DNA of 64,000 nt, from NCBI GenBank assembly GCA_029547705.1, contig JAKPOU010000068.1, positions 1 to 64,000 on the forward strand, in the 5' to 3' direction. Position numbers and translations under genes: made by a program. The number at the start of each line of letters is the position of its first letter. Positions within the stretch are counted from its first letter, which is position 1. A model generated the notes under the pieces. That model did not search any database. It saw nothing but the letters and a program-made list of their open reading frames with translations, and was not told the origin of the DNA. The stretch is from Bacteroidota bacterium. GTDB lineage: Bacteria; Bacteroidota; Bacteroidia; Bacteroidales; VadinHA17. Of this stretch, positions 1 through 64,000 are shown piece by piece.

Positions 1-122
1 GCCGTTTTATCGTAAACGGATTTTACGCCATAAAGGTAATACCGTCCGTTGATCAGTTTCAGTTCTGTCCGGGGCCTCTTGTGTTTCAAAGCCCAATCGG
101 GGTGGTTTGCCGTTGTTTTCAT
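1..122 (-). CDS. IS transposase, N-terminal fragment (runs off window)
   Basis: The reverse strand encodes 40 residues from an ATG at 122 and is open to the window edge. The start reads MKTTANHPDWALKHKR and continues with LINGRYYLYGVKSVYDKT. The pattern HPxWALKHK, then INGxYYLY, then a basic segment is the N-terminus I associate with IS1634-like (IS4-superfamily) DDE transposases; this is recall, not a search. The catalytic domain lies outside the window, so intactness is unknown. It borders the AT-rich accessory island. Confidence 0.55.
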   Translation of the reverse strand, partial: MKTTANHPDWALKHKRPRTELKLINGRYYLYGVKSVYDKT

Positions 123-273
123 CGATTTTCTTTTATTATAATCATTACCTAAATAGGTAATACTAAATAACAACAAAAAAACCACACAAACAAATATTCA
201 TGCGGTTTTTTTCATTTTTCTATTCCCTATTTATTTAGGGTTTGGGATTAATCATATTTTTTAGTTTATACCT
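123..273. other. AT-rich IS flank with short inverted repeats
   Basis: This non-coding stretch lies between the transposase start and the next small gene. It holds a 6-bp stem with a 4-base loop at 145-160 (ttacct/aggtaa), an A-run/T-run hairpin at about 174-213 that could end transcription either way, and a short stem at 225-240 (ccct/aggg). The right end of the insertion sequence should lie here, but its terminal repeat cannot be fixed without the other end. Confidence 0.35.
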
Positions 274-450
274 ATGAGAAAAACATTACTGATATTCTTC
301 TTAATCATTTTTGCAGCAATCTTAGTGGTGAAGTCAATCATATTTAAAGACGTAATTTCCATAAAGAGTATTGCTCTAATTGGTATTGCCAGCATTGTAT
401 CTACTTTATTGTTTTGGGTAATATATACTCAGTTTTCGAGACGAAAATAA
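274..450 (+). CDS. Small hydrophobic membrane protein, 58 aa
   Basis: An ATG at 274 opens a 58-codon frame ending in TAA at 448-450. The product starts MRKTLLIFFLIIFAAILVV and has a second hydrophobic segment near residues 34-50, followed by a basic tail (SRRK). Two transmembrane helices are likely. I do not recognise a family. The positions of the basic residues and helices look like a real membrane protein rather than a random frame. It sits between the IS fragment and a large inverted repeat, an arrangement resembling a small gene cassette. Confidence 0.5.
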   Translation: MRKTLLIFFLIIFAAILVVKSIIFKDVISIKSIALIGIASIVSTLLFWVIYTQFSRRK

Positions 451-598
451 AACCTGCCCATCACAGTATATAATTCATAACGGGGCTTGTGGAAGTTTAA
501 AAATATGTGCTACTATCAAGCCCCTTGCCATGCTGGTGCGAAGTCACGTTGAACTCTGCCACAAATTATATACTCATTCATTAAGTTAAATTGACTCA
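451..598. repeat. Imperfect inverted repeat, attC-like, about 110 bp
   Basis: An outer perfect 11-bp inverted repeat pairs 465-475 (agtatataatt) with 564-574. An inner perfect 8-bp repeat pairs 482-489 (ggggcttg) with 517-524. An alternative 6-bp pair exists (487-492 with 559-564). A GTTGAAC, which fits the integron core GTTRRRY, lies at 549-555. The element directly follows a very small gene, as attC sites do, but the spacing of the arms is not canonical, so attC identity is only a possibility. No gene is seen here. Confidence 0.4.
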
Positions 599-649
599 AT
601 GATAGAAAATAATAAACGTAATATTTTCCTGACTCTTTTTTCCGGTTAA
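599..649 (+). pseudogene. 3' remnant of an ABC permease gene
   Basis: The frame ending at the TAA at 647-649 reads NKRNIFLTLFSG. It matches the last residues of the intact permease at 4605-5933 (NERNIFPTLFSA), and the similarity continues at nucleotide level past both stop codons. The rest of the permease gene is absent here. I read this as the broken end of an upstream copy of the repeated cassette. An ATG at 599 would give only a 16-residue peptide. Confidence 0.6.
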
Positions 650-922
650 TTTATTTCATTCACTGATCTTTCTTATAAGAATATATTTGACAGAGGATAT
701 TTTAAAGGTCTTCCGGAAATGGACTCCATGTCACGGCATTAGATAACAGAAATAAAATTTTCAGGTTACACTGTAAGGTTTTTAATGGAAAAATGTTCTG
801 GTCCGGTATTATTGGACTTGGCTTATTTATTTTTCGAATGCAGATGTAATTGTGTATATTAGATCTGCGGGCGGTAACCGAAAAGCCTGAAGAGAGTAGG
901 TGACAATTTCATTGTTATTCTT
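650..922 (+). promoter_or_regulatory. Cassette A upstream leader, with stretch identical to cassette C
   Basis: The region after the permease remnant is homologous to 5934-6150. Positions 841-867 are identical over 27 bp to 6071-6097. That block contains TATATTAG, one mismatch from the Bacteroidota -7 box TAnnTTTG, and is followed in both copies, and in the weaker copy at 3305-3360, by a gagag element. Conservation through an otherwise decayed region suggests the promoter and 5' leader of the peptide gene. Confidence 0.5.
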
Positions 923-1117
923 ATGACAGAGCTTAGTTTAGAACAAATGGAAAGCGTTGCAGGTGGTTTTAAAATGCCCTGTGGAGCTGCGCTGGCATTG
1001 TATGGAGTAGCATTTATAGGACTTTGTGCTTCTACAGGAGGCGCAGCTATTTGTGCTGCAGTAACTTTTGGTGCATCAATTTATGATGTTTATGCTGCTT
1101 GTTACCGGATGAAGTAA
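923..1117 (+). CDS. Double-glycine-leader bacteriocin-like peptide precursor
   Basis: The 64-residue product has a very short leader ending in a double glycine (SLEQMESVAGG, cleavage expected after Gly15). The core is about 49 residues, hydrophobic and rich in Gly and Ala, with four cysteines (Cys20, 35, 44, 60). This is the plan of class II-type bacteriocins and other peptides trimmed by peptidase-containing ABC exporters. No C39-peptidase exporter is in the window, so processing would need one elsewhere. Downstream are a 15-bp hairpin and then membrane/ABC genes that could give immunity or export. Bacteriocin activity is inference; the leader motif is seen. Confidence 0.65.
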   Translation: MTELSLEQMESVAGGFKMPCGAALALYGVAFIGLCASTGGAAICAAVTFGASIYDVYAACYRMK

Positions 1118-1130
1118 TTTCGCTCTTTTC

Positions 1131-1186
1131 AATTCAATGGTATCCGGTTATTAAATTTATAGGGATACCATTGAATTATTTTTAAC
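1131..1186 (+). terminator. Strong hairpin after the peptide gene (attenuator/terminator)
   Basis: A perfect 15-bp stem pairs 1131-1145 with 1163-1177 around a 17-base loop and is followed by attttt. It lies between the peptide gene and the downstream membrane/ABC genes. It probably ends most transcripts after the peptide, giving more peptide mRNA than transporter mRNA. Confidence 0.7.
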
Positions 1187-1195
1187 TTATTTGTG

Positions 1196-1879
1196 ATGAA
1201 TTTAAAACATAGACTTTCAAAAATTATTCTGTCATTTTCTTCTGTACTTATTTTAATCCAAACTTTCTTTTTGGCGGAAAAAGACATTTGGGCGGCGGAC
1301 TTATTTTATTATTTACCTTTTTTTAGTTTAGTAATAATCTTGGATTTTATGCTGTATGAAATTAGCTGCCCTGATTACAAAGGCTGTAATCATCTAGTGT
1401 TTTGTACATTTCCAGTGTCAAGAAGATCAATATTCATTATGGAAATTAGCTATTACCTAAAAAGGTGGGAATTGTATATTTTTGTAATATCAATTTTAAT
1501 TTACCTGTCTTATTTTTATTTCCTGAACAACACCCTAGTTTTCCCGCTTATATTAATTCTTATTCTTTATATTTTCCAGATTACATATTTGATATTTCTA
1601 CTTTTTTTCATAAAGAATTTATTTAAAATAAAAAATTTGGAATTAAACGTGAGAAATTTCTCCACGATTTTAATATCTTTTATTATTCTGCTATATTCAT
1701 TTGCTGACAAATCAAAAGCGCTTGAGTTTGTATTTTATAATAATCCTTTCTGCTGTGGATTTTTATCCTACTTGTTAGAAAAAAAATATGCACTTACTTC
1801 GTTTAGTCTGATTATTTCAGTTTCCGGATTGTTGTATTTATTTGGAAAAAACAAAATTAATGAATGGTCTCTTTTTTAA
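1196..1879 (+). CDS. ABC-type membrane subunit-like protein, 227 aa
   Basis: Nearly the whole protein is hydrophobic, with about six predicted transmembrane stretches. It carries a CTFPVSRRSIF segment like the short cytoplasmic turn of ABC-2 type permeases. A GTG at 1193 is in frame, but the ATG at 1196 is the better start. It overlaps the next membrane gene by 16 bp and is followed by an ABC ATPase, so the three likely form one transporter. At 227 residues it is about half a usual permease, and the next gene may supply the other half. GC content is very low. Confidence 0.6.
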   Translation: MNLKHRLSKIILSFSSVLILIQTFFLAEKDIWAADLFYYLPFFSLVIILDFMLYEISCPDYKGCNHLVFCTFPVSRRSIFIMEISYYLKRWELYIFVISILIYLSYFYFLNNTLVFPLILILILYIFQITYLIFLLFFIKNLFKIKNLELNVRNFSTILISFIILLYSFADKSKALEFVFYNNPFCCGFLSYLLEKKYALTSFSLIISVSGLLYLFGKNKINEWSLF

Positions 1880-2427
1880 CCACTCTTAAGTTTGCTTTAA
1901 GCTTTTATTGGGTAACAGCCAAACATATTTTAATTTTAATTATTTCCAGTTGGATTCTGTATTTCATCAATATAAATGATGAGATAATTAATTTTTTATT
2001 AATTAACTTGTTTGTGCTAAATATTATTTTAATTTACTCTTTATTTAAGAAAGATAAACTGCTGAAATTAAATGGATTTTATTGCTTATTTAATATTTCA
2101 GAAATAAAAATATTTTTTTCAAAGTCATTAATATTCGGTATACCTTTAATAATTCATTTCTCGACAATTTTATTATTTAAATTCAAAATAGAATCTCAAT
2201 TATATCTAACCATAATTTCAATAATACTTCTGTTTTTTTTAACAAAGTTGATATTTGTTGATGAGCACCTTAGACTGCTCAGAATATTTTATTTTACTTT
2301 TTTTTCGTTCACGATCTTGTTAAGTTACATTTTGTCAGGATTGTTCTTGATGTTAATAATCTTTTGGATATTAATATCCTATTTTATTTTTTTGGTAATT
2401 AAATTGAGCCGTGAAGAGAGAGGTTAG
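1864..2427 (+). CDS. Membrane protein, probable ABC transporter partner, 187 aa
   Basis: A 187-residue, almost entirely hydrophobic protein with about five or six predicted membrane segments and a basic end (SREERG). It starts inside the preceding gene and ends 2 bp before the ATPase gene, which implies translational coupling. I recognise no family. With the preceding 227-residue protein it may form a split permease for the ATPase at 2430. A frameshifted single ancestral permease is possible, but both frames keep clean hydrophobic patterns. Confidence 0.55.
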   Translation: MVSFLTTLKFALSFYWVTAKHILILIISSWILYFININDEIINFLLINLFVLNIILIYSLFKKDKLLKLNGFYCLFNISEIKIFFSKSLIFGIPLIIHFSTILLFKFKIESQLYLTIISIILLFFLTKLIFVDEHLRLLRIFYFTFFSFTILLSYILSGLFLMLIIFWILISYFIFLVIKLSREERG

Positions 2428-2429
2428 CC

Positions 2430-3179
2430 ATGGAAGAAATAATTAATTTTAATTCAGTTATTAAAAGATATGGGAAAATAACAGCACTCAATGGCTTGTC
2501 ATTCTCTATTAAAAAAGGAGAATCAGTTGGATTGATTGGTAACAATGGATGTGGTAAAACTACCACAATAAATGTCTTATGTAACCTAGTCAATTATGAT
2601 AGTGGTAATGTTTTAATTTATGGTAATAAAATAATTCCTGGTTTTGTCACCTATAAAAATAAACTAGGCATTTTGTTGAGTCCCCCGATTTTTGTAAATG
2701 AATTTACTCCTATTCAATATTTAAAATTTGTCTGCAAATTTCAAAAAGTTGATCAATTTGAAATAGACCTTAGAATAGAAAGCTTGATTAAATCATTTAA
2801 CTTAAATTCTTTCAACAAGAAAAAGATCGGAGACTTTTCGTCTGGAGATAAAATGAAAATAGCATTAGCTGCTGCTATTATACATAATCCTGAAGTTCTG
2901 GTGTTTGATGAACCATTTATTCATCTTGATTTCCAAACTATCGACTTCATCTCATCCTTAATCAAATCTTTAAGAAATAAAAAGACCTTATTTATTACCT
3001 CTCATAATATAGACCTTATGACTAATTTATGTAGCCGATTTCTGATTATGGATCATGGTCAAATTATTAATGACATTGCTTTGCATGAAAATATGTCCCA
3101 CAATGAAATAAAAAGCCTAATCACAGACAGTATCCTGAAACAAAATATTAGAAGTATTAATATGGACTGGTTTGAATAA
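2430..3179 (+). CDS. ABC transporter ATP-binding protein (cassette A)
   Basis: The 249-residue ATPase has Walker A GNNGCGKTTT, a divergent signature FSSGDKMK, Walker B LVFDEP and the H-loop TSHN. All ATP-hydrolysis elements are therefore present. Its size and single nucleotide-binding domain fit ABC-2 type exporters of the kind used for bacteriocin self-protection or drug efflux. It is the last gene of the unit starting with the peptide at 923, 2 bp behind its likely permease partner. The substrate is not visible; self-immunity is inferred from context. Confidence 0.85.
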   Translation: MEEIINFNSVIKRYGKITALNGLSFSIKKGESVGLIGNNGCGKTTTINVLCNLVNYDSGNVLIYGNKIIPGFVTYKNKLGILLSPPIFVNEFTPIQYLKFVCKFQKVDQFEIDLRIESLIKSFNLNSFNKKKIGDFSSGDKMKIALAAAIIHNPEVLVFDEPFIHLDFQTIDFISSLIKSLRNKKTLFITSHNIDLMTNLCSRFLIMDHGQIINDIALHENMSHNEIKSLITDSILKQNIRSINMDWFE

Positions 3180-3449
3180 GGTTTTCATGCATTGCAAAAA
3201 TCAATCATTTGCAAGGAGGTAATGAGTCAATCTTTGAGCGCCAAATACTTCATTTTTATGACTACTTGTTATCAATTAATAACTCCTCTTTTTCGTTACA
3301 GATAAAATACTATATATTAAATCTGTTCGTATAAACCAGGAAATTTGAAGAGAGTAAACATCTTTATGGTGAAACTATGGAAAAACAATCGGTTATGAAA
3401 ATATGCTTCACTATCAAATTAGTGGCAGAAAAGATATGAAAGATAATTG
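3180..3449 (+). promoter_or_regulatory. Cassette B leader region
   Basis: There is no gene here. A TATATATTAAATCTG block at 3311-3325 and a following gaagagagtaaa match the leader of cassettes A and C in order and spacing, though less closely. I read it as a diverged third copy of the leader/promoter preceding a decayed peptide gene. Confidence 0.4.
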
Positions 3450-3673
3450 GCAAGTGGGATATTGTCAGCAGACCCGGGAACAATATATTTTAGCCTTTGC
3501 GAAGTCGTTATAATTGTCTGTTCGAAGATTGCTGAAGCTATTTGCATTATGAAAAGAATCGATGCCGAAAATTTTTATGAAATGAGACCCGTAAAGATGC
3601 CTAAGCACAAGTTGCTTAATTAGGCTGTGTGGTAGCAAGTTTATTTGCAGGATTTGCCAATCCCTTTTTTTGA
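3450..3673 (+). pseudogene. Decayed peptide gene(s) of cassette B
   Basis: An open frame without a start codon runs from 3450 to the TAG at 3621-3623 and contains SGILSADPGTIYF and later KIAEAICIM. A different frame at 3623-3673 reads GCVVASLFAGFANPFF. Both segments resemble the remnant in cassette C (SSGIPFADPANIF, EIAETIFIM). The position, between the leader block and a hairpin ahead of an ABC gene, matches the intact peptide of cassette A. It is likely the remains of one or two peptide precursors; the alignment was by eye. Confidence 0.4.
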
Positions 3674-3762
3674 CTATGACCGGGATACACTTATCCTTTC
3701 TTTGTTTAACGAGACAAATGATTTAAGTTTATTAGTGATTTTGTTTCCGAGGTTGTATTCTG

Positions 3763-3803
3763 CACATAAGCTCCATAATGACTGAATAAGTGGAACTTAT
3801 GTG
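3763..3803 (+). terminator. Hairpin before the cassette B ABC genes
   Basis: A 13-bp stem with one mismatch pairs 3763-3775 (cacataagctcca) with 3791-3803 around a 15-base loop. The following T-run is weak. It occupies the same place as the strong hairpin of cassette A. Confidence 0.45.
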
Positions 3804-3825
3804 TTTGACAAAATAATTATTTAAT

Positions 3826-4563
3826 ATGATAAGCCTTAAGTCTGTTAATAAATCATTCAATGGTAATTCAGTACTGGAGGATATAAATCTCAGCCTGGAG
3901 AGAGCTCAGGTTTACTGCCTTTTAGGCAGGAACGGAGCCGGTAAAACAACTATACTGAATCTTATCCTGGATTTACTCACACCAGACAGTGGTCTGATAG
4001 AAGTCCTGAACAAACCCGGTAATAAACTTGACAATCAAAGTAAGGCAAGAATTGGGGTTTTAAGGGAAGATCTGGCAGTCATAAATGAATTAACCGGATT
4101 TGATTATCTTACTCTGACCGGTCATTTCTACAATATGTCAGGAATAGCAGCAGATCATAAAATCAGCGAGCTGGCAGATTATTTTTTTGATGAAAAGGAA
4201 GTAGAGCTTAAAAAGAGGATTGGGACGTATTCATTTGGCATGAAAAAGAAAGTTGCAATTATTGCAGCACTAATAAATGAACCTGATCTGTTAATTTTGG
4301 ATGAACCATTTGCTGGTCTGGACCCGGTTTCTGCTAAAAGACTCGTTACTTATCTGAAAAATTATATCAGTCCTGAAAGATTGATTTTGCTGTCCTCACA
4401 TAACCTGAATTATATAAAACAGATTTCAACCCATATAGGGATTGTCCATAAAAAGAGACTCTTTTTAGATTCTAAAATCAATGATTTTCCCGTTCGGGAA
4501 GGAGAGTCCTTTGAAGATGCGTTTTGCAGGTTAATTGAAACTGAAATTGAAACTGAAATTTAA
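3826..4563 (+). CDS. ABC transporter ATP-binding protein (cassette B)
   Basis: A 245-residue ATPase with Walker A GRNGAGKTT, signature YSFGMKKK, Walker B LILDEP and H-loop SSHN, so it should be catalytically competent. The C-terminus ends in a repeated ETEIETEI made by a short DNA repeat that runs on past the stop codon. It sits 41 bp before a 442-residue permease and probably powers it. An ABC-2 type export or immunity role is inferred from the architecture and its place in the peptide island. Confidence 0.85.
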   Translation: MISLKSVNKSFNGNSVLEDINLSLERAQVYCLLGRNGAGKTTILNLILDLLTPDSGLIEVLNKPGNKLDNQSKARIGVLREDLAVINELTGFDYLTLTGHFYNMSGIAADHKISELADYFFDEKEVELKKRIGTYSFGMKKKVAIIAALINEPDLLILDEPFAGLDPVSAKRLVTYLKNYISPERLILLSSHNLNYIKQISTHIGIVHKKRLFLDSKINDFPVREGESFEDAFCRLIETEIETEI

Positions 4564-4578
4564 ACTGAAACTGAATAA
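4535..4578 (+). repeat. Short tandem repeat across a stop codon
   Basis: Units of the type attgaaactgaa repeat through the end of the ATPase gene, over its TAA at 4561-4563 and a little beyond. The repeat encodes alternating Glu-Thr/Ile. Slippage here could lengthen or shorten the protein tail. Confidence 0.6.
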
Positions 4579-4604
4579 ATCCGTTCCGGCTAAACTGAAA
4601 AATA

Positions 4605-5933
4605 ATGTGGCAGATTTTTAAATTGTTATTGAGGAACTTCTCTGATTTATACAAATCCAGGCAATTATATAAAATAATTGTCTTTTTCTCTTCTTCAGTA
4701 TTACTTGGTCTTCTGGCAGGTTATTTACTTAATACAGCAAATGATGGATTACTGGTAAAAGGCTCAGATGAGTCAATAGTATATTTATTAGCGGGACTTT
4801 TCATGCTTCCATTCATAAGAATTGTATTGCCGGCATATAAGCCGCTGAGAAGGATAGTACTACATTATCATCCTGTTTCAAGTTTCAATAAAATGATTAT
4901 AAATCTTTTTATTGACATGTTATCGGGTTTCTTCATTTTCTTGTTTATTTTTCTTCTGACAATAACCATTATTTCCAAAGATTTTAATTTAAAGCTTTTA
5001 ATACAGGGTTATTTACTTATTATTACGTCACATCTTTTCCGGAGGATATTTCAGAATATTATTGAGAACAGATATGATTTAAGGTCATCTGTAACGATGG
5101 CTTTACTGATTATCCTGGTTTTTTCAATTTCGTTTTTCAAACGCCCTTATATGCCGTCGAACTTTGACTGGGCACTGATGATTTCGGGGCTTTCAGTTTT
5201 TCTTCTGTTTTTTATAGAGAGTAAAACCCCGGGACAAAACAGAAGCTTTCTGCATCTGAAGAAATCCACTGTGAAGAATATTTTCTGGCAATTTTTATTT
5301 TATAACAGGGCCGTCAGATTGTCTTTGATTATTGGATTAACCCTGAAGATCGTCTTTTTTATCACGGATATGTTTTTTGTCAGGCATACAGGACGTCATA
5401 TTTTAGACGGCAATTTATTATACTGGATTTTAATAGCTGCTCCCACTATTCATTTCTCATATGTGTTTAATAACCTTTGGGGCCATTATCGTATTTTGTG
5501 GCTGCAATTAAGGATTCATTCAGGGAATGACTGGAAAGAATATCTGAATATTTTTTATAAACTGATTTCAATACCGCTTGTTATAGATATGGTTATTTCA
5601 TTGGTATTTCTTTTAATACTATGGAATGATAAATTATTCGTTATATCCTTTTATTTGGTTTCTCTGTTTTTCTTAAGCTGCTTTTCTTTCTACTGGTCAT
5701 TTGTCAGTCCTGCTTATGCCACCGATTCTGCAGTTTTCAAAATAGCTCATTCCCCGAAAGGCAATTTTATTTGTCTGCTTGGTACAGGTTTACTCTATCT
5801 GATGAAAATTGACTCATGGTTTTATATGCTTATTCCGTTTTATATATTTCTATCAGTTTTATTTATCCTGAAAATAAAGTCTGACTTAGAAAAAAATGAA
5901 CGTAATATTTTCCCGACTCTTTTTTCCGCTTAA
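4605..5933 (+). CDS. ABC-type permease, 442 aa (cassette B)
   Basis: A hydrophobic protein with about ten predicted membrane segments. A central FSYVFNNLWG is paralleled by FTYLFNNFFG in the 452-residue permease at 9295, so the two are homologous. It follows an ABC ATPase and is taken as its membrane partner. Its last codons and the sequence after them are duplicated at 599-760, which marks the border of the repeated cassette. I do not know its substrate or a precise family name. Confidence 0.65.
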   Translation: MWQIFKLLLRNFSDLYKSRQLYKIIVFFSSSVLLGLLAGYLLNTANDGLLVKGSDESIVYLLAGLFMLPFIRIVLPAYKPLRRIVLHYHPVSSFNKMIINLFIDMLSGFFIFLFIFLLTITIISKDFNLKLLIQGYLLIITSHLFRRIFQNIIENRYDLRSSVTMALLIILVFSISFFKRPYMPSNFDWALMISGLSVFLLFFIESKTPGQNRSFLHLKKSTVKNIFWQFLFYNRAVRLSLIIGLTLKIVFFITDMFFVRHTGRHILDGNLLYWILIAAPTIHFSYVFNNLWGHYRILWLQLRIHSGNDWKEYLNIFYKLISIPLVIDMVISLVFLLILWNDKLFVISFYLVSLFFLSCFSFYWSFVSPAYATDSAVFKIAHSPKGNFICLLGTGLLYLMKIDSWFYMLIPFYIFLSVLFILKIKSDLEKNERNIFPTLFSA

Positions 5934-6224
5934 TTGATTTCATTCACTGTTCTTTCTGACAGAATATCATATGGCAGAACATATTTTCAGGATCTTCTGA
6001 AAAAAGGCTCCGGGCCCTTGAATTTTATTAATCCGGCAGCACCGGACTGGTATTTTGTATTTTCCGGATACAGATGTAATTGTGTATATTAGATCTGTAA
6101 TCAGGAAACGAAAACCTGTAGAGAGAAATTAGTTTCTTTGCTGTTCTTAGGAAGGAGTTTGGATTGAATCAAACAGAACCCCTCTTTGTAAGTGATTGAT
6201 TTAACTTTCATTCACGAAGGGAAG
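5934..6224 (+). promoter_or_regulatory. Cassette C leader region
   Basis: The stretch matches 650-920 in order, including 27 identical bases at 6071-6097 with the -7-like TATATTAG, then a gagagaaa element. In cassette A the equivalent site precedes an intact peptide gene. Here it precedes a decayed one. Confidence 0.5.
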
Positions 6225-6368
6225 CTCTTACTTGCATGGGTATGGGGCACTGGTATCATCGGGAATTCCGTTTGCAGATCCGGCAAATATATTTTTCTGC
6301 TGCATGAGATTGCAGAAACGATTTTCATCATGGAGGGGGATACCTGGTATTTTTCGGCAAACCGTTAA
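6225..6368 (+). pseudogene. Decayed peptide gene of cassette C
   Basis: One frame reads ALVSSGIPFADPANIF and, after a one-base shift, another continues with EIAETIFIMEGDTWYF and ends at the TAA at 6366-6368. Similar pieces occur in cassette B at 3450-3673. There is no intact start or double-glycine leader. It probably was a short secreted-peptide gene. Assignment is by eye and by position between the leader block and the ABC genes. Confidence 0.4.
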
Positions 6369-6398
6369 GGTGTTTGTCTTTTTAATGTAAAACAAGTC

Positions 6399-7865
6399 AT
6401 GCTAACAGAGGTTATAAAGCACTCAATAAAAAGCTTTCTCAGAAATACCACATTTGACCTGAGATTAATATTGAGGTTGCTTATGATCCTCTCCATATTA
6501 TATCTTTTTTCTTTCCTGGTCTATCTGGGTTATGGTTTTTCTGGTTTCTTATACTTGTACAGCCCTTCATCTGATCCGGTTACATTCCTTAATAACAGGT
6601 TATTACATATAGGTGCGGTTCTGTTTATCCTGCAGGTTTTTTCTATTAAAAATCCACTGAAAGCACTGCTGGCTTATTTACACTTACCGATTAAAAGAAA
6701 CAAGCTGGTATTGTATATACTTTTTCTGTCACAGTTCAATTATTTTTTTATCGGATTGTTATTGTTTTTTGTTCCATATTCAATCAGGACGATTCTTCCG
6801 GTTTACAGTATCCAGCAGTTTTTCTTCTATTTTCCCGGAGTTTTAATAATATTTTTTTCGGTCGGGTATTTCAGTTTGCTGATCAGGAATTTAATCGGGA
6901 TCTCTTATAGTTATATAATTATACCCATACTTCTGTTTGGAGGCCTTTACTTAATGGATCTTTTCCTGGATATTTCTTTTAAAGACATGTCCCGTTTCAT
7001 CTTTAAGCAACTCATTAACAAAAATCTATATTTTCTGATATTACTGATTTTAATACTTGCAGGATTATTAATCTGCAATTTCATTTTATTGAAAAAGGGC
7101 TTTTATGGTATTTATCAAAATCAAAAATCCTTGTTGAATTATTCATTCAGACCTGCCAGTCATTATTTTAGAGAAAATGATTTATTTACATATGTCCTTC
7201 TGGAAATCCGGCTTATTGCAAGAAACAGGCGGACAAGAGGTTTTTTGCTGATAATTTTATTCTTCTCAATTATGTTTTACAGAATTCTCCCTTATGATGG
7301 CAATCTGTATGTTATTTTCATACTTTTCATTCTTATAAGCGGGATGTTTGGCTATACTTTTATTCAGTTTTTATTTTCATGGGAAAGCGGATACTTTGAT
7401 TTTATCTTATCGACAAAATTCGATATCATTAAATATTTAAAGGCAAAATATGCAGTATATTCAATTTTTAGTGTAATTCTATTCACAGTTTATTTTCCTG
7501 TGATAAAACCGGTTCAGACCGGATTACATATGTTTTTCTCGGCATTATTGTATAATTCCAGCCTTGGATACTTTGTTCTTATTTTCCTGGCAACCTATAA
7601 TAAATTCAAAGTTGATCCGAACCGAAGTATTTTGTTTAATTATCAGGGATTAAACAGTTTCCAGGTAATAGGGGTATTGTTAGTTCTGCTGATACCAATT
7701 CTGACCCTGTTTCTTTTGCTGCTCCGGCTAAATTTAACTCATAGCCTCCTTATTATTAACTTATTATGTATTATTGCCTTAATCATTCAGGGTAAGCTCT
7801 GGAAAATTATTCAAAATAAATTAATGCGGAGGAAGTATATAAATCTTGAAGGATACAGGAAATGA
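6399..7865 (+). CDS. DUF5687-like ABC permease, 488 aa
   Basis: About a dozen predicted membrane segments. A conserved-looking FSWESGYFDFIL followed by YLKAKYAVYS recalls the DUF5687 family of Bacteroidota membrane proteins that pair with ABC ATPases. It overlaps the next ATPase gene by 4 bp (ATGA), so the two are translated together. The remaining pair (8599 ATPase, 9295 permease) follows at once, so cassette C encodes two transporters or one four-part complex. The role in peptide immunity or export is inferred from context. Confidence 0.65.
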   Translation: MLTEVIKHSIKSFLRNTTFDLRLILRLLMILSILYLFSFLVYLGYGFSGFLYLYSPSSDPVTFLNNRLLHIGAVLFILQVFSIKNPLKALLAYLHLPIKRNKLVLYILFLSQFNYFFIGLLLFFVPYSIRTILPVYSIQQFFFYFPGVLIIFFSVGYFSLLIRNLIGISYSYIIIPILLFGGLYLMDLFLDISFKDMSRFIFKQLINKNLYFLILLILILAGLLICNFILLKKGFYGIYQNQKSLLNYSFRPASHYFRENDLFTYVLLEIRLIARNRRTRGFLLIILFFSIMFYRILPYDGNLYVIFILFILISGMFGYTFIQFLFSWESGYFDFILSTKFDIIKYLKAKYAVYSIFSVILFTVYFPVIKPVQTGLHMFFSALLYNSSLGYFVLIFLATYNKFKVDPNRSILFNYQGLNSFQVIGVLLVLLIPILTLFLLLLRLNLTHSLLIINLLCIIALIIQGKLWKIIQNKLMRRKYINLEGYRK

Positions 7866-8572
7866 TCAAAGCAGAGAATCTTTTAAAAAAATTCGGAAAC
7901 ACGATTGCCGTGGATATTCCGGAATTATCAATTGAAAACGGGGATATATGGGGGCTTGTTGGAAATAACGGGGCAGGTAAAACAACTTTCTTAAGATTAA
8001 TGGTTGATCTGCTGAAACCTGACAGGGGTCAGATACTTTCAAAATCGATTCCGGTTTACCAGTCGGAACATTGGAAAAATTATACGGGCACTTTTATTGA
8101 TAATAATTTTCTTATCGAGTTCCTGACACCTAAGGAATATTTTGAGTTCATTGCAAAAATCTATGATTTAGAAAAAAATGAATATTACGAGAGGCTGCAG
8201 GGCTATAATCATTTTCTTAATTCCGAAATATCAGAAACTTCCAAATATATCAGACAGTTATCATCCGGGGAGAAGCATAAGGTAGGTGTTATCGGCGCTC
8301 TTCTCCCGGATCCTGAAGTACTGATACTGGATGAACCTTTTAATTTCCTGGATCCCAGTTCGCAGATCGTATTAAATAAGATACTGAATTCGGGATTCCG
8401 GGATAAAAACAAAACGCTTATTCTTTCCAGCCATAATCTGAATCACATATCTGATATATGCACCCGTGTTGCTTTGATGGAAAAGGGTAAAATAATAAGA
8501 GATCTTCAAAACAACAGAGAATCAATGTCAGAGGTTGAGGATTATTTCAGGTATCAGACAAATAATCAATAA
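7862..8572 (+). CDS. ABC transporter ATP-binding protein (cassette C, first)
   Basis: A 236-residue ATPase with Walker A GNNGAGKTTF, signature LSSGEKHK, Walker B LILDEP and H-loop SSHN. It starts inside the stop of the 488-residue permease, its evident partner. All hydrolysis residues are present, in contrast with the ATPase that follows at 8599. It resembles the other ABC-2 type ATPases of the island, consistent with duplication. Confidence 0.85.
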   Translation: MIKAENLLKKFGNTIAVDIPELSIENGDIWGLVGNNGAGKTTFLRLMVDLLKPDRGQILSKSIPVYQSEHWKNYTGTFIDNNFLIEFLTPKEYFEFIAKIYDLEKNEYYERLQGYNHFLNSEISETSKYIRQLSSGEKHKVGVIGALLPDPEVLILDEPFNFLDPSSQIVLNKILNSGFRDKNKTLILSSHNLNHISDICTRVALMEKGKIIRDLQNNRESMSEVEDYFRYQTNNQ

Positions 8573-8598
8573 TTGCTGTTTTTTAGAATTGCCTGTAA

Positions 8599-9285
8599 AT
8601 GATTGTACTTCAGAAAGTATATAAAAGTTACAAAGACAAGAAAGTATTAATAAATCTGGATTTATCAGTTGAAAGAGGTCAGATTTTTGGACTGACAGGT
8701 AAGAACGGTTCCGGGAAAACAAGCCTGCTGAAAATAATATGCGGCCTGGAAAAACCAGACTCAGGAAATGTTCGCATTATAAACAATACAACCGGAAAAC
8801 CCGTGATCGGGGTATCTTTATATGAAACCAGCCAGCTGATTAATGAACTTGACGGTTATACATTTCTGAATTTCATAGGCCGGATATATAAGATCCCCTT
8901 ATTTGAGACTGAAAAAAGAATTCTGGAATTAAGCGACATTTTTGAGTTTTCTGATGTTCTGTATAAACCGATAGGGTCATATTCCACAGGTACCAGGAAG
9001 AAAATGTCAATATGCACTGCAATTTTTCACAAGCCACAATTATTATTGCTGGATGAACCTTTTGAAAACCTCGATGCCACAGCCTGTCGGAAACTCATAA
9101 CATTGCTGAAAGCATACATTTCCCCGGAAAAAACAATTATCATTACCTCCGGTCAGACAGGTCATTTACAGCAGCTTACAAATAATATAGCTGTATTGTC
9201 AAATGGGAGAATCACGGATCTTCATGCAGATCCCGGATTTCAGAAGATTGGCGGGGGAAATAAGATTCTGCCGGAAACGGAATAA
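8599..9285 (+). CDS. ABC ATP-binding protein with altered H-loop (cassette C, second)
   Basis: A 228-residue ATPase with Walker A GKNGSGKTSL, signature YSTGTRKK and Walker B LLLDEP. Where its neighbours have SSHN, it has ITSGQTGH: the switch histidine that senses the gamma-phosphate is missing from its usual place. It may hydrolyse ATP weakly, or act as the degenerate half of a heterodimer with the intact ATPase at 7862. It lies 9 bp before the 452-residue permease. Confidence 0.8.
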   Translation: MIVLQKVYKSYKDKKVLINLDLSVERGQIFGLTGKNGSGKTSLLKIICGLEKPDSGNVRIINNTTGKPVIGVSLYETSQLINELDGYTFLNFIGRIYKIPLFETEKRILELSDIFEFSDVLYKPIGSYSTGTRKKMSICTAIFHKPQLLLLDEPFENLDATACRKLITLLKAYISPEKTIIITSGQTGHLQQLTNNIAVLSNGRITDLHADPGFQKIGGGNKILPETE

Positions 9286-9294
9286 ATTGCCGAA

Positions 9295-10653
9295 ATGAAT
9301 TTCATTTTTTATTTCATAAAAGTCCGGTTTAAGCTCCTGTTCCGGAATTGTGGAAGACGCAGACAAAAACTGATTTTCTTTCTTGCATTTCCTGCTTTTC
9401 TGCTTTATGCCTTTTTCTTGAGTAATTATATGGACAGGCTGGCAGACAGGGGAATAATACAGTGGGAGGATATTTTTGTCTTTCTATATTCGGGTGCTTC
9501 AATCCTGGCTTTAATATCCTTTTTCTTTCCTGAATATAAATCATGTAAAGAACCCTTCAGCAAAATTTATCCCATAAATAATTTTACAAGAGCCCTGACC
9601 GGCCTTATCAGTGATTGTATGTCGCGGTTCATTATTATACTCGCGGCTGTTATCCTGATTTCGGCCTTGTTCTTTAAAGTTCCCTTTCCCGGCAGGATGC
9701 GTTATGCGGGCTGCTTATTGACAGGAGTGCTCAACGCTGTTATTTTAAGCAGGAATCTAAGGTTTCTTGTTGAAAAAGACTTCTATAAAAGCATCCACAG
9801 AATACCGGGCTGGCTTTTAATGGTGATAATTTACACGGTTTTTCTGTTTTTCATATTCAGATACATTGATTCTGTAATTTTCAATGTTTTGACAGTTGTT
9901 GCCGGTTTTGGACTACAGCTTGTTCTTAATAAGTGGACTTATGACAGGAGGATATCTGATCGCGGATCGCATCTGCCGTTTGTAATTCAGTTGTACATCA
10001 GGAATAAAATCTTCCGTGTTTCTGTTCTGATAATGTTTGCCGTTAAAATAATTATAATTCTCTTCTTTTTCCTGCTCCTGGAAATTGATCCTGATGCGAA
10101 CACTGCCTTTAAGATCCCGGTAGTTTTTTACAGTTCTCCGGTTCTGGTTTTTACATATTTATTCAATAATTTTTTCGGTTTCTTCCCGGCTTTCATTACC
10201 AATTTTAAAATTTCCGGTACAGAATATGATTCCCTGACCGGACTTTTGCTTAAAACTGTTCTTCCGCTGATTCTCCTTGACTTCCTGCTGTCTTTTGCTT
10301 TTATTTTTTACGGCAGGTATGATTTGCAGGCATGGCTGCTCTTTTATTTTTCAGTGCTGACAGTGCTCATTCCGGTTTCATTGCATCTTAGTACATTCTG
10401 GCCAAATCCGGTTAAAGCAGCATTTTCATCTTCCAATAACCGCCCCATGTTAAACAGCTTTTCTATGATTCCTGTACTGGCAGCCTCAGTCTGCTACCTG
10501 TATTTTCAGTCCCTTCTCCCGGTGATATTTCTGTTGTATTTCACCATTTCGGTTTTTACAGCACGTTCATTTATAGCAAGATATAAAAAGAATTTTCCGC
10601 ATCCCTGCATACATTATCTGTTTCAGGCTGCGGAAATATTACCCGGGATCTGA
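9295..10653 (+). CDS. ABC-type permease, 452 aa (cassette C)
   Basis: An integral membrane protein with about ten predicted helices. It shares the FTYLFNNFFG segment and overall layout with the 4605-5933 permease (FSYVFNNLWG). It starts 9 bp after the ATPase at 8599 and ends the island; GC content rises downstream. Convergent terminator hairpins follow. The substrate is unknown. Confidence 0.65.
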   Translation: MNFIFYFIKVRFKLLFRNCGRRRQKLIFFLAFPAFLLYAFFLSNYMDRLADRGIIQWEDIFVFLYSGASILALISFFFPEYKSCKEPFSKIYPINNFTRALTGLISDCMSRFIIILAAVILISALFFKVPFPGRMRYAGCLLTGVLNAVILSRNLRFLVEKDFYKSIHRIPGWLLMVIIYTVFLFFIFRYIDSVIFNVLTVVAGFGLQLVLNKWTYDRRISDRGSHLPFVIQLYIRNKIFRVSVLIMFAVKIIIILFFFLLLEIDPDANTAFKIPVVFYSSPVLVFTYLFNNFFGFFPAFITNFKISGTEYDSLTGLLLKTVLPLILLDFLLSFAFIFYGRYDLQAWLLFYFSVLTVLIPVSLHLSTFWPNPVKAAFSSSNNRPMLNSFSMIPVLAASVCYLYFQSLLPVIFLLYFTISVFTARSFIARYKKNFPHPCIHYLFQAAEILPGI

Positions 10654-10700
10654 TTGTAAATTATCCCTGAAAGGTCGAATTATAAAAGCTTTTTAAATAC

Positions 10701-10730
10701 TTTTCCCTCCTGACAATCCAGGAGGGAAAA
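10701..10730. terminator. Bidirectional hairpin terminator
   Basis: A perfect 12-bp stem pairs 10701-10712 (ttttccctcctg) with 10719-10730 around a 6-base loop. It lies between the convergent permease (plus) and lipoprotein (minus) genes. A second small hairpin (tcccct/agggga) follows at 10763-10777. Confidence 0.75.
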
Positions 10731-10781
10731 GCTGAAAATAAAGACTAATGCAAACAGTAACTCCCCTGGCAGGGGAATGAA

Positions 10782-11537
10782 TCATTCCTCGACAATGAAC
10801 GAAAACATGGGCATTTCCACAGAGCAATGATCGTTTGTGATTTCATCCGAATCCCACTCCCATTGACCGTTGCCGTTGGTATCAACCCAGTCAAATGAAC
10901 AATCCGTAATTTTACTGTCAGGACCTCCCAGTTTCCATGACAAAATTGTCTTCTCTCCTGACCTTATGGTAAATCCGCTTATTTTCTCACCTGTGGACAT
11001 AAGTTTAATCATACCACCGGAAAGTATAAAACTGCCGTTTGGACAGAAATATTCTGTAATAAAGCTATCATCCCCTTCCGATTCCTCATCAAGGGAACTG
11101 TTCATTTCCACAGATTTACTAAAATTGTCCGCATAAACTGCAATGCGGATGATCCGGTTTCTGAACACCATTTTAATACTTTTGTATTCCCCAACAGGCA
11201 GTTTGCTGGCACTGAACGAGTAATCTTCACAGGATTTAATCCCCTTGTTCCTGCCAATAAGGTGCCAGGTCAGATTATCTTTAATATTATCTTCTACCAT
11301 GTCCTGTGAAACCCATATCTCAGCAATATCAAACTTCATATCGGCAGTATGCATTTTATGGGTCTGCGGTCCATCGGCAAATGCCGCCCTGGCACTTTTC
11401 TCAGATGATTTATGAGATGTTTCCTGGAAGGCCTTCAGTCCCTTGAATTCAAGGATACCCGTATCACCATCCGACTTGCTGCAGGAAACAGTGATAATCA
11501 ATATTGCTGTCAGAAATAATAATCCGATTTTCTTCAT
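10782..11537 (-). CDS. Putative lipoprotein of unknown function, 251 aa
   Basis: The N-terminus MKKIGLLFLTAILIITVSC is a lipoprotein signal peptide with Cys19 as the expected acylated residue, so the protein is probably anchored in the outer membrane or periplasm. The mature part has no motif I recognise. It is polar, with a KLPVGEYKSIKMVF segment and an Asp/Asn-rich stretch (DTNGNGQWEWDSD) that could bind calcium. It reads away from the ABC island and has its own upstream region. Confidence 0.7.
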   Translation of the reverse strand: MKKIGLLFLTAILIITVSCSKSDGDTGILEFKGLKAFQETSHKSSEKSARAAFADGPQTHKMHTADMKFDIAEIWVSQDMVEDNIKDNLTWHLIGRNKGIKSCEDYSFSASKLPVGEYKSIKMVFRNRIIRIAVYADNFSKSVEMNSSLDEESEGDDSFITEYFCPNGSFILSGGMIKLMSTGEKISGFTIRSGEKTILSWKLGGPDSKITDCSFDWVDTNGNGQWEWDSDEITNDHCSVEMPMFSFIVEE

Positions 11538-11814
11538 AATAAATGGTTTATTTCAATTAATACTTAAATCCGTGATGGATCAGTTAACCTTACTAATATT
11601 AAACACTGATATCAGACGGGGGTAAAGTTAAAACCGATTCAATAATTGGCAAAGCTGAATTATCAAACCGGCATGTTTAAAAAGCATGATTTATCAACAA
11701 TTTGTATGTGGACTAGTGCTGCTCTGCAGTATTATCGGGGATTTCATATTTCGCCGGCTGACTTTTAATATTTCAGGTTGAGATTTTGTGGCAATATTCC
11801 TTATTTTTACAGGA

Positions 11815-12585
11815 ATGAAGAATAAAGCTACAGATACAGACATAAGATCAGTTTTAAATTTCAGGGATGCAGGCGGCCTGAATCTTACCGGCGGCGGCAG
11901 AATGAGGAAGGGTCTTATTTACAGGTCGGCCAGTCCGGACAGGATAAGCAGACGGGATTTAAAAAAACTGCAGGCCCTCGGGATAAAAACAGTTGCAGAC
12001 CTGCGTGACCCGGCGGAATTTTCAAGAAGAAAAGCAGAACTGCCCGGAATCAGGATAATAAACTATCCATTGAGTTTTGAAAGTGTAACCCGGGAGAGGC
12101 TTGTGCCCCTCATGAAACGCCGTTATGATGCCGGAGCAATCAACAAGGTGATCAACGGACTGTATGTTGACATTGTGGATGCTGTAAGGCCGGTCCTTGG
12201 AAAAACAGCAGAACTGATGCTTGAACCCGGAAGCACCCCTGTACTTATTCACTGCCAGGCAGGGAAAGACAGGACCGGAATACTGAGCGCATTGTTCCAG
12301 ATGATTGCCGGCGCCGACAGGGACGAGATCATCAGGAATTATATGGCTTCAAACGATTCACTGGTACCTCATTATGAAAAAAGGCTGAGAGTCAGAAAAT
12401 TCATTACACTTGGGTTTTTTCCGGCTGATTCTGTGCTTCATGCCGTAACTCAGAAAAAGGAGGATATCGTTACGGTTTTGGACAGGATTGAAGGTCATTA
12501 TGGCGGAATAATCGGATATCTCTCGGGATCAGGCTTTGATGTTTCAAAAACAGATAAGCTCAGAGATATGCTTGCAGAGAAATAG
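11815..12585 (+). CDS. IphP-type tyrosine phosphatase
   Basis: A cytoplasmic-looking 256-residue protein of the Y_phosphatase3/IphP family. It has the family's early NFRDAGG motif and the catalytic P-loop HCQAGKDRTG (Cys147 nucleophile, Arg153 phosphate binding, counted from the ATG at 11815). A GTG start at 11788 would add nine residues (MAIFLIFTG), but that stretch does not look like family sequence. Substrates of this family include phosphotyrosine and phosphoinositides; the physiological one is not visible. It stands alone ahead of the aldo/keto reductase. Confidence 0.85.
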   Translation: MKNKATDTDIRSVLNFRDAGGLNLTGGGRMRKGLIYRSASPDRISRRDLKKLQALGIKTVADLRDPAEFSRRKAELPGIRIINYPLSFESVTRERLVPLMKRRYDAGAINKVINGLYVDIVDAVRPVLGKTAELMLEPGSTPVLIHCQAGKDRTGILSALFQMIAGADRDEIIRNYMASNDSLVPHYEKRLRVRKFITLGFFPADSVLHAVTQKKEDIVTVLDRIEGHYGGIIGYLSGSGFDVSKTDKLRDMLAEK

Positions 12586-12698
12586 AGTTCGTTTTCCGGC
12601 TTTCAGCTGCAGCCTGAACGGAAATCTGACCGGGGAAACGACAATCCCAAGAATGCATAAAGGAATAATCTGATTTACAGGAATTAATTAAAAAAGAT

Positions 12699-13670
12699 AT
12701 GAAATACAGAACATTTGGAAGAACAGGATGGAAAATCAGTGAGATAGGCTATGGCACCTGGGGTATGGGATCATGGACCGGTTCAGATGATGAGGAATCA
12801 ATGAGATCCCTTCAGCTTGCGGCTGACCTCGGATGCAATTTCTTCGATGCTGCCTGGGCTTACGGCCGGGGTAAGAGTGAAGATCTGATAGGACAGCTTG
12901 TAAGGGCAAACAAGGACAAGAAGCTGTACACTGCAACCAAAATGCCGCCGAAAAATTTTAAATGGCCGGCCAGAAGGGAATATACACTTGAAGACTGTTT
13001 CCCGCCGGATCATATTCAGGAATTTGTTGAGCGCAGCCTTAAGAATCTGGGACTGGATTCCTACGATCTGATGCAGTTTCATACCTGGGAGGATGGCTGG
13101 CTTGAAGATGAAAGGGGATTGAAAAAGATGATGGAACTGAAGGAACAGGGTTTGTTCCATGCCATTGGCATAAGCCTTAACCGCTGGGAACCCTGGAACG
13201 GAATCAGGGCAGTCAGGAGCGGCCTGATTGATTCCGTTCAGGTAATATATAACATATTTGATCAGAATCCTGAAGATGAACTGCTTCCCGCCTGTCGTGA
13301 AATGAATGTTGCGGTTATAGCAAGGGTTCCGTTTGATGAAGGAACACTTACCGGTACCCTGACAAAAGAAAGCACCTGGCCGAAAGGTGACTGGAGGAAT
13401 TCATATTTCATAAAGGAAAACCTGGATTCCAGTGTGGAACATGCTGATGCCCTTAAACCCCTGGTGCCGGAAGGAATGACCATGCCGGAAATGGCTCTGA
13501 GGTTTATTTTAGGGGAACCCGCTATCAGCACGATAATCCCGGGCATGCGCAAGGAATCTCATGTAAGGTCCAATATCGCAACCAGTGATGCGGGACCCCT
13601 CGATGATGCCCTGATGAAGGAACTCAGAAAGCATCGCTGGGACCGTGAGCCCAGTGAATGGTCTCAGTAA
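12699..13670 (+). CDS. Aldo/keto reductase
   Basis: A 323-residue TIM-barrel NADPH-dependent oxidoreductase. The catalytic tetrad is visible in order: Asp and Tyr in FFDAAWAYG, Lys in TATKMPP and His in LMQFHTW. The late segment STIIPGMRKESHVRSN is the usual cofactor phosphate-binding part. It is similar in layout to the YdjG/YghZ-like and general stress aldo/keto reductases. The substrate cannot be told. The start MKYRTFGRTGWKISEIG is the standard family N-terminus. Confidence 0.92.
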   Translation: MKYRTFGRTGWKISEIGYGTWGMGSWTGSDDEESMRSLQLAADLGCNFFDAAWAYGRGKSEDLIGQLVRANKDKKLYTATKMPPKNFKWPARREYTLEDCFPPDHIQEFVERSLKNLGLDSYDLMQFHTWEDGWLEDERGLKKMMELKEQGLFHAIGISLNRWEPWNGIRAVRSGLIDSVQVIYNIFDQNPEDELLPACREMNVAVIARVPFDEGTLTGTLTKESTWPKGDWRNSYFIKENLDSSVEHADALKPLVPEGMTMPEMALRFILGEPAISTIIPGMRKESHVRSNIATSDAGPLDDALMKELRKHRWDREPSEWSQ

Positions 13671-13685
13671 ATCTCTTTGTGTCCG

Positions 13686-13721
13686 TTCCCTGCCTGCTGC
13701 AGACAGCAGGCTGCAAGGGAA
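13686..13721 (+). terminator. Hairpin after the aldo/keto reductase gene
   Basis: An 8-bp stem (13692-13699 gcctgctg with 13704-13711) is extended by ttccct/agggaa (686-691 with 716-721). There is no clear T-run, so termination strength is doubtful. Confidence 0.4.
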
Positions 13722-13874
13722 ATGAATTCCGGAACAGGGGAAAATTTACGAATATACTTTCCGGATCATTGCCTGAAGCGTATTTTGAAATAACTGCCGG
13801 GAGATTTCTCCAAATAGGGCATTACTGTGATTTAAGGCCCTGGATCGTGCTATTGATCAGTTATTCTAAATATT

Positions 13875-14057
13875 ATGGAAAATAAAAAGTCCCTGGTTCC
13901 TGTCATTGTTATAACCGTCAGTGCAATTATTGTCTTGTTTGCCTTGCTGATTCCGTCTGCAAAGCCGCTTCCGTGGCTGATACTGGCCGCATCACTGTTT
14001 TACCTGACAACGGGATGGTATATGTTCAGTATTTGTGAATTTACAAAACAGGTATAA
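13875..14057 (+). CDS. Small two-helix membrane protein, 60 aa
   Basis: The product starts MENKKSLVPVIVITVSAIIV and has two hydrophobic segments (about 8-26 and 32-52) separated by a short turn with prolines. The lysines before the first helix suggest an inside N-terminus. No family is recognised. The ATG follows an AT-rich stretch that could hold a promoter. The clear two-helix pattern makes it more likely real than the unrelated frame that overlaps the end of the aldo/keto reductase gene. Confidence 0.5.
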   Translation: MENKKSLVPVIVITVSAIIVLFALLIPSAKPLPWLILAASLFYLTTGWYMFSICEFTKQV

Positions 14058-14314
14058 TTCGAAGCAGGCTGCATGATAATAACCCGGACCCGGGGTGAAA
14101 TCCTTTCCTGAAAAGCTAAACAATAAGCCATTGAAACAGTGCCGTGTTTTGCAAATACCGCCTGATAAGTAAATGTAAAACAGGAAGTTAATAAGTTATT
14201 AACAAAAAACAGATAACATACTGAAATACAATAAAATAACCTGTTGATAACGTGTGAATAAATAGTTCATTCAAACGGCTTGTCTGTCCCCGGGTGGATT
14301 TAAATTGGTTTTTG
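14058..14314. other. Non-coding stretch
   Basis: No convincing gene on either strand. It is AT-rich and leads into the candidate RNA. TAATATTAAC at 14320-14329 is a possible -7 element for that RNA, with TTG at 14305-14307 upstream. Confidence 0.4.
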
Positions 14315-14480
14315 TAGGGTAATATTAACGTGCTACGGGTCCGGCATGAAGATGTGCGGACCGGACGAAATCTCGCTGCACAAATTGTGCTTAAAGACAG
14401 GTGTTTCGTCCACGACACACCTGATATCCCCGGATTGAAAGTTACCATCCCATCAAGGCACTGACAATCCGGGGTTTTCT
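14315..14480 (+). ncRNA. Candidate structured small RNA
   Basis: Several perfect helices occur in about 150 nt with no open frame. They are 14338-14343 with 14357-14362 (ggtccg/cggacc); 14363-14370 with 14404-14411 (ggacgaaa/tttcgtcc), enclosing a gcac/gtgc hairpin at 14378-14390; and a 10-bp terminal stem 14428-14437 with 14465-14474 (ccccggattg) followed by ttttct. A helix 14398-14404 with 14417-14423 overlaps the second one at its edge and would compete with it. The terminal stem plus T-run fits an intrinsic terminator on the plus strand. The next gene is on the minus strand, so this is not a leader of a coding gene. It could be a 6S-like or other Bacteroidota sRNA; the family is not identified. 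Confidence 0.5.
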
Positions 14481-14533
14481 ATATTCCTGTCCGCACGAAA
14501 CAGATTGTTTTCCTTCAGGGACAAAGGGTTTTT

Positions 14534-14764
14534 TCAGACAGCTCGTTTTATATCCTGATCCATATCATTTTCAAGGATATAGGTATTCCCTCCATGCCAG
14601 AATACTATCCCGTAACCCTCAAGCTTTAATTCGCTTATCATCCGCTTTATACTTCTTTCGCTTACGCCGAATCTGCCGGCCAGATCTGCCGGAGTGCCAG
14701 CAGCCCTTAATCTGATCAGGTTCAGGATGCTGTCTTTTGTCAGTTCTCTTTTCTTTTTTGTCAT
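14534..14764 (-). CDS. Small helix-turn-helix regulator
   Basis: A 76-residue protein with a winged HTH of the HTH_11/DeoR type: SILNLIRLRAAGTPADLAG leads into FGVSERSIKRMISEL, the recognition helix, then a short wing (GIVFWHGGNTYIL). There is no ligand-binding or sensor domain, so it is DNA-binding only. The ATG at 14764 was chosen because the longer form needs a TTG at 14803 next to a -7-like TAAATTTA. Upstream repeats of TATTCGAAAA may be its operators. Confidence 0.75.
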   Translation of the reverse strand: MTKKKRELTKDSILNLIRLRAAGTPADLAGRFGVSERSIKRMISELKLEGYGIVFWHGGNTYILENDMDQDIKRAV

Positions 14765-14774
14765 ATTATTAATG

Positions 14775-14882
14775 TTTTCGAATAATATGACATTGCCTTT
14801 CAATTCTAAATTTACATAAATAAATCAGGAGCATGTCAATATTCGGAAAAAAATTAAAAAATTCGATTTTTATATTCGAAAA
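14775..14882. promoter_or_regulatory. Repeated TATTCGAAAA-like sites, possible operators
   Basis: The motif occurs as TTTTCGAATA at 14775-14784 (reverse), TATTCGGAAAA at 14840-14850, ATTCGATTTT at 14861-14870 and TATTCGAAAA at 14873-14882. They lie just upstream of the HTH gene start on its coding strand. Self-regulation is an inference from position. Confidence 0.35.
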
Positions 14883-15086
14883 ATTCTCAGGGAAAAACAA
14901 TATTTCATTACCTGACAACATATTTATTCCACTTGTCCGGCTTTGATAGAGGAAAAAGCCCGTAAGCCGGTTTCAGATTTACTGTTTAATATGCACAGCA
15001 GCTGATTTGTTACCTTGTAATGGCAGAATTTTTAGATTTTCTGCAGGAAACTGTCCCGCCGGCCGCAAAGACAGGCATGGGACTTT
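14883..15086. other. Intergenic stretch with a weak hairpin
   Basis: No gene is seen between the putative operators and the stop of the nucleotidyltransferase gene. A 6-bp hairpin at 15023-15044 (gcagaa/ttctgc) could help end the minus-strand operon that finishes at 15087. Confidence 0.35.
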
Positions 15087-16256
15087 CTAACCGATCAGGT
15101 ACCACAGTTTCCCCAGTCTCAGGGGATAGTACATAAGAGTTTCCAGCCTGCTCCTGCAGGCGTACCTGTTTTTCATAAATTCAAAGGAAGGGAAAAGGTC
15201 ACCGGCGATAAACAGGAGTTTACGGTGAAATCCGGGTATTTCACCCAGATGGTAACGGTAAAGCCGGGCCCTGCTTACAGGAGGATTATTCCCGGGACTT
15301 TTCAGGAAAAACAGGAATTTATCCAGTGAATCCGGAGCAGCCCATTCGTCAATGAAATTATTGATGTCATCAGGAAAGGAGATTTCAAGAACATCTCTCA
15401 AAGGTCTGAGCCTGGTTGCCATGATCTCATTCATTCCGGCCTTTTCGCAAAGTCCCGTAAGCGAGGGTCCGAGAATCTCCCCGTGATATTTTTCTATCAG
15501 AACCACCAGATCGGCATAAAGCCTTAGCTGGGATTCATTTTTCATCTCGTGAAGCCAGAGATGCCTTACCAGATAGGCAAAGAACATAAGGGGGGAAGGA
15601 ATGTATGCCTTTTCACCGCCCAGATCCTTTTCAGGACTCTCATCGTAAAGCTTGCGGGTGAGGCAGGAATTTTTTTTTCCGAAAAGTCCGGTATGGATCT
15701 CAACCGAAAGACCTTCAGCTGACAGACTCGGCAGATGCTTTCCTGAACAGGTGAGAAGCGGCTTGTACAATACAGATTTCAGGGGCTTTGACACGAATCC
15801 GTTTTCAATAAGGACCTGCCTGGCTGCCAGGGCATTCTCCGGTGAAACAAGTATGTCAACATCGGTCATCTGTCTGACTCCGGAATTTCCGTAAACCGTT
15901 AATTCCAGTGCAAGCCCCTTGAGCAGGACCGTTTTTATATTCCGGCTGTTCAGAAGTTTAAGGACAGGGGGCATTTTAACAAGAAAACCCGAATTCCTTG
16001 ACAGATTGATCATGTATGAATTCCGCAGGCTGCCTGTCACAGCAGGAGGGATAAGATCAGTCAGGCCAAGTCTGTTGCTGTTGTGGTATACCAGCGCTGA
16101 AACCCCATGGTTTCGTGCCAGTGACAGGAAATAATCCCAGTCATTTGTATTCCCGATGCAGCTTTTAAGCTTTTCAGTCTGCGCACTGCTGAATGACAGC
16201 CGGCAAAGTCCGCATAACAGCTGTTCTTCCGTTCTCAGGTTCAGGGATTCTGTCAT
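15087..16256 (-). CDS. NTP_transf_5 family nucleotidyltransferase
   Basis: A 389-residue protein of the Pfam NTP_transf_5 type. The signature is VLLKGLALELTVYGN followed by RQMTDVDILV, where the two aspartates of TDVDILV are the metal-binding nucleotidyltransferase residues. Members are known beside lasso-peptide and other RiPP genes, where their target is poorly defined. It overlaps the ABC exporter gene by 4 bp and is last in the operon that begins with the PqqD-like gene. Nucleotidylation of a peptide is inference only. Confidence 0.8.
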   Translation of the reverse strand: MTESLNLRTEEQLLCGLCRLSFSSAQTEKLKSCIGNTNDWDYFLSLARNHGVSALVYHNSNRLGLTDLIPPAVTGSLRNSYMINLSRNSGFLVKMPPVLKLLNSRNIKTVLLKGLALELTVYGNSGVRQMTDVDILVSPENALAARQVLIENGFVSKPLKSVLYKPLLTCSGKHLPSLSAEGLSVEIHTGLFGKKNSCLTRKLYDESPEKDLGGEKAYIPSPLMFFAYLVRHLWLHEMKNESQLRLYADLVVLIEKYHGEILGPSLTGLCEKAGMNEIMATRLRPLRDVLEISFPDDINNFIDEWAAPDSLDKFLFFLKSPGNNPPVSRARLYRYHLGEIPGFHRKLLFIAGDLFPSFEFMKNRYACRSRLETLMYYPLRLGKLWYLIG

Positions 16257-18040
16257 CTCCGGAATCTGCTTGTCTGTTTTGTGTACATGCTGTGGTATAT
16301 GCCTTTTTTCTCCATCAGTTCATCATGAGTTCCGCTTTCCGCGATACTTCCCTTACTGAGTACTATTATCCGGTCGGCAAGACTCACATTTATAAACCTG
16401 TGACTTATAAGTATTGATGTCCGTCCGCTTACTATCTCTCTGAAGCGGCTGAATATTTCATATTCGGTATCCGCGTCAAGGGAACTGGAGGGTTCATCAA
16501 GAATAAGCAGGGGCGCATCCCTGAAAAGAGCCCTTGAAATAGCAAGCTTCTGCCATTCCCCCCAGCTCAGTTCCCGGCTGTCGCTGAAAAGATTTCCTAT
16601 CACCGTGGAATACCCATCCGGAAGATCATTTATCAGGTCATGAATACCGGTCATCCTGGCAGCCTTTATGATGTCTTCCGGAGCATCTGATTTCGAAATG
16701 TTTCCAAGGCGGATGTTTTCTCCCGCACCCAGATTATAGAGCATGAAATCCTGGAAGACCACTGAAAGAAGTTTCCTGTACTGACCGGGATCAAGGTTTT
16801 TCAGATCCTTTCCGTCAATGCTTATCGATCCAGAATCCGGATCATATAATCTGCAAAGCAGTCTGACCAGAGTCGTTTTCCCTGCACCGTTCGGTCCGAC
16901 AACAGCTACCACCTCTCCTTTCCTGATGCTGAAGGATACATCCTTGATTGTGTGGGAGTTATTCCCCGGGTATGTGAAGGAGATGTTGTTCACACTGATA
17001 CCGGAGCTGAATTCCCGGATATCAGCGACAGGCGGAATGGCTTTAATTTTTTCTTCAAGATTCAGGAATTCAAAAATATCCCCTATGAAGAGTGAATCTT
17101 CATACAGACCGGCAAGTGAACCGAGAAGTTCCCTGATGTACATCATCCCCTGCCGGAATGCCAGGACGAACATGGTCATGTGTCCCAGTGTGAGTTTTCC
17201 TCCGGTCGTTTCCCTTGCCATGAATACCAGGGTAATCATCACGGCAGCTGCCTTGACCAGGTCGGATACCAGTTCAATAGCCGTTCTTTTCCTGATTATC
17301 CTTATCTCTTCCTCCTTTGTTCTGAGAAAGGACTTTTTGAACAATGCGGTAAAATAGTTTCCCAGGCCGAAAAGCCTTATTTCCCTTGACGGGCGGTCAC
17401 CCGTTAGGAGCCAGTTGAAATAGGCAGCCTTCCTGGCTTCAGGGGTCTGTTCACGCTGGAAATTGTAGAGAGTGCCGGCATACTTCAGCCTGAGCCATAT
17501 TCCCGGAATGTTTACCACAACAAGCAGCAGTGCCACGGCCCAGTGAAGGACAACCAGCACTCCTGCCATCAGCAGAAGGGAAAGTAGGCTCCGGAACAGC
17601 GATACGATATTGTTGAGTATGCTGTTCGGTCTCCAGGGAGCTTCCCTGGAAGCTCTTGAAAGAGAATCGAAATAAGCGGAATACTCGAAATTCAGCAGAT
17701 CGAGCCTCACGGACTTCGAATGGATGAGTCCGTACATGTAGATTTCCAGTTTCATCGACTGTTTCTTGCGGACATAATTCCCCAGGTCCGACGTGGCTTC
17801 ATCAACAAACCAGATAATTACAACTGCGGCAATGAGCCATATGATTGACGGCAGGACTTCAGGGGAATTCAGCGACACAGCCTTCGTGAGCTCATCAACG
17901 AGGTTTTTCAGCAGCCAGATGAGAAGAAGGGGCAGGATACTCCTCAGGACTGAAAGCATTATGTTGGCAAAGGTCCAGCCCGGAGCACTTTGCCAGACCA
18001 GTTTCAGCGATTCCCGGAAATATTTGAATTTGTTATTCAT
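16253..18040 (-). CDS. ABC exporter (fused membrane and ATPase domains)
   Basis: A 595-residue half-transporter. About six membrane segments in residues 15-320 precede an ATPase domain with Walker A GPNGAGKTTL, Q-loop VVFQDFML, Walker B LLILDEPSSSLD and H-loop ISHRF. The signature is LSWGEWQK rather than LSGGQ; an SxGEWQ form is usual for some peptide exporters. No C39 peptidase domain is present. The ATG at 18040 was preferred to the one at 18061, which lies further inside the preceding gene. It is the likely exporter for the product of this PqqD/HprK/S26 operon. Confidence 0.88.
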   Translation of the reverse strand: MNNKFKYFRESLKLVWQSAPGWTFANIMLSVLRSILPLLLIWLLKNLVDELTKAVSLNSPEVLPSIIWLIAAVVIIWFVDEATSDLGNYVRKKQSMKLEIYMYGLIHSKSVRLDLLNFEYSAYFDSLSRASREAPWRPNSILNNIVSLFRSLLSLLLMAGVLVVLHWAVALLLVVVNIPGIWLRLKYAGTLYNFQREQTPEARKAAYFNWLLTGDRPSREIRLFGLGNYFTALFKKSFLRTKEEEIRIIRKRTAIELVSDLVKAAAVMITLVFMARETTGGKLTLGHMTMFVLAFRQGMMYIRELLGSLAGLYEDSLFIGDIFEFLNLEEKIKAIPPVADIREFSSGISVNNISFTYPGNNSHTIKDVSFSIRKGEVVAVVGPNGAGKTTLVRLLCRLYDPDSGSISIDGKDLKNLDPGQYRKLLSVVFQDFMLYNLGAGENIRLGNISKSDAPEDIIKAARMTGIHDLINDLPDGYSTVIGNLFSDSRELSWGEWQKLAISRALFRDAPLLILDEPSSSLDADTEYEIFSRFREIVSGRTSILISHRFINVSLADRIIVLSKGSIAESGTHDELMEKKGIYHSMYTKQTSRFRR

Positions 18041-18557
18041 TAGACCCTGATGCTTTTGCAAAGATAGCAGACAGATTATTTGTAAGATGTTTTATTCCGC
18101 TTATAAACCTTACAATTATCCGGTTAAGCGGATAAGCCGGTTTTTTCCTAAGCTGATCTCCCTTTTTTATCCTGTTCTTCCTGTCTTCTGTCCGGATTAC
18201 CTTCCCTGCTATCTGTTCACCCGTTACAGGACTGTCTTCATGTCTGCAACTGTCACCCCTTGTGTAATAAAGAATTTCATTCCCCCTTTCTTCTGTTCTT
18301 ATCAGACGGTGAACAACAAATCCCTGTGCTCTTTTCCATGCAATGATATCTCCGGGAACAATATCCTTCATATTCTCCTTCGGACTGATGAGAATGGTGG
18401 TTCCGGGCTTTATGGATGGGTACATGCTGTAGCCGCCGGCCCTTATCCTGAGAATCCTGCCTTCCGAGAGAAGCGAAAAGCCAAGATCCCTTGCAATTTT
18501 ATGGTCATTACCGCTCTTTTCCATATGCTTCCCGTGCTCTTTTTCAGCCTGATTCAT
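18033..18557 (-). CDS. S24/S26-type peptidase, SipW-like (S26B)
   Basis: A 174-residue protein with the signal-peptidase boxes GGYSMYPSIKPG (Ser44 nucleophile), GDIIAWKR and VVHRLIR (His83), then TRGDSCRHED. Ser plus His instead of Ser plus Lys is the S26B (SipW/ER) type. There is no N-terminal membrane anchor, which is unusual for a signal peptidase. Together with PqqD-like and HprK-like genes it suggests a peptide-maturation protease. It overlaps the genes on both sides. Confidence 0.8.
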   Translation of the reverse strand: MNQAEKEHGKHMEKSGNDHKIARDLGFSLLSEGRILRIRAGGYSMYPSIKPGTTILISPKENMKDIVPGDIIAWKRAQGFVVHRLIRTEERGNEILYYTRGDSCRHEDSPVTGEQIAGKVIRTEDRKNRIKKGDQLRKKPAYPLNRIIVRFISGIKHLTNNLSAIFAKASGSNE

Positions 18558-19551
18558 TTGTTTTTACCTGCTGAAGGAGATAGGCAATGATACTGTTATC
18601 CGGCCTGAACCGGAGTTGAAAAACAGGAATGGAGGCACATATCCTTATTGCCGCATCGAGAGACTGCCTGATTACTGCTTCGTCCCAGTTATGCTGTATA
18701 CAGTTTGACAATAAGGATGTTATCGCCGAAGCCCCATGCAGCCGCAGGGCTTCGTTTTCCGTTCCGTGTTCAATGATGAATATGGCATCCAGAGGAGATT
18801 CCCTGGCTTCATCATTTCTGTAAACGGGAGTATTGAACATTGAATAGGAGCCGCGGACCTTTCTGATGATCAGCCTGTCATCGTGAATGACCCGTGCTCC
18901 GTGCCTGTCCCATAATCCGGCCATGGTTGACTTTCCTTTTCCTGATACACCGCTGAACATGAATCCCTTTCCCCCGGAATTGATTCCGGAAGCATGAATC
19001 ATGATGTCGCCATGGATTACCGTAAGATAATACAGGATCAGTCCGTCAAGCGGATAATCCATTGGATCAGCCTGAGGAGGCGAAACAGCTCCGTCTGCCG
19101 GCTCTGCGCGGCAGCCCCGGTCTGGCAGATAATCCATTGGATCAGCGCCAAAAACCTGATCTGAAGAACCGGTCCGGATGGAACTGCTGTTCAGAAAAAG
19201 ATCCCAGTTCCTGCTTTCCAGGGAGAACCTGAGCAATCCCGTTCTGTTATCCCCGGAGAAAGGGAATTCGGTAAGGATATAAAGAGTGTCGTCTTTTTTA
19301 TGGACACTCCAGAACCTGTCCTTCTTTTTTAGCCTGAGACCATTGATCTCTTCAACATATGGTGCGGAAAAGACTTTTTGTGTACCGGCCGGCAATTCCG
19401 TATCACCCGGAAACACCCTGATACAGACATCATGGTTTTCCGTAGCGGATAAAAACCCGCTGTATCTTCCGGAAGGCATCAGGTCAATGTTGCCCTCGGG
19501 ATTTTCAAATCTGATCTTATAGTCTGCAATATTCAGTACGTAGCTTTTCAA
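18544..19551 (-). CDS. HPr kinase-like protein (RiPP-associated type)
   Basis: A 335-residue protein whose C-terminal half has the HprK P-loop fold: GVSGKGKST at residues 201-209 and HDD at 223-225. The N-terminal 130 residues are a separate domain without recognisable motif. In lasso-peptide clusters such kinases modify the peptide; true HPr kinases have a different N-domain. Residues 136-166 hold a 25-residue insertion flanked by the repeated ADPMDY, made by an 18-bp direct repeat in the DNA. It overlaps the peptidase gene by 14 bp. Confidence 0.75.
   Translation of the reverse strand: MKSYVLNIADYKIRFENPEGNIDLMPSGRYSGFLSATENHDVCIRVFPGDTELPAGTQKVFSAPYVEEINGLRLKKKDRFWSVHKKDDTLYILTEFPFSGDNRTGLLRFSLESRNWDLFLNSSSIRTGSSDQVFGADPMDYLPDRGCRAEPADGAVSPPQADPMDYPLDGLILYYLTVIHGDIMIHASGINSGGKGFMFSGVSGKGKSTMAGLWDRHGARVIHDDRLIIRKVRGSYSMFNTPVYRNDEARESPLDAIFIIEHGTENEALRLHGASAITSLLSNCIQHNWDEAVIRQSLDAAIRICASIPVFQLRFRPDNSIIAYLLQQVKTNESG
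19053..19145. repeat. In-frame 75-bp insertion flanked by 18-bp direct repeats
   Basis: The same 18 bases (gataatccattggatcag) occur at 19053-19070 and 19128-19145, exactly 75 bp (25 codons) apart, inside the HprK-like gene. The sequence between contains an imperfect ctgcc/ggcag stem. It looks like a small insertion or tandem duplication that keeps the frame. Confidence 0.7.
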
Positions 19552-19621
19552 AATATAAAATCAGTTTAAACGGATTGTTTTGTATGTTTCCAGCTGCTTC
19601 CCCGTGACTTTCATGCAGGGA

Positions 19622-19909
19622 TCATCTGTCTATAACGAGGTACTCACTCATCTTACCGATAAATGAAAGCAAATCTTCACTTGCTGTTTCCCTGTCAGTG
19701 TCATACCTGCTTACAAGTGCCTCGATCATTTCCTCAATGTCTCTCTTCCCGTCGATGAGTTCCCAGATAAAGGCACCGGAATCATTCAGGGTGTAAACAC
19801 TGTTCATATCGGCAATATTGTCCGTTACCGGGACAAGAACGTATTCATTGCCTGTTTTTCTTGTTACTATTGATTCAGACCGCCGGGGAACAGATTTCAG
19901 ATTTATCAT
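19622..19909 (-). CDS. PqqD-like peptide-binding protein (RRE)
   Basis: A 95-residue PqqD-family protein. The segment SVYTLNDSGAFIWELIDGK, then a three-helix region with SEDLLSFIGKMSEYLVI, is the usual PqqD layout. Such proteins are RiPP recognition elements that hold the leader of a precursor peptide for modifying enzymes. It is the first gene of a five-gene minus operon. No precursor gene is seen upstream or between the genes, so its ligand is unknown. The ATG is 19 bases from the -7 box CAAATGTA (complement 19928-19935). Confidence 0.85.
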   Translation of the reverse strand: MINLKSVPRRSESIVTRKTGNEYVLVPVTDNIADMNSVYTLNDSGAFIWELIDGKRDIEEMIEALVSRYDTDRETASEDLLSFIGKMSEYLVIDR

Positions 19910-19927
19910 ATTTCAGCATTAACATTT

Positions 19928-19964
19928 CAAATGTATTAAATTTTAAACTTAGTATTCCAATCAA
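19928..19964 (-). promoter_or_regulatory. Promoter of the PqqD-like operon
   Basis: On the minus strand TACATTTG (19935-19928) fits the -7 box TAnnTTTG. TTG motifs at 19960-19958 and 19964-19962 are possible -33 elements at slightly long spacing. Confidence 0.5.
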
Positions 19965-20117
19965 CAGATCGTTAAACTTTAAAGTTTACTCCTTTTATAT
20001 CCTTATCAGGAACGTGCTAGTCCGTCATGATTCAGGACATTCTTGAATTAAAACCCTTACAACAGGCAAAACCGGTTAAAACTTTCAGTTCTGAAAGTCA
20101 GTTAATAATCCTTTTTG

Positions 20118-20125
20118 TAACTTCG
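20118..20125 (+). promoter_or_regulatory. Possible rnr promoter (-7 box)
   Basis: TAACTTCG followed by cag lies 15 bases before the start codon of the RNase R gene and is one mismatch from TAnnTTTG. No TTG is at the ideal distance. Confidence 0.4.
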
Positions 20126-20139
20126 CAGAAATATTTTTT

Positions 20140-22269
20140 ATGAGCAGGAAGGGTAAGGGGAAGAGGAAATCAGGCATATCCGCCGAATGGATCAGGGAAA
20201 AGATTCTTACAGTTTTATCAGGAAATAACAGACAGGGTCTAAACTATAAACAGGTCGCCAAACGTTTGAACATTACGGATCCGGCTGAAAAACAGTTGGT
20301 TGCCGAGATGCTCCGGAGTCTCAAAAAGCAGGAGGTTGTGGAAGAAGTTTATCCGGGAAAGTACAGGACCAGGGCTGCCTGTTCCTATGTAAACGGAACT
20401 GTTGATATGACCCGTATGGGTTATGCCTTTATCACGGGAGATGATATAAAGGAAGACATATTCGTGTCGGGAAGGAACCTGAACACGGCCCTACACGGCG
20501 ACAGGGTGAAGGTATGCCTGTTTGCCAGGAAGAAGGGCGCAAGACCCGAAGGGGAGGTGGTGGAGATACTCGAGAGATGGCGCAGTTCCTTTGTCGGGAC
20601 CGTTGAGGTGATGCCGGGATTTGCATTTCTGATCCCCGACAACAAGAACATGCATTCCGACTTGTTCATACCTCTTTCGAAACTTAAGGGGGCCAGACAG
20701 GGACAAAAAGCTGTTGCAAAAGTCATTGAATGGGATTCCAGGTCAAGGAATCCCGTTGCCGAGATAATAAACGTACTGGGCGAGCCGGGCATGCATGAGA
20801 CGGAAATGCATGCAATACTAGCGGAATTTGAACTGCCTTATCATTTCTCCGAGGAGGTGGTGAAGGAGGCCGGTAAAATTCCGGCAGAGATAACGGAAAA
20901 GGAGATTAAATCGAGAAGGGATTTCCGGTCCGTTCCGACATTTACAATAGATCCTGCGGATGCACGTGATTTTGACGATGCCCTTTCCCTTCAGAAACTT
21001 GATAACGGAAACTGGGAAGCAGCCATTCATATTGCGGATGTTACCTTCTATGTCAGTCCGGATTCACTACTCGAGGCTGAAGCACAGCAGAGAGCAACTT
21101 CAGTATATCTGGTTGACAGGGTTGTTCCTATGCTGCCTGAAAGACTTTCAAACGATATATGTTCACTTGGTCCCGGAAAGGATAAGCTGACCTATTCAGC
21201 TGTGTTTGAAATGAATGACAGGGCTGAGGTCCTGAATGAATGGTTCGGGAGAACCATTATCAATTCCGACAGGCAGTTTTCCTATGCCGAAGCACAGAAT
21301 GTCATTGACACCGGTTCCGGGGCAATGAAGGATCAGCTTCTTGTTCTCCATGACCTGGCTCAGAAACTCAGGAAGAAAAGATTTGCCTCGGGTTCATTTG
21401 CATTTGAAAAAGTTGAGGTGGAGTTTGATCTGGATGAGGCAGGCCGGCCCCTGGCAATAAAATTCCGTGACATGGGAACTGCCAACCAGCTGATAGAGGA
21501 ATTCATGCTCCTTGCAAACCGAAGGGTTGCAGAGTTTGTAAGCAGAAAACTGAGGGGAAGAACCTTTGTTTACAGGGTACACGACAAGCCTGATCCTGAA
21601 AAGATCACGAACTTCGCTAATTTCATAAGCCGTTTTGGCTACAGACTTGAAGGGAATGACGGTGTTCCTCTTCCGAAGGCGATGAACAGACTGCTGACTT
21701 CAGTTGCAGGCAGGAAGGAACAGAACATAATTGAAACGCTTGCACTGAGAGCCATGGCGAAAGCTGTTTACTCAACCGACAACATAGGACATTATGGCCT
21801 GGCTTTCAAGCATTATACTCATTTCACCTCGCCCATAAGAAGGTACCCCGACATGATGGTTCACAGGCTGCTAACTGCATATCTGAACGGTGATAATCCC
21901 GGTGAAAGGAAGAAATATGAAAAAATGTGTGAGCATTCCTCCAAAATGGAAAGACTGGCAGCCGAGGCCGAAAGGGCATCCATCAAGTACAAACAGGTGG
22001 AATTCATGAGTGACAAGACCGGAAGAAAATATGAAGGAATAATTTCGGGAGTTACCGAATGGGGAATCTATGTGGAGATAATTGAGAACCAGTGTGAGGG
22101 CATGATCAATATCCGGGAACTTGATGATGACTTTTATGAATATGATGAAGATAACTACTGCCTGAGGGGACGCTCAACCGGAAGGGTTTATACCCTTGGG
22201 GACAAGGTTATGATTGAAGTGGTTAAGGCGGATCTGCAGAAAAAACAGCTTGACTACCGGCTGGCATGA
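20140..22269 (+). CDS. rnr: Ribonuclease R
   Basis: A 709-residue 3'-5' exoribonuclease that degrades structured RNA. In order it has an N-terminal winged-helix region, two cold-shock domains, the RNB catalytic domain with DPADARDFDDALS (magnesium-binding aspartates near residues 272-281) and a C-terminal S1 domain (GIISGVTEWGIYVEI). The basic tail after S1 found in E. coli RNase R is missing, as is common in Bacteroidota. It is a single gene converging with ispG. Confidence 0.95.
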   Translation: MSRKGKGKRKSGISAEWIREKILTVLSGNNRQGLNYKQVAKRLNITDPAEKQLVAEMLRSLKKQEVVEEVYPGKYRTRAACSYVNGTVDMTRMGYAFITGDDIKEDIFVSGRNLNTALHGDRVKVCLFARKKGARPEGEVVEILERWRSSFVGTVEVMPGFAFLIPDNKNMHSDLFIPLSKLKGARQGQKAVAKVIEWDSRSRNPVAEIINVLGEPGMHETEMHAILAEFELPYHFSEEVVKEAGKIPAEITEKEIKSRRDFRSVPTFTIDPADARDFDDALSLQKLDNGNWEAAIHIADVTFYVSPDSLLEAEAQQRATSVYLVDRVVPMLPERLSNDICSLGPGKDKLTYSAVFEMNDRAEVLNEWFGRTIINSDRQFSYAEAQNVIDTGSGAMKDQLLVLHDLAQKLRKKRFASGSFAFEKVEVEFDLDEAGRPLAIKFRDMGTANQLIEEFMLLANRRVAEFVSRKLRGRTFVYRVHDKPDPEKITNFANFISRFGYRLEGNDGVPLPKAMNRLLTSVAGRKEQNIIETLALRAMAKAVYSTDNIGHYGLAFKHYTHFTSPIRRYPDMMVHRLLTAYLNGDNPGERKKYEKMCEHSSKMERLAAEAERASIKYKQVEFMSDKTGRKYEGIISGVTEWGIYVEIIENQCEGMINIRELDDDFYEYDEDNYCLRGRSTGRVYTLGDKVMIEVVKADLQKKQLDYRLA

Positions 22270-22339
22270 TTCCAGGAATTCCTTTCTGAAGCTTCCGGAA
22301 GCAAAAGACTTTACTTCAGGTATTCTTTCCATTTGGCAT

Positions 22340-23905
22340 TCAGTAATCCGGATTCAGATCAGCATTGATTAACTCCAGCAGCCTGGCAATTGCTTCTTCT
22401 TCGGGAACATTCTTATAGACCGGGACCATACCCCTGTATACATGCACTTTCCCGATGCCTGCCCCTACATAGCCATAGTCAGCTCCCTGCATCTCACCCG
22501 GTCCGTTGACAATACATCCCATAACCGCAATCTTTAATCCGCTGAAATGGCTTGTTGCTTCCTTAACCTTCCTGACTGCATCCTGCAGATTGAATTTTGT
22601 TCTCCCGCAGGTGGGACACGAGATATAGCGGTTGCGGGTTATCCTTGCTTCAGTTGCCTGAAGTATTGAGAATGAAAGATCTCTGAGTGTTTCTCCCTGT
22701 ACTTTTCCCCTGTTGCTTATACAAATGCCCTCAGGCTGCCTGAGAATGAAATAGCGGCCCAGCAAAGCCGAGGCACGGATAACAAGCTTCTCCGGATCGT
22801 CTTCATCGAAGACAGGATTGAGATAATCGCCTGCATCGGGCCTGCCTGAGAGGAGAGGAGGGGAGTTGAAGTTGAAAATAAGCATCCTTCCGGAAAACGG
22901 ACTGTTGTCCTCTTTCAGATAACGCCCTTCATTGTAAGTGATTACCTCGGGTTTCCAGAGCCTTTCCCTTGTTACAAAATCCTGGGCCGGAACGGGAGTC
23001 CTGATCCGTCCCCTGGGACCGCAGAGAAAGTCCACTATTTCCCTTGCCACAGGTATTTCCTTTTCCGGATCCTCTGACAGCGATACCCTGATGGTATCGC
23101 CTATTCCTTCAGACAGCAATGCTCCTGTTCCTGCAGCCGATCTCACCCTTCCGTCTTCTCCCTCACCGGCCTCGGTTACTCCCAGGTGAACGGGGAAGAT
23201 CATTCCGTTTTCCTGCATTCTTTTCACGAGCAGCCTGTTGGATTCGAGCAGCACACCCGTATCAGATGATTTGACCGACAATACAAGCCTGGTAAAATTC
23301 TCGGACCGGAAAATGTTTATGAATTCAAGGGCCGACTGTACCATTCCTTCCGGGGTATTCCCGTAACGGGTCATGATGCGGTCGGACAGCGAGCCGTGAT
23401 TGATTCCGACACGTATTGCCGTATCATTCTCCCGGCATATGTTTATCAGGGGAAGAATCCTCTCATGGATCCTTTCAAGTTCCTCATTGTATTCCTTTTC
23501 ACTGAGTTCATTCCTGATGAAGGAAGCCCTCCTGTCGGCATAGTTACCCGGATTGATCCTTACCTTTTCAACTATCCTTGCAGCTGTTTCGGCAGCGGCG
23601 GGATTGAAATGAATATCTGCTATGAGAGGAGTGCTGAAGCCTGCTTTCCTGACCTCCCTTTTGATGTTTTCAAGGTTGCGGGCTTCCTTTATCCCCTGTG
23701 CCGCCAGCCTGACCATGTCGGCACCGGCTTCGATTATCCGAATGCACTGGGCGACTGATGACTTTGTATCGAGGGTATCGGTATTGGTCATCGACTGGAT
23801 GCGGACGGGATAATGACCTCCCAGTGGCAGCCGGCCGATGAGGACGGAAGCGGATTTCCGGGGAGTTTCCCTGTTATTTCCGGCATTTGTCATTCCCGGC
23901 TCCAT
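22340..23905 (-). CDS. ispG: 4-hydroxy-3-methylbut-2-enyl diphosphate synthase (IspG)
   Basis: A 521-residue IspG of the non-mevalonate isoprenoid pathway. It reduces MEcPP to HMBPP using a 4Fe-4S cluster. The N-terminal TIM barrel ([17 protein letters not shown]) and the C-terminal cluster domain with [10 protein letters not shown] and CIVNGPGE are clear; the three cysteines and the glutamate are the cluster ligands. It is longer than the roughly 370-residue E. coli form because of a middle insertion of the kind seen in Bacteroidota, Chlamydiae and plants. It overlaps the end of cysS by 16 bp and is co-transcribed with it. Confidence 0.95.
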
Positions 23906-25359
23906 GTCATCCCCTCCCTGGTATCATTGAGCACAATACCGGCCTTCTTCAGCTCTTCCCTGATATGGTCTGAAACTTCCCATTCCTTCCTGTTCCTCGC
24001 ATCCTGGCGCAGATCAATGATTATTTTCATCAGATCGGATGTGAGCTTTTCATCATCCCTGTCTGCCGATTCATTTTTCAGTCCCAGTATGTCGAAGACG
24101 AAAGTGCTGAAAAGGGATCTGAAGGTTTCCAGGTCGCTGCCGCTGATCCTGTCCGTTCCCTCATTCACGGAGTTGATATATCTTATGCTGTCAAAAAGAC
24201 GTGATAGAAGCAGAGGGGTATTCAGATCATCATTCATGGCTTCATAGTATCCCCTGCCGACTGAGGCAATATCCAAGGACGAGTCCTTTGAGGGCTTCAG
24301 GTTCCTGAGGGCCGCAGCCGCCTTCATGAGTCTGCGCAATCCCTTCCCGGCAGCGGAGAGAGCTTCATTTGAGAAATCAACAGTGCTGCGGTAATGTGCC
24401 TGGAGAATGAAAAACCTGATGGTCATCGGACTGTATGCCTGCTGAAGCAGCGGATGATCGCCCGAAAAGAGCTGGTCGAGTGTGATGAAGTTGCCCAGCG
24501 ACCTGGCCATTTTCTGACCGTTAATGGTAATAAGGTTGTTATGCATCCAGTACCTGACTGATTCCTTTCCGAGGGCAGCGGTTGACTGGGCTATTTCGCA
24601 TTCATGATGAGGAAACTGCAGGTCAATGCCTCCGCCATGAATGTCAAAGACCTCCCCGAGATATTTTGTGCTCATGGCCGAGCATTCCAGGTGCCAGCCC
24701 GGGAAACCGGTGCTCCACGGAGCCGGCCATCGCATGATATGCCCGGGAGCGGCTTTCTTCCACAGGGCAAAATCCCAGGGACTGCGCTTTTCACTGCTTC
24801 CTTCAAGTGTGCGGGTGTTTTGCTGAAGTTCATCCAGCACCCTTCCGGAAAGCTTACCGTAACTGAATTTCTCATTATACTTCGGAACGTCAAAGTATAC
24901 CGAACCATTTGCTTCATAGGCATAACCCGCGTCAATGATCTTTTTGATCATTTCCACCTGCTCAATGATATGTCCGGATGCCCTTGGCTCGATGGAGGGA
25001 GGCAGGGTGTTGAGCTCTTCCATGTTTTTCAGGAAATTGTTCATGTACTTCTGAACAAGCTCCATTGGTTCAAGATGTTCCAGACGTGCTTTCTTCCCGA
25101 TCTTATCCTCGCCGTCATCGGAATCATCCTCCAGGTGTCCCACGTCAGTGATATTCCTGACATAGCGGACCTTATAGCCCAGATGAGTGAGGTACCTGAA
25201 AAGCAGGTCGAAGGTAATTGCCGGGCGGGCATGGCCCAGATGGGCATCGCTGTAAACCGTCGGTCCGCATACGTATAAGCCGGCAAACGGCGGATGAAGC
25301 GGCTCAAACAGTTCCATTTCCCTTGTGAGGCTGTTGTATATATAAAGATTATTCTGCAT
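23890..25359 (-). CDS. cysS: Cysteinyl-tRNA synthetase
   Basis: A 489-residue class I aminoacyl-tRNA synthetase. It has [17 protein letters not shown] (zinc cysteine and HIGH-type motif), [13 protein letters not shown] and [10 protein letters not shown] (further zinc ligands), and KMARSLGN as the KMSKS loop. The ATG at 25359 ([10 protein letters not shown]) was chosen over 25383, because the latter lies inside the -7 box at 25381-25388. It is first in a two-gene operon with ispG. Confidence 0.95.
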
Positions 25360-25380
25360 GTACCATGAATTAGACCAGTG

Positions 25381-25388
25381 CAAAAATA
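25381..25388 (-). promoter_or_regulatory. cysS promoter -7 box
   Basis: On the minus strand the sequence is TATTTTTG followed by CACTGG, a full match to TAnnTTTG. It sits about 22 bases before the chosen cysS start codon and decides that start. Confidence 0.65.
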
Positions 25389-25492
25389 CGAGAAAAATAC
25401 TTCAACTCACAGGAAAATGACCCGGCTGTGCCGGAAGCTCAATCTTACAGGAACTTCGGATCCTGAAAAGACTTTTTGTAAAAAATCATTCT

Positions 25493-25500
25493 TATATTTG
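25493..25500 (+). promoter_or_regulatory. metH promoter -7 box
   Basis: TATATTTG matches TAnnTTTG. TTTTTG at 25473-25478 is a possible upstream element at short spacing. Transcription would begin near 25507, leaving a leader of about 120 nt before the metH ATG. Confidence 0.6.
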
Positions 25501-25506
25501 ACCGCG

Positions 25507-25629
25507 AAAAAATCGTTTGGTCCGGGAAACACGGATGCTCTTCAAACTAAAGGTAATAATCAACCGATAACTGTTATGCCTTCTGTTTTTACCTGGTTTA
25601 AGGAAGCGGAAATGATTTAAGTAAATAAC
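25507..25629 (+). promoter_or_regulatory. metH 5' leader, possible regulatory RNA
   Basis: The leader has small helices, including gtttg/caaac closing a tccg/cgga hairpin (about 25513-25553), then actaaagg. It does not match the SAM-I box. A SAM-II-like or other methionine-responsive element cannot be excluded by eye. Regulation is inference from the length and the gene's role. Confidence 0.25.
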
Positions 25630-28600
25630 ATGAAATATTCTCCTGAAGATATAATTACACGGAAAATCCTCATTCTTGACGGGGCAATGGGAACCATGAT
25701 CCAGAAACAGGGTCTGAATGAGGATTCCTACAGGGGATCCCTGTTCGGGGATCATCCCGTGCCGCTGAAGGGAAACTATGATATACTGAATATTACCAGT
25801 CCTGATGTAATCAGGAAGATCCACCTTGATTACCTTGAGGCGGGAGCCGATATAATCAGTACGAACACCTTCAATGCAAATGCTGTTTCACAGGCTGATT
25901 ACCGGATGGAGGACCAGGTGTACAGGATGAACCTTGAGGCCGCACGCATTGCCGGGGAAGCCATTTCCCTGCATGAGAAATCCGGCGGTTCCGGCATTCA
26001 TTTTATTGCCGGGGCAATAGGACCCACCAACCGTACGGCTTCAATGTCGTCAGACGTAAACGATCCGGGTGCGCGCCAGATCACCTTTGATGAACTGGCT
26101 GAGGCATATTCGGAACAGGTGAGGGGACTTATTGACGGAGGGGCTGATATCCTTCTCATCGAGACAGTCTTTGATGTACTGAACTGTAAGGCGGCCCTGT
26201 ACGGAATAAGCAATATTTTTGAAGAGAGGGGAATAAGTCTGCCGGTAATGGTTTCGGGAACAATCACGGATGCCAGCGGGCGGACACTGACCGGCCAGAC
26301 CCTTGAGGCCTTCCTCGTTTCGGTCTCCCATTTTCCTTTGTTCAGCATCGGACTGAACTGCGCCCTTGGCGCGGAGCAGCTGAGACCCTTTGTTCAGGAG
26401 TTGTCGGGGAAAACAGAATTTTATGTGTCTGCCCATCCGAATGCCGGACTGCCGGATCAGTTCGGGGAATACAATCAGTCGGCCGGATACATGGCAATGG
26501 TTACCGAGGAATTCATGAAGGAGGGCTGGGTGAATATCATCGGCGGATGCTGCGGAACAACTCCCCTTCATATAAGGAAGATCGCGGAACTGGCGGAAAA
26601 ATACCCGCCAAGGCAGAAGCCTGCGATAAAGAAATACACGAGGCTCAGCGGGCTGGAAGTACTGACCATCACGCCTGAAACCAATTTTGTAAATATAGGT
26701 GAACGTACCAATGTGTCGGGATCATCGAAATTTGCCAGGCTGATACGTGAGGAGAAGTACAGTGAGGCTCTTGCCGTGGCAAGAAACCAGGTGGAGGGCG
26801 GAGCCCAGATAATTGATATCTGCATGGATGAAGCCATGCTGGACTCCGAAAGGGCAATGGTAAGGTTCGTGAACCTGATCATGGCTGAACCTGACATAGC
26901 CAGACTGCCGCTGATGATAGACTCCTCGAAATGGAGTGTGATCACTTCCGCACTGAAATGCATCCAGGGCAAGTCGGTTGTCAATTCCATCAGTCTGAAG
27001 GAAGGAGAGGAAGTGTTTCTCGGACACGCACGGGAAATAAGGAAATTCGGCGCGGCTGCCGTCGTCATGCTTTTCGACGAAAAGGGACAGGCCGACAGCT
27101 ATGAGAGGAAGACAGAGGTCGCGGAGAGATCATACAGGCTGCTGGTTGAAAAAGCAGGATTTCCTCCGGAGGACATATTTTTTGACCCCAATGTGCTCGC
27201 GGTGGCAACAGGTATCGAGGAGCACAACAGTTACGCTGTCAGCTTCATCAGGGCAACCACCTGGATAAAGGAAAACCTTCCCCATGCCAGAGTGAGCGGG
27301 GGAATCAGCAATCTCTCATTCTCATTCAGGGGAACGGACAGGGTAAGGGAGGCCATGCATTCGGTATTCCTTTACCATGCCATCAATGCCGGCCTCGATA
27401 TGGCAATAGTGAATCCGGGAATGTTGCAGGTATACAGTGAAATAGATCCGGATCTGCTCAAGCTGACAGAGGATGTCATTCTGAACCGCAGGAAGGATGC
27501 CACGGAAAGACTGGTAAAGTTTGCGGAAGGACTGAAGAATGAGGGGAAGAAGGAGGAAAAGAGCGATGAATGGAGGGCCCTCCCTGTTATTGAAAGGATC
27601 AGGCATTCACTTGTAAGAGGCCTGGATGAGCATATTGAGCAGGATGTGGAGGAGGCGAGACCCCTTTTTGCCAGATCCATAGAACTGATTGAAGGTCCGC
27701 TGATGTCGGGAATGAATGAGGTGGGAGACCTGTTCGGATCGGGAAAGATGTTCCTCCCGCAGGTGGTCAAGAGCGCCAGGGTCATGAAAAGGGCAGTGTC
27801 AAGACTTGAACCCTATATTGAGATAGAAAGCAGGCATGAGGAGAAGAAAAGTGCCGGGAAGATTGTTCTCGCAACGGTAAAGGGAGATGTTCATGATATA
27901 GGGAAAAATATCGTTGGCGTTGTATTGTCATGCAACAGTTACCAGGTGACGGATCTGGGAGTGATGGCCTCCACGGAAAAAATCATTGACACCGCCCTGG
28001 AGGAGAAAGCTGATTTTATCGGACTGAGCGGACTGATAACACCTTCGCTAGAGGAAATGGTACATGTGGCTGCGGAGATGGAAAGGCGGAAGCTGACAAT
28101 ACCACTCCTTATCGGGGGTGCCACCACTTCTGAGGTACATACCGCGGTAAAAGTTTCACCAAAATATTCAGCACCTGTCATTCATGTAAAGGATGCATCA
28201 AAGGCCGCCGGGGTTCTTTCCGCACTGCTCAGGGAAGACAGGGCACAATATGCTGCCGCTGTAAGTGAGAGATACGCTTCCCTGAGGGAGGAACATACAG
28301 TGAAGCGCAGCGAGAGGAAGCTCCTTCCACTAGCGGATGCCAGGGAGAACCGGCTGAATACCGACTGGAATACCCAAAAGCCCTTCATTCCCCTGAAGCC
28401 GGGATACAGGATAATTGATGACATTGACCTTAATCTGCTGACCGGGTATTTTGACTGGACGTTCTTTTTCGTGCAGTGGAAACTGACGGGAAGATACCCT
28501 GCCATCCTGAATGATCCGGTCAAGGGTCCGGAAGCCAGAAAACTGTATGATGATGCACAACAATTACTGAAAGAAATAATTGAAAGGAAACTGATATCCG

Positions 28601-29280
28601 CAAAGGCCGTTTTCGGACTTTTCCCAGCAGGATCAGAGGGTGATGACGTTGCTGTGCTCAGCGACCGGAAGGGCAGCAACAGGACGACCTGGCTGAGGTT
28701 TCTCAGGAACCAGGGAGTGAAGGAAACAGATTTTCCGAACCTGTGCCTGGCGGATTTCATTGCGCCCCTTTCATCGGGAGTGGCTGACAACATAGGGCTC
28801 TTTGTTGTTACTGCCGGTATTGACGAAGATAAATTTTCCATGTACAGGGAGGATGACTATGCTTCGATAATGATCCGGATGCTGAGTGACCGTTTTGCTG
28901 AGGCAGCCGCCGAATGGCTCCATGAAAGAATCAGAAAGGAATACTGGGGCTTTGCCGCCGATGAGAACCTGCCTGTTGAGGATCTGCTGGCGGTGAAGTA
29001 CCGTGGTGTCAGACCCGCTCCGGGATATCCGGCCTGTCCGGATCATACTGAAAAAAGGGTGCTGTTTGACCTGCTCGATGCTGAAAATGCAATCGGAGCC
29101 GGACTTACGGAAAATTTTGCGATGATCCCCCCGTCAGCCGTGAGCGGATATATATTTTCACATCCGGCTTCCACATATTTCACTGTGGGAAGGATAGGAA
29201 ACGACCAGTTAAAGGATTATGCTGAAAGAAAGAATATGAGTATTGATGAGGCAGCCCGCTGGCTTGCCCCTAATTTATGA
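25630..29280 (+). CDS. metH: Cobalamin-dependent methionine synthase
   Basis: A full-length 1216-residue MetH that methylates homocysteine from 5-methyl-THF via cobalamin. Domains in order: homocysteine-binding barrel (1-330, zinc cysteines in GLNCALG and GGCCGTT), pterin-binding barrel (about 350-610, [15 protein letters not shown]), cap and B12-binding domain (about 640-880, with [11 protein letters not shown]; His755 is the cobalt ligand) and the AdoMet reactivation domain (about 900-1216, [12 protein letters not shown]). All four modules are intact. It is followed 12 bp later by metF, which makes its substrate. Confidence 0.97.
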
Positions 29281-29292
29281 CAAGATATATTT

Positions 29293-30246
29293 ATGAGTGT
29301 TATTGAAAAAATAAAAAATGCCAAGGGGCCTCTGTTCACGTTTGAACTGCTTCCTCCCCTGAAAGGGCACAGCATTGAGCGTATCTATTCTGCGATTGAC
29401 AGACTGATGGAGTTTGAGCCGGCCTACATTAATTTCACTTCGCACCGGAATGAGACCAGTTACAAAGAAAGGCCCGACGGACTTCTTGAAAAGAGGGTGA
29501 CGCGGCTCCGGCCCGGAACAATCGCACTGGCTGCTGCCGTGAAATACAAGTACAACATCACGGTGGTGCCCCATATCCTCTGCGGGGGCTTCACCAGGGA
29601 GGAAACGGAAAATGTGCTGATAGAAATGAATTTCCTCAATATTGATGATGTCCTGGCCCTCCGGGGAGACCCTCAGAGAGGAAGCCGTGTCTTTATCCCC
29701 GAGAAGGACGGGCACAGGTATACCAGCGAGCTGGTGGCGCAGATTGTGGATATGAACAATGGAAGGTACCTGGAGGATACACTCAGGGAAAATACTCCCA
29801 CCAGTTTCTGCATCGGAGTGGCAGGATATCCTGAAAAGCACGGTGAGGCACCGAATATGGAAACCGATATTGTAAATCTAAAAAAGAAAATTGATGCCGG
29901 AGCTCAGTATATTGTTACCCAGATGTTTTTTGACAATGGAAAATACTTCCGGTTCAGGGATCTGTGCAGGGATGCAGGGATTCATGTCCCGGTGATACCG
30001 GGAATAAAGCCCGTTTCCGCCCTGAATGACATAAAAATGCTTCCCAAGACCTTTCATATTGACCTGCCGAATGACCTGGTGAAAGAAGTGGAAAAATGCA
30101 GCACCGATCAGGAAGCCCGTGAAGTGGGAATTGAATGGACCACTATGCAGTCAAGGGAACTGATCAGCCGGGGAGCCCCCGGAATACATTATTATACCCT
30201 GGGCCGTTCAGATAATATTGCCAGGATAGTTAAGGCTTCGTTCTAG
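29293..30246 (+). CDS. metF: Methylenetetrahydrofolate reductase
   Basis: A 317-residue flavin-dependent enzyme that reduces 5,10-methylene-THF to 5-methyl-THF for MetH. It has the family N-terminus (FTFELLPPLKGHSIE), LALRGDPQRG and the late GAQYIVTQMFFDN and PVIPGIKPV segments of the MTHFR barrel. It lies 12 bp after metH and forms one operon with it, so methyl donor production and use are encoded together. Confidence 0.95.
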   Translation: MSVIEKIKNAKGPLFTFELLPPLKGHSIERIYSAIDRLMEFEPAYINFTSHRNETSYKERPDGLLEKRVTRLRPGTIALAAAVKYKYNITVVPHILCGGFTREETENVLIEMNFLNIDDVLALRGDPQRGSRVFIPEKDGHRYTSELVAQIVDMNNGRYLEDTLRENTPTSFCIGVAGYPEKHGEAPNMETDIVNLKKKIDAGAQYIVTQMFFDNGKYFRFRDLCRDAGIHVPVIPGIKPVSALNDIKMLPKTFHIDLPNDLVKEVEKCSTDQEAREVGIEWTTMQSRELISRGAPGIHYYTLGRSDNIARIVKASF

Positions 30247-30373
30247 ATTCCGGATCCGTGATCCGTACCGCTTCCGGATCTGTACCGTACCGGATTATCT
30301 GATTCGTATTGCCTGTTGCGGGTCAGATAAATCAGGCAGTACTGGCTGGTTAACGTCCTGTAAGGAAGTTATT

Positions 30374-31717
30374 TCAGATACCGAATTCGTTCCGGATCTT
30401 ATCCACATAGTCGAGTTTTTCCCATGCGAAAAACTCCACTTCCTTCATCCATCCCTTTTTGCCGTTGTTGTTGAGGATCCGCGGTATGCTTCCGGGAACC
30501 TCATAGTACACCTCAACATTGCCGATATGTGGTTCCTTTCCGAAATGGCCGTATGAAGCGGTTTTCAGGAATACGGGATTCTTCAGTCCCAGGCGTTCGA
30601 TAATGAAATAGGGTCTCAGATCGAAAAGTTTCCTGACCCTGGAAGCAATTTCCCCGTCGGTAAGTATCCTTCCGCTGCTGTCTTTTACCCTGGCCGTTCC
30701 GAAGGTGTTCACAAAAAAGCCTACCGGTTGGGCAATCCCGATAGCATAGGCAACCTGTATGAGTGCCTGGCTGCATACGCCCGCAGCTACCATGTTCTTT
30801 GCTATATGACGGGCGGCATAGGCTGCCGACCTGTCAACCTTGGAAGGATCCTTGCCGGAAAATGCTCCTCCGCCATGTGCACCGTGACCGCCATAAGTGT
30901 CTGTAATGATCTTTCTTCCGGTCAGTCCCGTGTCTCCGTGGGGGCCTCCGATTACAAACTTGCCCGTGGGATTGACCAGGAGCCGTACATCATCACCCAA
31001 CAGCATTTTTACGTTTCCGGGAAGGGATTCCCTTACTCCCGGGAAAAGATATTTCTTCAGGTCAGCGGCAATCTGTTCCTGCATGGCTTTCTCAGCATCC
31101 TTTTCAGTAAGTATATTTTTTCCGTCAGGTTTCACAAATTCATCATGCTGTGTGCTTATCACTATTGTATCTATCCGTACGGGTTTGTTGTTGTCGTCAT
31201 ATTCCACGGTCACCTGCGATTTGGAATCAGGACGGAGGTATTTCATCACTTTCCCTTCGCGGCGGATTGCTGCCAGTTCCTCCAGGAGGCGGTGAGACAG
31301 TTCAATGCTCAGAGGCATGTAATTGTCCATTTCCGTACAGGCATAACCGAACATCATACCCTGATCCCCGGCACCCTGTTCCTCCGGCTTTTCACGGACA
31401 ACACCCTGCCTTATATCGGCCGATTGTTCATGAATAGTGGAAATGACACCGCATGAATCAGAATCGAAACGGTATTCAGCCTTTGTATAACCTATTTTGC
31501 GGATGACCTCACGGGCCGTTTCCTGAACATCAACCCATCCGGATGTCTGCACCTCACCCCCGCAAACAACCAGTCCTGTCGTTACAAAAGTCTCACATGC
31601 AACCTTGGAATCACGGTCCCATTTGAGAAATTCATCAAGCAATGCGTCCGAAATCTGATCCGCCACCTTGTCGGGATGCCCTTCCGACACTGATTCTGAA
31701 GTAAATAAATAGCTCAT
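30374..31717 (-). CDS. metK: S-adenosylmethionine synthetase
   Basis: A 447-residue enzyme that makes AdoMet from methionine and ATP. Motifs are [19 protein letters not shown] at the N-terminus, [10 protein letters not shown], and the methionine/phosphate loop [20 protein letters not shown]. It is a little longer than the 384-residue E. coli protein, as usual in Bacteroidota. It converges with metF, so the methionine cycle genes are adjacent on opposite strands. A tandem-repeat region lies upstream. Confidence 0.97.
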
Positions 31718-32119
31718 AATATTTTATTTTGAATTTTTAAACACGTGGAAGCCCTATCTCTCCCTGATATTATTTTGAACTTTGTTTCTTTTGCTTTTTA
31801 TACTTTGTTTCTTTTGCTTTTCCCCGTTTTTGCCATGTTTTCCGTTAATTCCGGCTCAATTCTTCCCTTAACCCCGCTTCAATTCTTCCGTTAATTCCGG
31901 TTCATGCCTTCAATTAACCCCGGCTCATGTTAATACAAGCGGGTTTGATCCGGACTGTCCGGAATTACTTCTTTAAACAACAGCTGGTGGATTGATTGGT
32001 TGATATGAGATTACAGAACAGAGGCATTTTAGCATTTTTTTCTGTGGTTGCAATCAGCGCAAATCTTTCCACCGGGAAATTGTACCGCAAAGAAAAGAAA
32101 AGTAAGCGGAATAAAAAAA
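31718..32119. repeat. Intergenic region with two sets of 23-bp tandem repeats
   Basis: Positions 31779-31798 and 31802-31821 are identical (actttgtttcttttgctttt, period 23). Positions 31845-31930 hold about 3.7 further 23-bp units beginning alternately ttaattccgg and ttaaccccgg. The rest (31931-32119) has a palindrome tccggactgtccgga but no gene. The region is upstream of metK and downstream of the gldA-like gene, both on the minus strand. Confidence 0.7.
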
Positions 32120-33034
32120 TTATCTGCCTGTCAGTTGCCTGAAAATTTCTTCAAGATTGCTTTCCTCTTTCTGAAGGGAAAGCACAGTCAGGTTATTCCT
32201 GACGGCAAATGCAAATATGGCCGGGCGGATATCTTCCCCTGATTCTGCTTCCAGGAGCCATTCACCCTGCCTTGTCAGGACTGCACTTTTAATCCCCGGA
32301 ATGCCAAGCAGTTCCGAATCACTTGTTTCCCTGTCAAAACCGGCCCTGATAAGCTGCTTCGGGCTCTTGATCTTCTGGTGTATCTTGTCTTTTTCCTCAT
32401 CGGCAACAATAACTCCCCTGTCGATAATAATTATCCTTCCGCAGATTGCCTCGGCTTCCTGCATGATATGGGTTGAAAGCATGACTGTCTTTTCCTTTCC
32501 GGCTTCCCTGATCAGATTCCGTATTTCAATGATCTGATTCGGATCGAGCCCCGTTGTGGCTTCATCCAGTATGAGTACATCCGGATCGTGAATCAGCGCC
32601 TGGGCCAGTCCCACACGCTGCCTGTAGCCCTTTGAAAGGGCGCCGATCTTTTTGTTTGCCTCGGGCGCCAGCCCCGTAAGCCCGATAATATCATTCACTG
32701 CTGACCCCTGCTTTCTGCGGGAACCATACATCGAGGCGACAAATGACAGGTATTCCCTGACATACATTTCGGGATAGAGGGGATTGTTTTCCGGGAGATA
32801 ACCCGTTATCTTCCTTATTTCGCGTCCGCCGGACGAGACATCCGTGCCGTTGACCAGCACCGTTCCGGAAGTTGCCGGTATGAAGCCGGTAATGATCTTC
32901 ATCATTGTGGACTTTCCCGCACCGTTGGGTCCGAGGAATGCCACTATTTCCCCCGTTTTCACTTCAAAGGAAACATTATCAAGCGCTTTCTGAGATCCGT
33001 AAACCTTACTGACCCCCCTGACTACAATGGACAT
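32120..33034 (-). CDS. gldA: GldA-like ABC ATPase
   Basis: A 304-residue ATPase with Walker A GPNGAGKSTM, signature LSKGYRQRV, Walker B LILDEATTGLD and H-loop STHI. The N-terminus and the extended C-terminal regulatory part (about residues 225-304) fit GldA, the ATPase needed for gliding in Flavobacterium. Its GldF/GldG-type membrane partners are not next to it. In non-gliding Bacteroidota close homologues are simply ABC-2 exporters, so the symbol is given by similarity. Confidence 0.75.
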   Translation of the reverse strand: MSIVVRGVSKVYGSQKALDNVSFEVKTGEIVAFLGPNGAGKSTMMKIITGFIPATSGTVLVNGTDVSSGGREIRKITGYLPENNPLYPEMYVREYLSFVASMYGSRRKQGSAVNDIIGLTGLAPEANKKIGALSKGYRQRVGLAQALIHDPDVLILDEATTGLDPNQIIEIRNLIREAGKEKTVMLSTHIMQEAEAICGRIIIIDRGVIVADEEKDKIHQKIKSPKQLIRAGFDRETSDSELLGIPGIKSAVLTRQGEWLLEAESGEDIRPAIFAFAVRNNLTVLSLQKEESNLEEIFRQLTGR

Positions 33035-33080
33035 TTATCTTTCATTTTCCGACAGCAGACAACAGATTCGGGATCTTGTG

Positions 33081-33932
33081 CTAATCGCCCCAGCCTCCCA
33101 TGAACTGCCTGCTGCTTGCAAAGGATGCTTTCGGATTGACACAGCAGACCGGAATCCGGGAACTGTTCGCAATAATGTACTGTTCTGACGCTCCCAGCAC
33201 ATAATCTGCAAAGGAGATATTCTTCGTGGTTATGATCAGTATCAGGTCTGCATTGATTTTCTGGGCAAATTCCAGGGTCTGCTCCGCAGTCTTGCCCCTG
33301 GGCATCTCATGAACCTCATATTCGATATTGTTCTGTATGAAGTATTTGATGGCAAAGGCCAGGTTGACCTTGGTCCTTTTCTGAAGAGACTTATCGTATG
33401 TTGAGGTGACCATTATATGCATCTTTGAATCAAAATATTTTCCCATGTAGATGGCCATTTTGATCTTTTCCTTGGTCTCTCTCCGGAAGTCAACGGGAAA
33501 CAGGATGTTCTGATACCTTTCCTGATCACGGGGAGGATCCTGAACAACTATGAAGGGAACTTTCGATTTGGCTATCACTTTCAGGGCCCAGCTTCCTGTA
33601 AGCTTCTGCATGCCCTTCATGCCATGGGTGCCCATTACAACAACATCTGCCTCCTTTTCGTTCACAAATTCCGCAATTGACTTGAAAATTGTTCCTCTGA
33701 CCACATAAGACGAAACGGGCATATTGTATTTCCGGGAAGCTTCGCTGGCAGCATGCTGAAGCAGGGTTTTCTTTTCTCCCTCTTCCCTGGGCTTGATTCC
33801 CGTATCAACAATATGCAGCAGGGCAATGCCGTTCTTTACCATCCGGCCTATCTTTGCCGCATGTGCAAGAGCATTTTCGGCAACTGGGGTGAAATCCCAG
33901 GGCACGACAATAACTTTCTGATTTTCATCCAT
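33081..33932 (-). CDS. Universal stress protein, two UspA domains
   Basis: A 283-residue cytoplasmic protein made of two Usp domains, about 1-140 and 150-283. The first begins VIVVPWDFTPVAENALAHA and has VVMGTHGMKGMQKLTGS, a G-2x-G-9x-G(S)-type ATP-binding loop. The second has LASYxQ-like degeneration. Expressed from its own TTTG-19-TAACTTTG promoter. Usp proteins bind ATP and accompany stress or growth arrest; the exact role is unknown. Confidence 0.9.
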   Translation of the reverse strand: MDENQKVIVVPWDFTPVAENALAHAAKIGRMVKNGIALLHIVDTGIKPREEGEKKTLLQHAASEASRKYNMPVSSYVVRGTIFKSIAEFVNEKEADVVVMGTHGMKGMQKLTGSWALKVIAKSKVPFIVVQDPPRDQERYQNILFPVDFRRETKEKIKMAIYMGKYFDSKMHIMVTSTYDKSLQKRTKVNLAFAIKYFIQNNIEYEVHEMPRGKTAEQTLEFAQKINADLILIITTKNISFADYVLGASEQYIIANSSRIPVCCVNPKASFASSRQFMGGWGD

Positions 33933-33958
33933 AGCAATGTTTTGTTACAGTTTGAATT

Positions 33959-33989
33959 CAAAGTTATTAAGTTTTTAGAAATATTCAAA
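33959..33989 (-). promoter_or_regulatory. Promoter of the universal stress gene
   Basis: On the minus strand TTTG (33989-33986), 19 bases, then TAACTTTG (33966-33959). Both elements and the spacing fit the Bacteroidota sigma-A consensus. Confidence 0.75.
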
Positions 33990-34017
33990 CCGGCGGGCAG
34001 CAGTGTTTTGTTTTTAT

Positions 34018-34025
34018 TATTTTTG
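34018..34025 (+). promoter_or_regulatory. asnS promoter -7 box
   Basis: TATTTTTG followed by cggg matches TAnnTTTG, 20 bases before the asnS start codon. No TTG is seen at the ideal upstream distance. Confidence 0.5.
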
Positions 34026-34045
34026 CGGGATGTTTAATTTTTAAG

Positions 34046-35434
34046 ATGAAACGGGAAAAAATAAAAGCCCTTCTGGCTTCAGGAGGGACAGACAGGGAAG
34101 TACTCGTCAAGGGATGGGTCAGAACAAAGAGAGGAAGCAAGAATATTGCATTTATCGCTCTCAATGACGGATCAACGATAAAGAATATACAGGTGGTTGC
34201 CGATGTGTCCGGTTTTGATGAACAGCTTATGAAGGAAATAACCACCGGTGCATGCATTGCTGTCAGAGGCAGGCTTGCCGGATCGGAAGGAAGCGGCCAG
34301 GATGTGGAGATCCGCGCTGAATCGATTGAGCTTTACGGAAAAGCCGACCCTGAGACCTACCCTCTTCAGAAGAAAGGCCATACAATGGAATTCCTGAGGG
34401 AAATAGCACATCTGCGTCCCCGCACGAATACCTTTGGTGCGGTTCTCAGAATAAGACACGCACTGGCTTATGCTATTCACAAGTATTTCAACGACAAGGG
34501 CTTCTATTATCTTCATACTCCCATAATCACCTCCAGTGATGCCGAAGGTGCGGGAGAAATGTTCCAGGTTACCACTCTTGACCTGGGGAGTGTGCCGAAG
34601 AAAACAGACGGATCGGTGGATTTCAGTGACGACTTCTTCGGAAAGCCAACGAATCTTACTGTTTCAGGACAGCTTGAAGGCGAGCTCGGAGCCCTTGCCA
34701 TCGGTGAAATATATACCTTCGGACCCACGTTCCGTGCCGAGAACTCCAATACCCCCAGGCATCTCGCGGAGTTCTGGATGATAGAACCGGAGATGGCCTT
34801 CTATGACCTTAACGACAATATGGACCTTGCGGAGGATTTTGTCAAGTACCTGATAAGGTATGCCCTTGAGAACTGCAGTGACGACCTCGATTTCCTCAAT
34901 AAGATGATCAGCAAGGACCTTCTGGAGAGGCTTGATTTTGTCATCAATAATGAATTTATCAGAATGACTTATACCGAAGCCGTCGGCATTCTTGAAGCTT
35001 CGGGAAGGAAATGGGTATACGGAACAGGATGGGGCAAGGACCTTCAGGCAGAGCATGAACGTTATCTTGTTGAGGAATATTTCAGATGCCCGGTAATCCT
35101 TACCGATTATCCGAAGGTCATAAAGGCTTTTTATATGAAGCAGAATGATGACGGCAAAACCGTCAGGGCCATGGACGTGCTTTTCCCTGGAATAGGGGAA
35201 ATAATCGGAGGTTCACAGAGGGAGGAAAATTACGAAAAACTGCTTGCAAGAATACAGGAACTCGGTCTGCCGGAGAAGGATCTCTGGTGGTACCTGGAAA
35301 CCAGGAAATTCGGAACCGCGCCTCATAGCGGCTTTGGCCTTGGTTTTGAGAGATTTGTACAGTTTGTAACCGGAATGGCGAATATCCGGGATGTTATACC
35401 CTTTCCCAGAACACCGAAAAACGCAGAATTTTGA
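34046..35434 (+). CDS. asnS: Asparaginyl-tRNA synthetase
   Basis: A 462-residue class II synthetase. An N-terminal OB-fold anticodon-binding domain ([17 protein letters not shown]) precedes the catalytic domain with motif 2 ([19 protein letters not shown]) and motif 3 ([12 protein letters not shown]). The asparagine-specific enzyme is told from AspRS by the short insertions and overall match to AsnS. It is followed 33 bp later by rpoN, with which it probably shares a transcript. Confidence 0.95.
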
Positions 35435-35467
35435 TATATTAGGAGTAAACTGACCGAACCGGCGGAA

Positions 35468-36925
35468 ATGTTAAAGCAGAAGTTACAACAGAAGCTACTT
35501 CAGAAACTGTCTCCCCAGCAGATACAGATGATCAAACTGCTGGAGGTGCCCACCCTGCAGATAGAACAGCGGATCAAGAAGGAACTTGAAGAGAATCCGG
35601 CTCTTGAGGAAGGTACCGATTATGAGGATATTCAGACAGAACAGCAGGACGACCGGGACTATGAGGATAATGACAGGGATCAGGAGGAATTTACGCTTGA
35701 TGATTATATTGAGGAAGATGACATTCCCGACTACAGGCTTCAGACATACAATGTAAGCAGGGATGATGAGAAAAGGGCAGAGATCCCCTTTTCAGGCGGT
35801 TCATCGTTTCATGAATACCTCGAATCACAGTACAGCCTGAGAAACCAGACGGAAAAGCAGAAGATACTGGGGGAATTCATTATCGGTAACATTGACGAGG
35901 ACGGATATCTCAGAAGGGAACTTGAAAACATCGTTGACGATCTTGCCTTCCTGCAGAACATAAGCACCACGGTTGAGGAACTTGAAGAGGTTCTGGAAGT
36001 GATTCAGGATCTTGAACCTGTTGGTGTGGGAGCCAGAACACTCAGGGAATGCCTTCTCCTGCAGCTTGCGAAAAAGGAAAACACACAGCCTGCGGAACAA
36101 CTGGCGTATTCGATATTGGATAACTATTTTGAAGAGTTCTCAAAAAGACATTATGACAAGATAATTGCCAGAATGGGTATCAGCGAGGATGAACTGAAGC
36201 AGGCAATAGAGGAAATCCTGAAACTTAATCCCAAGCCCGGCGGGTTCTACAGTGATCCCTACAGCAAACATGCCCAGCCTATAATCCCCGATTTCATACT
36301 GGAACATTCCGAGGAAGGATTTGATCTTCATCTCAATTCGAAGAACGTTCCGGAACTGAGGCTCAATCCAGCATATTCCGAAATGCTGCAGGCTTACAGC
36401 AGGCAGAAGGGTGACAAGAAGCAGATGAAGGATGCAATAGTATTCATGAAGCAGAAAATTGACTCGGCAAGATGGTTCATTGATGCCATCAAGCAACGTC
36501 AGAACACTCTCCTGCTTACAATGAACGCCATTTTTGAATACCAGCAGGAATATTTTATCGACGGGGATGAAACCAGGCTCAGACCGATGATCCTGAAGGA
36601 TGTTGCCGAGATGACCGGACTTGACATATCCACGGTTTCCAGAGTCGCAAACAGCAAATACATACAGACGCATTTCGGCATCTTCCCGCTGAAGTATTTT
36701 TTCTCTGAAGGACTTCAGACCGACAGCGGCGAAGAGGTGTCGACCAGGGAAATAAAACGGATTCTTCAGGATTGCATCGACAATGAGGACAAGCGCCGGC
36801 CGCTGACCGATGAGCGCCTGACAGAGATACTCCAGGAAAAGGGCTACCAGATAGCCAGAAGAACCGTGGCAAAATACCGTGAACAGCTGAATATTCCCGT
36901 TGCACGGCTCAGAAAGGAAATATGA
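35468..36925 (+). CDS. rpoN: RNA polymerase sigma-54 factor
   Basis: A 485-residue sigma-54. The N-terminal Gln-rich activator-interacting region reads KLQQKLLQKLSPQQIQMIK. An acidic stretch (about 50-95), the core-binding domain and the C-terminal DNA-binding domain with the RpoN box ARRTVAKYRE follow. It directs transcription of genes that need enhancer-binding ATPases; none of those is in the window. It overlaps the following membrane-protein gene by 4 bp (ATGA). Confidence 0.96.
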   Translation: MLKQKLQQKLLQKLSPQQIQMIKLLEVPTLQIEQRIKKELEENPALEEGTDYEDIQTEQQDDRDYEDNDRDQEEFTLDDYIEEDDIPDYRLQTYNVSRDDEKRAEIPFSGGSSFHEYLESQYSLRNQTEKQKILGEFIIGNIDEDGYLRRELENIVDDLAFLQNISTTVEELEEVLEVIQDLEPVGVGARTLRECLLLQLAKKENTQPAEQLAYSILDNYFEEFSKRHYDKIIARMGISEDELKQAIEEILKLNPKPGGFYSDPYSKHAQPIIPDFILEHSEEGFDLHLNSKNVPELRLNPAYSEMLQAYSRQKGDKKQMKDAIVFMKQKIDSARWFIDAIKQRQNTLLLTMNAIFEYQQEYFIDGDETRLRPMILKDVAEMTGLDISTVSRVANSKYIQTHFGIFPLKYFFSEGLQTDSGEEVSTREIKRILQDCIDNEDKRRPLTDERLTEILQEKGYQIARRTVAKYREQLNIPVARLRKEI

Positions 36926-37557
36926 TGTTAAGCGAGAAATCAATATCATTCGACGACAGGCTTGCACAGCTTGTATCAGTTTTGTTTCACCCCCTGCTGA
37001 TGCCGGTTTACGGCCTGCTGATCATATTCACCTGTCCGGCCCTTTACGGATACCTTCCCTTTCAGGTTAAAAAAATAATGCTGTTTATCGTGATCATTAA
37101 CAATGTCCTGATTCCCCTCATGATGATCACATATTTCAGGTTCAGAAACCTGATAAGCACCTGGACAATCGACGACAGAAGGGAAAGGATACTGCCGCTC
37201 GTCATCACCACATTCTTTTACTCATTTACCGTATACCTGATTTACAGGTTCCACATACCCCTGTTTATCAAATCATTCATCATCTGTGCCACTGCACTGG
37301 TCCTTGCCGTGACCATCATAAACTTCTGGTTCAGAATATCCCTTCATGCCACGGGTTGCGGTGCAATAACAGCCCTGGTCATGGTGCTCTCGGTGAGGAT
37401 GCAGATCCCTCTTACATGGCTTCTGATCATTGTAATACTGGTATCAGGACTGGTGATGTCTTCGCGTTTGTGGCTCAAGGCTCATACTCCGCCGGAAATA
37501 TGGACGGGATTTTTCCTGGGTTCGGTGGGATCACTGCTGTATCTCGGCCTCGTCTGA
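36922..37557 (+). CDS. PAP2-like membrane protein
   Basis: A 211-residue protein with about six membrane helices. RISLHATGCGA and SRLWLKAHTPPEIWTG resemble, in order, the second and third phosphatase motifs of the PAP2 lipid phosphatase fold (SGH and SRxxxxxHxxxD), but the first and some catalytic residues differ. It may be a divergent phosphatase or an inactive relative. It is translationally coupled to rpoN and converges with the glycosyltransferase, overlapping it by 27 bp. Confidence 0.65.
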   Translation: MMLSEKSISFDDRLAQLVSVLFHPLLMPVYGLLIIFTCPALYGYLPFQVKKIMLFIVIINNVLIPLMMITYFRFRNLISTWTIDDRRERILPLVITTFFYSFTVYLIYRFHIPLFIKSFIICATALVLAVTIINFWFRISLHATGCGAITALVMVLSVRMQIPLTWLLIIVILVSGLVMSSRLWLKAHTPPEIWTGFFLGSVGSLLYLGLV

Positions 37558-38640
37558 TATTTCCTTCAGGACTTTTTCCAGAAGTACGGCACTTTGCTTC
37601 ATTATATCATTCTTCATGCCGGGAAGTTCCGGTATCGGGGGAAGTACGTTTTTCAGATCCTTCTGGGATATACGGCTGAACCATCCCTTTTCCGAAAGCC
37701 TCGATGCAAGGTATTCCTGTTCGGTCTGCCCGGGTGTGGGTATGAGCAGGGCAGTGCAGTTAAGGCTGACAAGTTCCATGATGGTGGTGTAGCCTGCCCT
37801 TGCAATGATCAGCTTGCTGCCTGAAATTATTTCCTGCATTTCCCGGCGCCCGGCATGACTGTAACAGGTGATATGCCCCATGAGTTCCTTCTGCACTCTT
37901 TCCTGTGGCCTGCCGCCGAGGATAACGGCCTGCCTTTTTCCTGCAGCAAGAATGCCCGTGATCTTTTTCTCCAGAATCCCGCGCTGGGGCTCGGGTCCGG
38001 ATAATATAACACATATATCCCCCTTTTCCCGGCCGGAAATGCAGCCTGCAGGACCAGGGACCTCAAAACGCGACAATATCCCCGTGAATCTGACATTGGC
38101 AGGCAGTTTCATTCCGTGTGACATCCTTCCGGTCAGGTTCACCTCACCGGGAAGGTCAGGGACGAGGCACCATCTGAACCTGCTGATGATTTTCCCGTGG
38201 AGCTTTACCCCGGTGAATTCCAGAAACGACAGGCAGGAAGGAAACAGTATCCGCAGCTGATGGGTCACATAAACCGATGTTATTTTCCTGTTCCAGAGAC
38301 CGAACCTGTTGTCGCTTATTACCATGTCAAGTGAATGGCGGGCAATCATTCCTTTGAGCATGATGTGTTCCCTGACGGAGTGATAGAGGAGGAGTGGTAT
38401 CTGAAGAAAGATTATGATGTACTGGGGCAGGTAACGTGAATATACCGGACTGAATCCCGGAAAGCGGATACAGTCTGTTCCGGGCAGTTCATTCCTGATG
38501 AAGGCGAGATGTTTTTCTCCGGCTCCGAATATGATGTTCCTGTCGGGACGCTGCAGTCTTTCCGCCAGGGCTATCATTCTGCCTGCATGCCCGAAACCCC
38601 ATTCCAGGGGACAGATAAGAATATTTTTTTTTCTTTTCAA
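37531..38640 (-). CDS. Glycosyltransferase, GT28/GT-B-like
   Basis: A 369-residue GT-B fold protein. The N-terminal WGFGHAGRMIALAE is the acceptor-side glycine loop, and the C-terminal GRAGYTTIMELVSL with PGQTEQEYLA is the nucleotide-sugar binding part as in MurG/GT28 enzymes. The sugar and acceptor are unknown. It is the last gene of the minus operon that begins at rbfA, 2 bp after the radical SAM gene. Confidence 0.75.
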   Translation of the reverse strand: MKRKKNILICPLEWGFGHAGRMIALAERLQRPDRNIIFGAGEKHLAFIRNELPGTDCIRFPGFSPVYSRYLPQYIIIFLQIPLLLYHSVREHIMLKGMIARHSLDMVISDNRFGLWNRKITSVYVTHQLRILFPSCLSFLEFTGVKLHGKIISRFRWCLVPDLPGEVNLTGRMSHGMKLPANVRFTGILSRFEVPGPAGCISGREKGDICVILSGPEPQRGILEKKITGILAAGKRQAVILGGRPQERVQKELMGHITCYSHAGRREMQEIISGSKLIIARAGYTTIMELVSLNCTALLIPTPGQTEQEYLASRLSEKGWFSRISQKDLKNVLPPIPELPGMKNDIMKQSAVLLEKVLKEISDEAEIQQ

Positions 38641-38642
38641 TA

Positions 38643-39428
38643 TCAGCAGGAGATCCGGGTTTTTATTCCCATACTGTTAACCATTGCGGCGATGCGTTTC
38701 AGATCGGCTGCCGGCACTTTTCGGAGCTCGCTTCCGGAGGGAGTGTCCCTGTGAATAGTGTAGATCATTACCTCTGAGGGCTGTATCTTCTTAAGTGCAT
38801 CAAGCCAGGCTGACAGTTCCCCGGGTGTTGTGTTGTCTATCATCCGGCCGTTATAGCTGCCTCTCAGGAAGAGGGTCTGTATGATCAGCTGCCCGTTCAG
38901 TTCCGAAAGGTTTTTTATCAGTTCCGCTACTTTAATACTTACCCGCGGCTGGTTGTGTATCTTCACCGTCTGGTCAAAGGCTGAATCGAGCTTCAGGATG
39001 TTCTGATCGACTTTCATCAGGGCTTCCCGTATTTCCGGCCTGCCGATGGTTGTGGCATTTGAAAGCACGGCAATCCGGGCCTCAGGAAAGTACTTGTCAC
39101 GAAGCAGGATACTGTCGTCGATTATTCCGGGAAACTCCGGGTGAAGAGTGGGTTCACCGTTGCCGGCATAGGTTATGACATCGGGAGCCCTGTTCCCGGC
39201 CTTCATTTCGGATAGTTTCCTGTCCAGTGCCTCAAAGACCTTCTGCCGTGACGGAAGTCCTTTCTTCACTGCCTCCTGCCCTTCCGGCGTCCAGCCGCAT
39301 TCACAGTAAATACAGTTGAAATTGCATAGTTTCCTGTTTAAGGGAAGCAGGTTGATTCCCAGGGAAACACCAAGCCTCCTGCTTTTTACCGGTCCGAATA
39401 CTATCTTGTCAAATAGGAAGGTTGCCAT
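38643..39428 (-). CDS. Radical SAM protein, COG0731-like
   Basis: A 261-residue protein with the radical SAM cluster motif CNFNCIYC (three cysteines in C-x3-C-x2-C). It is preceded by GPVKSRRLGVSLGIN, a hallmark of the COG0731 group related to wyosine-type enzymes. A GNGEPTLHPEF segment follows, as in the AdoMet-binding GGE motif. The reaction is unknown. It is in the rbfA operon between the amidohydrolase and the glycosyltransferase. Confidence 0.85.
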   Translation of the reverse strand: MATFLFDKIVFGPVKSRRLGVSLGINLLPLNRKLCNFNCIYCECGWTPEGQEAVKKGLPSRQKVFEALDRKLSEMKAGNRAPDVITYAGNGEPTLHPEFPGIIDDSILLRDKYFPEARIAVLSNATTIGRPEIREALMKVDQNILKLDSAFDQTVKIHNQPRVSIKVAELIKNLSELNGQLIIQTLFLRGSYNGRMIDNTTPGELSAWLDALKKIQPSEVMIYTIHRDTPSGSELRKVPAADLKRIAAMVNSMGIKTRISC

Positions 39429-39437
39429 ATTCAGTAC

Positions 39438-40643
39438 TTAAATTAACCGTGATACCGTGGTATCGGGTGTCAGTTTCATATTTACCGTGTCAGCATTCTC
39501 AATAAGAAGAAGTCCGGGTTTCCTGCCCGGAGCGATACTGCCGTACCTGCTTTCTTTCCCGAGAGCCTTTGCACCGTTGATTGTTGACCAGCGGATCATA
39601 TCCTCAAGCCTTGCTGAAGGATAGTGTTGCTGAATGGCCTTCAGTTCCGCGAGTATGCTCAGGTTTTCATTCGAAGCCAGGCTGTCCGTGCCGATAACAA
39701 TATCGCAGCCTTCCTCCGAAAGCATTGAAACCGGGGGCATTTTTCCCTCAATATGGAGATTGGAATTGGGGCACAGGCACCAGTACACTTTTCCCCGCGG
39801 ATTTATCTTCCTCACCGTTTCGCGGACGGCCACGGTGTTATGGACCAGAATGAGCGATCTGGAGGTTGTGACTTCATCAAGAATGGCTGATACACAATTT
39901 TCCGGTGTCTGCAGTACGGGAGGAATCAGCCCGGCCTCTGAAAAGGAATCCATCAGCGGTCCTTTACGGTCCGACAAATACATTTCCTCTCCTGCAGATT
40001 CCATGAAATGTATTGAATTCACCAGGTTTCCGCCGCTTTTTTCCCTTATCAGCCTGAACAGCGGAAGTGACACGCTGTAAACGCTGTGAGGCACGATACT
40101 GAAAGGAAGGCCCGCCGCTGTACTCTCAGCTGCCAGGTTTTCAGCTTCCTGCATTCTCTTCGGGGCAAGGGCGGGATCTGATGCAAACACTTCAATAAGG
40201 TTGAAGTAGCTGATTCTGCTTTCCCTTTTTATTCCGAATGTTGATGAGTTATTACAGATGTCGGCACACAGTTCGGTTCCTTCCGTGTACATATCCCTGT
40301 CGGCGGCAGCTGCTGCCTTGCGGATCGTTTCAGGGTCTCCCTTCCTTGACGCGGTAAGATCTGCCAGGAAGGGACCGAGACCCTTGCCTGCAGGGATTGT
40401 CCCTTTCAGATGGGACAGTTCGAGATGGCAGTGGCAGTTTACGAACCCGGGTATGATGATTCCGTTGTAAAATTCGGTGTCCGGCTCCGGGGATGAGGAC
40501 CCGCGATCCGGGTCAGCCTCCGGGACGGAACCTCCGCCCTTTTCAACCTTCAGGATGGTGCCGTCATCGCTTGTTGTTACAATGCCGTTCCTGAGGGGTG
40601 GTCCGTCATTTGTGAAGACAAGGCTGGCCGACAAACGTCTCAT
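39438..40643 (-). CDS. Metal-dependent amidohydrolase (SsnA/ATZ-like)
   Basis: A 401-residue amidohydrolase. IIPGFVNCHCHLELSHL carries the first metal-binding HxH. Later come PHSVYSV, HFMES and IGTDSLASNENL with the conserved metal aspartate. The layout matches the COG0402 cytosine/aminofutalosine/guanine deaminase group. Which substrate is deaminated or hydrolysed is not evident; a futalosine-pathway role is only one option. It overlaps the DUF4296 gene by 4 bp. Confidence 0.85.
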   Translation of the reverse strand: MRRLSASLVFTNDGPPLRNGIVTTSDDGTILKVEKGGGSVPEADPDRGSSSPEPDTEFYNGIIIPGFVNCHCHLELSHLKGTIPAGKGLGPFLADLTASRKGDPETIRKAAAAADRDMYTEGTELCADICNNSSTFGIKRESRISYFNLIEVFASDPALAPKRMQEAENLAAESTAAGLPFSIVPHSVYSVSLPLFRLIREKSGGNLVNSIHFMESAGEEMYLSDRKGPLMDSFSEAGLIPPVLQTPENCVSAILDEVTTSRSLILVHNTVAVRETVRKINPRGKVYWCLCPNSNLHIEGKMPPVSMLSEEGCDIVIGTDSLASNENLSILAELKAIQQHYPSARLEDMIRWSTINGAKALGKESRYGSIAPGRKPGLLLIENADTVNMKLTPDTTVSRLI

Positions 40644-41407
40644 AGTACTGAAGAACTAAGTGTGAACGAGATATTTTCAACCGTGCCGTATCTCGGATGC
40701 CCGCCGGGCCTGTTTTCGAAATCAAGAAGCCTTCCCCTGAAAAGTACCGGCAACCGGCCTGATATACGTATGGGAAAAATATATGTATGAGCCTGTCCGT
40801 CCTTCAGATATACCGGTCCTCTGAAAAACTCGCACTCCCTGTCGGCAAGACTGTCGGCGGGACATAAAGAGCCTGTCATGCATGGATTCACAGACTGGTC
40901 GGCCGGATGAAGGGTGAGGGTAAATTTTATTGAATAAATACCCGGAGAGTGAAATATGTGATCAAAGCTGATCCTGTTGGTATCCGGAAGACCTGAGAAA
41001 TGATATTCAGGCTGCCCTTTCCACATTCCGCCGGCCAGGGGAGGCATTACAGCCATCTCTTCTTCCAGCCTCAGCTCCATTTCGGTCAGCGTGGCGATGG
41101 TATTGTCATATATCTTTATGAACTTCTTTGGTTCCTTTGTGAAATAATATTTCATGGTCCTGTCCAGGGCCTCTTTTGTATAGCCGTGACTTTCGGCAAT
41201 ATCCCGGTAATTGGCAATGGAATCCCTTGCATAGTATTGATTGCGGATCACTGATGATGAAAGGAGGCCGTCAGCCAGATGTACCTCATACATGATCCTG
41301 GAAAAGGTTTTCAGGGGAATGAGTCCCTTCTTTTCCTCGTTTTTGCATGACGGGAAGATAAGGCATAATGCAATGGCCGGCAATATTTTATTCATCCAGC
41401 GGATCAT
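40640..41407 (-). CDS. DUF4296 lipoprotein
   Basis: A 255-residue lipoprotein from the ATG at 41407, which overlaps the stop of the preceding permease gene (ATGA). The signal is MNKILPAIALCLIFPSC. The DUF4296 part is the helical region with MYEVHLADGLL and KYYFTKEPKKF. Membership is restricted to Bacteroidota and the function is unknown. A C-terminal beta-rich half follows. Its place after a LolC/E-like permease fits envelope biogenesis. Confidence 0.8.
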   Translation of the reverse strand: MIRWMNKILPAIALCLIFPSCKNEEKKGLIPLKTFSRIMYEVHLADGLLSSSVIRNQYYARDSIANYRDIAESHGYTKEALDRTMKYYFTKEPKKFIKIYDNTIATLTEMELRLEEEMAVMPPLAGGMWKGQPEYHFSGLPDTNRISFDHIFHSPGIYSIKFTLTLHPADQSVNPCMTGSLCPADSLADRECEFFRGPVYLKDGQAHTYIFPIRISGRLPVLFRGRLLDFENRPGGHPRYGTVENISFTLSSSVL

Positions 41408-42642
41408 GTATCGGAACCTTTTTCGTGTTTGCCAAGGTATTTCCTGGTAAGAAACCTGACGGGGTACCATGCTGCCCAGAAACCTATAAGCAGGACTGTC
41501 GCGGGAATGATTATGAAATCCCTGGCTTTCATCACAACGGGATAGGATTCCATGATAAGGGTTGAGGTGTTCAGCCTGACAACTCCGTATTCCTGCTGTA
41601 TCCAGCAGATGATGAAACCCAGTATCACACCCGCAGCTGTTCCGATTATCGAGATAAGCCAGCCCTCAAAGATGAATATCTTCCGGATCAGCTTATTGTC
41701 GGCCCCGAGGCTTCTGAGAATCTCTATATCCCTCTCTTTCTCGATTATCAGCATAGTGAGGGATCCGACAATATTGAACGAGGCAATAATGATTATGAGG
41801 GTAAGAATCATGAATATCGCGAGTCTCTCCGAACGCATGACCTTGTAAAAGATCTCCTGCTGTTCATAGCGGTTCCGGATCACAAGGTCTTCCCCGAAGA
41901 TACTGTTTACATTTTTACGGACCCTGTTTGCATCGGCATTTGCGCTTAGCTTTATTTCGATGGAACTGACTCCCTCTTCATCCTGTATCAGTTCCCTGGT
42001 GAAATCGAGGGGCAGGTAAACATATTTTGAGTCATACGTCTGTTCTATCTGAAAGATGCCCGAAGGGAAGATGTATTTCCTGATAAAGGCATTTTCGTAA
42101 TCCATGCTGCTTCCTGCAGATTTCCTGGGGACATAGATGAAGAGGGGTGTTACGAAATTTACTCTCATTCCCAGATGATTTGCCACTCCCAGTCCGGCTA
42201 CGGCCCAGGGCCTCATATTTTCGGAAGTGAGTAAGAATTCCCCTTCCCACATCGTGCTGTCGATACCGGTAACTCTTACATAGTTTTCGTCAACACCCTT
42301 GATCGTTCCGATATATTCCCTGTCGCCGTATTTGAGGTATGCATTCTCTTCCAGGGTAAGGGAGTAGCAGGAAACCCCGTCGATACGGGAGAGGCGGTGA
42401 AGCCTGGCGGTATCGGGAATGAAGGTTTTCCCTTCCGCTGCCGTAATCTTGAGATCGGGATCAAAGGTGTTGAAAATGGCAGTGACCAGCAGTTCCAGTC
42501 CGTTGAATACCGACAAAATGATTATCAGTGCCATGGTGCCGACGGTAACTCCGGCAACCGACACCCCGGAAATGACATTTATGGCATTCCGCGATTTTTT
42601 CGCGAAAAGATATCTTTTTGCTATGTATAGAGCCAGTTTCAA
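41404..42642 (-). CDS. LolC/LolE-like ABC permease
   Basis: A 412-residue FtsX/LolCE-type permease: one N-terminal helix (SGVSVAGVTVGTMALIIIL), a large periplasmic domain (about 50-265) and three C-terminal helices. The family extracts lipoproteins from the inner membrane, and the downstream gene encodes a lipoprotein. A LolD ATPase is not adjacent. The frame begins at a TTG (42642-42640), since there is no in-frame ATG near the N-terminus; it directly abuts the stop of the methyltransferase gene. Confidence 0.85.
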   Translation of the reverse strand: MKLALYIAKRYLFAKKSRNAINVISGVSVAGVTVGTMALIIILSVFNGLELLVTAIFNTFDPDLKITAAEGKTFIPDTARLHRLSRIDGVSCYSLTLEENAYLKYGDREYIGTIKGVDENYVRVTGIDSTMWEGEFLLTSENMRPWAVAGLGVANHLGMRVNFVTPLFIYVPRKSAGSSMDYENAFIRKYIFPSGIFQIEQTYDSKYVYLPLDFTRELIQDEEGVSSIEIKLSANADANRVRKNVNSIFGEDLVIRNRYEQQEIFYKVMRSERLAIFMILTLIIIIASFNIVGSLTMLIIEKERDIEILRSLGADNKLIRKIFIFEGWLISIIGTAAGVILGFIICWIQQEYGVVRLNTSTLIMESYPVVMKARDFIIIPATVLLIGFWAAWYPVRFLTRKYLGKHEKGSDT

Positions 42643-43452
42643 TTATTTTACGGCTTTAATGACCAGTCCGCTGCCTTTTTCATGACTTAAACGGAGATCA
42701 AGAAAGTTAAGTATCAGTGCGGCAGGAAATGCAATAAGATAGTAAAAGGGCAGGACAAGGGCGAAGGCCATTGATTTGTTCAGTAATCTTACCGGGTATT
42801 TCATGGATATATGCCAGGAAATATTGCCCGGCACGCCGTAACTGTATTTTATATTGATGCTGCTGAAGCCTGCGGCTGTGAGTTTCCCCCTGATTTCATC
42901 CGTTCCGTATCCGTTCCTTACATGTTCCCCTATGAATGATTCCTCATCAGGGCTGTGTACTCCGCTGCCTCCGGTATCGGAAGGAGTCGATATGATCAGT
43001 ATCCCGCCCTCGCTGAGGGACTGCCGGAAGTTTCTGAAAACGCTCCCGTCATCCTCAATATGTTCCATGACATCCACCGAAAGGATCAGGTCGTATTTCA
43101 CGGGATCACTGAAAGTGGTGAGATCGGCTTCCCGGAAACTTACCCTTTCCGACAGGCCTGCCCTGCCGAAAAAATCCCTGCAGTCCTCAATCATTTCCCT
43201 GTCAATATCAACACCTGTTATTTTCCAGTTTCTCCCCATCCGGCTCAGCCTCCACACGTACTGCCCGAAGCCTGAACCGGCGTCCAGTATCCGTGCATCG
43301 TCAGGCAGGATGCCCCTTGCTTCCCGTAAAGCCTTCCTGATGTGCCATGTCCGGAGAAGGAGAATGTCGAGCAGAAAATAAAGTGTTTTTCTCATGAACA
43401 GGGAGCCGGAGAAAAACCTGCCGACCGACCTTTTGATTGGCTCGTACTGCAT
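42643..43452 (-). CDS. Class I SAM-dependent methyltransferase
   Basis: A 269-residue methyltransferase with motif I ILDAGSGFGQYVW, motif II ITGVDIDREMIED and DLILSVDVMEHIEDD. A C-terminal hydrophobic stretch (about 225-252, ALVLPFYYLIAFPAALIL) suggests membrane attachment and a lipid-linked or membrane substrate. It lies 5 bp after rbfA. The substrate is unknown. Confidence 0.85.
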   Translation of the reverse strand: MQYEPIKRSVGRFFSGSLFMRKTLYFLLDILLLRTWHIRKALREARGILPDDARILDAGSGFGQYVWRLSRMGRNWKITGVDIDREMIEDCRDFFGRAGLSERVSFREADLTTFSDPVKYDLILSVDVMEHIEDDGSVFRNFRQSLSEGGILIISTPSDTGGSGVHSPDEESFIGEHVRNGYGTDEIRGKLTAAGFSSINIKYSYGVPGNISWHISMKYPVRLLNKSMAFALVLPFYYLIAFPAALILNFLDLRLSHEKGSGLVIKAVK

Positions 43453-43457
43453 TCAGT

Positions 43458-43796
43458 TCAGGGTTTCAGCAAATTGTCTATATTCTCAATATAATCGAGA
43501 CTGTCGTCAAGGAAAAATGCAATTTCAGGGACAATCCGCAACTGTGATTTTATCTGATGGCCAAGCTCATACCTTATTCTGGGAATATGATCATTTACTG
43601 CCTTCATAACCTGCTTGTTGTCATTTGAGGGGAAAATGCTGATATATATCCTTGCGGATGAAAGGTCGGGACTGATTCTCACCCTGGTGATGGAGATCAT
43701 CTTTCCCGGAGCAAGTTCATTGCCCTTCCGGAGAAATATACCGGCTATTTCCTTTTGAATCAAGCGGGATACCTTTTTCTGTCGTGTTGATTCCAC
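43458..43796 (-). CDS. rbfA: Ribosome-binding factor A
   Basis: A 112-residue RbfA, a KH-fold protein that helps mature the 5' end of 16S rRNA in the 30S subunit. STRQKKVSRLIQKEIAGIF and VRISPDLSSARIYISIF are typical. The GTG at 43796 (VESTRQ) was chosen because an earlier possible start at 43823 lies within the -7 box at 43821-43828. It heads a seven-gene operon with methyltransferase, LolC/E-like permease, DUF4296, amidohydrolase, radical SAM and glycosyltransferase genes. Confidence 0.92.
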   Translation of the reverse strand: MESTRQKKVSRLIQKEIAGIFLRKGNELAPGKMISITRVRISPDLSSARIYISIFPSNDNKQVMKAVNDHIPRIRYELGHQIKSQLRIVPEIAFFLDDSLDYIENIDNLLKP

Positions 43797-43820
43797 TGCC
43801 TGAGAAATTTTTAAACAATG

Positions 43821-43828
43821 CAAAGGTA
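43821..43828 (-). promoter_or_regulatory. rbfA operon promoter -7 box
   Basis: On the minus strand TACCTTTG followed by CA, a full match to TAnnTTTG. It places the transcript start near 43814 and so excludes a start codon at 43823. Confidence 0.7.
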
Positions 43829-43867
43829 GTAATAATTTTCCCAGCCCCTCTCTGGGGCGGGACAGCG

Positions 43868-43897
43868 TTGTTATAAATCAAAAAAACCTTAGCTTTG
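43868..43897 (+). promoter_or_regulatory. trpS promoter
   Basis: TTG at 43868-43870, 19 bases, then TAGCTTTG at 43890-43897 followed by cag. Both elements and the spacing match the Bacteroidota consensus, 21 bases before the trpS ATG. Confidence 0.8.
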
Positions 43898-43917
43898 CAG
43901 GGATTTTTTACAATGAT

Positions 43918-44907
43918 ATGGAGACAGTGGTAAGTGGTATCAGGTCAACCGGAAACCTGCATCTGGGGAACTATTTCGGAGCCATAAGGAATTTTCTCAA
44001 AATGCAGAAGGAGAATAATTGCTTCTTCTTCATTGCAGATTACCATTCACTCACAACTCATCCAAAACCGGCTGATCTGCATGCAAACATCAGACAGGTC
44101 CTTTCGGAATACCTGGCATGCGGCATTGATCCGGAAGTTGCAACGGTATATGTTCAGAGCGACGTTCCCGAGGTAACCGAGCTTTATCTTCTGCTTAACA
44201 TGAACGCCTATGTGGGTGAGCTTGAAAGGACCGTGTCGTTCAAGGAAAAGATAAGGAAGCAGCCTGACAACATTAATGCCGGACTTCTTACCTATCCCGT
44301 CCTTATGGCCGCGGATATCATAATCCACAGGGCAAACAAGGTTCCCGTGGGACAGGACCAGGCCCAGCATCTGGAAATGACAAGACGCTTTGCAAGGCGC
44401 TTCAACACCATGTACGGTGTTGAATATTTTCCTGAACCGGATGCCTATAACTTCGGCAGGAAACTGATCAAGATTCCCGGACTTGACGGCAGCGGCAAAA
44501 TGGGGAAGAGTGAGGGTAACGGCATATTCCTGGCAGATACGCCCGGGGAAATCAGGAAAAAAGTCATGCGGGCGGTTACCGACACAGGGCCGGCCACACC
44601 GGGAGAGAAACCTTCCGTTCCGGTACAGAACCTTTTTACAATCATGAATGTGGTTTCGGATCCCTCAACTGTGAAGTATTTCAGGGAGCAGCATTCCCTT
44701 GGAGTGATCCGCTACGGGGACATGAAGAAACAGCTGGCCGAGGATATCATTAAAGTCACAGAACCCGTGAGGGAACGCATAAACCAGATCAGTTCCGACA
44801 GTGCCTATCTTGCCAGGGTTGTGGCCGAAGGAGCGGAGAAAGCCAGGGCGAGTGCATCACGGACCATACGTGAGGTACGGGAGATAATAGGATACAGGCC
44901 ATTCTGA
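43918..44907 (+). CDS. trpS: Tryptophanyl-tRNA synthetase
   Basis: A 329-residue class I synthetase. GNLHLGNYFGAI is the HIGH-type motif, and KMGKSEGNGIF the KMSKS loop. The DIIIHRANKVPVGQDQAQH segment is the tryptophan/ATP pocket typical of TrpRS. It is a single-gene unit divergent from the rbfA operon, with its own consensus promoter, and is followed by a hairpin. Confidence 0.96.
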   Translation: METVVSGIRSTGNLHLGNYFGAIRNFLKMQKENNCFFFIADYHSLTTHPKPADLHANIRQVLSEYLACGIDPEVATVYVQSDVPEVTELYLLLNMNAYVGELERTVSFKEKIRKQPDNINAGLLTYPVLMAADIIIHRANKVPVGQDQAQHLEMTRRFARRFNTMYGVEYFPEPDAYNFGRKLIKIPGLDGSGKMGKSEGNGIFLADTPGEIRKKVMRAVTDTGPATPGEKPSVPVQNLFTIMNVVSDPSTVKYFREQHSLGVIRYGDMKKQLAEDIIKVTEPVRERINQISSDSAYLARVVAEGAEKARASASRTIREVREIIGYRPF

Positions 44908-44916
44908 AAAAAAGAA

Positions 44917-44937
44917 AGCCAGGTCTTTGACCTGGCT
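44917..44937. terminator. Hairpin after trpS
   Basis: A perfect 9-bp stem (agccaggtc/gacctggct) with a 3-base loop. On the plus strand no T-run follows. On the minus strand a T-rich tract (from the A-run at 44907-44916) follows, so it would work better for a transcript entering from the right. Confidence 0.5.
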
Positions 44938-45098
44938 GCACTTGATGGATCAAGTATATGATTGAAATTGCCTGTATCTTCTGCAGTTCAAATAACGTGC
45001 CAAAATTGGTGAGACAAAATGGCAGAAAGTGATTGATCTGTGCTGGCAATAATTTCCATTATTTGATTAACTTTAACCATGGAATTTAATATTCTGTT

Positions 45099-47822
45099 TT
45101 GGGGAAAAAGTCTGCGATTATCTCGGTTATAGTGCTTGTTACAGGGCTTGCAGTGCTGGGATATTTTCTCCGGCAGGGCAGGAAAAGCATGCTGACCGAT
45201 CCCTGGGGGGCGGTGGCCCCGGATGCATTAGTCATAATTGAAAGCCTGGACCTTAAAAGTTTTATAAACTCACTTACAACAGGCCAGGGCCTGTTCGGCG
45301 AAATTGCCGGGATAGAAAAATTCGGTAGTTTCAACCGGAAACTCAAATTCCTGGCGGATCAGCTTAATAAACCCGCTTATCAGAATATCCTTGACGGCAG
45401 CAGGGCCCTTGTTTCATTTCATACTGCCGACAGCGGGAAATTCCGTCCGCTCCTGATTCTTGCCGTCAGAACGGAAACCCGGTACGGGCAGCTGAAGGAT
45501 GCCCTGAAATCCTCAGGGATCAGAACCGGCAGGGATATACTTGTGGCAGGTGTGAAAACGCTTGTCCTCCCCTATGAGGACGGGGGAAGAAAAGACAGTA
45601 TTCTTGCTGCTAACCTTTCCGGACTTATTCTGTTCACCCCTTCGGAGGAACTGATGAGGAATGCTGTCATTCAGGCAGGCCGTGACGGTGATGTGAGAAC
45701 AATGCCCGGTTTTCAGAGAGTACTGCAGGCTTCAGGAAAAAATGAAGACAAGATTTTCATTGTCTATTCCAATCTTCCCCCGCTTCTGAAACCGGCTTTC
45801 AGACCCGGCCGGGAGGAAACAGCCGGTAAAGCCGGAAGGATTGCAGGAAGTTCCGGATGCGACATTCACATAAGCAACAGCGGAATTATCTTCAGCGGAT
45901 ATACTGAAAGCACAGACCCCGCTGACCTCCTTCACAGATATAAAAGCGGTTCTGCAAAGGCCTTTTCCAATTACAGGGTGCTGCCGTCATCAACAGTACT
46001 TTTTGAATCCGTGCTGTATGATGCTGCAAAGGAGGTAAGCGGGCACTATGACGGGGGAAATTATACGGGGCAGAATACCGGCAGGCAGTCTGTACCGGTT
46101 CAGGCAGCGGAGCTGGCGGAAGCTCTGAGGGAATATACCGGTGATGAAATAACCAGGGCATTGATAGATACAAGGTCAAAACCTGCAGCTTTAAACCAGG
46201 TGATAATCTATGAACTGAAAAACCGTGCCTTCGCGGAAAAGGTCTTTCTGGACAGGTTCAGCAGCAGCATCAGGGCCGGAGATATTATCTTTTTCCGGCC
46301 GGACGACCAGATCAGTATTCCGGTGTATCTGACCCCCTTCAAGGGATATGTCTCGGCCTTCCTTGAGAATTATTCCGGGGAATTCAGCGATTCATGCTTT
46401 GCCTTCTATGACAACTACCTTGTAACAGGAAATTCATACTCCACCGTCTCGAGGTTCCTTTATGACAACCTGCTGAACAAGACTCTTGCCAACGATCTCG
46501 TTTACAGGAATTTTGAAAGCTCCCTTCCAAGTATGTCGGAATATCTCTTTTACTGCGTCCCTTCCAGGATAAGCGGATATCTGTCAGACTTCCTGTCGGA
46601 TGAGATCATGGGTATAATCAGGGAAAACAGGATTTCCCTGGGCAGGATTCCGGCAGCAGGTTTTCAGCTTACTCCGAGCAACGAAATGATTTACAACTGC
46701 CTGTCAGTTCAGTACAGGGAGGACGTCAGGGAGGAATCCGCAACTGAATGGGAAACACTGCTTGACACGGTTGCGGCCATCAAGCCCTTCTTCTTCAGGA
46801 ATCATATAACGGGAGCTGCTGAGATCTTTGTTCAGGACCAGAGGAACAATGCTTACCTGATCAATGCTGCCGGGAGGATACTGTGGAAGGTCCCGCTTCA
46901 GGAGAGGATAAACGGCGGGGTGAACATGATTGATTATTACAGGAACGGAAAATTCCAGCTGCTTTTTGCAGGCAGAACTCATCTGCATCTTCTTGACAGA
47001 AACGGCAATTATGTGGAAAGGTATCCTGTCAGGCTCAGATCGCCGGCCACGAATCCTCCGGCCCTCTTCGATTACGACAACAACAGGAATTACAGGATTT
47101 TCATTGCCGGAGAGGACAGGATGATCTATTCCTATGACAAGTCGGGCAGTGCCGTCAGGGGATGGAAGCCTTTCAGGACCGGAAGCACGGTGAATGCGGA
47201 GATTTCATGGTTCAGGGTGTCAGGAAAGGATTACCTGGTTGTTGCCGATGAAAACTCCGTTTATTTCCTCGACCGTACCGGAAATGTAAGAACAAGGCTC
47301 AGGGAAGCCGTGACAAAGGCCCGGGGATCAGCCATGAGGCTTTTACCGGGAAGAACTCCAGCGGCAGTATGCACTTCGCCTGACGGGACAATACAGCTCA
47401 TGCATTTTGACGGCAGAGTGGAGAAATTCAGGGTCAGGGATTTTTCCCCGGAACACAGCTTTGACATTTTCGATATTGACGGTGATGGCACGGCGGAATA
47501 TATATTTATAGATGATGGTGTATTGTACCTGTACGGCCATGACAGATCGGAGATTTTCTCCAGGAAATTCAGATCGGAAAGGCTGGGAGGACCCATCAGT
47601 TTTACTTTTTCTTCAAATGACCGCAAAATCGGAATCTTTGAAGAGGACAGGGAACTGATCTGGCTTATCGGGGCTGATGGTTCGGCAATGGAAGGATTTC
47701 CCCTCCGTGGAGCATCAATGTTCTCGATTGGCAGATTATCGGATAACACAGGCTGGCATCTTATTGTCGGCGGAACGGACTATTTTCTGTATAATTACAA
47801 AATAGGAAGCACTTCCAGATGA
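45099..47822 (+). CDS. DUF3352-like protein with C-terminal beta-propeller
   Basis: A 907-residue envelope protein. After a membrane anchor (SAIISVIVLVTGLAVLGYFL), residues about 30-560 resemble DUF3352. Residues about 580-905 are repeats typical of a beta-propeller, including FDIDGDGTAEYIFIDDG, an FG-GAP/VCBS-type calcium loop. The protein is probably anchored in the inner membrane and faces the periplasm; function unknown. The frame opens with TTG at 45099. An ATG at 45079 is one base out of frame, separated by runs of T, G and A, so a base may be missing here. Confidence 0.7.
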   Translation: MGKKSAIISVIVLVTGLAVLGYFLRQGRKSMLTDPWGAVAPDALVIIESLDLKSFINSLTTGQGLFGEIAGIEKFGSFNRKLKFLADQLNKPAYQNILDGSRALVSFHTADSGKFRPLLILAVRTETRYGQLKDALKSSGIRTGRDILVAGVKTLVLPYEDGGRKDSILAANLSGLILFTPSEELMRNAVIQAGRDGDVRTMPGFQRVLQASGKNEDKIFIVYSNLPPLLKPAFRPGREETAGKAGRIAGSSGCDIHISNSGIIFSGYTESTDPADLLHRYKSGSAKAFSNYRVLPSSTVLFESVLYDAAKEVSGHYDGGNYTGQNTGRQSVPVQAAELAEALREYTGDEITRALIDTRSKPAALNQVIIYELKNRAFAEKVFLDRFSSSIRAGDIIFFRPDDQISIPVYLTPFKGYVSAFLENYSGEFSDSCFAFYDNYLVTGNSYSTVSRFLYDNLLNKTLANDLVYRNFESSLPSMSEYLFYCVPSRISGYLSDFLSDEIMGIIRENRISLGRIPAAGFQLTPSNEMIYNCLSVQYREDVREESATEWETLLDTVAAIKPFFFRNHITGAAEIFVQDQRNNAYLINAAGRILWKVPLQERINGGVNMIDYYRNGKFQLLFAGRTHLHLLDRNGNYVERYPVRLRSPATNPPALFDYDNNRNYRIFIAGEDRMIYSYDKSGSAVRGWKPFRTGSTVNAEISWFRVSGKDYLVVADENSVYFLDRTGNVRTRLREAVTKARGSAMRLLPGRTPAAVCTSPDGTIQLMHFDGRVEKFRVRDFSPEHSFDIFDIDGDGTAEYIFIDDGVLYLYGHDRSEIFSRKFRSERLGGPISFTFSSNDRKIGIFEEDRELIWLIGADGSAMEGFPLRGASMFSIGRLSDNTGWHLIVGGTDYFLYNYKIGSTSR

Positions 47823-47916
47823 TTTTACGTATAAGGAAGAATGTGATGTCATTGTTGATCCCTGCAGCTGTTGCAGGAAAGAAAAATATATGTTCAAAAA
47901 ACCAAATCTGACAGAT

Positions 47917-49389
47917 ATGAAGCGGTACAGATTGTTTTCCATGATTTTTATTATCGCCCTGGTATTTCCCCGGGCTCAGGCACAGAACAGCCAGACAATG
48001 TATTATATGAATCTGCCTCAGAACCATTTGCTTAATCCGGCCATTCAGCCTGTAAGCAAGGTTTACATAGGCCTGCCCGCCATCTCGGGAGTCAATGTGG
48101 ATTTCAGCAATAACTTCTTTAATTTCAGTGATATTTTCGCTCTGAATTCTACGGGTGAATCAACCATTTCCCTCGATCATCCCGATTTTGATGCAGGAAA
48201 TTTCATTGCCGGACTGAGAGACCGGAACAAGATTGAGCTGCGCTCGGCGGTTCAGCTGTTCGGACTGGGTATAAGCGCAGGGCGTGACCTGTATATCTTC
48301 CTGGATGTAAATGAAAGGATTGAAACGAATTTCGGACTGCCGGGTGATGGGCTCAGACTGCTTTTCAGCGGGGATGATAACTTTTTGGGACAATCCGTCA
48401 ATATGAATTCCCTTGCAGGCGATATCAGCTGGTACAGGGAAACCGGCCTGGGCTTCTCGAAAAATATTACAAGCAGGCTGAGGATAGGAGTCAGGGGAAA
48501 ATGGCTTTCGGGAGTGGCAAATATATCACTTGAAAACAAGGGCTTCAGTGTAACGGTTAAAGATGATCTGACTCACCAGGTGGATGCCGACCTGATGGCA
48601 AATATAAGTGCACCGGTTGAAATCCTTTCTGACGGGGATGGTATGCCGGATGATATATCTATCGATGATTCCATGTTTGATGATACCCGGAAGATGGTTG
48701 ATTATTTCCTTAAGACGGGGAATAATGGTGTAGGACTGGACGTCGGGCTTGAATACCTTTTGTCTGACAGGTTCAGGTTGTCGGCTTCAGTGACAGACCT
48801 GGGGTATATCCGCTGGAAAAGAGACCTCACAAATCTGCAGTCAAAGAATCAGTTTGTACTCAGCGGAGTTAACTTCCGGGATATTTATGATGGAAGCATT
48901 GATTTCGAGGAACTGGGACAGGAGCTTTTCGATTCCCTGCAGAAAGCCTTTACCGTTTCAGCCACGGAGATACCATACAGGACCAATATACCGGCCGGGT
49001 TAATACTCGGTGCCGCATACAGCCCTTCAGGCAGTCTTACCCTGGGCCTTCTTTCACATACAAGGTTTGACGGGAACAAGTTCCGTGAAACTTTAACATT
49101 CTCAGCCAACTTTAATATCGGAAATGCCTTTTCCACAAGTCTTGCCTATACAGCAGCCGGTTACAGGTATGATAACCTCGGATTCGGCCTGGCATTCCGG
49201 CTGGGATTTTTCCAGATATATGCACTTGCTGACCGGATTCCGCTGAAATGGAATAAATTTGTATCCGATGGCAAAAGCATTCCCGTTCCGGAATATCTTA
49301 ATACATTGCATGCACGGGCGGGAATGAATCTCGTATTCGGAAACAGGGAAATGAGAAAGAAAGACAAACCCATGATATTGACCCAATAA
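47917..49389 (+). CDS. DUF5723-like outer membrane protein
   Basis: A 490-residue protein with a signal peptide (MKRYRLFSMIFIIALVFPRA, cleavage near AQA-Q). The mature part begins with MNLPQNHLLNPAIQP, a pattern seen in Bacteroidota PorP/DUF5723 outer-membrane proteins. Many amphipathic strands suggest a beta-barrel. A start at 47890 is possible but would put ten residues before the signal. Function is unknown. It follows the DUF3352-like gene by about 90 bp. Confidence 0.75.
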   Translation: MKRYRLFSMIFIIALVFPRAQAQNSQTMYYMNLPQNHLLNPAIQPVSKVYIGLPAISGVNVDFSNNFFNFSDIFALNSTGESTISLDHPDFDAGNFIAGLRDRNKIELRSAVQLFGLGISAGRDLYIFLDVNERIETNFGLPGDGLRLLFSGDDNFLGQSVNMNSLAGDISWYRETGLGFSKNITSRLRIGVRGKWLSGVANISLENKGFSVTVKDDLTHQVDADLMANISAPVEILSDGDGMPDDISIDDSMFDDTRKMVDYFLKTGNNGVGLDVGLEYLLSDRFRLSASVTDLGYIRWKRDLTNLQSKNQFVLSGVNFRDIYDGSIDFEELGQELFDSLQKAFTVSATEIPYRTNIPAGLILGAAYSPSGSLTLGLLSHTRFDGNKFRETLTFSANFNIGNAFSTSLAYTAAGYRYDNLGFGLAFRLGFFQIYALADRIPLKWNKFVSDGKSIPVPEYLNTLHARAGMNLVFGNREMRKKDKPMILTQ

Positions 49390-49402
49390 AAATTAAGTTA
49401 CA

Positions 49403-49582
49403 ATGGTACTTTTACTGCGTGTTTTTTTAATAGGTCTGATTGTGTATTTACTCGTCAGGCCCTTTCTCGCGTACAGAAGGGGAACATATGAACAGGACAG
49501 GGTGGATTACAATGCCGGAAGGGACAAGAAAATCTCAAAGGATACGGGTGAGTATGTGGAATATGAGGAAATAAAGGACTGA
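49403..49582 (+). CDS. DUF4834-like small membrane protein, 59 aa
   Basis: The ATG at 49403 opens a 59-codon frame ending with TGA at 49580-49582. One N-terminal helix (LLLRVFLIGLIVYLLVRPFL) is followed by a short polar tail ending GEYVEYEEIKD. The ending GEYVxxEEI is, from memory, typical of DUF4834, a family confined to Bacteroidota. It follows the DUF5723-like gene by 13 bp and converges with the Mla genes. Confidence 0.7.
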   Translation: MVLLLRVFLIGLIVYLLVRPFLAYRRGTYEQDRVDYNAGRDKKISKDTGEYVEYEEIKD

Positions 49583-49585
49583 TCC

Positions 49586-50344
49586 TTATTTTTTTCGTGG
49601 TGTAAGCAGGTGTTTGGCCATTGAATTTGCAAAAATAAACTCATTCAGTAATTCATTGTCGGAGCGGAGGACTTCATCCTTGTTGCCTTCCCAGCATATG
49701 TATCCGTCATTGATGAATACAATGTTCTCGCCTATCTCGATCACCGAGTTCATATCATGAGTATTTATGATTGTGGTCATGGAATATTCCTCGGTTATCT
49801 CCCTGATAAGCGCATCGATCATAATGGCAGTGACAGGATCAAGTCCTGAATTGGGTTCATCGCAGAACAGGAATTTCGGATTGAGGGCAATAGCCCTGGC
49901 TATGGCCACCCTTTTCTTCATTCCGCCCGATAGCTCCGACGGAAAAAGCCTGTTTGCATTTACAATACCAACCCGGTTCAGGCAGAAATTAACCCTTTCA
50001 ATCTTTTCCTCCGGCGTCTCGAGGGTAAACATATCGAGAGGGAATTTCACATTCTGTTCAACCGTGAGGGAATCAAAGAGGGCGCTTCCCTGAAAAAGCA
50101 TTCCCATTTCCTTGCGGATCTCCTTCTTTGAATTGAAGTCAAGCTTATTGAAAAGGATGTCGCCGAACCATACTTCCCCTTTGTCCGGCTCATGCAGGCC
50201 TGCAATGGATTTCAGAAGCACTGTCTTGCCCGAACCGCTTTTGCCTATGATAAGGTTTGTTTTGCCGCTCTCGAATGACACGTTGATATCATGAAGTACC
50301 ACCTTGTCGTTGAATGCCTTTTCCAGGCCTTTTATCCTTATCAT
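49586..50344 (-). CDS. mlaF: MlaF-like ABC ATPase (phospholipid transport)
   Basis: A 252-residue ATPase with Walker A GKSGSGKTVL, signature LSGGMKKRV, Walker B FLFCDEPNSGLDP and H-loop NTHD. The FCDEPNSGLDP form and pairing with a MlaE permease identify the Mla/Ttg2 system, which moves phospholipids between the membranes. It overlaps mlaE by 4 bp. The MCE-domain substrate-binding partner (MlaD) is not next to it. Confidence 0.88.
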   Translation of the reverse strand: MIRIKGLEKAFNDKVVLHDINVSFESGKTNLIIGKSGSGKTVLLKSIAGLHEPDKGEVWFGDILFNKLDFNSKKEIRKEMGMLFQGSALFDSLTVEQNVKFPLDMFTLETPEEKIERVNFCLNRVGIVNANRLFPSELSGGMKKRVAIARAIALNPKFLFCDEPNSGLDPVTAIMIDALIREITEEYSMTTIINTHDMNSVIEIGENIVFINDGYICWEGNKDEVLRSDNELLNEFIFANSMAKHLLTPRKK

Positions 50345-51084
50345 GACAGCATCGTTTGAGTTAAAATGACATTGAAAAGCAGTATCAGGATGCTGCTGAA
50401 CACAACGGCTTTGGTACTGGCACGGCCCACTTCGAGGGACCCGCCCTCAACATAATATCCCTGAAAGGAAGAAATACTTGTTATTATAAAGGCAAAGATG
50501 AGTGTTTTGATGATGGCATAAGTAACGTAATAGGGAATGAATGCATATTGTATCCCGTAAATGAAATCTTCGGATGTTATTACGCCGGCCGTGGTTCCTG
50601 CCAGCCAGCCTCCGAGTGTCCCGACCACAATACTCAGGAGTGTGAGAACCGGATTGAACAGAAGAGTTGCAATGACTTTGGGAAGTATCAGATAGGATGC
50701 CGAATTGATCCCCATCATCTCGAGTGCGTCAATCTGTTCCGTCACACGCATGGTTCCTATTTCCGAGGCAATACTTGATCCCACCTTCCCGGCAAGGATC
50801 AGTCCGCTTACCGTGGATGAGAATTCAAGCAGGAGCATGTCGCGGCAGGTGAGTCCGATAAGATATGTCGGGTAAATTGGATTTTCAGTGTTGTAGGCTG
50901 TCTGAAGGACAATTACGGCTCCCATGAAAAAGGAAATGATTGAAATTATTCCGACAGAATTAAATCCGAGATTATGCAGCTCAAACATGGTTTGCCTGAG
51001 ATAAACAGTAGGCTTTTCGGGCCTTGAAAACACTTTCTTTAGCAAAAGGAAATATTTGCCTGCCTGTGAAAGAAATCTGAGCAT
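50341..51084 (-). CDS. mlaE: MlaE-like permease
   Basis: A 247-residue permease with five or six helices. GKVGSSIASEIGTMRVTEQI is the conserved MlaE-family coupling segment with its EIGTM motif, followed by LEMMGINSASYLILPKV. It is first in a two-gene operon with the MlaF-like ATPase. Its role would be lipid transport for outer-membrane asymmetry. Confidence 0.9.
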   Translation of the reverse strand: MLRFLSQAGKYFLLLKKVFSRPEKPTVYLRQTMFELHNLGFNSVGIISIISFFMGAVIVLQTAYNTENPIYPTYLIGLTCRDMLLLEFSSTVSGLILAGKVGSSIASEIGTMRVTEQIDALEMMGINSASYLILPKVIATLLFNPVLTLLSIVVGTLGGWLAGTTAGVITSEDFIYGIQYAFIPYYVTYAIIKTLIFAFIITSISSFQGYYVEGGSLEVGRASTKAVVFSSILILLFNVILTQTMLS

Positions 51085-51178
51085 GTCCCGGTGTATTTTA
51101 GACAGCTTAAAAATACAAAATTTTGCCGGATTTTTGCCATGACAGGCATTAATCAGGCCGGAAGGATATTTTTAGTTA

Positions 51179-51186
51179 TATATTTG
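51179..51186 (+). promoter_or_regulatory. Promoter of the mannose-1-phosphate guanylyltransferase gene
   Basis: TATATTTG followed by cag is a full match to the -7 consensus, 14 bases before the start codon. No clear TTG is present at the best distance. Confidence 0.6.
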
Positions 51187-51200
51187 CAGCAAGTTACCAG

Positions 51201-52301
51201 ATGAAAAGATCAATGATGAAAGACAGGTATGTGATTATTATGGCCGGAGGTGTCGGAACCAGATTCTGGCCGCTGAGCAGGCAGCAGAGGCCGAAGCAGT
51301 TCCTCGATATCCTGGGAACGGGTGAAACCCTGATACAGCAGACATACAGGAGGTTTAAAGATTGCTGTCCGGAAAAAAACATATTTATCGTAACAAGCGA
51401 TGAACATAAGGATATTGTTGTTGAACAACTTGGAATTGATCCCTCGCAGGTTCTGGCAGAGCCCCTGAGGCGGAATACCGCACCCTGCCTGGCTTACGGT
51501 ACATTCAGGATACTGAAGGAAAATCCTGACGCTGTGGTTGCGGTGACACCTGCTGATCATCTTATACTGAAGGAGGAGGAATTCACCAGGGTTATCAGCG
51601 AAAGCATGGACTTCGCCAGGGGAAATGATGTGCTGCTCACTCTGGGAATAAAGCCCAACCGGCCTGAAACAGGTTACGGATATATACAGGCCGATCTGAA
51701 AAAACCCGTTGAAGGATATGAGAACCTGCTCAAGGTAAAAACCTTCACCGAGAAACCGAATATCGACCTGGCAAGGAAGTTCCTGCAAAGCGGGGATTTT
51801 TACTGGAATTCCGGGATTTTTATCTGGAATGTGAAAGCAATACTGCAGGCCTTTGAAAAGCATCTGCCCGATATGTATTCGGCTTTCAGCGAAGGCAGGG
51901 ACTTGTTTGGCACAGATGCGGAAACCGGTTTCATCGGGAGCACCTATATTGAGTGCAGAAGTATTTCGATTGACTACGGGATAATGGAAAAGGCGGATAA
52001 TGTGTATGTGAGGTGTACGGAGATCGGCTGGTCCGATCTGGGTACATGGGGTTCATTGTATGAGCATTCGGCAAATGATATGAAAAGCAACACCATCATC
52101 AGCGGAAACGTTTTCTCATACGAAAATGCCGGTAACATTATCAGTATTTCCGACGGGAAGGTGGCGGTAATTCAGGGATTGAAGGATTATATCGTGGTTG
52201 AGACCGGTGATGTTCTGCTGATAGTGAAAAAGGAAGAAGAACAGAATATCAGGAATTTTCTCGAGGATGTGAGAAAGGAAACGGGAGAGCAGTTTATGTG
52301 A
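51201..52301 (+). CDS. manC: Mannose-1-phosphate guanylyltransferase
   Basis: A 366-residue nucleotidyltransferase that makes GDP-mannose. MAGGVGTRFWPLSR and PKQFLDIL are the nucleotide-binding signature, and FTEKPNIDLA is the second family motif. The C-terminal part is a short left-handed helix region; there is no phosphomannose isomerase fusion (the bifunctional form is about 480 residues). It feeds glycan synthesis. Starts at 51213 or 51216 would also fit. It stands alone between the Mla genes and the gld cluster. Confidence 0.93.
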   Translation: MKRSMMKDRYVIIMAGGVGTRFWPLSRQQRPKQFLDILGTGETLIQQTYRRFKDCCPEKNIFIVTSDEHKDIVVEQLGIDPSQVLAEPLRRNTAPCLAYGTFRILKENPDAVVAVTPADHLILKEEEFTRVISESMDFARGNDVLLTLGIKPNRPETGYGYIQADLKKPVEGYENLLKVKTFTEKPNIDLARKFLQSGDFYWNSGIFIWNVKAILQAFEKHLPDMYSAFSEGRDLFGTDAETGFIGSTYIECRSISIDYGIMEKADNVYVRCTEIGWSDLGTWGSLYEHSANDMKSNTIISGNVFSYENAGNIISISDGKVAVIQGLKDYIVVETGDVLLIVKKEEEQNIRNFLEDVRKETGEQFM

Positions 52302-52313
52302 TCAGAAGGTTAT

Positions 52314-52352
52314 AAAAAAAGAGGCTGTCTCCTGGTGAGCAGCCTCTTTTTT
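52314..52352. terminator. Bidirectional terminator
   Basis: A 7-bp GC-rich stem (52321-52327 gaggctg with 52340-52346) is flanked by an A-run on the left and a T-run on the right. It serves the convergent manC and gldN genes. Confidence 0.85.
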
Positions 52353-52385
52353 ATAATGCATATCATGGAATTTCCATGATTCGTA

Positions 52386-53213
52386 CTAGAATTCCCACAA
52401 ATCGTGTTCAAGATCGAATAGTTCCTGCTTCAGGCGGTCGGCTTCGAAAAGGGCTGCCTTCCCGACAAGGTATTCGCTTACCATTCTGTCGTTGAAGACA
52501 TTCGATTCTCCGAATATTATGCTTCCGAATCTTCTTTGCATGAAGAGATCATCAAAGGACAGCCTCTGGGCATCGTTATTGCTGATGAATGCCTCTTTCC
52601 TGGCCAGGATATCCCTGATCTCGTCAAATCTGACCCAGAACAGGGCCTTACGCAGCGATCTGCCGAGATCGGCATCATAGCCCATATAATAAGGGCAGAT
52701 GGCGATTATTCTGACATCCAGTTTTCCCAGTTTCTTGTCAAAAAACCATTCCTCGTACAGCAGGAGCTGCTTGATCTCCTCAGGCTTCGCCTGTTCTGTA
52801 ATGGTGGAGTCGCGCGTATTCCCCGCAGCATCAATCTGTATCTGCTGGATACGGGTCTCGGCACCCATCTGGGTCTCAATCTCCTGGTATGTTGTCGGCA
52901 CATTTATGTCGATCGCGGAATAGGCTGTTATGTTTCCCTTCTTGATTTCATCAAGGACGACATTGATAAAGCTCATCCTTCCGTCAAGAGTCGGAGTTGT
53001 CGGGTAATACAGCGGCTGATTGATCCTTTCCCGCAGGTCGATCAGGCGGTAATACCTTTTTGACCATATGGCATCCGCTTCCCTGAGGTGAGGATATTCA
53101 ATCTTTTTGGCTTCAGAAATTGATTTCTTGTATATATCGCCGAATGATTGCTGGCCCGCGGCACTGGCTGCAAAAGCCAGGATTAAAATTCCAAAAGATA
53201 TTTTCCTTCTCAT
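52386..53213 (-). CDS. gldN: GldN, type IX secretion/gliding protein
   Basis: A 275-residue periplasmic protein with a signal peptide (MRRKISFGILILAFAASAAG). It matches GldN/PorN, which with GldK forms the ring at the outer membrane of the type IX secretion system. The segment YYRLIDLRERINQPLYYP is characteristic. It is the last gene of porP-gldKLMN, 14 bp after gldM. Confidence 0.92.
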   Translation of the reverse strand: MRRKISFGILILAFAASAAGQQSFGDIYKKSISEAKKIEYPHLREADAIWSKRYYRLIDLRERINQPLYYPTTPTLDGRMSFINVVLDEIKKGNITAYSAIDINVPTTYQEIETQMGAETRIQQIQIDAAGNTRDSTITEQAKPEEIKQLLLYEEWFFDKKLGKLDVRIIAICPYYMGYDADLGRSLRKALFWVRFDEIRDILARKEAFISNNDAQRLSFDDLFMQRRFGSIIFGESNVFNDRMVSEYLVGKAALFEADRLKQELFDLEHDLWEF

Positions 53214-53227
53214 AATATCGGTCTTTA

Positions 53228-54829
53228 CTAGTCAATTTTAAACAACATGGGTGACAGGTCAACAGTCCTGTTATCAGGCCCCACGGCTTTTATATCCTTA
53301 ATAGTCAGATATTTTCCTCTTGTGAGACGGCCCAGGAGCTCTTTCTGCTTGGGTGTGAGTGAACTGCTTGAGCTGGGTTCCTCGAAATCCCCCATCCTGT
53401 CGGTATACAACATTGAAAATCCGGTGATTTTGTATTGAAGATCGAAGTCGAAGTCGGGCAGCAACGCAAATACACCCTGCTGGGCCATGGCAGTGTTGCG
53501 GGATATTGTTCCGCCGTTCTGTCCGGCAAAGCGTGCTTCAGGTTTCGGTATTGTCTTTACCCTGAATTCAATGGGCGAATATGAAGTGGTTTTGCCACTG
53601 GCATCGGTAGCAGACACAATTACCTGGACATTCTGTCCTGCCTTGGCAGGCCTTACCGCCCAGTTTCCGCGGAAGTATTCACCTCCGGCCCTTCTGACCC
53701 TTTCAGTGGTGAAATTGCCGTTTACCACTTTGATTTTCACATTGTCGGGACTGACTCCCGGTACCGAGACGTCAATGGGATTTGCGATACCCATGTACAT
53801 GACGTTCATGGCTGTGGGTGACACTACCACGTTCGGCACGCCGACCGAGTAGGACGACCTGAAGGGATAACTGATTTCCTCGCCTGTGGGGGCCTTCATC
53901 TTTATAACGCCACCCCAGGGTTTTGCACCGGTTGTAGTGGGTCTGACGGTATAGATACCCTTGCCCGAATTGTCCACGGGTATTTCCTGGTCGCCTACCA
54001 GTATGATAGGCTTCTGGGTCGTATCTATAGCGGAAATAAAGACTTTTGCAGAGTAATTGCCGCCCAGGGTAACGTAGTTTGCATCGGGGATGACAACAGC
54101 CTCGAGCTTGTTGAATTTGAATGAAGCGGCATCGATCTGGGTATACAGGCTGTTAAGCACCTCCGTCTCGGCATTCCTGATGTCAACCTGCATCTTCGAG
54201 AGAACGGTGATAACCGCAACCAGGGGGAGGTTGTGGAATGTAAGGTTCTCCCACCTTTCAGGCTGGCCGCTGGGATCCCTGCCGTCGTCTGTATTCAGGC
54301 TCTTGCGCAGGGCTTCCTCGGCAGAGGGGTTCTTTCCTTCCAGTGTTTCAATGAGGAATTCGCGGAAATCGACCAGCATCGTTTTAAGGGCAAAGGCTTT
54401 TCCGTTTTCATGAGCCCCTATCAGGATCTGGGAAGGAACGTTATTTTCGTCAATCTTTTTGACTTCATTGATTATAACTTCATTGCCTCTTACGGCAGGG
54501 GTGTTTTCATCCCTTTCGGCTACCTTGATGATCTCAATCTTAAGCCCCTGCATATAATTGAATAATTCATCCGCCCTTTCCTTTACCTCATATGCGGTTT
54601 TGCGGTAGTTTCCCGCCTTGGCCGGATTTTCAGCTGCAGCCCTGTCAAACTCCTTGTAAATGAGATCATTCTTTGCAGCATAATTGGCAATGGTAAGAGT
54701 CAGACTATTATCTACCTTTTTAAAAGCTTCCACGGCTTCCTTTGATACGTTAAGTGCAAGCATGGCGGTGAGCACCAGGTACATCATACCGATCATTTTC
54801 TGCCGCGGGGATAACTTTTCGTGAGACAT
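53228..54829 (-). CDS. gldM: GldM, type IX secretion motor shaft
   Basis: A 533-residue protein with an N-terminal membrane helix (KMIGMMYLVLTAMLALNVS) and a long periplasmic part of four domains. The helical first domain (about 35-225) is followed by beta-rich domains. GldM spans the periplasm and, with GldL, converts proton flow into movement and secretion. The final domain includes PDFDFDLQYKITGFSMLY. Length is close to the usual of about 510-520 residues. Confidence 0.95.
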   Translation of the reverse strand: MSHEKLSPRQKMIGMMYLVLTAMLALNVSKEAVEAFKKVDNSLTLTIANYAAKNDLIYKEFDRAAAENPAKAGNYRKTAYEVKERADELFNYMQGLKIEIIKVAERDENTPAVRGNEVIINEVKKIDENNVPSQILIGAHENGKAFALKTMLVDFREFLIETLEGKNPSAEEALRKSLNTDDGRDPSGQPERWENLTFHNLPLVAVITVLSKMQVDIRNAETEVLNSLYTQIDAASFKFNKLEAVVIPDANYVTLGGNYSAKVFISAIDTTQKPIILVGDQEIPVDNSGKGIYTVRPTTTGAKPWGGVIKMKAPTGEEISYPFRSSYSVGVPNVVVSPTAMNVMYMGIANPIDVSVPGVSPDNVKIKVVNGNFTTERVRRAGGEYFRGNWAVRPAKAGQNVQVIVSATDASGKTTSYSPIEFRVKTIPKPEARFAGQNGGTISRNTAMAQQGVFALLPDFDFDLQYKITGFSMLYTDRMGDFEEPSSSSSLTPKQKELLGRLTRGKYLTIKDIKAVGPDNRTVDLSPMLFKID

Positions 54830-54866
54830 GTTGTGGGAGTTTAGTTAACTAAAGCAGATGTTTACG

Positions 54867-55883
54867 TTATTTAACATTCATTGCTGCAAGCATATTTCCG
54901 TATACATTGTTGAGAGCTGCCAGGTTTTCGTTGAGTCTGGCAACCTGGTCACGGTATCTCTGTGTGTCATCCGAGGATTCCGTAAGATTTTTCATCAGAG
55001 ACTGAAGGCCCTGATAAAGTGACTCAGATTCTTTTATATGATCGTCGGCTCCCTTTTTCTGAAGTTCATATACGGCATTCAGTGCGGCCAGGTTCTTGTT
55101 CAGTACCTCAAGCTGCTGCTGGTAGGATTTTCCGCCGGCCTGCATTTCGGCAATGGTTTCGGCTATTGTGTTGTATGATGATCCGGTGGCATTGACTGTA
55201 TTGGTTGCCTCCTGGTAGGACTGTGCCAGTCTGGAAAGAGCATCATTTGCATTGTTCATGGTATTCATGTACTTGTTTGATGCTTGTGCTATATCGTTCA
55301 TGGCACTTATATTTGAAGTTGCATCGCCCAGCTTCTGCATCCCGGCACCCAGTTTCTGGAAAAGTTCCGGTGTTATTTCGGCTTTCTCGAGCATTTCATC
55401 GAATTTTGCCAGAGCTGCTGATCCTGCGCCCCCGCCATATCCGCCACCGCCGTATCCGCCGCCGTACCTGCCGCCATAACCTCCGCCGCCCGTTCCGCCG
55501 GCCTGAACTCCGGTTCCTCCACCGGCCTCAGCGCCTGCGAAGCCGCCTGAATAGCCGCCGCCGAAGCCGCCGCCTCCCCTGGCAAGGGCATCACGTTCTC
55601 TGCCGGAGAGTGAATGTGCAAAATCTGCGGGATCTTCTTCGGATATCCCGGCAAGTTCCGGATAAACAAGGGTCCAGTCAATTTCTTCGCGCAATGGTTC
55701 AAATGCCGAAAAGAAGAAAATAATAGCTTCTGTCAGCAGCCCTACGGTAAGCATGATACCTGCTCCCTGCCAGTGCTGGATTTTAAACAGTGCACCAACA
55801 ATTACGAGAGAGGCACCCCAGCCGTATAGTTTTGCCATGAAATTTTTCCAGCCGCTGCTGTGTACGAATTCTGCTAAGCTCAT
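54867..55883 (-). CDS. gldL: GldL, type IX motor stator, with glycine-rich insert
   Basis: A 338-residue inner-membrane protein with two helices near residues 22-36 and 41-60 (WQGAGIMLTVGLLTEAIIFF). The acidic residue in GLLTEAII is the proton-channel glutamate of the family. A coiled-coil-rich C-terminal part covers about 160-338. Residues 102-155 are almost only Gly, Tyr, Ala and Ser, an insert that is absent from the GldL of model species as I know it and that lengthens the protein. It is in the operon with gldK and gldM. Confidence 0.93.
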   Translation of the reverse strand: MSLAEFVHSSGWKNFMAKLYGWGASLVIVGALFKIQHWQGAGIMLTVGLLTEAIIFFFSAFEPLREEIDWTLVYPELAGISEEDPADFAHSLSGRERDALARGGGGFGGGYSGGFAGAEAGGGTGVQAGGTGGGGYGGRYGGGYGGGGYGGGAGSAALAKFDEMLEKAEITPELFQKLGAGMQKLGDATSNISAMNDIAQASNKYMNTMNNANDALSRLAQSYQEATNTVNATGSSYNTIAETIAEMQAGGKSYQQQLEVLNKNLAALNAVYELQKKGADDHIKESESLYQGLQSLMKNLTESSDDTQRYRDQVARLNENLAALNNVYGNMLAAMNVK

Positions 55884-55911
55884 ATGCCTGATTATTTAGT
55901 GTGGTTTGTTA

Positions 55912-57258
55912 CTATATTTTTGCCCCTATGTAGGATCTTACGTTGCGGAATCCTACGTAAGGCTTTGTGGAATCCTGGTATTCATAATCCCTGGCGCTCA
56001 CCTGCAGGAAAAATGCAACGTCCTTCCATGAACCTCCGCGTATTACCTTGCGCTTCAGAACAGGAGGATCCTGAGGTGTGGCATTGTATTCATAATTGGG
56101 CTGAAGGTCATGCTGGAATATATATGCCGAAGGATGATAGGCAGAGCGTGTCCATTCTGCAACATTCCCCGCCATGTCATACAGTCCGTATTCATTTGGT
56201 TCATAGGATCCTACTTTTCCGGCGTAAACATTCCCGTCATCAATGTAATTACCCCTGAGGGGTTTGAAATTGGCAAGGAAGCAGCCCTCATAATTACGGG
56301 TATAGGGTCCTCCCCACGGATACATTGAAAGGTCAAGCCCGCCCCTGGCTGCATATTCCCATTCTGTTTCCAGCGGGAGCCTGTATGCCATCACATCGGG
56401 AACACCGCTTTTCCTGAGTGCGTTGTTCATGTAATCCGTTCTCCAGTGGCTGAAGGCATTTGCCTGATGCCAGGAAACACCGACTACGGGATAATCATCA
56501 AAGGACGGGTGCCAGAAATACAGATCGGCCTGAGGATCATTGAATGAATAGGTGAAATCCCTGATCCAGCAAAGGGTGTCGGGATAAATGTTCAGCACAA
56601 CGTGTTTGATGAAGGATGAACGGTCCTTGACATCGGTACGGGTGCCGTCAAGATTGGTGACCTGGCCTTCATAATGACCGGTATTGTTTTCATAGTCATA
56701 TACATATCTTGACTTGGCGGCAGACTGGTAATCGACCCAGTAATAGGAATAATTGTATTTCCGTACATCATACTGCTTTCTGCCGTTAAACCTTTCCTCG
56801 GGAGGATAGTACATTTCCTCAATAACACTTCTGGTTACCTCATCACGGAGATCGATCTTCTCATCCCAGTTCAGGATGTAGGGTTCGATAACGTTTCCGT
56901 CACGGTCGGTCTTGAAATACTCCCTGCGATCTATTCCTGCATTCCCAAGATTTGTTCTCAGAATGGAATCACGTACCCAGTAAACGAACTGGCGGTATTT
57001 ATTGTTTGTGATTTCAGTCTGATCCATCCAGAAAGCATCGACTGTGACGGATTTGGCGAGGACGTTCTGTGCAAAAAGAGCATCCTGGTCGCTTGGTCCC
57101 ATAATGAAACTACCGGCTGGTATGAAAGCCATTTCCATTGGTTCGGGCTCAAAAAACTTCTTTCTTCCGGGAACTCCCGTAAGTTCACCTGTACTTGAAG
57201 TTCGGCAACCGGTAATAAAAATTAAAATTATCAGTAAAAACAGAATCGACTTTTTCAT
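55912..57258 (-). CDS. gldK: GldK, type IX secretion lipoprotein
   Basis: A 448-residue lipoprotein (MKKSILFLLIILIFITGC, acylated Cys18) with a formylglycine-generating-enzyme-like (FGE-sulfatase/SUMF1) domain: MAFIPAGSFIMGPSDQ, WHQANAFSHWR, RLPLETEWEYAARGG and MAGNVAEWTRSAY. In this subfamily the fold is structural, not catalytic. GldK/PorK forms the outer-membrane ring with GldN. It follows porP by about 45 bp and precedes gldL. Confidence 0.94.
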   Translation of the reverse strand: MKKSILFLLIILIFITGCRTSSTGELTGVPGRKKFFEPEPMEMAFIPAGSFIMGPSDQDALFAQNVLAKSVTVDAFWMDQTEITNNKYRQFVYWVRDSILRTNLGNAGIDRREYFKTDRDGNVIEPYILNWDEKIDLRDEVTRSVIEEMYYPPEERFNGRKQYDVRKYNYSYYWVDYQSAAKSRYVYDYENNTGHYEGQVTNLDGTRTDVKDRSSFIKHVVLNIYPDTLCWIRDFTYSFNDPQADLYFWHPSFDDYPVVGVSWHQANAFSHWRTDYMNNALRKSGVPDVMAYRLPLETEWEYAARGGLDLSMYPWGGPYTRNYEGCFLANFKPLRGNYIDDGNVYAGKVGSYEPNEYGLYDMAGNVAEWTRSAYHPSAYIFQHDLQPNYEYNATPQDPPVLKRKVIRGGSWKDVAFFLQVSARDYEYQDSTKPYVGFRNVRSYIGAKI

Positions 57259-57302
57259 ACAGTAGGAAATTAAGATGCAAGTAAGTTAATTTTTCAATAT
57301 CC

Positions 57303-58262
57303 TTATAAAAATCTGATACTTTTGTACTTCGTACGGCTCTTGCCCGTTCTCAGGTCAAAACAGTAATTGACCATCAGTTCATGGGAGCCCATGGTATTCT
57401 TCCTGATATCCGATACCGGGAAGTCATAGGCATAGCCGATACGTATTCCGTTAAACAATTCAATGCCCGCAATTCCTGTCAGGGCATCACCCGCACGGTA
57501 AGAAACGCCGCCCCATACTTTTTTATTGTACCGGAGCATGGTGGTCACACTGGCCTGCAATGCCCTTCCGTCGCTGAAAGCGAATACCGACGGCAACAGC
57601 TCAAGGGCCGGATTGGGCAGCTGCAGGTTATATCCTGCTGTCAGGTAATAATGCCTTGTGAGATAGGGTTCTCCTTTTGTAAACCTGAATCTGGCCTGGT
57701 TCAGATGCCTCACCGATAAGCCGGCATAATAATTATCGGCATTGTAATACAGGCCGAATCCGGCATCAAAAACCACAAAGCTCTCCTTGTTCACGGGTAT
57801 CAGCGGATCCTGGTCGGGCGGGGTGAATCCGTCACCGGAAGGAATATGCCATTCCGGATCAAGGGTCTTGTTCATGACCCCGAGGTTTACTCCTATTCCC
57901 AGCTTTCCTGTTCCCATGTTGACAAGCAATGCATATATTCCTGAAATATTTATATCAGAGTCAAATCCCACCTGGTCACTTTCCACCATCAGGCCTATTC
58001 CGCTTTCTACCCTGAAGGGGGAAACCGCTGCACTCACATTGAAGGTGGTTGTTGCAGGAGCACCGGTAAATCCCACCCATTGCTGCCTGGCAATGGCAGT
58101 GGCACAAATCATTCCTGATGTGCCGGCCACTCCCGGGTTGTAGGTAAGTGTGCTGAACATATAGTTGCTGGACAACGGATCCTGCTGCGACCACGTTGTA
58201 ATGCCTATCAGCACAAATAACAGCAATGTTACCTTAACGCGTTTCATTTTATGATGATCCAA
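57303..58262 (-). CDS. porP: PorP/SprF family protein
   Basis: A 319-residue outer-membrane protein with a signal peptide (MKRVKVTLLLFVLIGITTW, from the ATG at 58247; the frame opens at 58262). The mature part starts QQDPLSSNYMFSTLTYNPG, the standard N-terminus of PorP/SprF proteins, and ends SHELMVNYCFDL, a final barrel strand. PorP-type proteins hold secretion substrates or the ring at the outer membrane. It heads the gldKLMN operon. Confidence 0.93.
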   Translation of the reverse strand: MDHHKMKRVKVTLLLFVLIGITTWSQQDPLSSNYMFSTLTYNPGVAGTSGMICATAIARQQWVGFTGAPATTTFNVSAAVSPFRVESGIGLMVESDQVGFDSDINISGIYALLVNMGTGKLGIGVNLGVMNKTLDPEWHIPSGDGFTPPDQDPLIPVNKESFVVFDAGFGLYYNADNYYAGLSVRHLNQARFRFTKGEPYLTRHYYLTAGYNLQLPNPALELLPSVFAFSDGRALQASVTTMLRYNKKVWGGVSYRAGDALTGIAGIELFNGIRIGYAYDFPVSDIRKNTMGSHELMVNYCFDLRTGKSRTKYKSIRFL

Positions 58263-58319
58263 CAGTAGAGATGCTCGTGCAAATTAAAAAGCAAAATAAA
58301 CAAAAATCTGACACGTATA

Positions 58320-58349
58320 CAAATATATTGAATAACGCATATTAACAAA
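58320..58349 (-). promoter_or_regulatory. porP-gldKLMN promoter
   Basis: On the minus strand TTTG (58349-58346), 18 bases, then TATATTTG (58327-58320). The upstream element lies in a near-palindrome (aacaaattttgtt, 58345-58357), and a related aacaatttttgtt occurs at 58370-58382. These repeats may be an operator. Confidence 0.7.
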
Positions 58350-58415
58350 TTTTGTTATTTAACGCACAATAACAATTTTTGTTTCAATGAGAAGCCCTTA
58401 ACTTTCTGCTTTTTT

Positions 58416-59588
58416 TCACGGGCGCAGCCTTTTGGAACCCCTTACCCATCTTTCGGGTACCTCGTCGCGGCTGGCCTTGATGTAATCTTCATGGGAACAC
58501 GCAATATACAGTGGGGACGAAGCGGGGCCCTTCAGTTCCATCCACCATCTTTCCGTGAGATTGCTTTTGACAAATATCAGATCTTCATCCAGGTCGCTTA
58601 TCCTGACATGGTATCTTATGAACCTGCCGCTGTTGGCAGAGCTCAGATGGGGTGTTTCATACTGTTTCTGGGAGAATCCCTCGAGGAAGAACCATAATAT
58701 CTGTGCACAGAGTGCTGCTGTCTGATTTCTTATGTCCAGATCCGGATCCAGGTCAAAGAGGCCGAATATTTTCAGGTTATCCGATATTCCGGCATATCTT
58801 GCAAGAAGACAGATCTCCTCGCCATAGAACCCGTTGGGAGAGGGGGCCGTGCATCCGGGGGCATCCGACTGCCTCACCGATGAGATATCCATCAATACGG
58901 CATCCGAATCCCTGAACATGGGTTCGGTAAGGTGTATGGCCTTTCTTACATCACCTATTCTTACCAGTTCCGACCTGCGCCTGTTGAATCTGTTTATCAC
59001 CTGCTGGTCGTTCAGGTATGTCTGATAGCCCAGGTTTATGTAGTGGCTGAAGGTACTCCGGCTGTCGTGCATGATGGTGCTGAGGTAACTGAAGGAATCA
59101 TTCCCCTTCTTCTCGCTGACATAGTCTATCCTGGAATCAACGGCGAGCAGGGTGTATCTTATCTGCTGCCGGCTCAGTGCCCTGTCAACAGCAGGTGCCA
59201 GTGCGCTGCTGCCACCAAGTATGACCGGGAAAACATTGTAGCCGGCAAGCATGATGATTATTTCCGTAAGTCCGGCCACTGTATCATTGAAGGTGGTTCC
59301 CCTTTTCATGTTCCCCAGGTCGGCTATCCTGAGCTTGCCCGGGATCTTCGCCAGCCTGTAGAGTTCAGCACGTATGCAGTCAGGCCCCTTCATTGATCCG
59401 CTTGCCGGGGAATTCCTCCCTTCGGGAACACCCAGCAGGGCTATTTTGAAGGATTCCAATCCGCTGATGGGGAGATTTTCGGTGTGGACCCTTATATTGT
59501 GAGGAAATCCGGACTGGCCCGCCATGTGTTCAAACTCCGGCGGGCTGCCTATACTGACGGGATCAAAGAAATCGTTGAGATCGGTCAT
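58416..59588 (-). CDS. Ureohydrolase-fold protein lacking metal ligands
   Basis: A 390-residue member of the arginase/agmatinase/formimidoylglutamase fold. The active-site boxes are altered. GGDHS is GGSSA (residues 125-129), DAHxD is DSRID (151-155) and SxDxDxxDP is MDISSVRQSDAP (from 233). At least two histidines and one aspartate that bind the two manganese ions are gone, so hydrolysis is unlikely. It lies 18 bp after topA and upstream of porP-gld. A structural or regulatory role is inferred. Confidence 0.8.
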   Translation of the reverse strand: MTDLNDFFDPVSIGSPPEFEHMAGQSGFPHNIRVHTENLPISGLESFKIALLGVPEGRNSPASGSMKGPDCIRAELYRLAKIPGKLRIADLGNMKRGTTFNDTVAGLTEIIIMLAGYNVFPVILGGSSALAPAVDRALSRQQIRYTLLAVDSRIDYVSEKKGNDSFSYLSTIMHDSRSTFSHYINLGYQTYLNDQQVINRFNRRRSELVRIGDVRKAIHLTEPMFRDSDAVLMDISSVRQSDAPGCTAPSPNGFYGEEICLLARYAGISDNLKIFGLFDLDPDLDIRNQTAALCAQILWFFLEGFSQKQYETPHLSSANSGRFIRYHVRISDLDEDLIFVKSNLTERWWMELKGPASSPLYIACSHEDYIKASRDEVPERWVRGSKRLRP

Positions 59589-59606
59589 GATATTGTTTTA
59601 GGAAGT

Positions 59607-61904
59607 CTATTTTTTCTTTTTTTCGCTCCTTTCAATAATGGCTTCACATTCCTCCCTTGTCAGATTGTCAGTGTCGGTGCCCTTTGGAATCCTGTAGTTT
59701 TTCTTGTCCTTCGACAGGTATAGCCCGTATCTCCCGTTGAGAAGCAGGATATCGCCGAATTCCCTTACAACCTTTTTCTTTTCCGCCTCATTCTTTTCAT
59801 TGATTATCTGAATCGCCCTTTCCATGGTTAATGAATAGGGGTCATCCACCCCCTTTTTTACCGAGTAGAATTTGCCTTTATGTCTGATATAGGGTCCGAA
59901 TTTTCCTTTTCCGACAACAACTTCTTCATTTTCAAAAGACCCGAGAGTTCTGGGCAGGGTGAAAAGTCTGAGGGCCTCCTCAAGGCTTATTGTTTCAATA
60001 AGCTGGTCGTGCGTGAGGCTGGCATAACGCGGTTTGTTTCCGTCTTCGCTGCTTCCTATCTGGGCAACCGGTCCGAACCTCCCCATTCTTACAGTAACCG
60101 GCTCCCCTGTTTCAGGATGGTTTCCAAGAAATCTCACAGCCGCCTTCCGGTGCTTCTTCTCAAGAGTGCTCTCCACGGTTTTATGGAAAGGGGCGTAGAA
60201 TTTTTTCAGCATGCCCGTCCATTTCAGCTTTCCGAGAGCAATCTCATCAAACTGTCTTTCAATATCAGCAGTAAAATTGTAATCCACTATTTCGGGAAAA
60301 TTTTCAACCAGGAAATCATTTACAATCATTCCTATATCCTGGGGAAAGAGTTTCGACTTCTCCTTTCCGCTTATTTCATTTTTTACGGAATGGCTTATTT
60401 TTCCTTTTTCCAGGGTATAGACGCTGATCTGCCGTTTTTCCCCCGGCCTGTCTTCCTTCAGCACATAACCCCTGTTCTGTATTGTCGAGATTGTGGGAGC
60501 GTATGTAGAAGGCCTGCCGATTCCCAGCTCCTCAAGTTTCTTGACGAGACTGGCCTCATTGTATCTCGGGAGCGGCATCGTGAATTTCTGAACCGCTGAT
60601 ACCACATTGTAATAAAGCGGCATATCCTTTTTCACAGGCGGAAGGAGATTCTTTTCCTCATCTCCGTTTTCCTGGTCCGATGATTCCGCATATACTTTCA
60701 GAAAGCCGTGGAATTTGACAACTTCGCCCGTTGCAGTGAATTTGACCGGCGAATTGTCCATGCCAACCGTAATAGTGGTTTTTTCAACAAGCGCATCAGC
60801 CATCTGCGAGGCGATGGTCCTTTTCCATATCAGGTCGTAGAGCTTTTTTTCATTCTGACTGCCCTGTATTGAGGGATTGGCCGGATATGCAGGGCGGATG
60901 GCCTCATGAGCTTCCTGGGCACCTTTCGTTCTGGTGGCGTACTGTCTTGTTTTCGAATATTCCTGTCCGTATTCCGATATGATTGTCTCCCGCAGTGTAG
61001 CCAGGGCAAGTTTTGAAAGGTTTGTGGAATCGGTTCTCATATAGGTGATTTTCCCGGCTTCGTACAGTTTCTGGGCCACCGTCATGGTCTGTGCCACCGA
61101 GAATCCGAGCTTCCTGTATGCTTCCTGCTGCAGGGTTGAGGTGGTGAATGGCGGTGCGGGGGATCTGGTTCCCGGCTTGACAATTACATTCTCAACATTA
61201 TATTGTGCGCTGCTGCAGAGTTCAAGGAACTTTTCCGCCTCCTCCGCTGCGGGGAAACGCTTTGAAGCTTCAGCCCTGATGACGTCGCCGCTGTTGTCCG
61301 TTTCTCCGGTTCTGAAAACCGAAGTGACCCTGTAGGCCGATTCGGGTTTGAAGGAAATGATCTCCCTTTCGCGTTCAGCAACAAGTCTTACAGCCACCGA
61401 CTGGACCCTTCCCGCAGAAAGAGCGGGCTGTACCTTTTTCCACAGCACGGGTGATATCTCAAACCCAACAAGCCGGTCAAGGATGCGCCTTGCCTGCTGG
61501 GAATTGACCAGGTTCATGTCAATGGTGCGGGGATTCCCGATTGCCGTGGCAATGGCATCCCTGGTGATCTCATGGAAGACTATCCTTTTGGTTGTTGCCA
61601 GGTCAAGGCCCAGAACACCTGCTATATGCCAGGCAATGGCTTCTCCCTCGCGATCCTCGTCAGATGCCAGCCATATATTCCTGGCTCCGGAAGCTGCCTT
61701 GCGCAGCTCGGTGACAATTTTGGTCTTTTCCCCCGGGATTTCATAAACAGGTTCGAAATCTTTTTCTATATCTATGCCAAGGTTTTTCTTTGCCAGATCT
61801 CTGATATGCCCGAAGCTGGATATGACGCGAAAATCCTTACCCAGGAATTTCTCAATGGTCCTGGCCTTGGCCGGAGACTCAACAATCACAAGGTTTTCGA
61901 TCAT
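59607..61904 (-). CDS. topA: DNA topoisomerase I
   Basis: A 765-residue type IA topoisomerase. It has a Toprim domain (LVIVESPAKARTIEKFLG, ASDEDREGEAIAWH) and the active tyrosine in ITYMRTDSTNLS. The C-terminal repeats (VRMGRFGPVAQIG, VGKGKFGPYIRHKGKF, LLNGRYGLYLSK) replace the zinc fingers of the E. coli enzyme. The tail is lysine-rich. The ATG at 61904 (MIENLVIVES) was preferred to 61934, which is next to the -7 element. Confidence 0.96.
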   Translation of the reverse strand: MIENLVIVESPAKARTIEKFLGKDFRVISSFGHIRDLAKKNLGIDIEKDFEPVYEIPGEKTKIVTELRKAASGARNIWLASDEDREGEAIAWHIAGVLGLDLATTKRIVFHEITRDAIATAIGNPRTIDMNLVNSQQARRILDRLVGFEISPVLWKKVQPALSAGRVQSVAVRLVAEREREIISFKPESAYRVTSVFRTGETDNSGDVIRAEASKRFPAAEEAEKFLELCSSAQYNVENVIVKPGTRSPAPPFTTSTLQQEAYRKLGFSVAQTMTVAQKLYEAGKITYMRTDSTNLSKLALATLRETIISEYGQEYSKTRQYATRTKGAQEAHEAIRPAYPANPSIQGSQNEKKLYDLIWKRTIASQMADALVEKTTITVGMDNSPVKFTATGEVVKFHGFLKVYAESSDQENGDEEKNLLPPVKKDMPLYYNVVSAVQKFTMPLPRYNEASLVKKLEELGIGRPSTYAPTISTIQNRGYVLKEDRPGEKRQISVYTLEKGKISHSVKNEISGKEKSKLFPQDIGMIVNDFLVENFPEIVDYNFTADIERQFDEIALGKLKWTGMLKKFYAPFHKTVESTLEKKHRKAAVRFLGNHPETGEPVTVRMGRFGPVAQIGSSEDGNKPRYASLTHDQLIETISLEEALRLFTLPRTLGSFENEEVVVGKGKFGPYIRHKGKFYSVKKGVDDPYSLTMERAIQIINEKNEAEKKKVVREFGDILLLNGRYGLYLSKDKKNYRIPKGTDTDNLTREECEAIIERSEKKKK

Positions 61905-61936
61905 TGACAGAGGATTTTTTTGAATTAAAAACACGA

Positions 61937-61944
61937 CAAAGTAA
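61937..61944 (-). promoter_or_regulatory. Possible topA promoter -7 box
   Basis: On the minus strand the sequence is TTACTTTG followed by TCG, one mismatch from TAnnTTTG, about 33 bases before the chosen start codon. Confidence 0.4.
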
Positions 61945-61998
61945 ATGATTTACGTTTCAAACTTCAAAATAAACTTTTAAGAATCTTTAAGATTTTAC

Positions 61999-62006
61999 TA
62001 ATTTTG
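61999..62006 (+). promoter_or_regulatory. Promoter -7 box of the penicillin-binding protein gene
   Basis: TAATTTTG followed by gcgc matches TAnnTTTG, 18 bases before the start codon. Confidence 0.5.
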
Positions 62007-62024
62007 GCGCAAATATTCAGCCTC

Positions 62025-64000
62025 ATGGAGGGGAGTAAGGAAAACAGAAAATATCTGATCTGGTTCTGGGCGCTGTTCACAACGCCCCTTATTGTCATTA
62101 TTATCCTGTTCCTGCTTATTTCGGCGGAGAAGCTGGGGCCCATGCCCTCTTTTGCCGAACTTGAAAATCCCGAATACTATCTTGCCGCGGAAGTATTTTC
62201 CGAGGATGAGGTGCTGCTGGGTAAAATTAGCGTTGAGAACAGGACCTGGACGGAATACAGGAATCTTTCACCCTATCTGGTCGCGGCCCTGATCTCAGCC
62301 GAGGATATCAGGTATTACCGCCATTCCGGAATAGATTTCCGCGGGATAGCCAGGGTTATTTTCCGGACCATTCTGCTCGGACAGGAAACCGGCGGGGGAA
62401 GTACCATAACACAGCAGCTTGCCAAGCAGCTTTATCCGAGGGATACGGCACGGGTTTCCGCCCTGGTGAGAAACATGAAGCTTGGCATTTCAAAGTTCAA
62501 GGAATGGCAGACGGCTGTGAAGCTGGAGAAGAGCTATACCAAGGAAGAGATCATAGCAATGTATCTCAACAAATATGATTTCCTCTATCATGCCATCGGC
62601 ATCAGGTCAGCCGCAAAGGTATATTTCAACAAGACCCCCGATTCATTAAACCTCCAGGAATCCGCTGTCCTGATAGGCATGCTTAAAAATTCAAGTGCCT
62701 TTAATCCGGTAAGATATTATGACCGGATGTTTCAGCGGAGGAATATAGTGATTTCCCAGATGTCGAAATACGGCTATATCGACCGCCATACGGCCGATTC
62801 CGTGAAAAGGCTGCCCATTGAGCTGGATTTCCAGATAGAGGATCATAATACGGGACGTGCCACATATTTCAGGGAATACCTGAGGAATATCATGACCAGG
62901 CCTCTGCCTGACCGCAGGCTTTACCAGAGGCAGGCATCCTATGATGAGGCGATGTGGGAATGGGATAACAATCCGCTGTACGGATGGTGCAACAAGAACA
63001 AAAAGCCTGACGGTTCAAATTATGATATTTACCGGGACGGTCTGAAGATACATACGACAATAAACTCCCGGATGCAGCAGTATGCCGAGGAGGCTGTCAC
63101 GGAGCACCTGTCAAGGAGTATTCAGCCCGATTTCTACAGGCGTGCGAAACGCTTCAGGAATCCTCCCTATTCCGACGACCTGCCGAAATCCATGGTGGAT
63201 GAGCTGCTGATGAGATCACTCAGACAGAGCAACAGGTATTACACCATGAGGGCAAGGGGCTATCCGGAAGACTCAATAATGCTTGCATTCAACACGAAGA
63301 CAAGAATGAAGGTCTTTTCCTGGAAGGGGGAAAGAGATACCATAATGACACCTCTCGATTCGATAAGGTATTACAAGTACTTCATAAGATCGGGAATCAT
63401 GGTGGAGAATCCTCATGACGGGCATGTGAAGGCCTATGTTGGCGGACCGGATTTCAAGTATTTCAAGTATGATGTGTGTACCCAGCAGCGGAGGCAGGTT
63501 GGAAGCACAATAAAGCCCTTCCTTTACACAATAGCCATGCAGAACGGCTATTCGCCCTGCTATGAAGTTGAAAACATACCCCGTTCCTTTGATGTCGGCG
63601 ACACTGTCCCCTGGACTCCGAGAAGCTCCGGCAACAAGGCCCATCACGGCAGGATGGTAACCCTGAAATGGGGACTGGCCCAGTCAGAGAACTATATCTC
63701 AGCCTGGCTGATGCAGCAGTTCAGGCCTTCGGCTGTGGCGGAACTGATGCATAAAATGGGTATCAGAAGCTTTATTGACCCCGTTTATTCAATCTTCCTG
63801 GGAACATCCGATGTGAAGCTTGAAGAGATGGTCGGGGCCTATGGCACCTTTGCCAACAAGGGAGTATATATCCGGCCGATGTATGTTACTCATATAGAAG
63901 ACAAGAACGGCAATATTATTTCGAGGTTCAATCCCGTGATCGAAGAGGTGCTGAGTGAGGAAACAGCTTATCTCATGCTCAGTCTTCTTCAGGGTGTTGT
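62025..64000 (+). CDS. Class A penicillin-binding protein, PBP1a-like (3' end outside window)
   Basis: The ATG at 62025 opens a frame that runs to the window end (658 codons). A short cytoplasmic part and one helix (PLIVIIILFLLIS) precede a GT51 glycosyltransferase domain with AEDIRYYRHSGIDFRG and GGGSTITQQLAKQLY. The transpeptidase domain has the active serine in GSTIKPF (Ser494) and the SEN motif (AQSENYIS). The KTG box is beyond the window. It builds and crosslinks peptidoglycan. It is divergent from topA. Confidence 0.92.
   Translation, partial: MEGSKENRKYLIWFWALFTTPLIVIIILFLLISAEKLGPMPSFAELENPEYYLAAEVFSEDEVLLGKISVENRTWTEYRNLSPYLVAALISAEDIRYYRHSGIDFRGIARVIFRTILLGQETGGGSTITQQLAKQLYPRDTARVSALVRNMKLGISKFKEWQTAVKLEKSYTKEEIIAMYLNKYDFLYHAIGIRSAAKVYFNKTPDSLNLQESAVLIGMLKNSSAFNPVRYYDRMFQRRNIVISQMSKYGYIDRHTADSVKRLPIELDFQIEDHNTGRATYFREYLRNIMTRPLPDRRLYQRQASYDEAMWEWDNNPLYGWCNKNKKPDGSNYDIYRDGLKIHTTINSRMQQYAEEAVTEHLSRSIQPDFYRRAKRFRNPPYSDDLPKSMVDELLMRSLRQSNRYYTMRARGYPEDSIMLAFNTKTRMKVFSWKGERDTIMTPLDSIRYYKYFIRSGIMVENPHDGHVKAYVGGPDFKYFKYDVCTQQRRQVGSTIKPFLYTIAMQNGYSPCYEVENIPRSFDVGDTVPWTPRSSGNKAHHGRMVTLKWGLAQSENYISAWLMQQFRPSAVAELMHKMGIRSFIDPVYSIFLGTSDVKLEEMVGAYGTFANKGVYIRPMYVTHIEDKNGNIISRFNPVIEEVLSEETAYLMLSLLQGV

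Follow-up and report, generated by a model that had tools for sequence, protein, structure and literature searches.

The locus described here was compared with systems in the available text of PMC6671954 (Coyne 2019), PMC8546649 and PMC5786555. Bacteroidetocins are reported to have a leader of 15-16 aa ending in GG and a mature peptide of 42-53 aa containing two or more Cys, usually four, and according to PMC6671954 their loci encode a membrane protein, a thioredoxin-fold protein and a C39-ABC exporter together. The available text describes no evident immunity gene at the loci studied and reports that producers inhibit themselves, so an immunity transporter would not be expected from this model family. 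The LanFEG and CprABC transporters, which act in lantibiotic immunity or resistance, combine, as far as described in PMC5786555, a single ATPase with two short permeases that differ from each other. Two further families are relevant, the DUF805b RNA (RF02914) and the DUF5687 proteins (PF18940), to the latter of which Pfam assigns no function; in the literature searched, which covered few subscription papers, no paper was found on the function of DUF805b RNA or naming DUF5687.

The window, the whole 64,000-nucleotide stretch that was analysed and part of a Bacteroidales-type draft genome, begins with an AT-rich island, as a sequence-only reading of this DNA had described: GC is 0.28-0.36 in positions 1-10653 and 0.475 in the remainder. 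Three cassettes lie side by side in it (Table 1). Cassette A has an intact peptide gene and its own transporter, B and C have transporters with decayed peptide genes, and the transporter reading frames are intact in all three. The earlier description of three leader copies, each 5' of an intact or decayed peptide gene and then ABC genes, with one peptide frame intact (923-1117), was confirmed by the leader alignments, the relic alignments and the frames. That reading had recognised no named system; the arrangement does, however, resemble bacteroidetocins in features of the peptide and the exporter operon. The most probable reading, at roughly two in three, is that the bacteriocin cassettes of the region are bacteroidetocin-like, that their ABC transporters give immunity in a LanFEG-like way, and that B and C have decayed to immunity-only units.

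Table 1. Features of the three cassettes, in window positions.
Feature	Position	Strand	Evidence
Remnant, 3' end of B-type permease gene	602..649	+	self-BLAST, 82.5% over 126 columns; frame view; shuffle test
Terminator-like inverted repeat, start of A leader	800..818	+	terminator scan; leader alignment
Extended leader, cassette A	801..921	+	model R1, 110.2 bits; R1 training sequence
27-base dyad block	841..867	+	identity with 6071-6097
DUF805b RNA (RF02914)	868..902	+	37.4 bits, gathering 35.6
Intact double-glycine peptide, 64 aa (leader 15, mature 49 aa, 4 Cys)	923..1117	+	intact frame; relatives; dN/dS
Hairpin between peptide and transporter genes	1131..1177	+	fold; stem at same place in G029; L132 by eye
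A permease 1, 228 aa	1193..1879	+	no Pfam match; 68, 54 and 47% identical to L132, L133 and L134
A permease 2, 187 aa	1864..2427	+	no Pfam match; G029 homologue 51% identical
A ABC ATPase, 249 aa	2430..3179	+	PF00005, 1.5e-24
B leader, degraded	3297..3355	+	self-BLAST, model R1, shuffles
Relic of two-peptide pair	3376..3710	+	tblastx of 3447-3548 and 3584-3706 to L018 peptides; shuffles
Hairpin before B transporter	3762..3804	+	fold, -18.0 kcal/mol (3741-3825)
B ABC ATPase, 245 aa	3826..4563	+	PF00005, 6.4e-27; 60% identical to L018
B permease, 442 aa	4605..5933	+	no Pfam match; 49% identical to G070:C61
C leader	6031..6147	+	R1 33.6 bits, E 8.6e-5; outside R1 training set
Relic, probably of A-like peptide gene	6150..6390	+	alignment to A peptide gene
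C permease, DUF5687, 488 aa	6399..7865	+	PF18940, 4.5e-63; 27% identical to G029 relative
C ABC ATPase 1, 236 aa	7862..8572	+	PF00005, 1.7e-22; 47% identical to G029 relative
C ABC ATPase 2, 228 aa, B-like	8599..9285	+	39% identical to B ATPase
C permease 2, 452 aa, B-like	9295..10653	+	24% identical to B permease (pair alignment); BLASTP E 2e-6 over 108 residues

Cassette A is predicted to encode a bacteroidetocin-like class II bacteriocin, the likeness being one of leader, peptide length and Cys count. Its leader, MTELSLEQMESVAGG, is 15 aa long and ends in GG, and the mature peptide of 49 aa with four Cys lies within the published range. Relatives in L132 and G029 are 77% and 75% identical, with GS and AG respectively at the cleavage site instead of GG. 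The dN/dS values for the peptide are 0.16 (against L132) and 0.21 (against G029), and that for permease 1 is 0.15 (against L132), showing purifying selection on cassette A. The peptide gave only sub-threshold matches in Pfam and NCBIfam, and no match when used in a plasmid search. Weak hits of the A peptide in G057 and G040 (E 0.01-0.08), which by eye lie among housekeeping-type genes, were dropped.

The genome from which the window derives encodes an exporter operon on contig C17, which is not the contig of the cassettes, comprising a 724-aa C39-ABC exporter, an AhpC-TSA/CxxC protein and a 220-aa membrane protein. A domain scan, which covered only the C17 proteins, found PF03412, PF00664, PF00005 and AhpC-TSA, and no Pfam match for the membrane protein. 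A-type cassettes were found in three named MAGs, in two of which the cassette directly follows a bacteroidetocin-type exporter operon; in L132 and G029 the gene order seen in C17 stands directly 5' of the leader, A-type peptide and A-type permease. A membrane protein, a thiol oxidoreductase and a C39-ABC exporter, as encoded with bacteroidetocin peptides, are present here too, adjoining the cassette in L132 and G029 and on a separate contig in the genome of the window. The loci nevertheless differ from those in the available text of PMC6671954, where no immunity gene was evident: here every peptide has transporter genes of its own downstream, a DUF805b leader is present, and the peptide comes after the exporter gene.

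The transporter of cassette A matches the LanFEG/CprABC organisation, as described in the available text of PMC5786555, in having a 249-aa ATPase and permeases of 228 and 187 aa beside a bacteriocin gene, whereas B and C have long permeases and depart from the pattern of one ATPase with two short permeases. Hydropathy counts, which over-split helices, were used only to class proteins as membrane proteins, and structure predictions for two permeases (mean pLDDT 40) were not used. No lantibiotic biosynthesis genes or lanthionine-forming enzyme were found by Pfam among the ten proteins of the region and five of C17. The lantibiotic protection family galliderm_ABC is among the ten best NCBIfam matches of all four ATPases, at 109-147 bits against a cut-off of 309.75 bits, and a PADLOC run gave generic ATPase matches only. 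The cassette transporters may be regarded as candidate self-protection genes.

The window also encodes, at 32123-33034, an ATPase that is GldA-like by eye and has an altered Q-loop residue. Such a change (S, E or D in the eight cassette ATPases aligned) was considered as a sign of immunity and rejected, because it is also present in the GldA-like control.

The relic in cassette B scored 187.5 against the intact two-peptide pair of a congener, a value reached by none of 300 shuffles (maximum 106), which argues firmly that B has lost its peptides. The case for C is more modest. Its relic scored 74 against the A peptide gene (0/300 shuffles, maximum 65), the sole clear match of nine intact peptide genes; the other eight were unconvincing, with the score of the best, G029b, reached by 20 of 300 shuffles, and the score against the B relic was 59, below the shuffle maximum of 71.5. 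The C relic therefore probably derives from an A-like peptide gene, and peptide loss in C is likewise probable. In G070:C32 an A-type peptide is cut to 37 aa and the ABC frames are intact, so that peptide loss beside intact ABC frames is seen there as well as in B and, as the weaker case, in C. The order of leader, peptide, hairpin and transporter proposed earlier holds for A and B, and the fold between peptide and transporter in C is weak.

The leaders of A and C share 27 identical nucleotides (841-867 and 6071-6097), as the sequence-only reading had stated, and the block in A has dyad symmetry (CAGAT...ATCTG). The flanking similarity of over 200 bp claimed for these copies was also found, and is not limited to the 27-bp block: self-BLAST aligned about 260 bases at 73-83% identity (603-727 with 5887-6011, 82.5% over 126 columns, E 2e-29; 814-947 with 6044-6173, 73% over 134 columns, E 3e-15). 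Upstream of A this includes the B-type permease remnant, which reads ...KRNIFLTLFSG-stop, compared with ...ERNIFPTLFSA-stop at 5933, and has an alignment score of 171 against a maximum of 56 in 200 shuffles. Leader B matches far less well, with 15.2 bits (E 0.46) in model R1 and an E of 0.36 in self-BLAST, but its local alignment scores of 62 to A and 58.5 to C were each reached by none of 500 dinucleotide shuffles.

Scores above 90 bits for the 117-nt extended leader were confined to the genus and one further MAG, always 5' of double-glycine-type peptides. Seven such scores were obtained besides the window in 60 genus genomes, all before double-glycine-type peptides, and all seven are R1 training sequences; L132, outside the training set, has a leader of 101.5 bits ahead of its peptide. 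All four A-type permease loci found (the window and 3/3 others) are preceded by the leader, and three of the four are training sequences, L132 being the exception.

Within the leader, A passes the RF02914 gathering score of 35.6 with a GAAAA loop and GAGUAGG tail, and B and C fall short. DUF805b RNA was detected in 52 of 60 genus genomes (E<=0.01) and 72 of 149 order genomes (E<=1e-7), and this 35-nt core precedes many unrelated genes in both. By eye, a double-glycine-type peptide gene follows in 12 of the 67 matches from the genus and 12 of the 76 from the order (raw counts, no enrichment claimed), leaving 55 (3 frameless) and 64 (6 frameless) that are not ahead of such genes. The difference in this locus is that the RNA is part of a longer leader ahead of double-glycine-type peptides. 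The distance to the start codon is 15-25 nt for 48/64 genus and 62/70 order matches with a frame (raw counts), and this narrow spacing suggests that DUF805b RNA acts at or near translation start.

Several readings of the remaining leader elements were tried and not adopted. The repeat at 800-818, whose stem is retained in L132 with outer pairs changed (by eye), was considered as an activator site at fixed spacing; this was dropped because of its terminator score and because repeats of this kind also stand ahead of some leaders from other genera. The dyad was considered as a DNA operator, and its arms, which by eye lie about 13-24 nt apart depending on the copy, are more in keeping with an RNA loop than with a dimer site, with changes on the paired sides too few to decide between the two. 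The promoter consensus TTTG-N19-TAnnTTTG was placed by eye on the alignment in two positions, neither of which suits every copy, and no start site is put forward. GAGAGUAGGU was rejected as a Shine-Dalgarno sequence due to its wrong distance and an invariant mismatch (by eye).

If the leader were merely a genus-wide DUF805b 5'-UTR element, the units would be unrelated and B and C would never have had peptides. The spread of the RNA and the many matches before other genes favour this, and leader blocks genome-wide before unrelated genes, which the earlier reading had named as refuting its own proposal, do occur for the 35-nt core. They do not for the longer leader: the likeness of A and C extends well past the core, and a query of 602-920 against the whole genome gave E <0.1 only for A itself and two C segments. 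Given also the constant placement of high-scoring extended leaders before double-glycine-type peptides, in L132 as in the training sequences, this explanation is very improbable, and the homology of the B relic to a real peptide pair already largely refutes it for B. The sequence-only reading had instead proposed that one peptide-transporter unit was duplicated in tandem; on this view the copies would later have diverged. Of that reading, the peptide/ABC unit, the common leader and the peptide loss (probable in C) stand, and the duplication itself is set aside as quite unlikely because the transporters differ in type: two short permeases with an ATPase in A, an ATPase with a 442-aa permease in B, and a DUF5687 permease/ATPase plus a B-like pair in C. 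The B-type permease 3' end and leader upstream of both A and C, the B-like second pair of C and the closeness of the C relic to the A peptide gene would suit duplication. However, the B ATPase shows only 28% identity with the A ATPase and 39% with ATPase 2 of C, the A ATPase is nearer to G029 and G070 (66 and 57%) than to B or C (25-32%), and relatives of each transporter type stand alone with peptide and leader in congeners. The region thus appears to be an accumulation of cassettes.

In a further alternative, the peptides would act as signals, with the ABC transporters dedicated to their export or import instead of to immunity. ABC transporters adjoining small peptides can move signals, and the A permeases have no Pfam family assignment. 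C39-ABC exporters are, however, the usual partners of double-glycine peptides, and one is encoded in this genome and adjoins the cassette in L132 and G029; a dedicated carrier would also leave unexplained why transporter frames are intact where the peptide is gone. A signalling role is consequently considered unlikely.

Under the favoured interpretation of bacteriocin cassettes with ABC immunity, each cassette would start with a terminator-like inverted repeat, a presumed promoter, the dyad and the DUF805b hairpin; after about 20 nt the start codon of a double-glycine peptide gene would follow, and behind this gene a hairpin and an ABC transporter that is not an exporter. The C17 C39-ABC exporter would cut the A peptide behind Gly-Gly and carry it out of the cell, the thioredoxin-fold protein of the neighbouring gene would make its disulphides, and the peptide would then kill susceptible cells. 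The short-permease transporter, co-transcribed with the peptide, would clear it from the envelope of the producing cell as LanFEG or CprABC does, and the hairpin may allow an excess of peptide over transporter. As their peptides are lost and their transporters intact, B and C may now protect against relatives in which the lost peptides are still produced. More tentatively, the common leader (promoter and DUF805b hairpin) could be a recombination socket at which non-homologous bacteriocin/immunity cassettes are swapped; loss of peptides and retention of transporters would then leave an immunity-only array recording bacteriocins once owned, and the transporters would represent the first immunity systems dedicated to bacteroidetocin-type peptides.

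The leader gives DUF805b RNA a recurring context, that of double-glycine-type peptide genes. Should the ABC cassettes confer protection, they are candidates to explain the survival of cells that produce bacteroidetocin-type peptides, and peptide decay in B and C suggests that keeping protection may pay even when the weapon is gone.

Cassette A carries an intact 64 aa peptide, with a 15 aa leader ending in GG and a 49 aa mature part that contains four cysteines, and downstream of its gene lie a hairpin, two short permeases that match no Pfam family and an ATPase. Among 60 relatives searched, a clear relative of this peptide was found in one congener (genome G029), where the same three genes lie downstream and the DNA is 69% identical to cassette A over 2.2 kb. 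Three loci with the first short permease (permease A1) were found in a scan of named genomes, in MAGs labelled Bacteroidales or Bacteroidetes bacterium. In one of these loci, L132, genes for an HTH-like protein, a membrane protein, a thioredoxin-fold protein and a C39-ABC exporter stand in this order ahead of the leader, peptide, hairpin and permease, where the locus ends (protein names were assigned by comparison with contig C17 of the genome studied here), and the gene order in G029 is the same. The peptide and permease 1 have dN/dS values of 0.16 and 0.15, respectively, between the window and L132. In a further relative, G070, contig C32 has a peptide frame shortened to 37 aa, with all three ABC genes open.

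The exporter of the genome studied here is encoded on contig C17; it is 724 aa long with Peptidase_C39, ABC membrane and ABC ATPase domains, and lies beside an AhpC/TSA-type protein with CxxC. A 220 aa membrane protein and an 80 aa HTH-like protein (identified by eye), both without a Pfam match, accompany it. This exporter is 89% identical to that of L132 (dN/dS 0.08), and a 776 aa gene product adjoins the exporter operon in both. The start of C17 falls inside a group II intron (Rfam Intron_gpII match, locus L113 582-655), with the exporter gene ending approximately 1 kb away, so insertions may have come between cassette A and its exporter. That C17 and C59, the 206 kb contig of which the window covers the first 64 kb, adjoin is our guess; the draft genome comprises 3.78 Mb in 70 contigs, and segments could be hidden or misplaced in it.

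In cassette B, the ATPase is 60% identical and the 442 aa permease 50% identical (49% in another comparison) to a pair on contig C61 of G070, which is preceded there by a leader and by two intact peptides, whose own leaders are of GG and AG type. The stretch of the window that matches these peptides is broken, with stops in all three frames; its alignment to the peptide pair scored 187.5, and no shuffle exceeded 106. At E<=1e-5 the B permease was found only in the window and G070 among 58 genus genomes. Silent sites between the two transporters are saturated (pS 0.77-0.80, pN 0.25-0.32), and this sequence comparison supports constraint on the B transporter since the split from G070, which is not proven for the time after peptide loss. 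Cassette C consists of a DUF5687 permease and an ATPase, and then a further ATPase-permease pair that is B-like. The G029 relatives of the first two (27% and 47% identical) adjoin a different double-glycine peptide, which is preceded by the same leader. Between the C leader and permease is a relic, which clearly matched just one of nine intact peptide genes, that of A; it did not match the B relic.

The sequence-only reading had described 27 identical bases and wider flanking similarity between the A and C leaders, and this was borne out: the 27 bases lie within aligned blocks of 126 columns (82.5%) and 134 columns (73%). At its start (602-649) the A block holds the 3' end of a B-type permease gene, and thus DNA like that downstream of such a permease now precedes A. 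When 602-920 was searched against the whole genome, 35 places were returned, with E <0.1 only for A itself and two C segments. The likeness of the B leader is weak, yet above 500 shuffles against both A and C; the B leader and the C relic are close to the detection edge.

The 35-nt leader core is a DUF805b RNA (RF02914), with two further matches in this genome (C58 and C20). It was matched at E<=0.01 in 52/60 genus genomes, 25 over the cut-off, and in 2/14 controls, none over the cut-off; in the order, 72/149 genomes matched at E<=1e-7 and 0/14 controls did. Downstream genes were read for 67 genus matches (the 65 best-scoring and two weaker ones, G070 C61 being added as already known) and for 76 of the 80 best order matches (those left out were one own-genome match and three others). 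Among those read, double-glycine-type peptides identified by eye followed 12/67 in the genus (9 genomes) and 12/76 in the order (6 genomes), and the remainder preceded outer-membrane-type, lipoprotein-type or other genes, or no frame (genus 3, order 6). The core is not specific. A start codon lies 15-25 nt past the core in 48/64 genus and 62/70 order matches with a frame. By eye, several genus loci (e.g. L059, L070 and L068) carry tandem elements, in which the first DUF805-like hairpin and GAGTA tail are directly followed by another such pair and the start codon lies 44-50 nt off. Locus L189 (contig C104 of genome G143) carries four double-glycine precursor-like genes in ~2 kb, with one DUF805b match each.

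A model of the extended 117-nt leader (R1) was built from eight sequences, the window and seven others. In the genus it gave 17 matches in 14/60 genomes at E<=0.001, and the eight above 90 bits are the training set. Three matches scored 49-51 bits, of which two precede double-glycine peptides (G074, G002) and one runs off its contig (G060). Six scored 35-42 bits, before GG-type peptides (G006, G008), a 45 aa peptide (G066), other genes (G015, G003) or no frame (G076). Leaders outside the training set scored 101.5 bits (L132) and 33.6 (C leader). Outside the genus, 11 matches of 41-56 bits were found in 10/198 order genomes searched, followed by double-glycine precursor-like peptides (6), other genes (3) or no frame (2). 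At lower scores, then, the match is to a large extent due to the core. The exact repeat and spacer pattern occurred at 3 places in 2/295 genomes, all before already known double-glycine-type peptides, and the reversed pattern at 2 places in the same search.

The cassettes lie in AT-rich DNA (GC 0.28-0.36 over 1-10653, against 0.475 in the remaining window), and other features of the window are listed in the table. The metH- and metF-like genes are 15-20 kb from the cassettes in the window and 1-2 kb in G029, possibly a shared neighbourhood. A set similar-looking to the RiPP-like genes follows bacteriocin cassettes on G070 C32 and, in part, in G074.

Coordinates of features in the window
Feature	Position	Strand	Remark
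Truncated frame	3-185	-	contig end; resembles transposase start (by eye); no Pfam match
Perfect inverted repeat, 11 bp	465-475/564-574		AGTATATAATT around ~90 bp (by eye); contig end
DUF805b RNA	868-902		exceeds gathering score
B relic segments	3447-3548 and 3584-3706		tblastx pairing with the two G070 C61 peptides at 41% and 54%
RiPP-like gene set	14534-19909	-	
PqqD-like small protein	19622-19909	-	by eye; member of RiPP-like set
335 aa HPr kinase-like protein	within 14534-19909	-	by eye; no Pfam match
Peptidase_S24 match	within 14534-19909	-	sub-threshold
ABC transporter; NTP_transf_5 protein	within 14534-19909	-	
Small HTH-like protein	within 14534-19909	-	by eye
metH- and metF-like genes	25630-30246		names by eye; on a contig with bacteriocin cassettes, as in G029 (locus L005, 17926-20000)
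S-adenosylmethionine synthetase-like gene	30374-31717		by eye
SAM-II riboswitch	32019-32078	-	above gathering threshold; just upstream of the synthetase-like gene

Bacteroidetocins are double-glycine antibacterial peptides. According to PMC6671954, their loci comprise four genes, one for the peptide and the others for a five-TM protein, a thiol oxidoreductase and a C39-ABC transporter; no immunity gene is evident, and producers inhibit themselves. Likened by gene content and peptide features, the gene set here matches theirs with an additional ABC cassette. In the lantibiotic transporters LanFEG and CprABC, as described in PMC5786555, one ATPase is combined with two different permeases, which mostly have 6 TM each, and the peptide is expelled from the membrane; cassette A shares this composition of one ATPase with two different permeases. 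The reading we favour on this sequence evidence is that the ABC cassettes are candidate immunity transporters, because the C39 exporter already supplies export, and because transporter frames have stayed intact next to decayed peptides (B, C and G070 C32).
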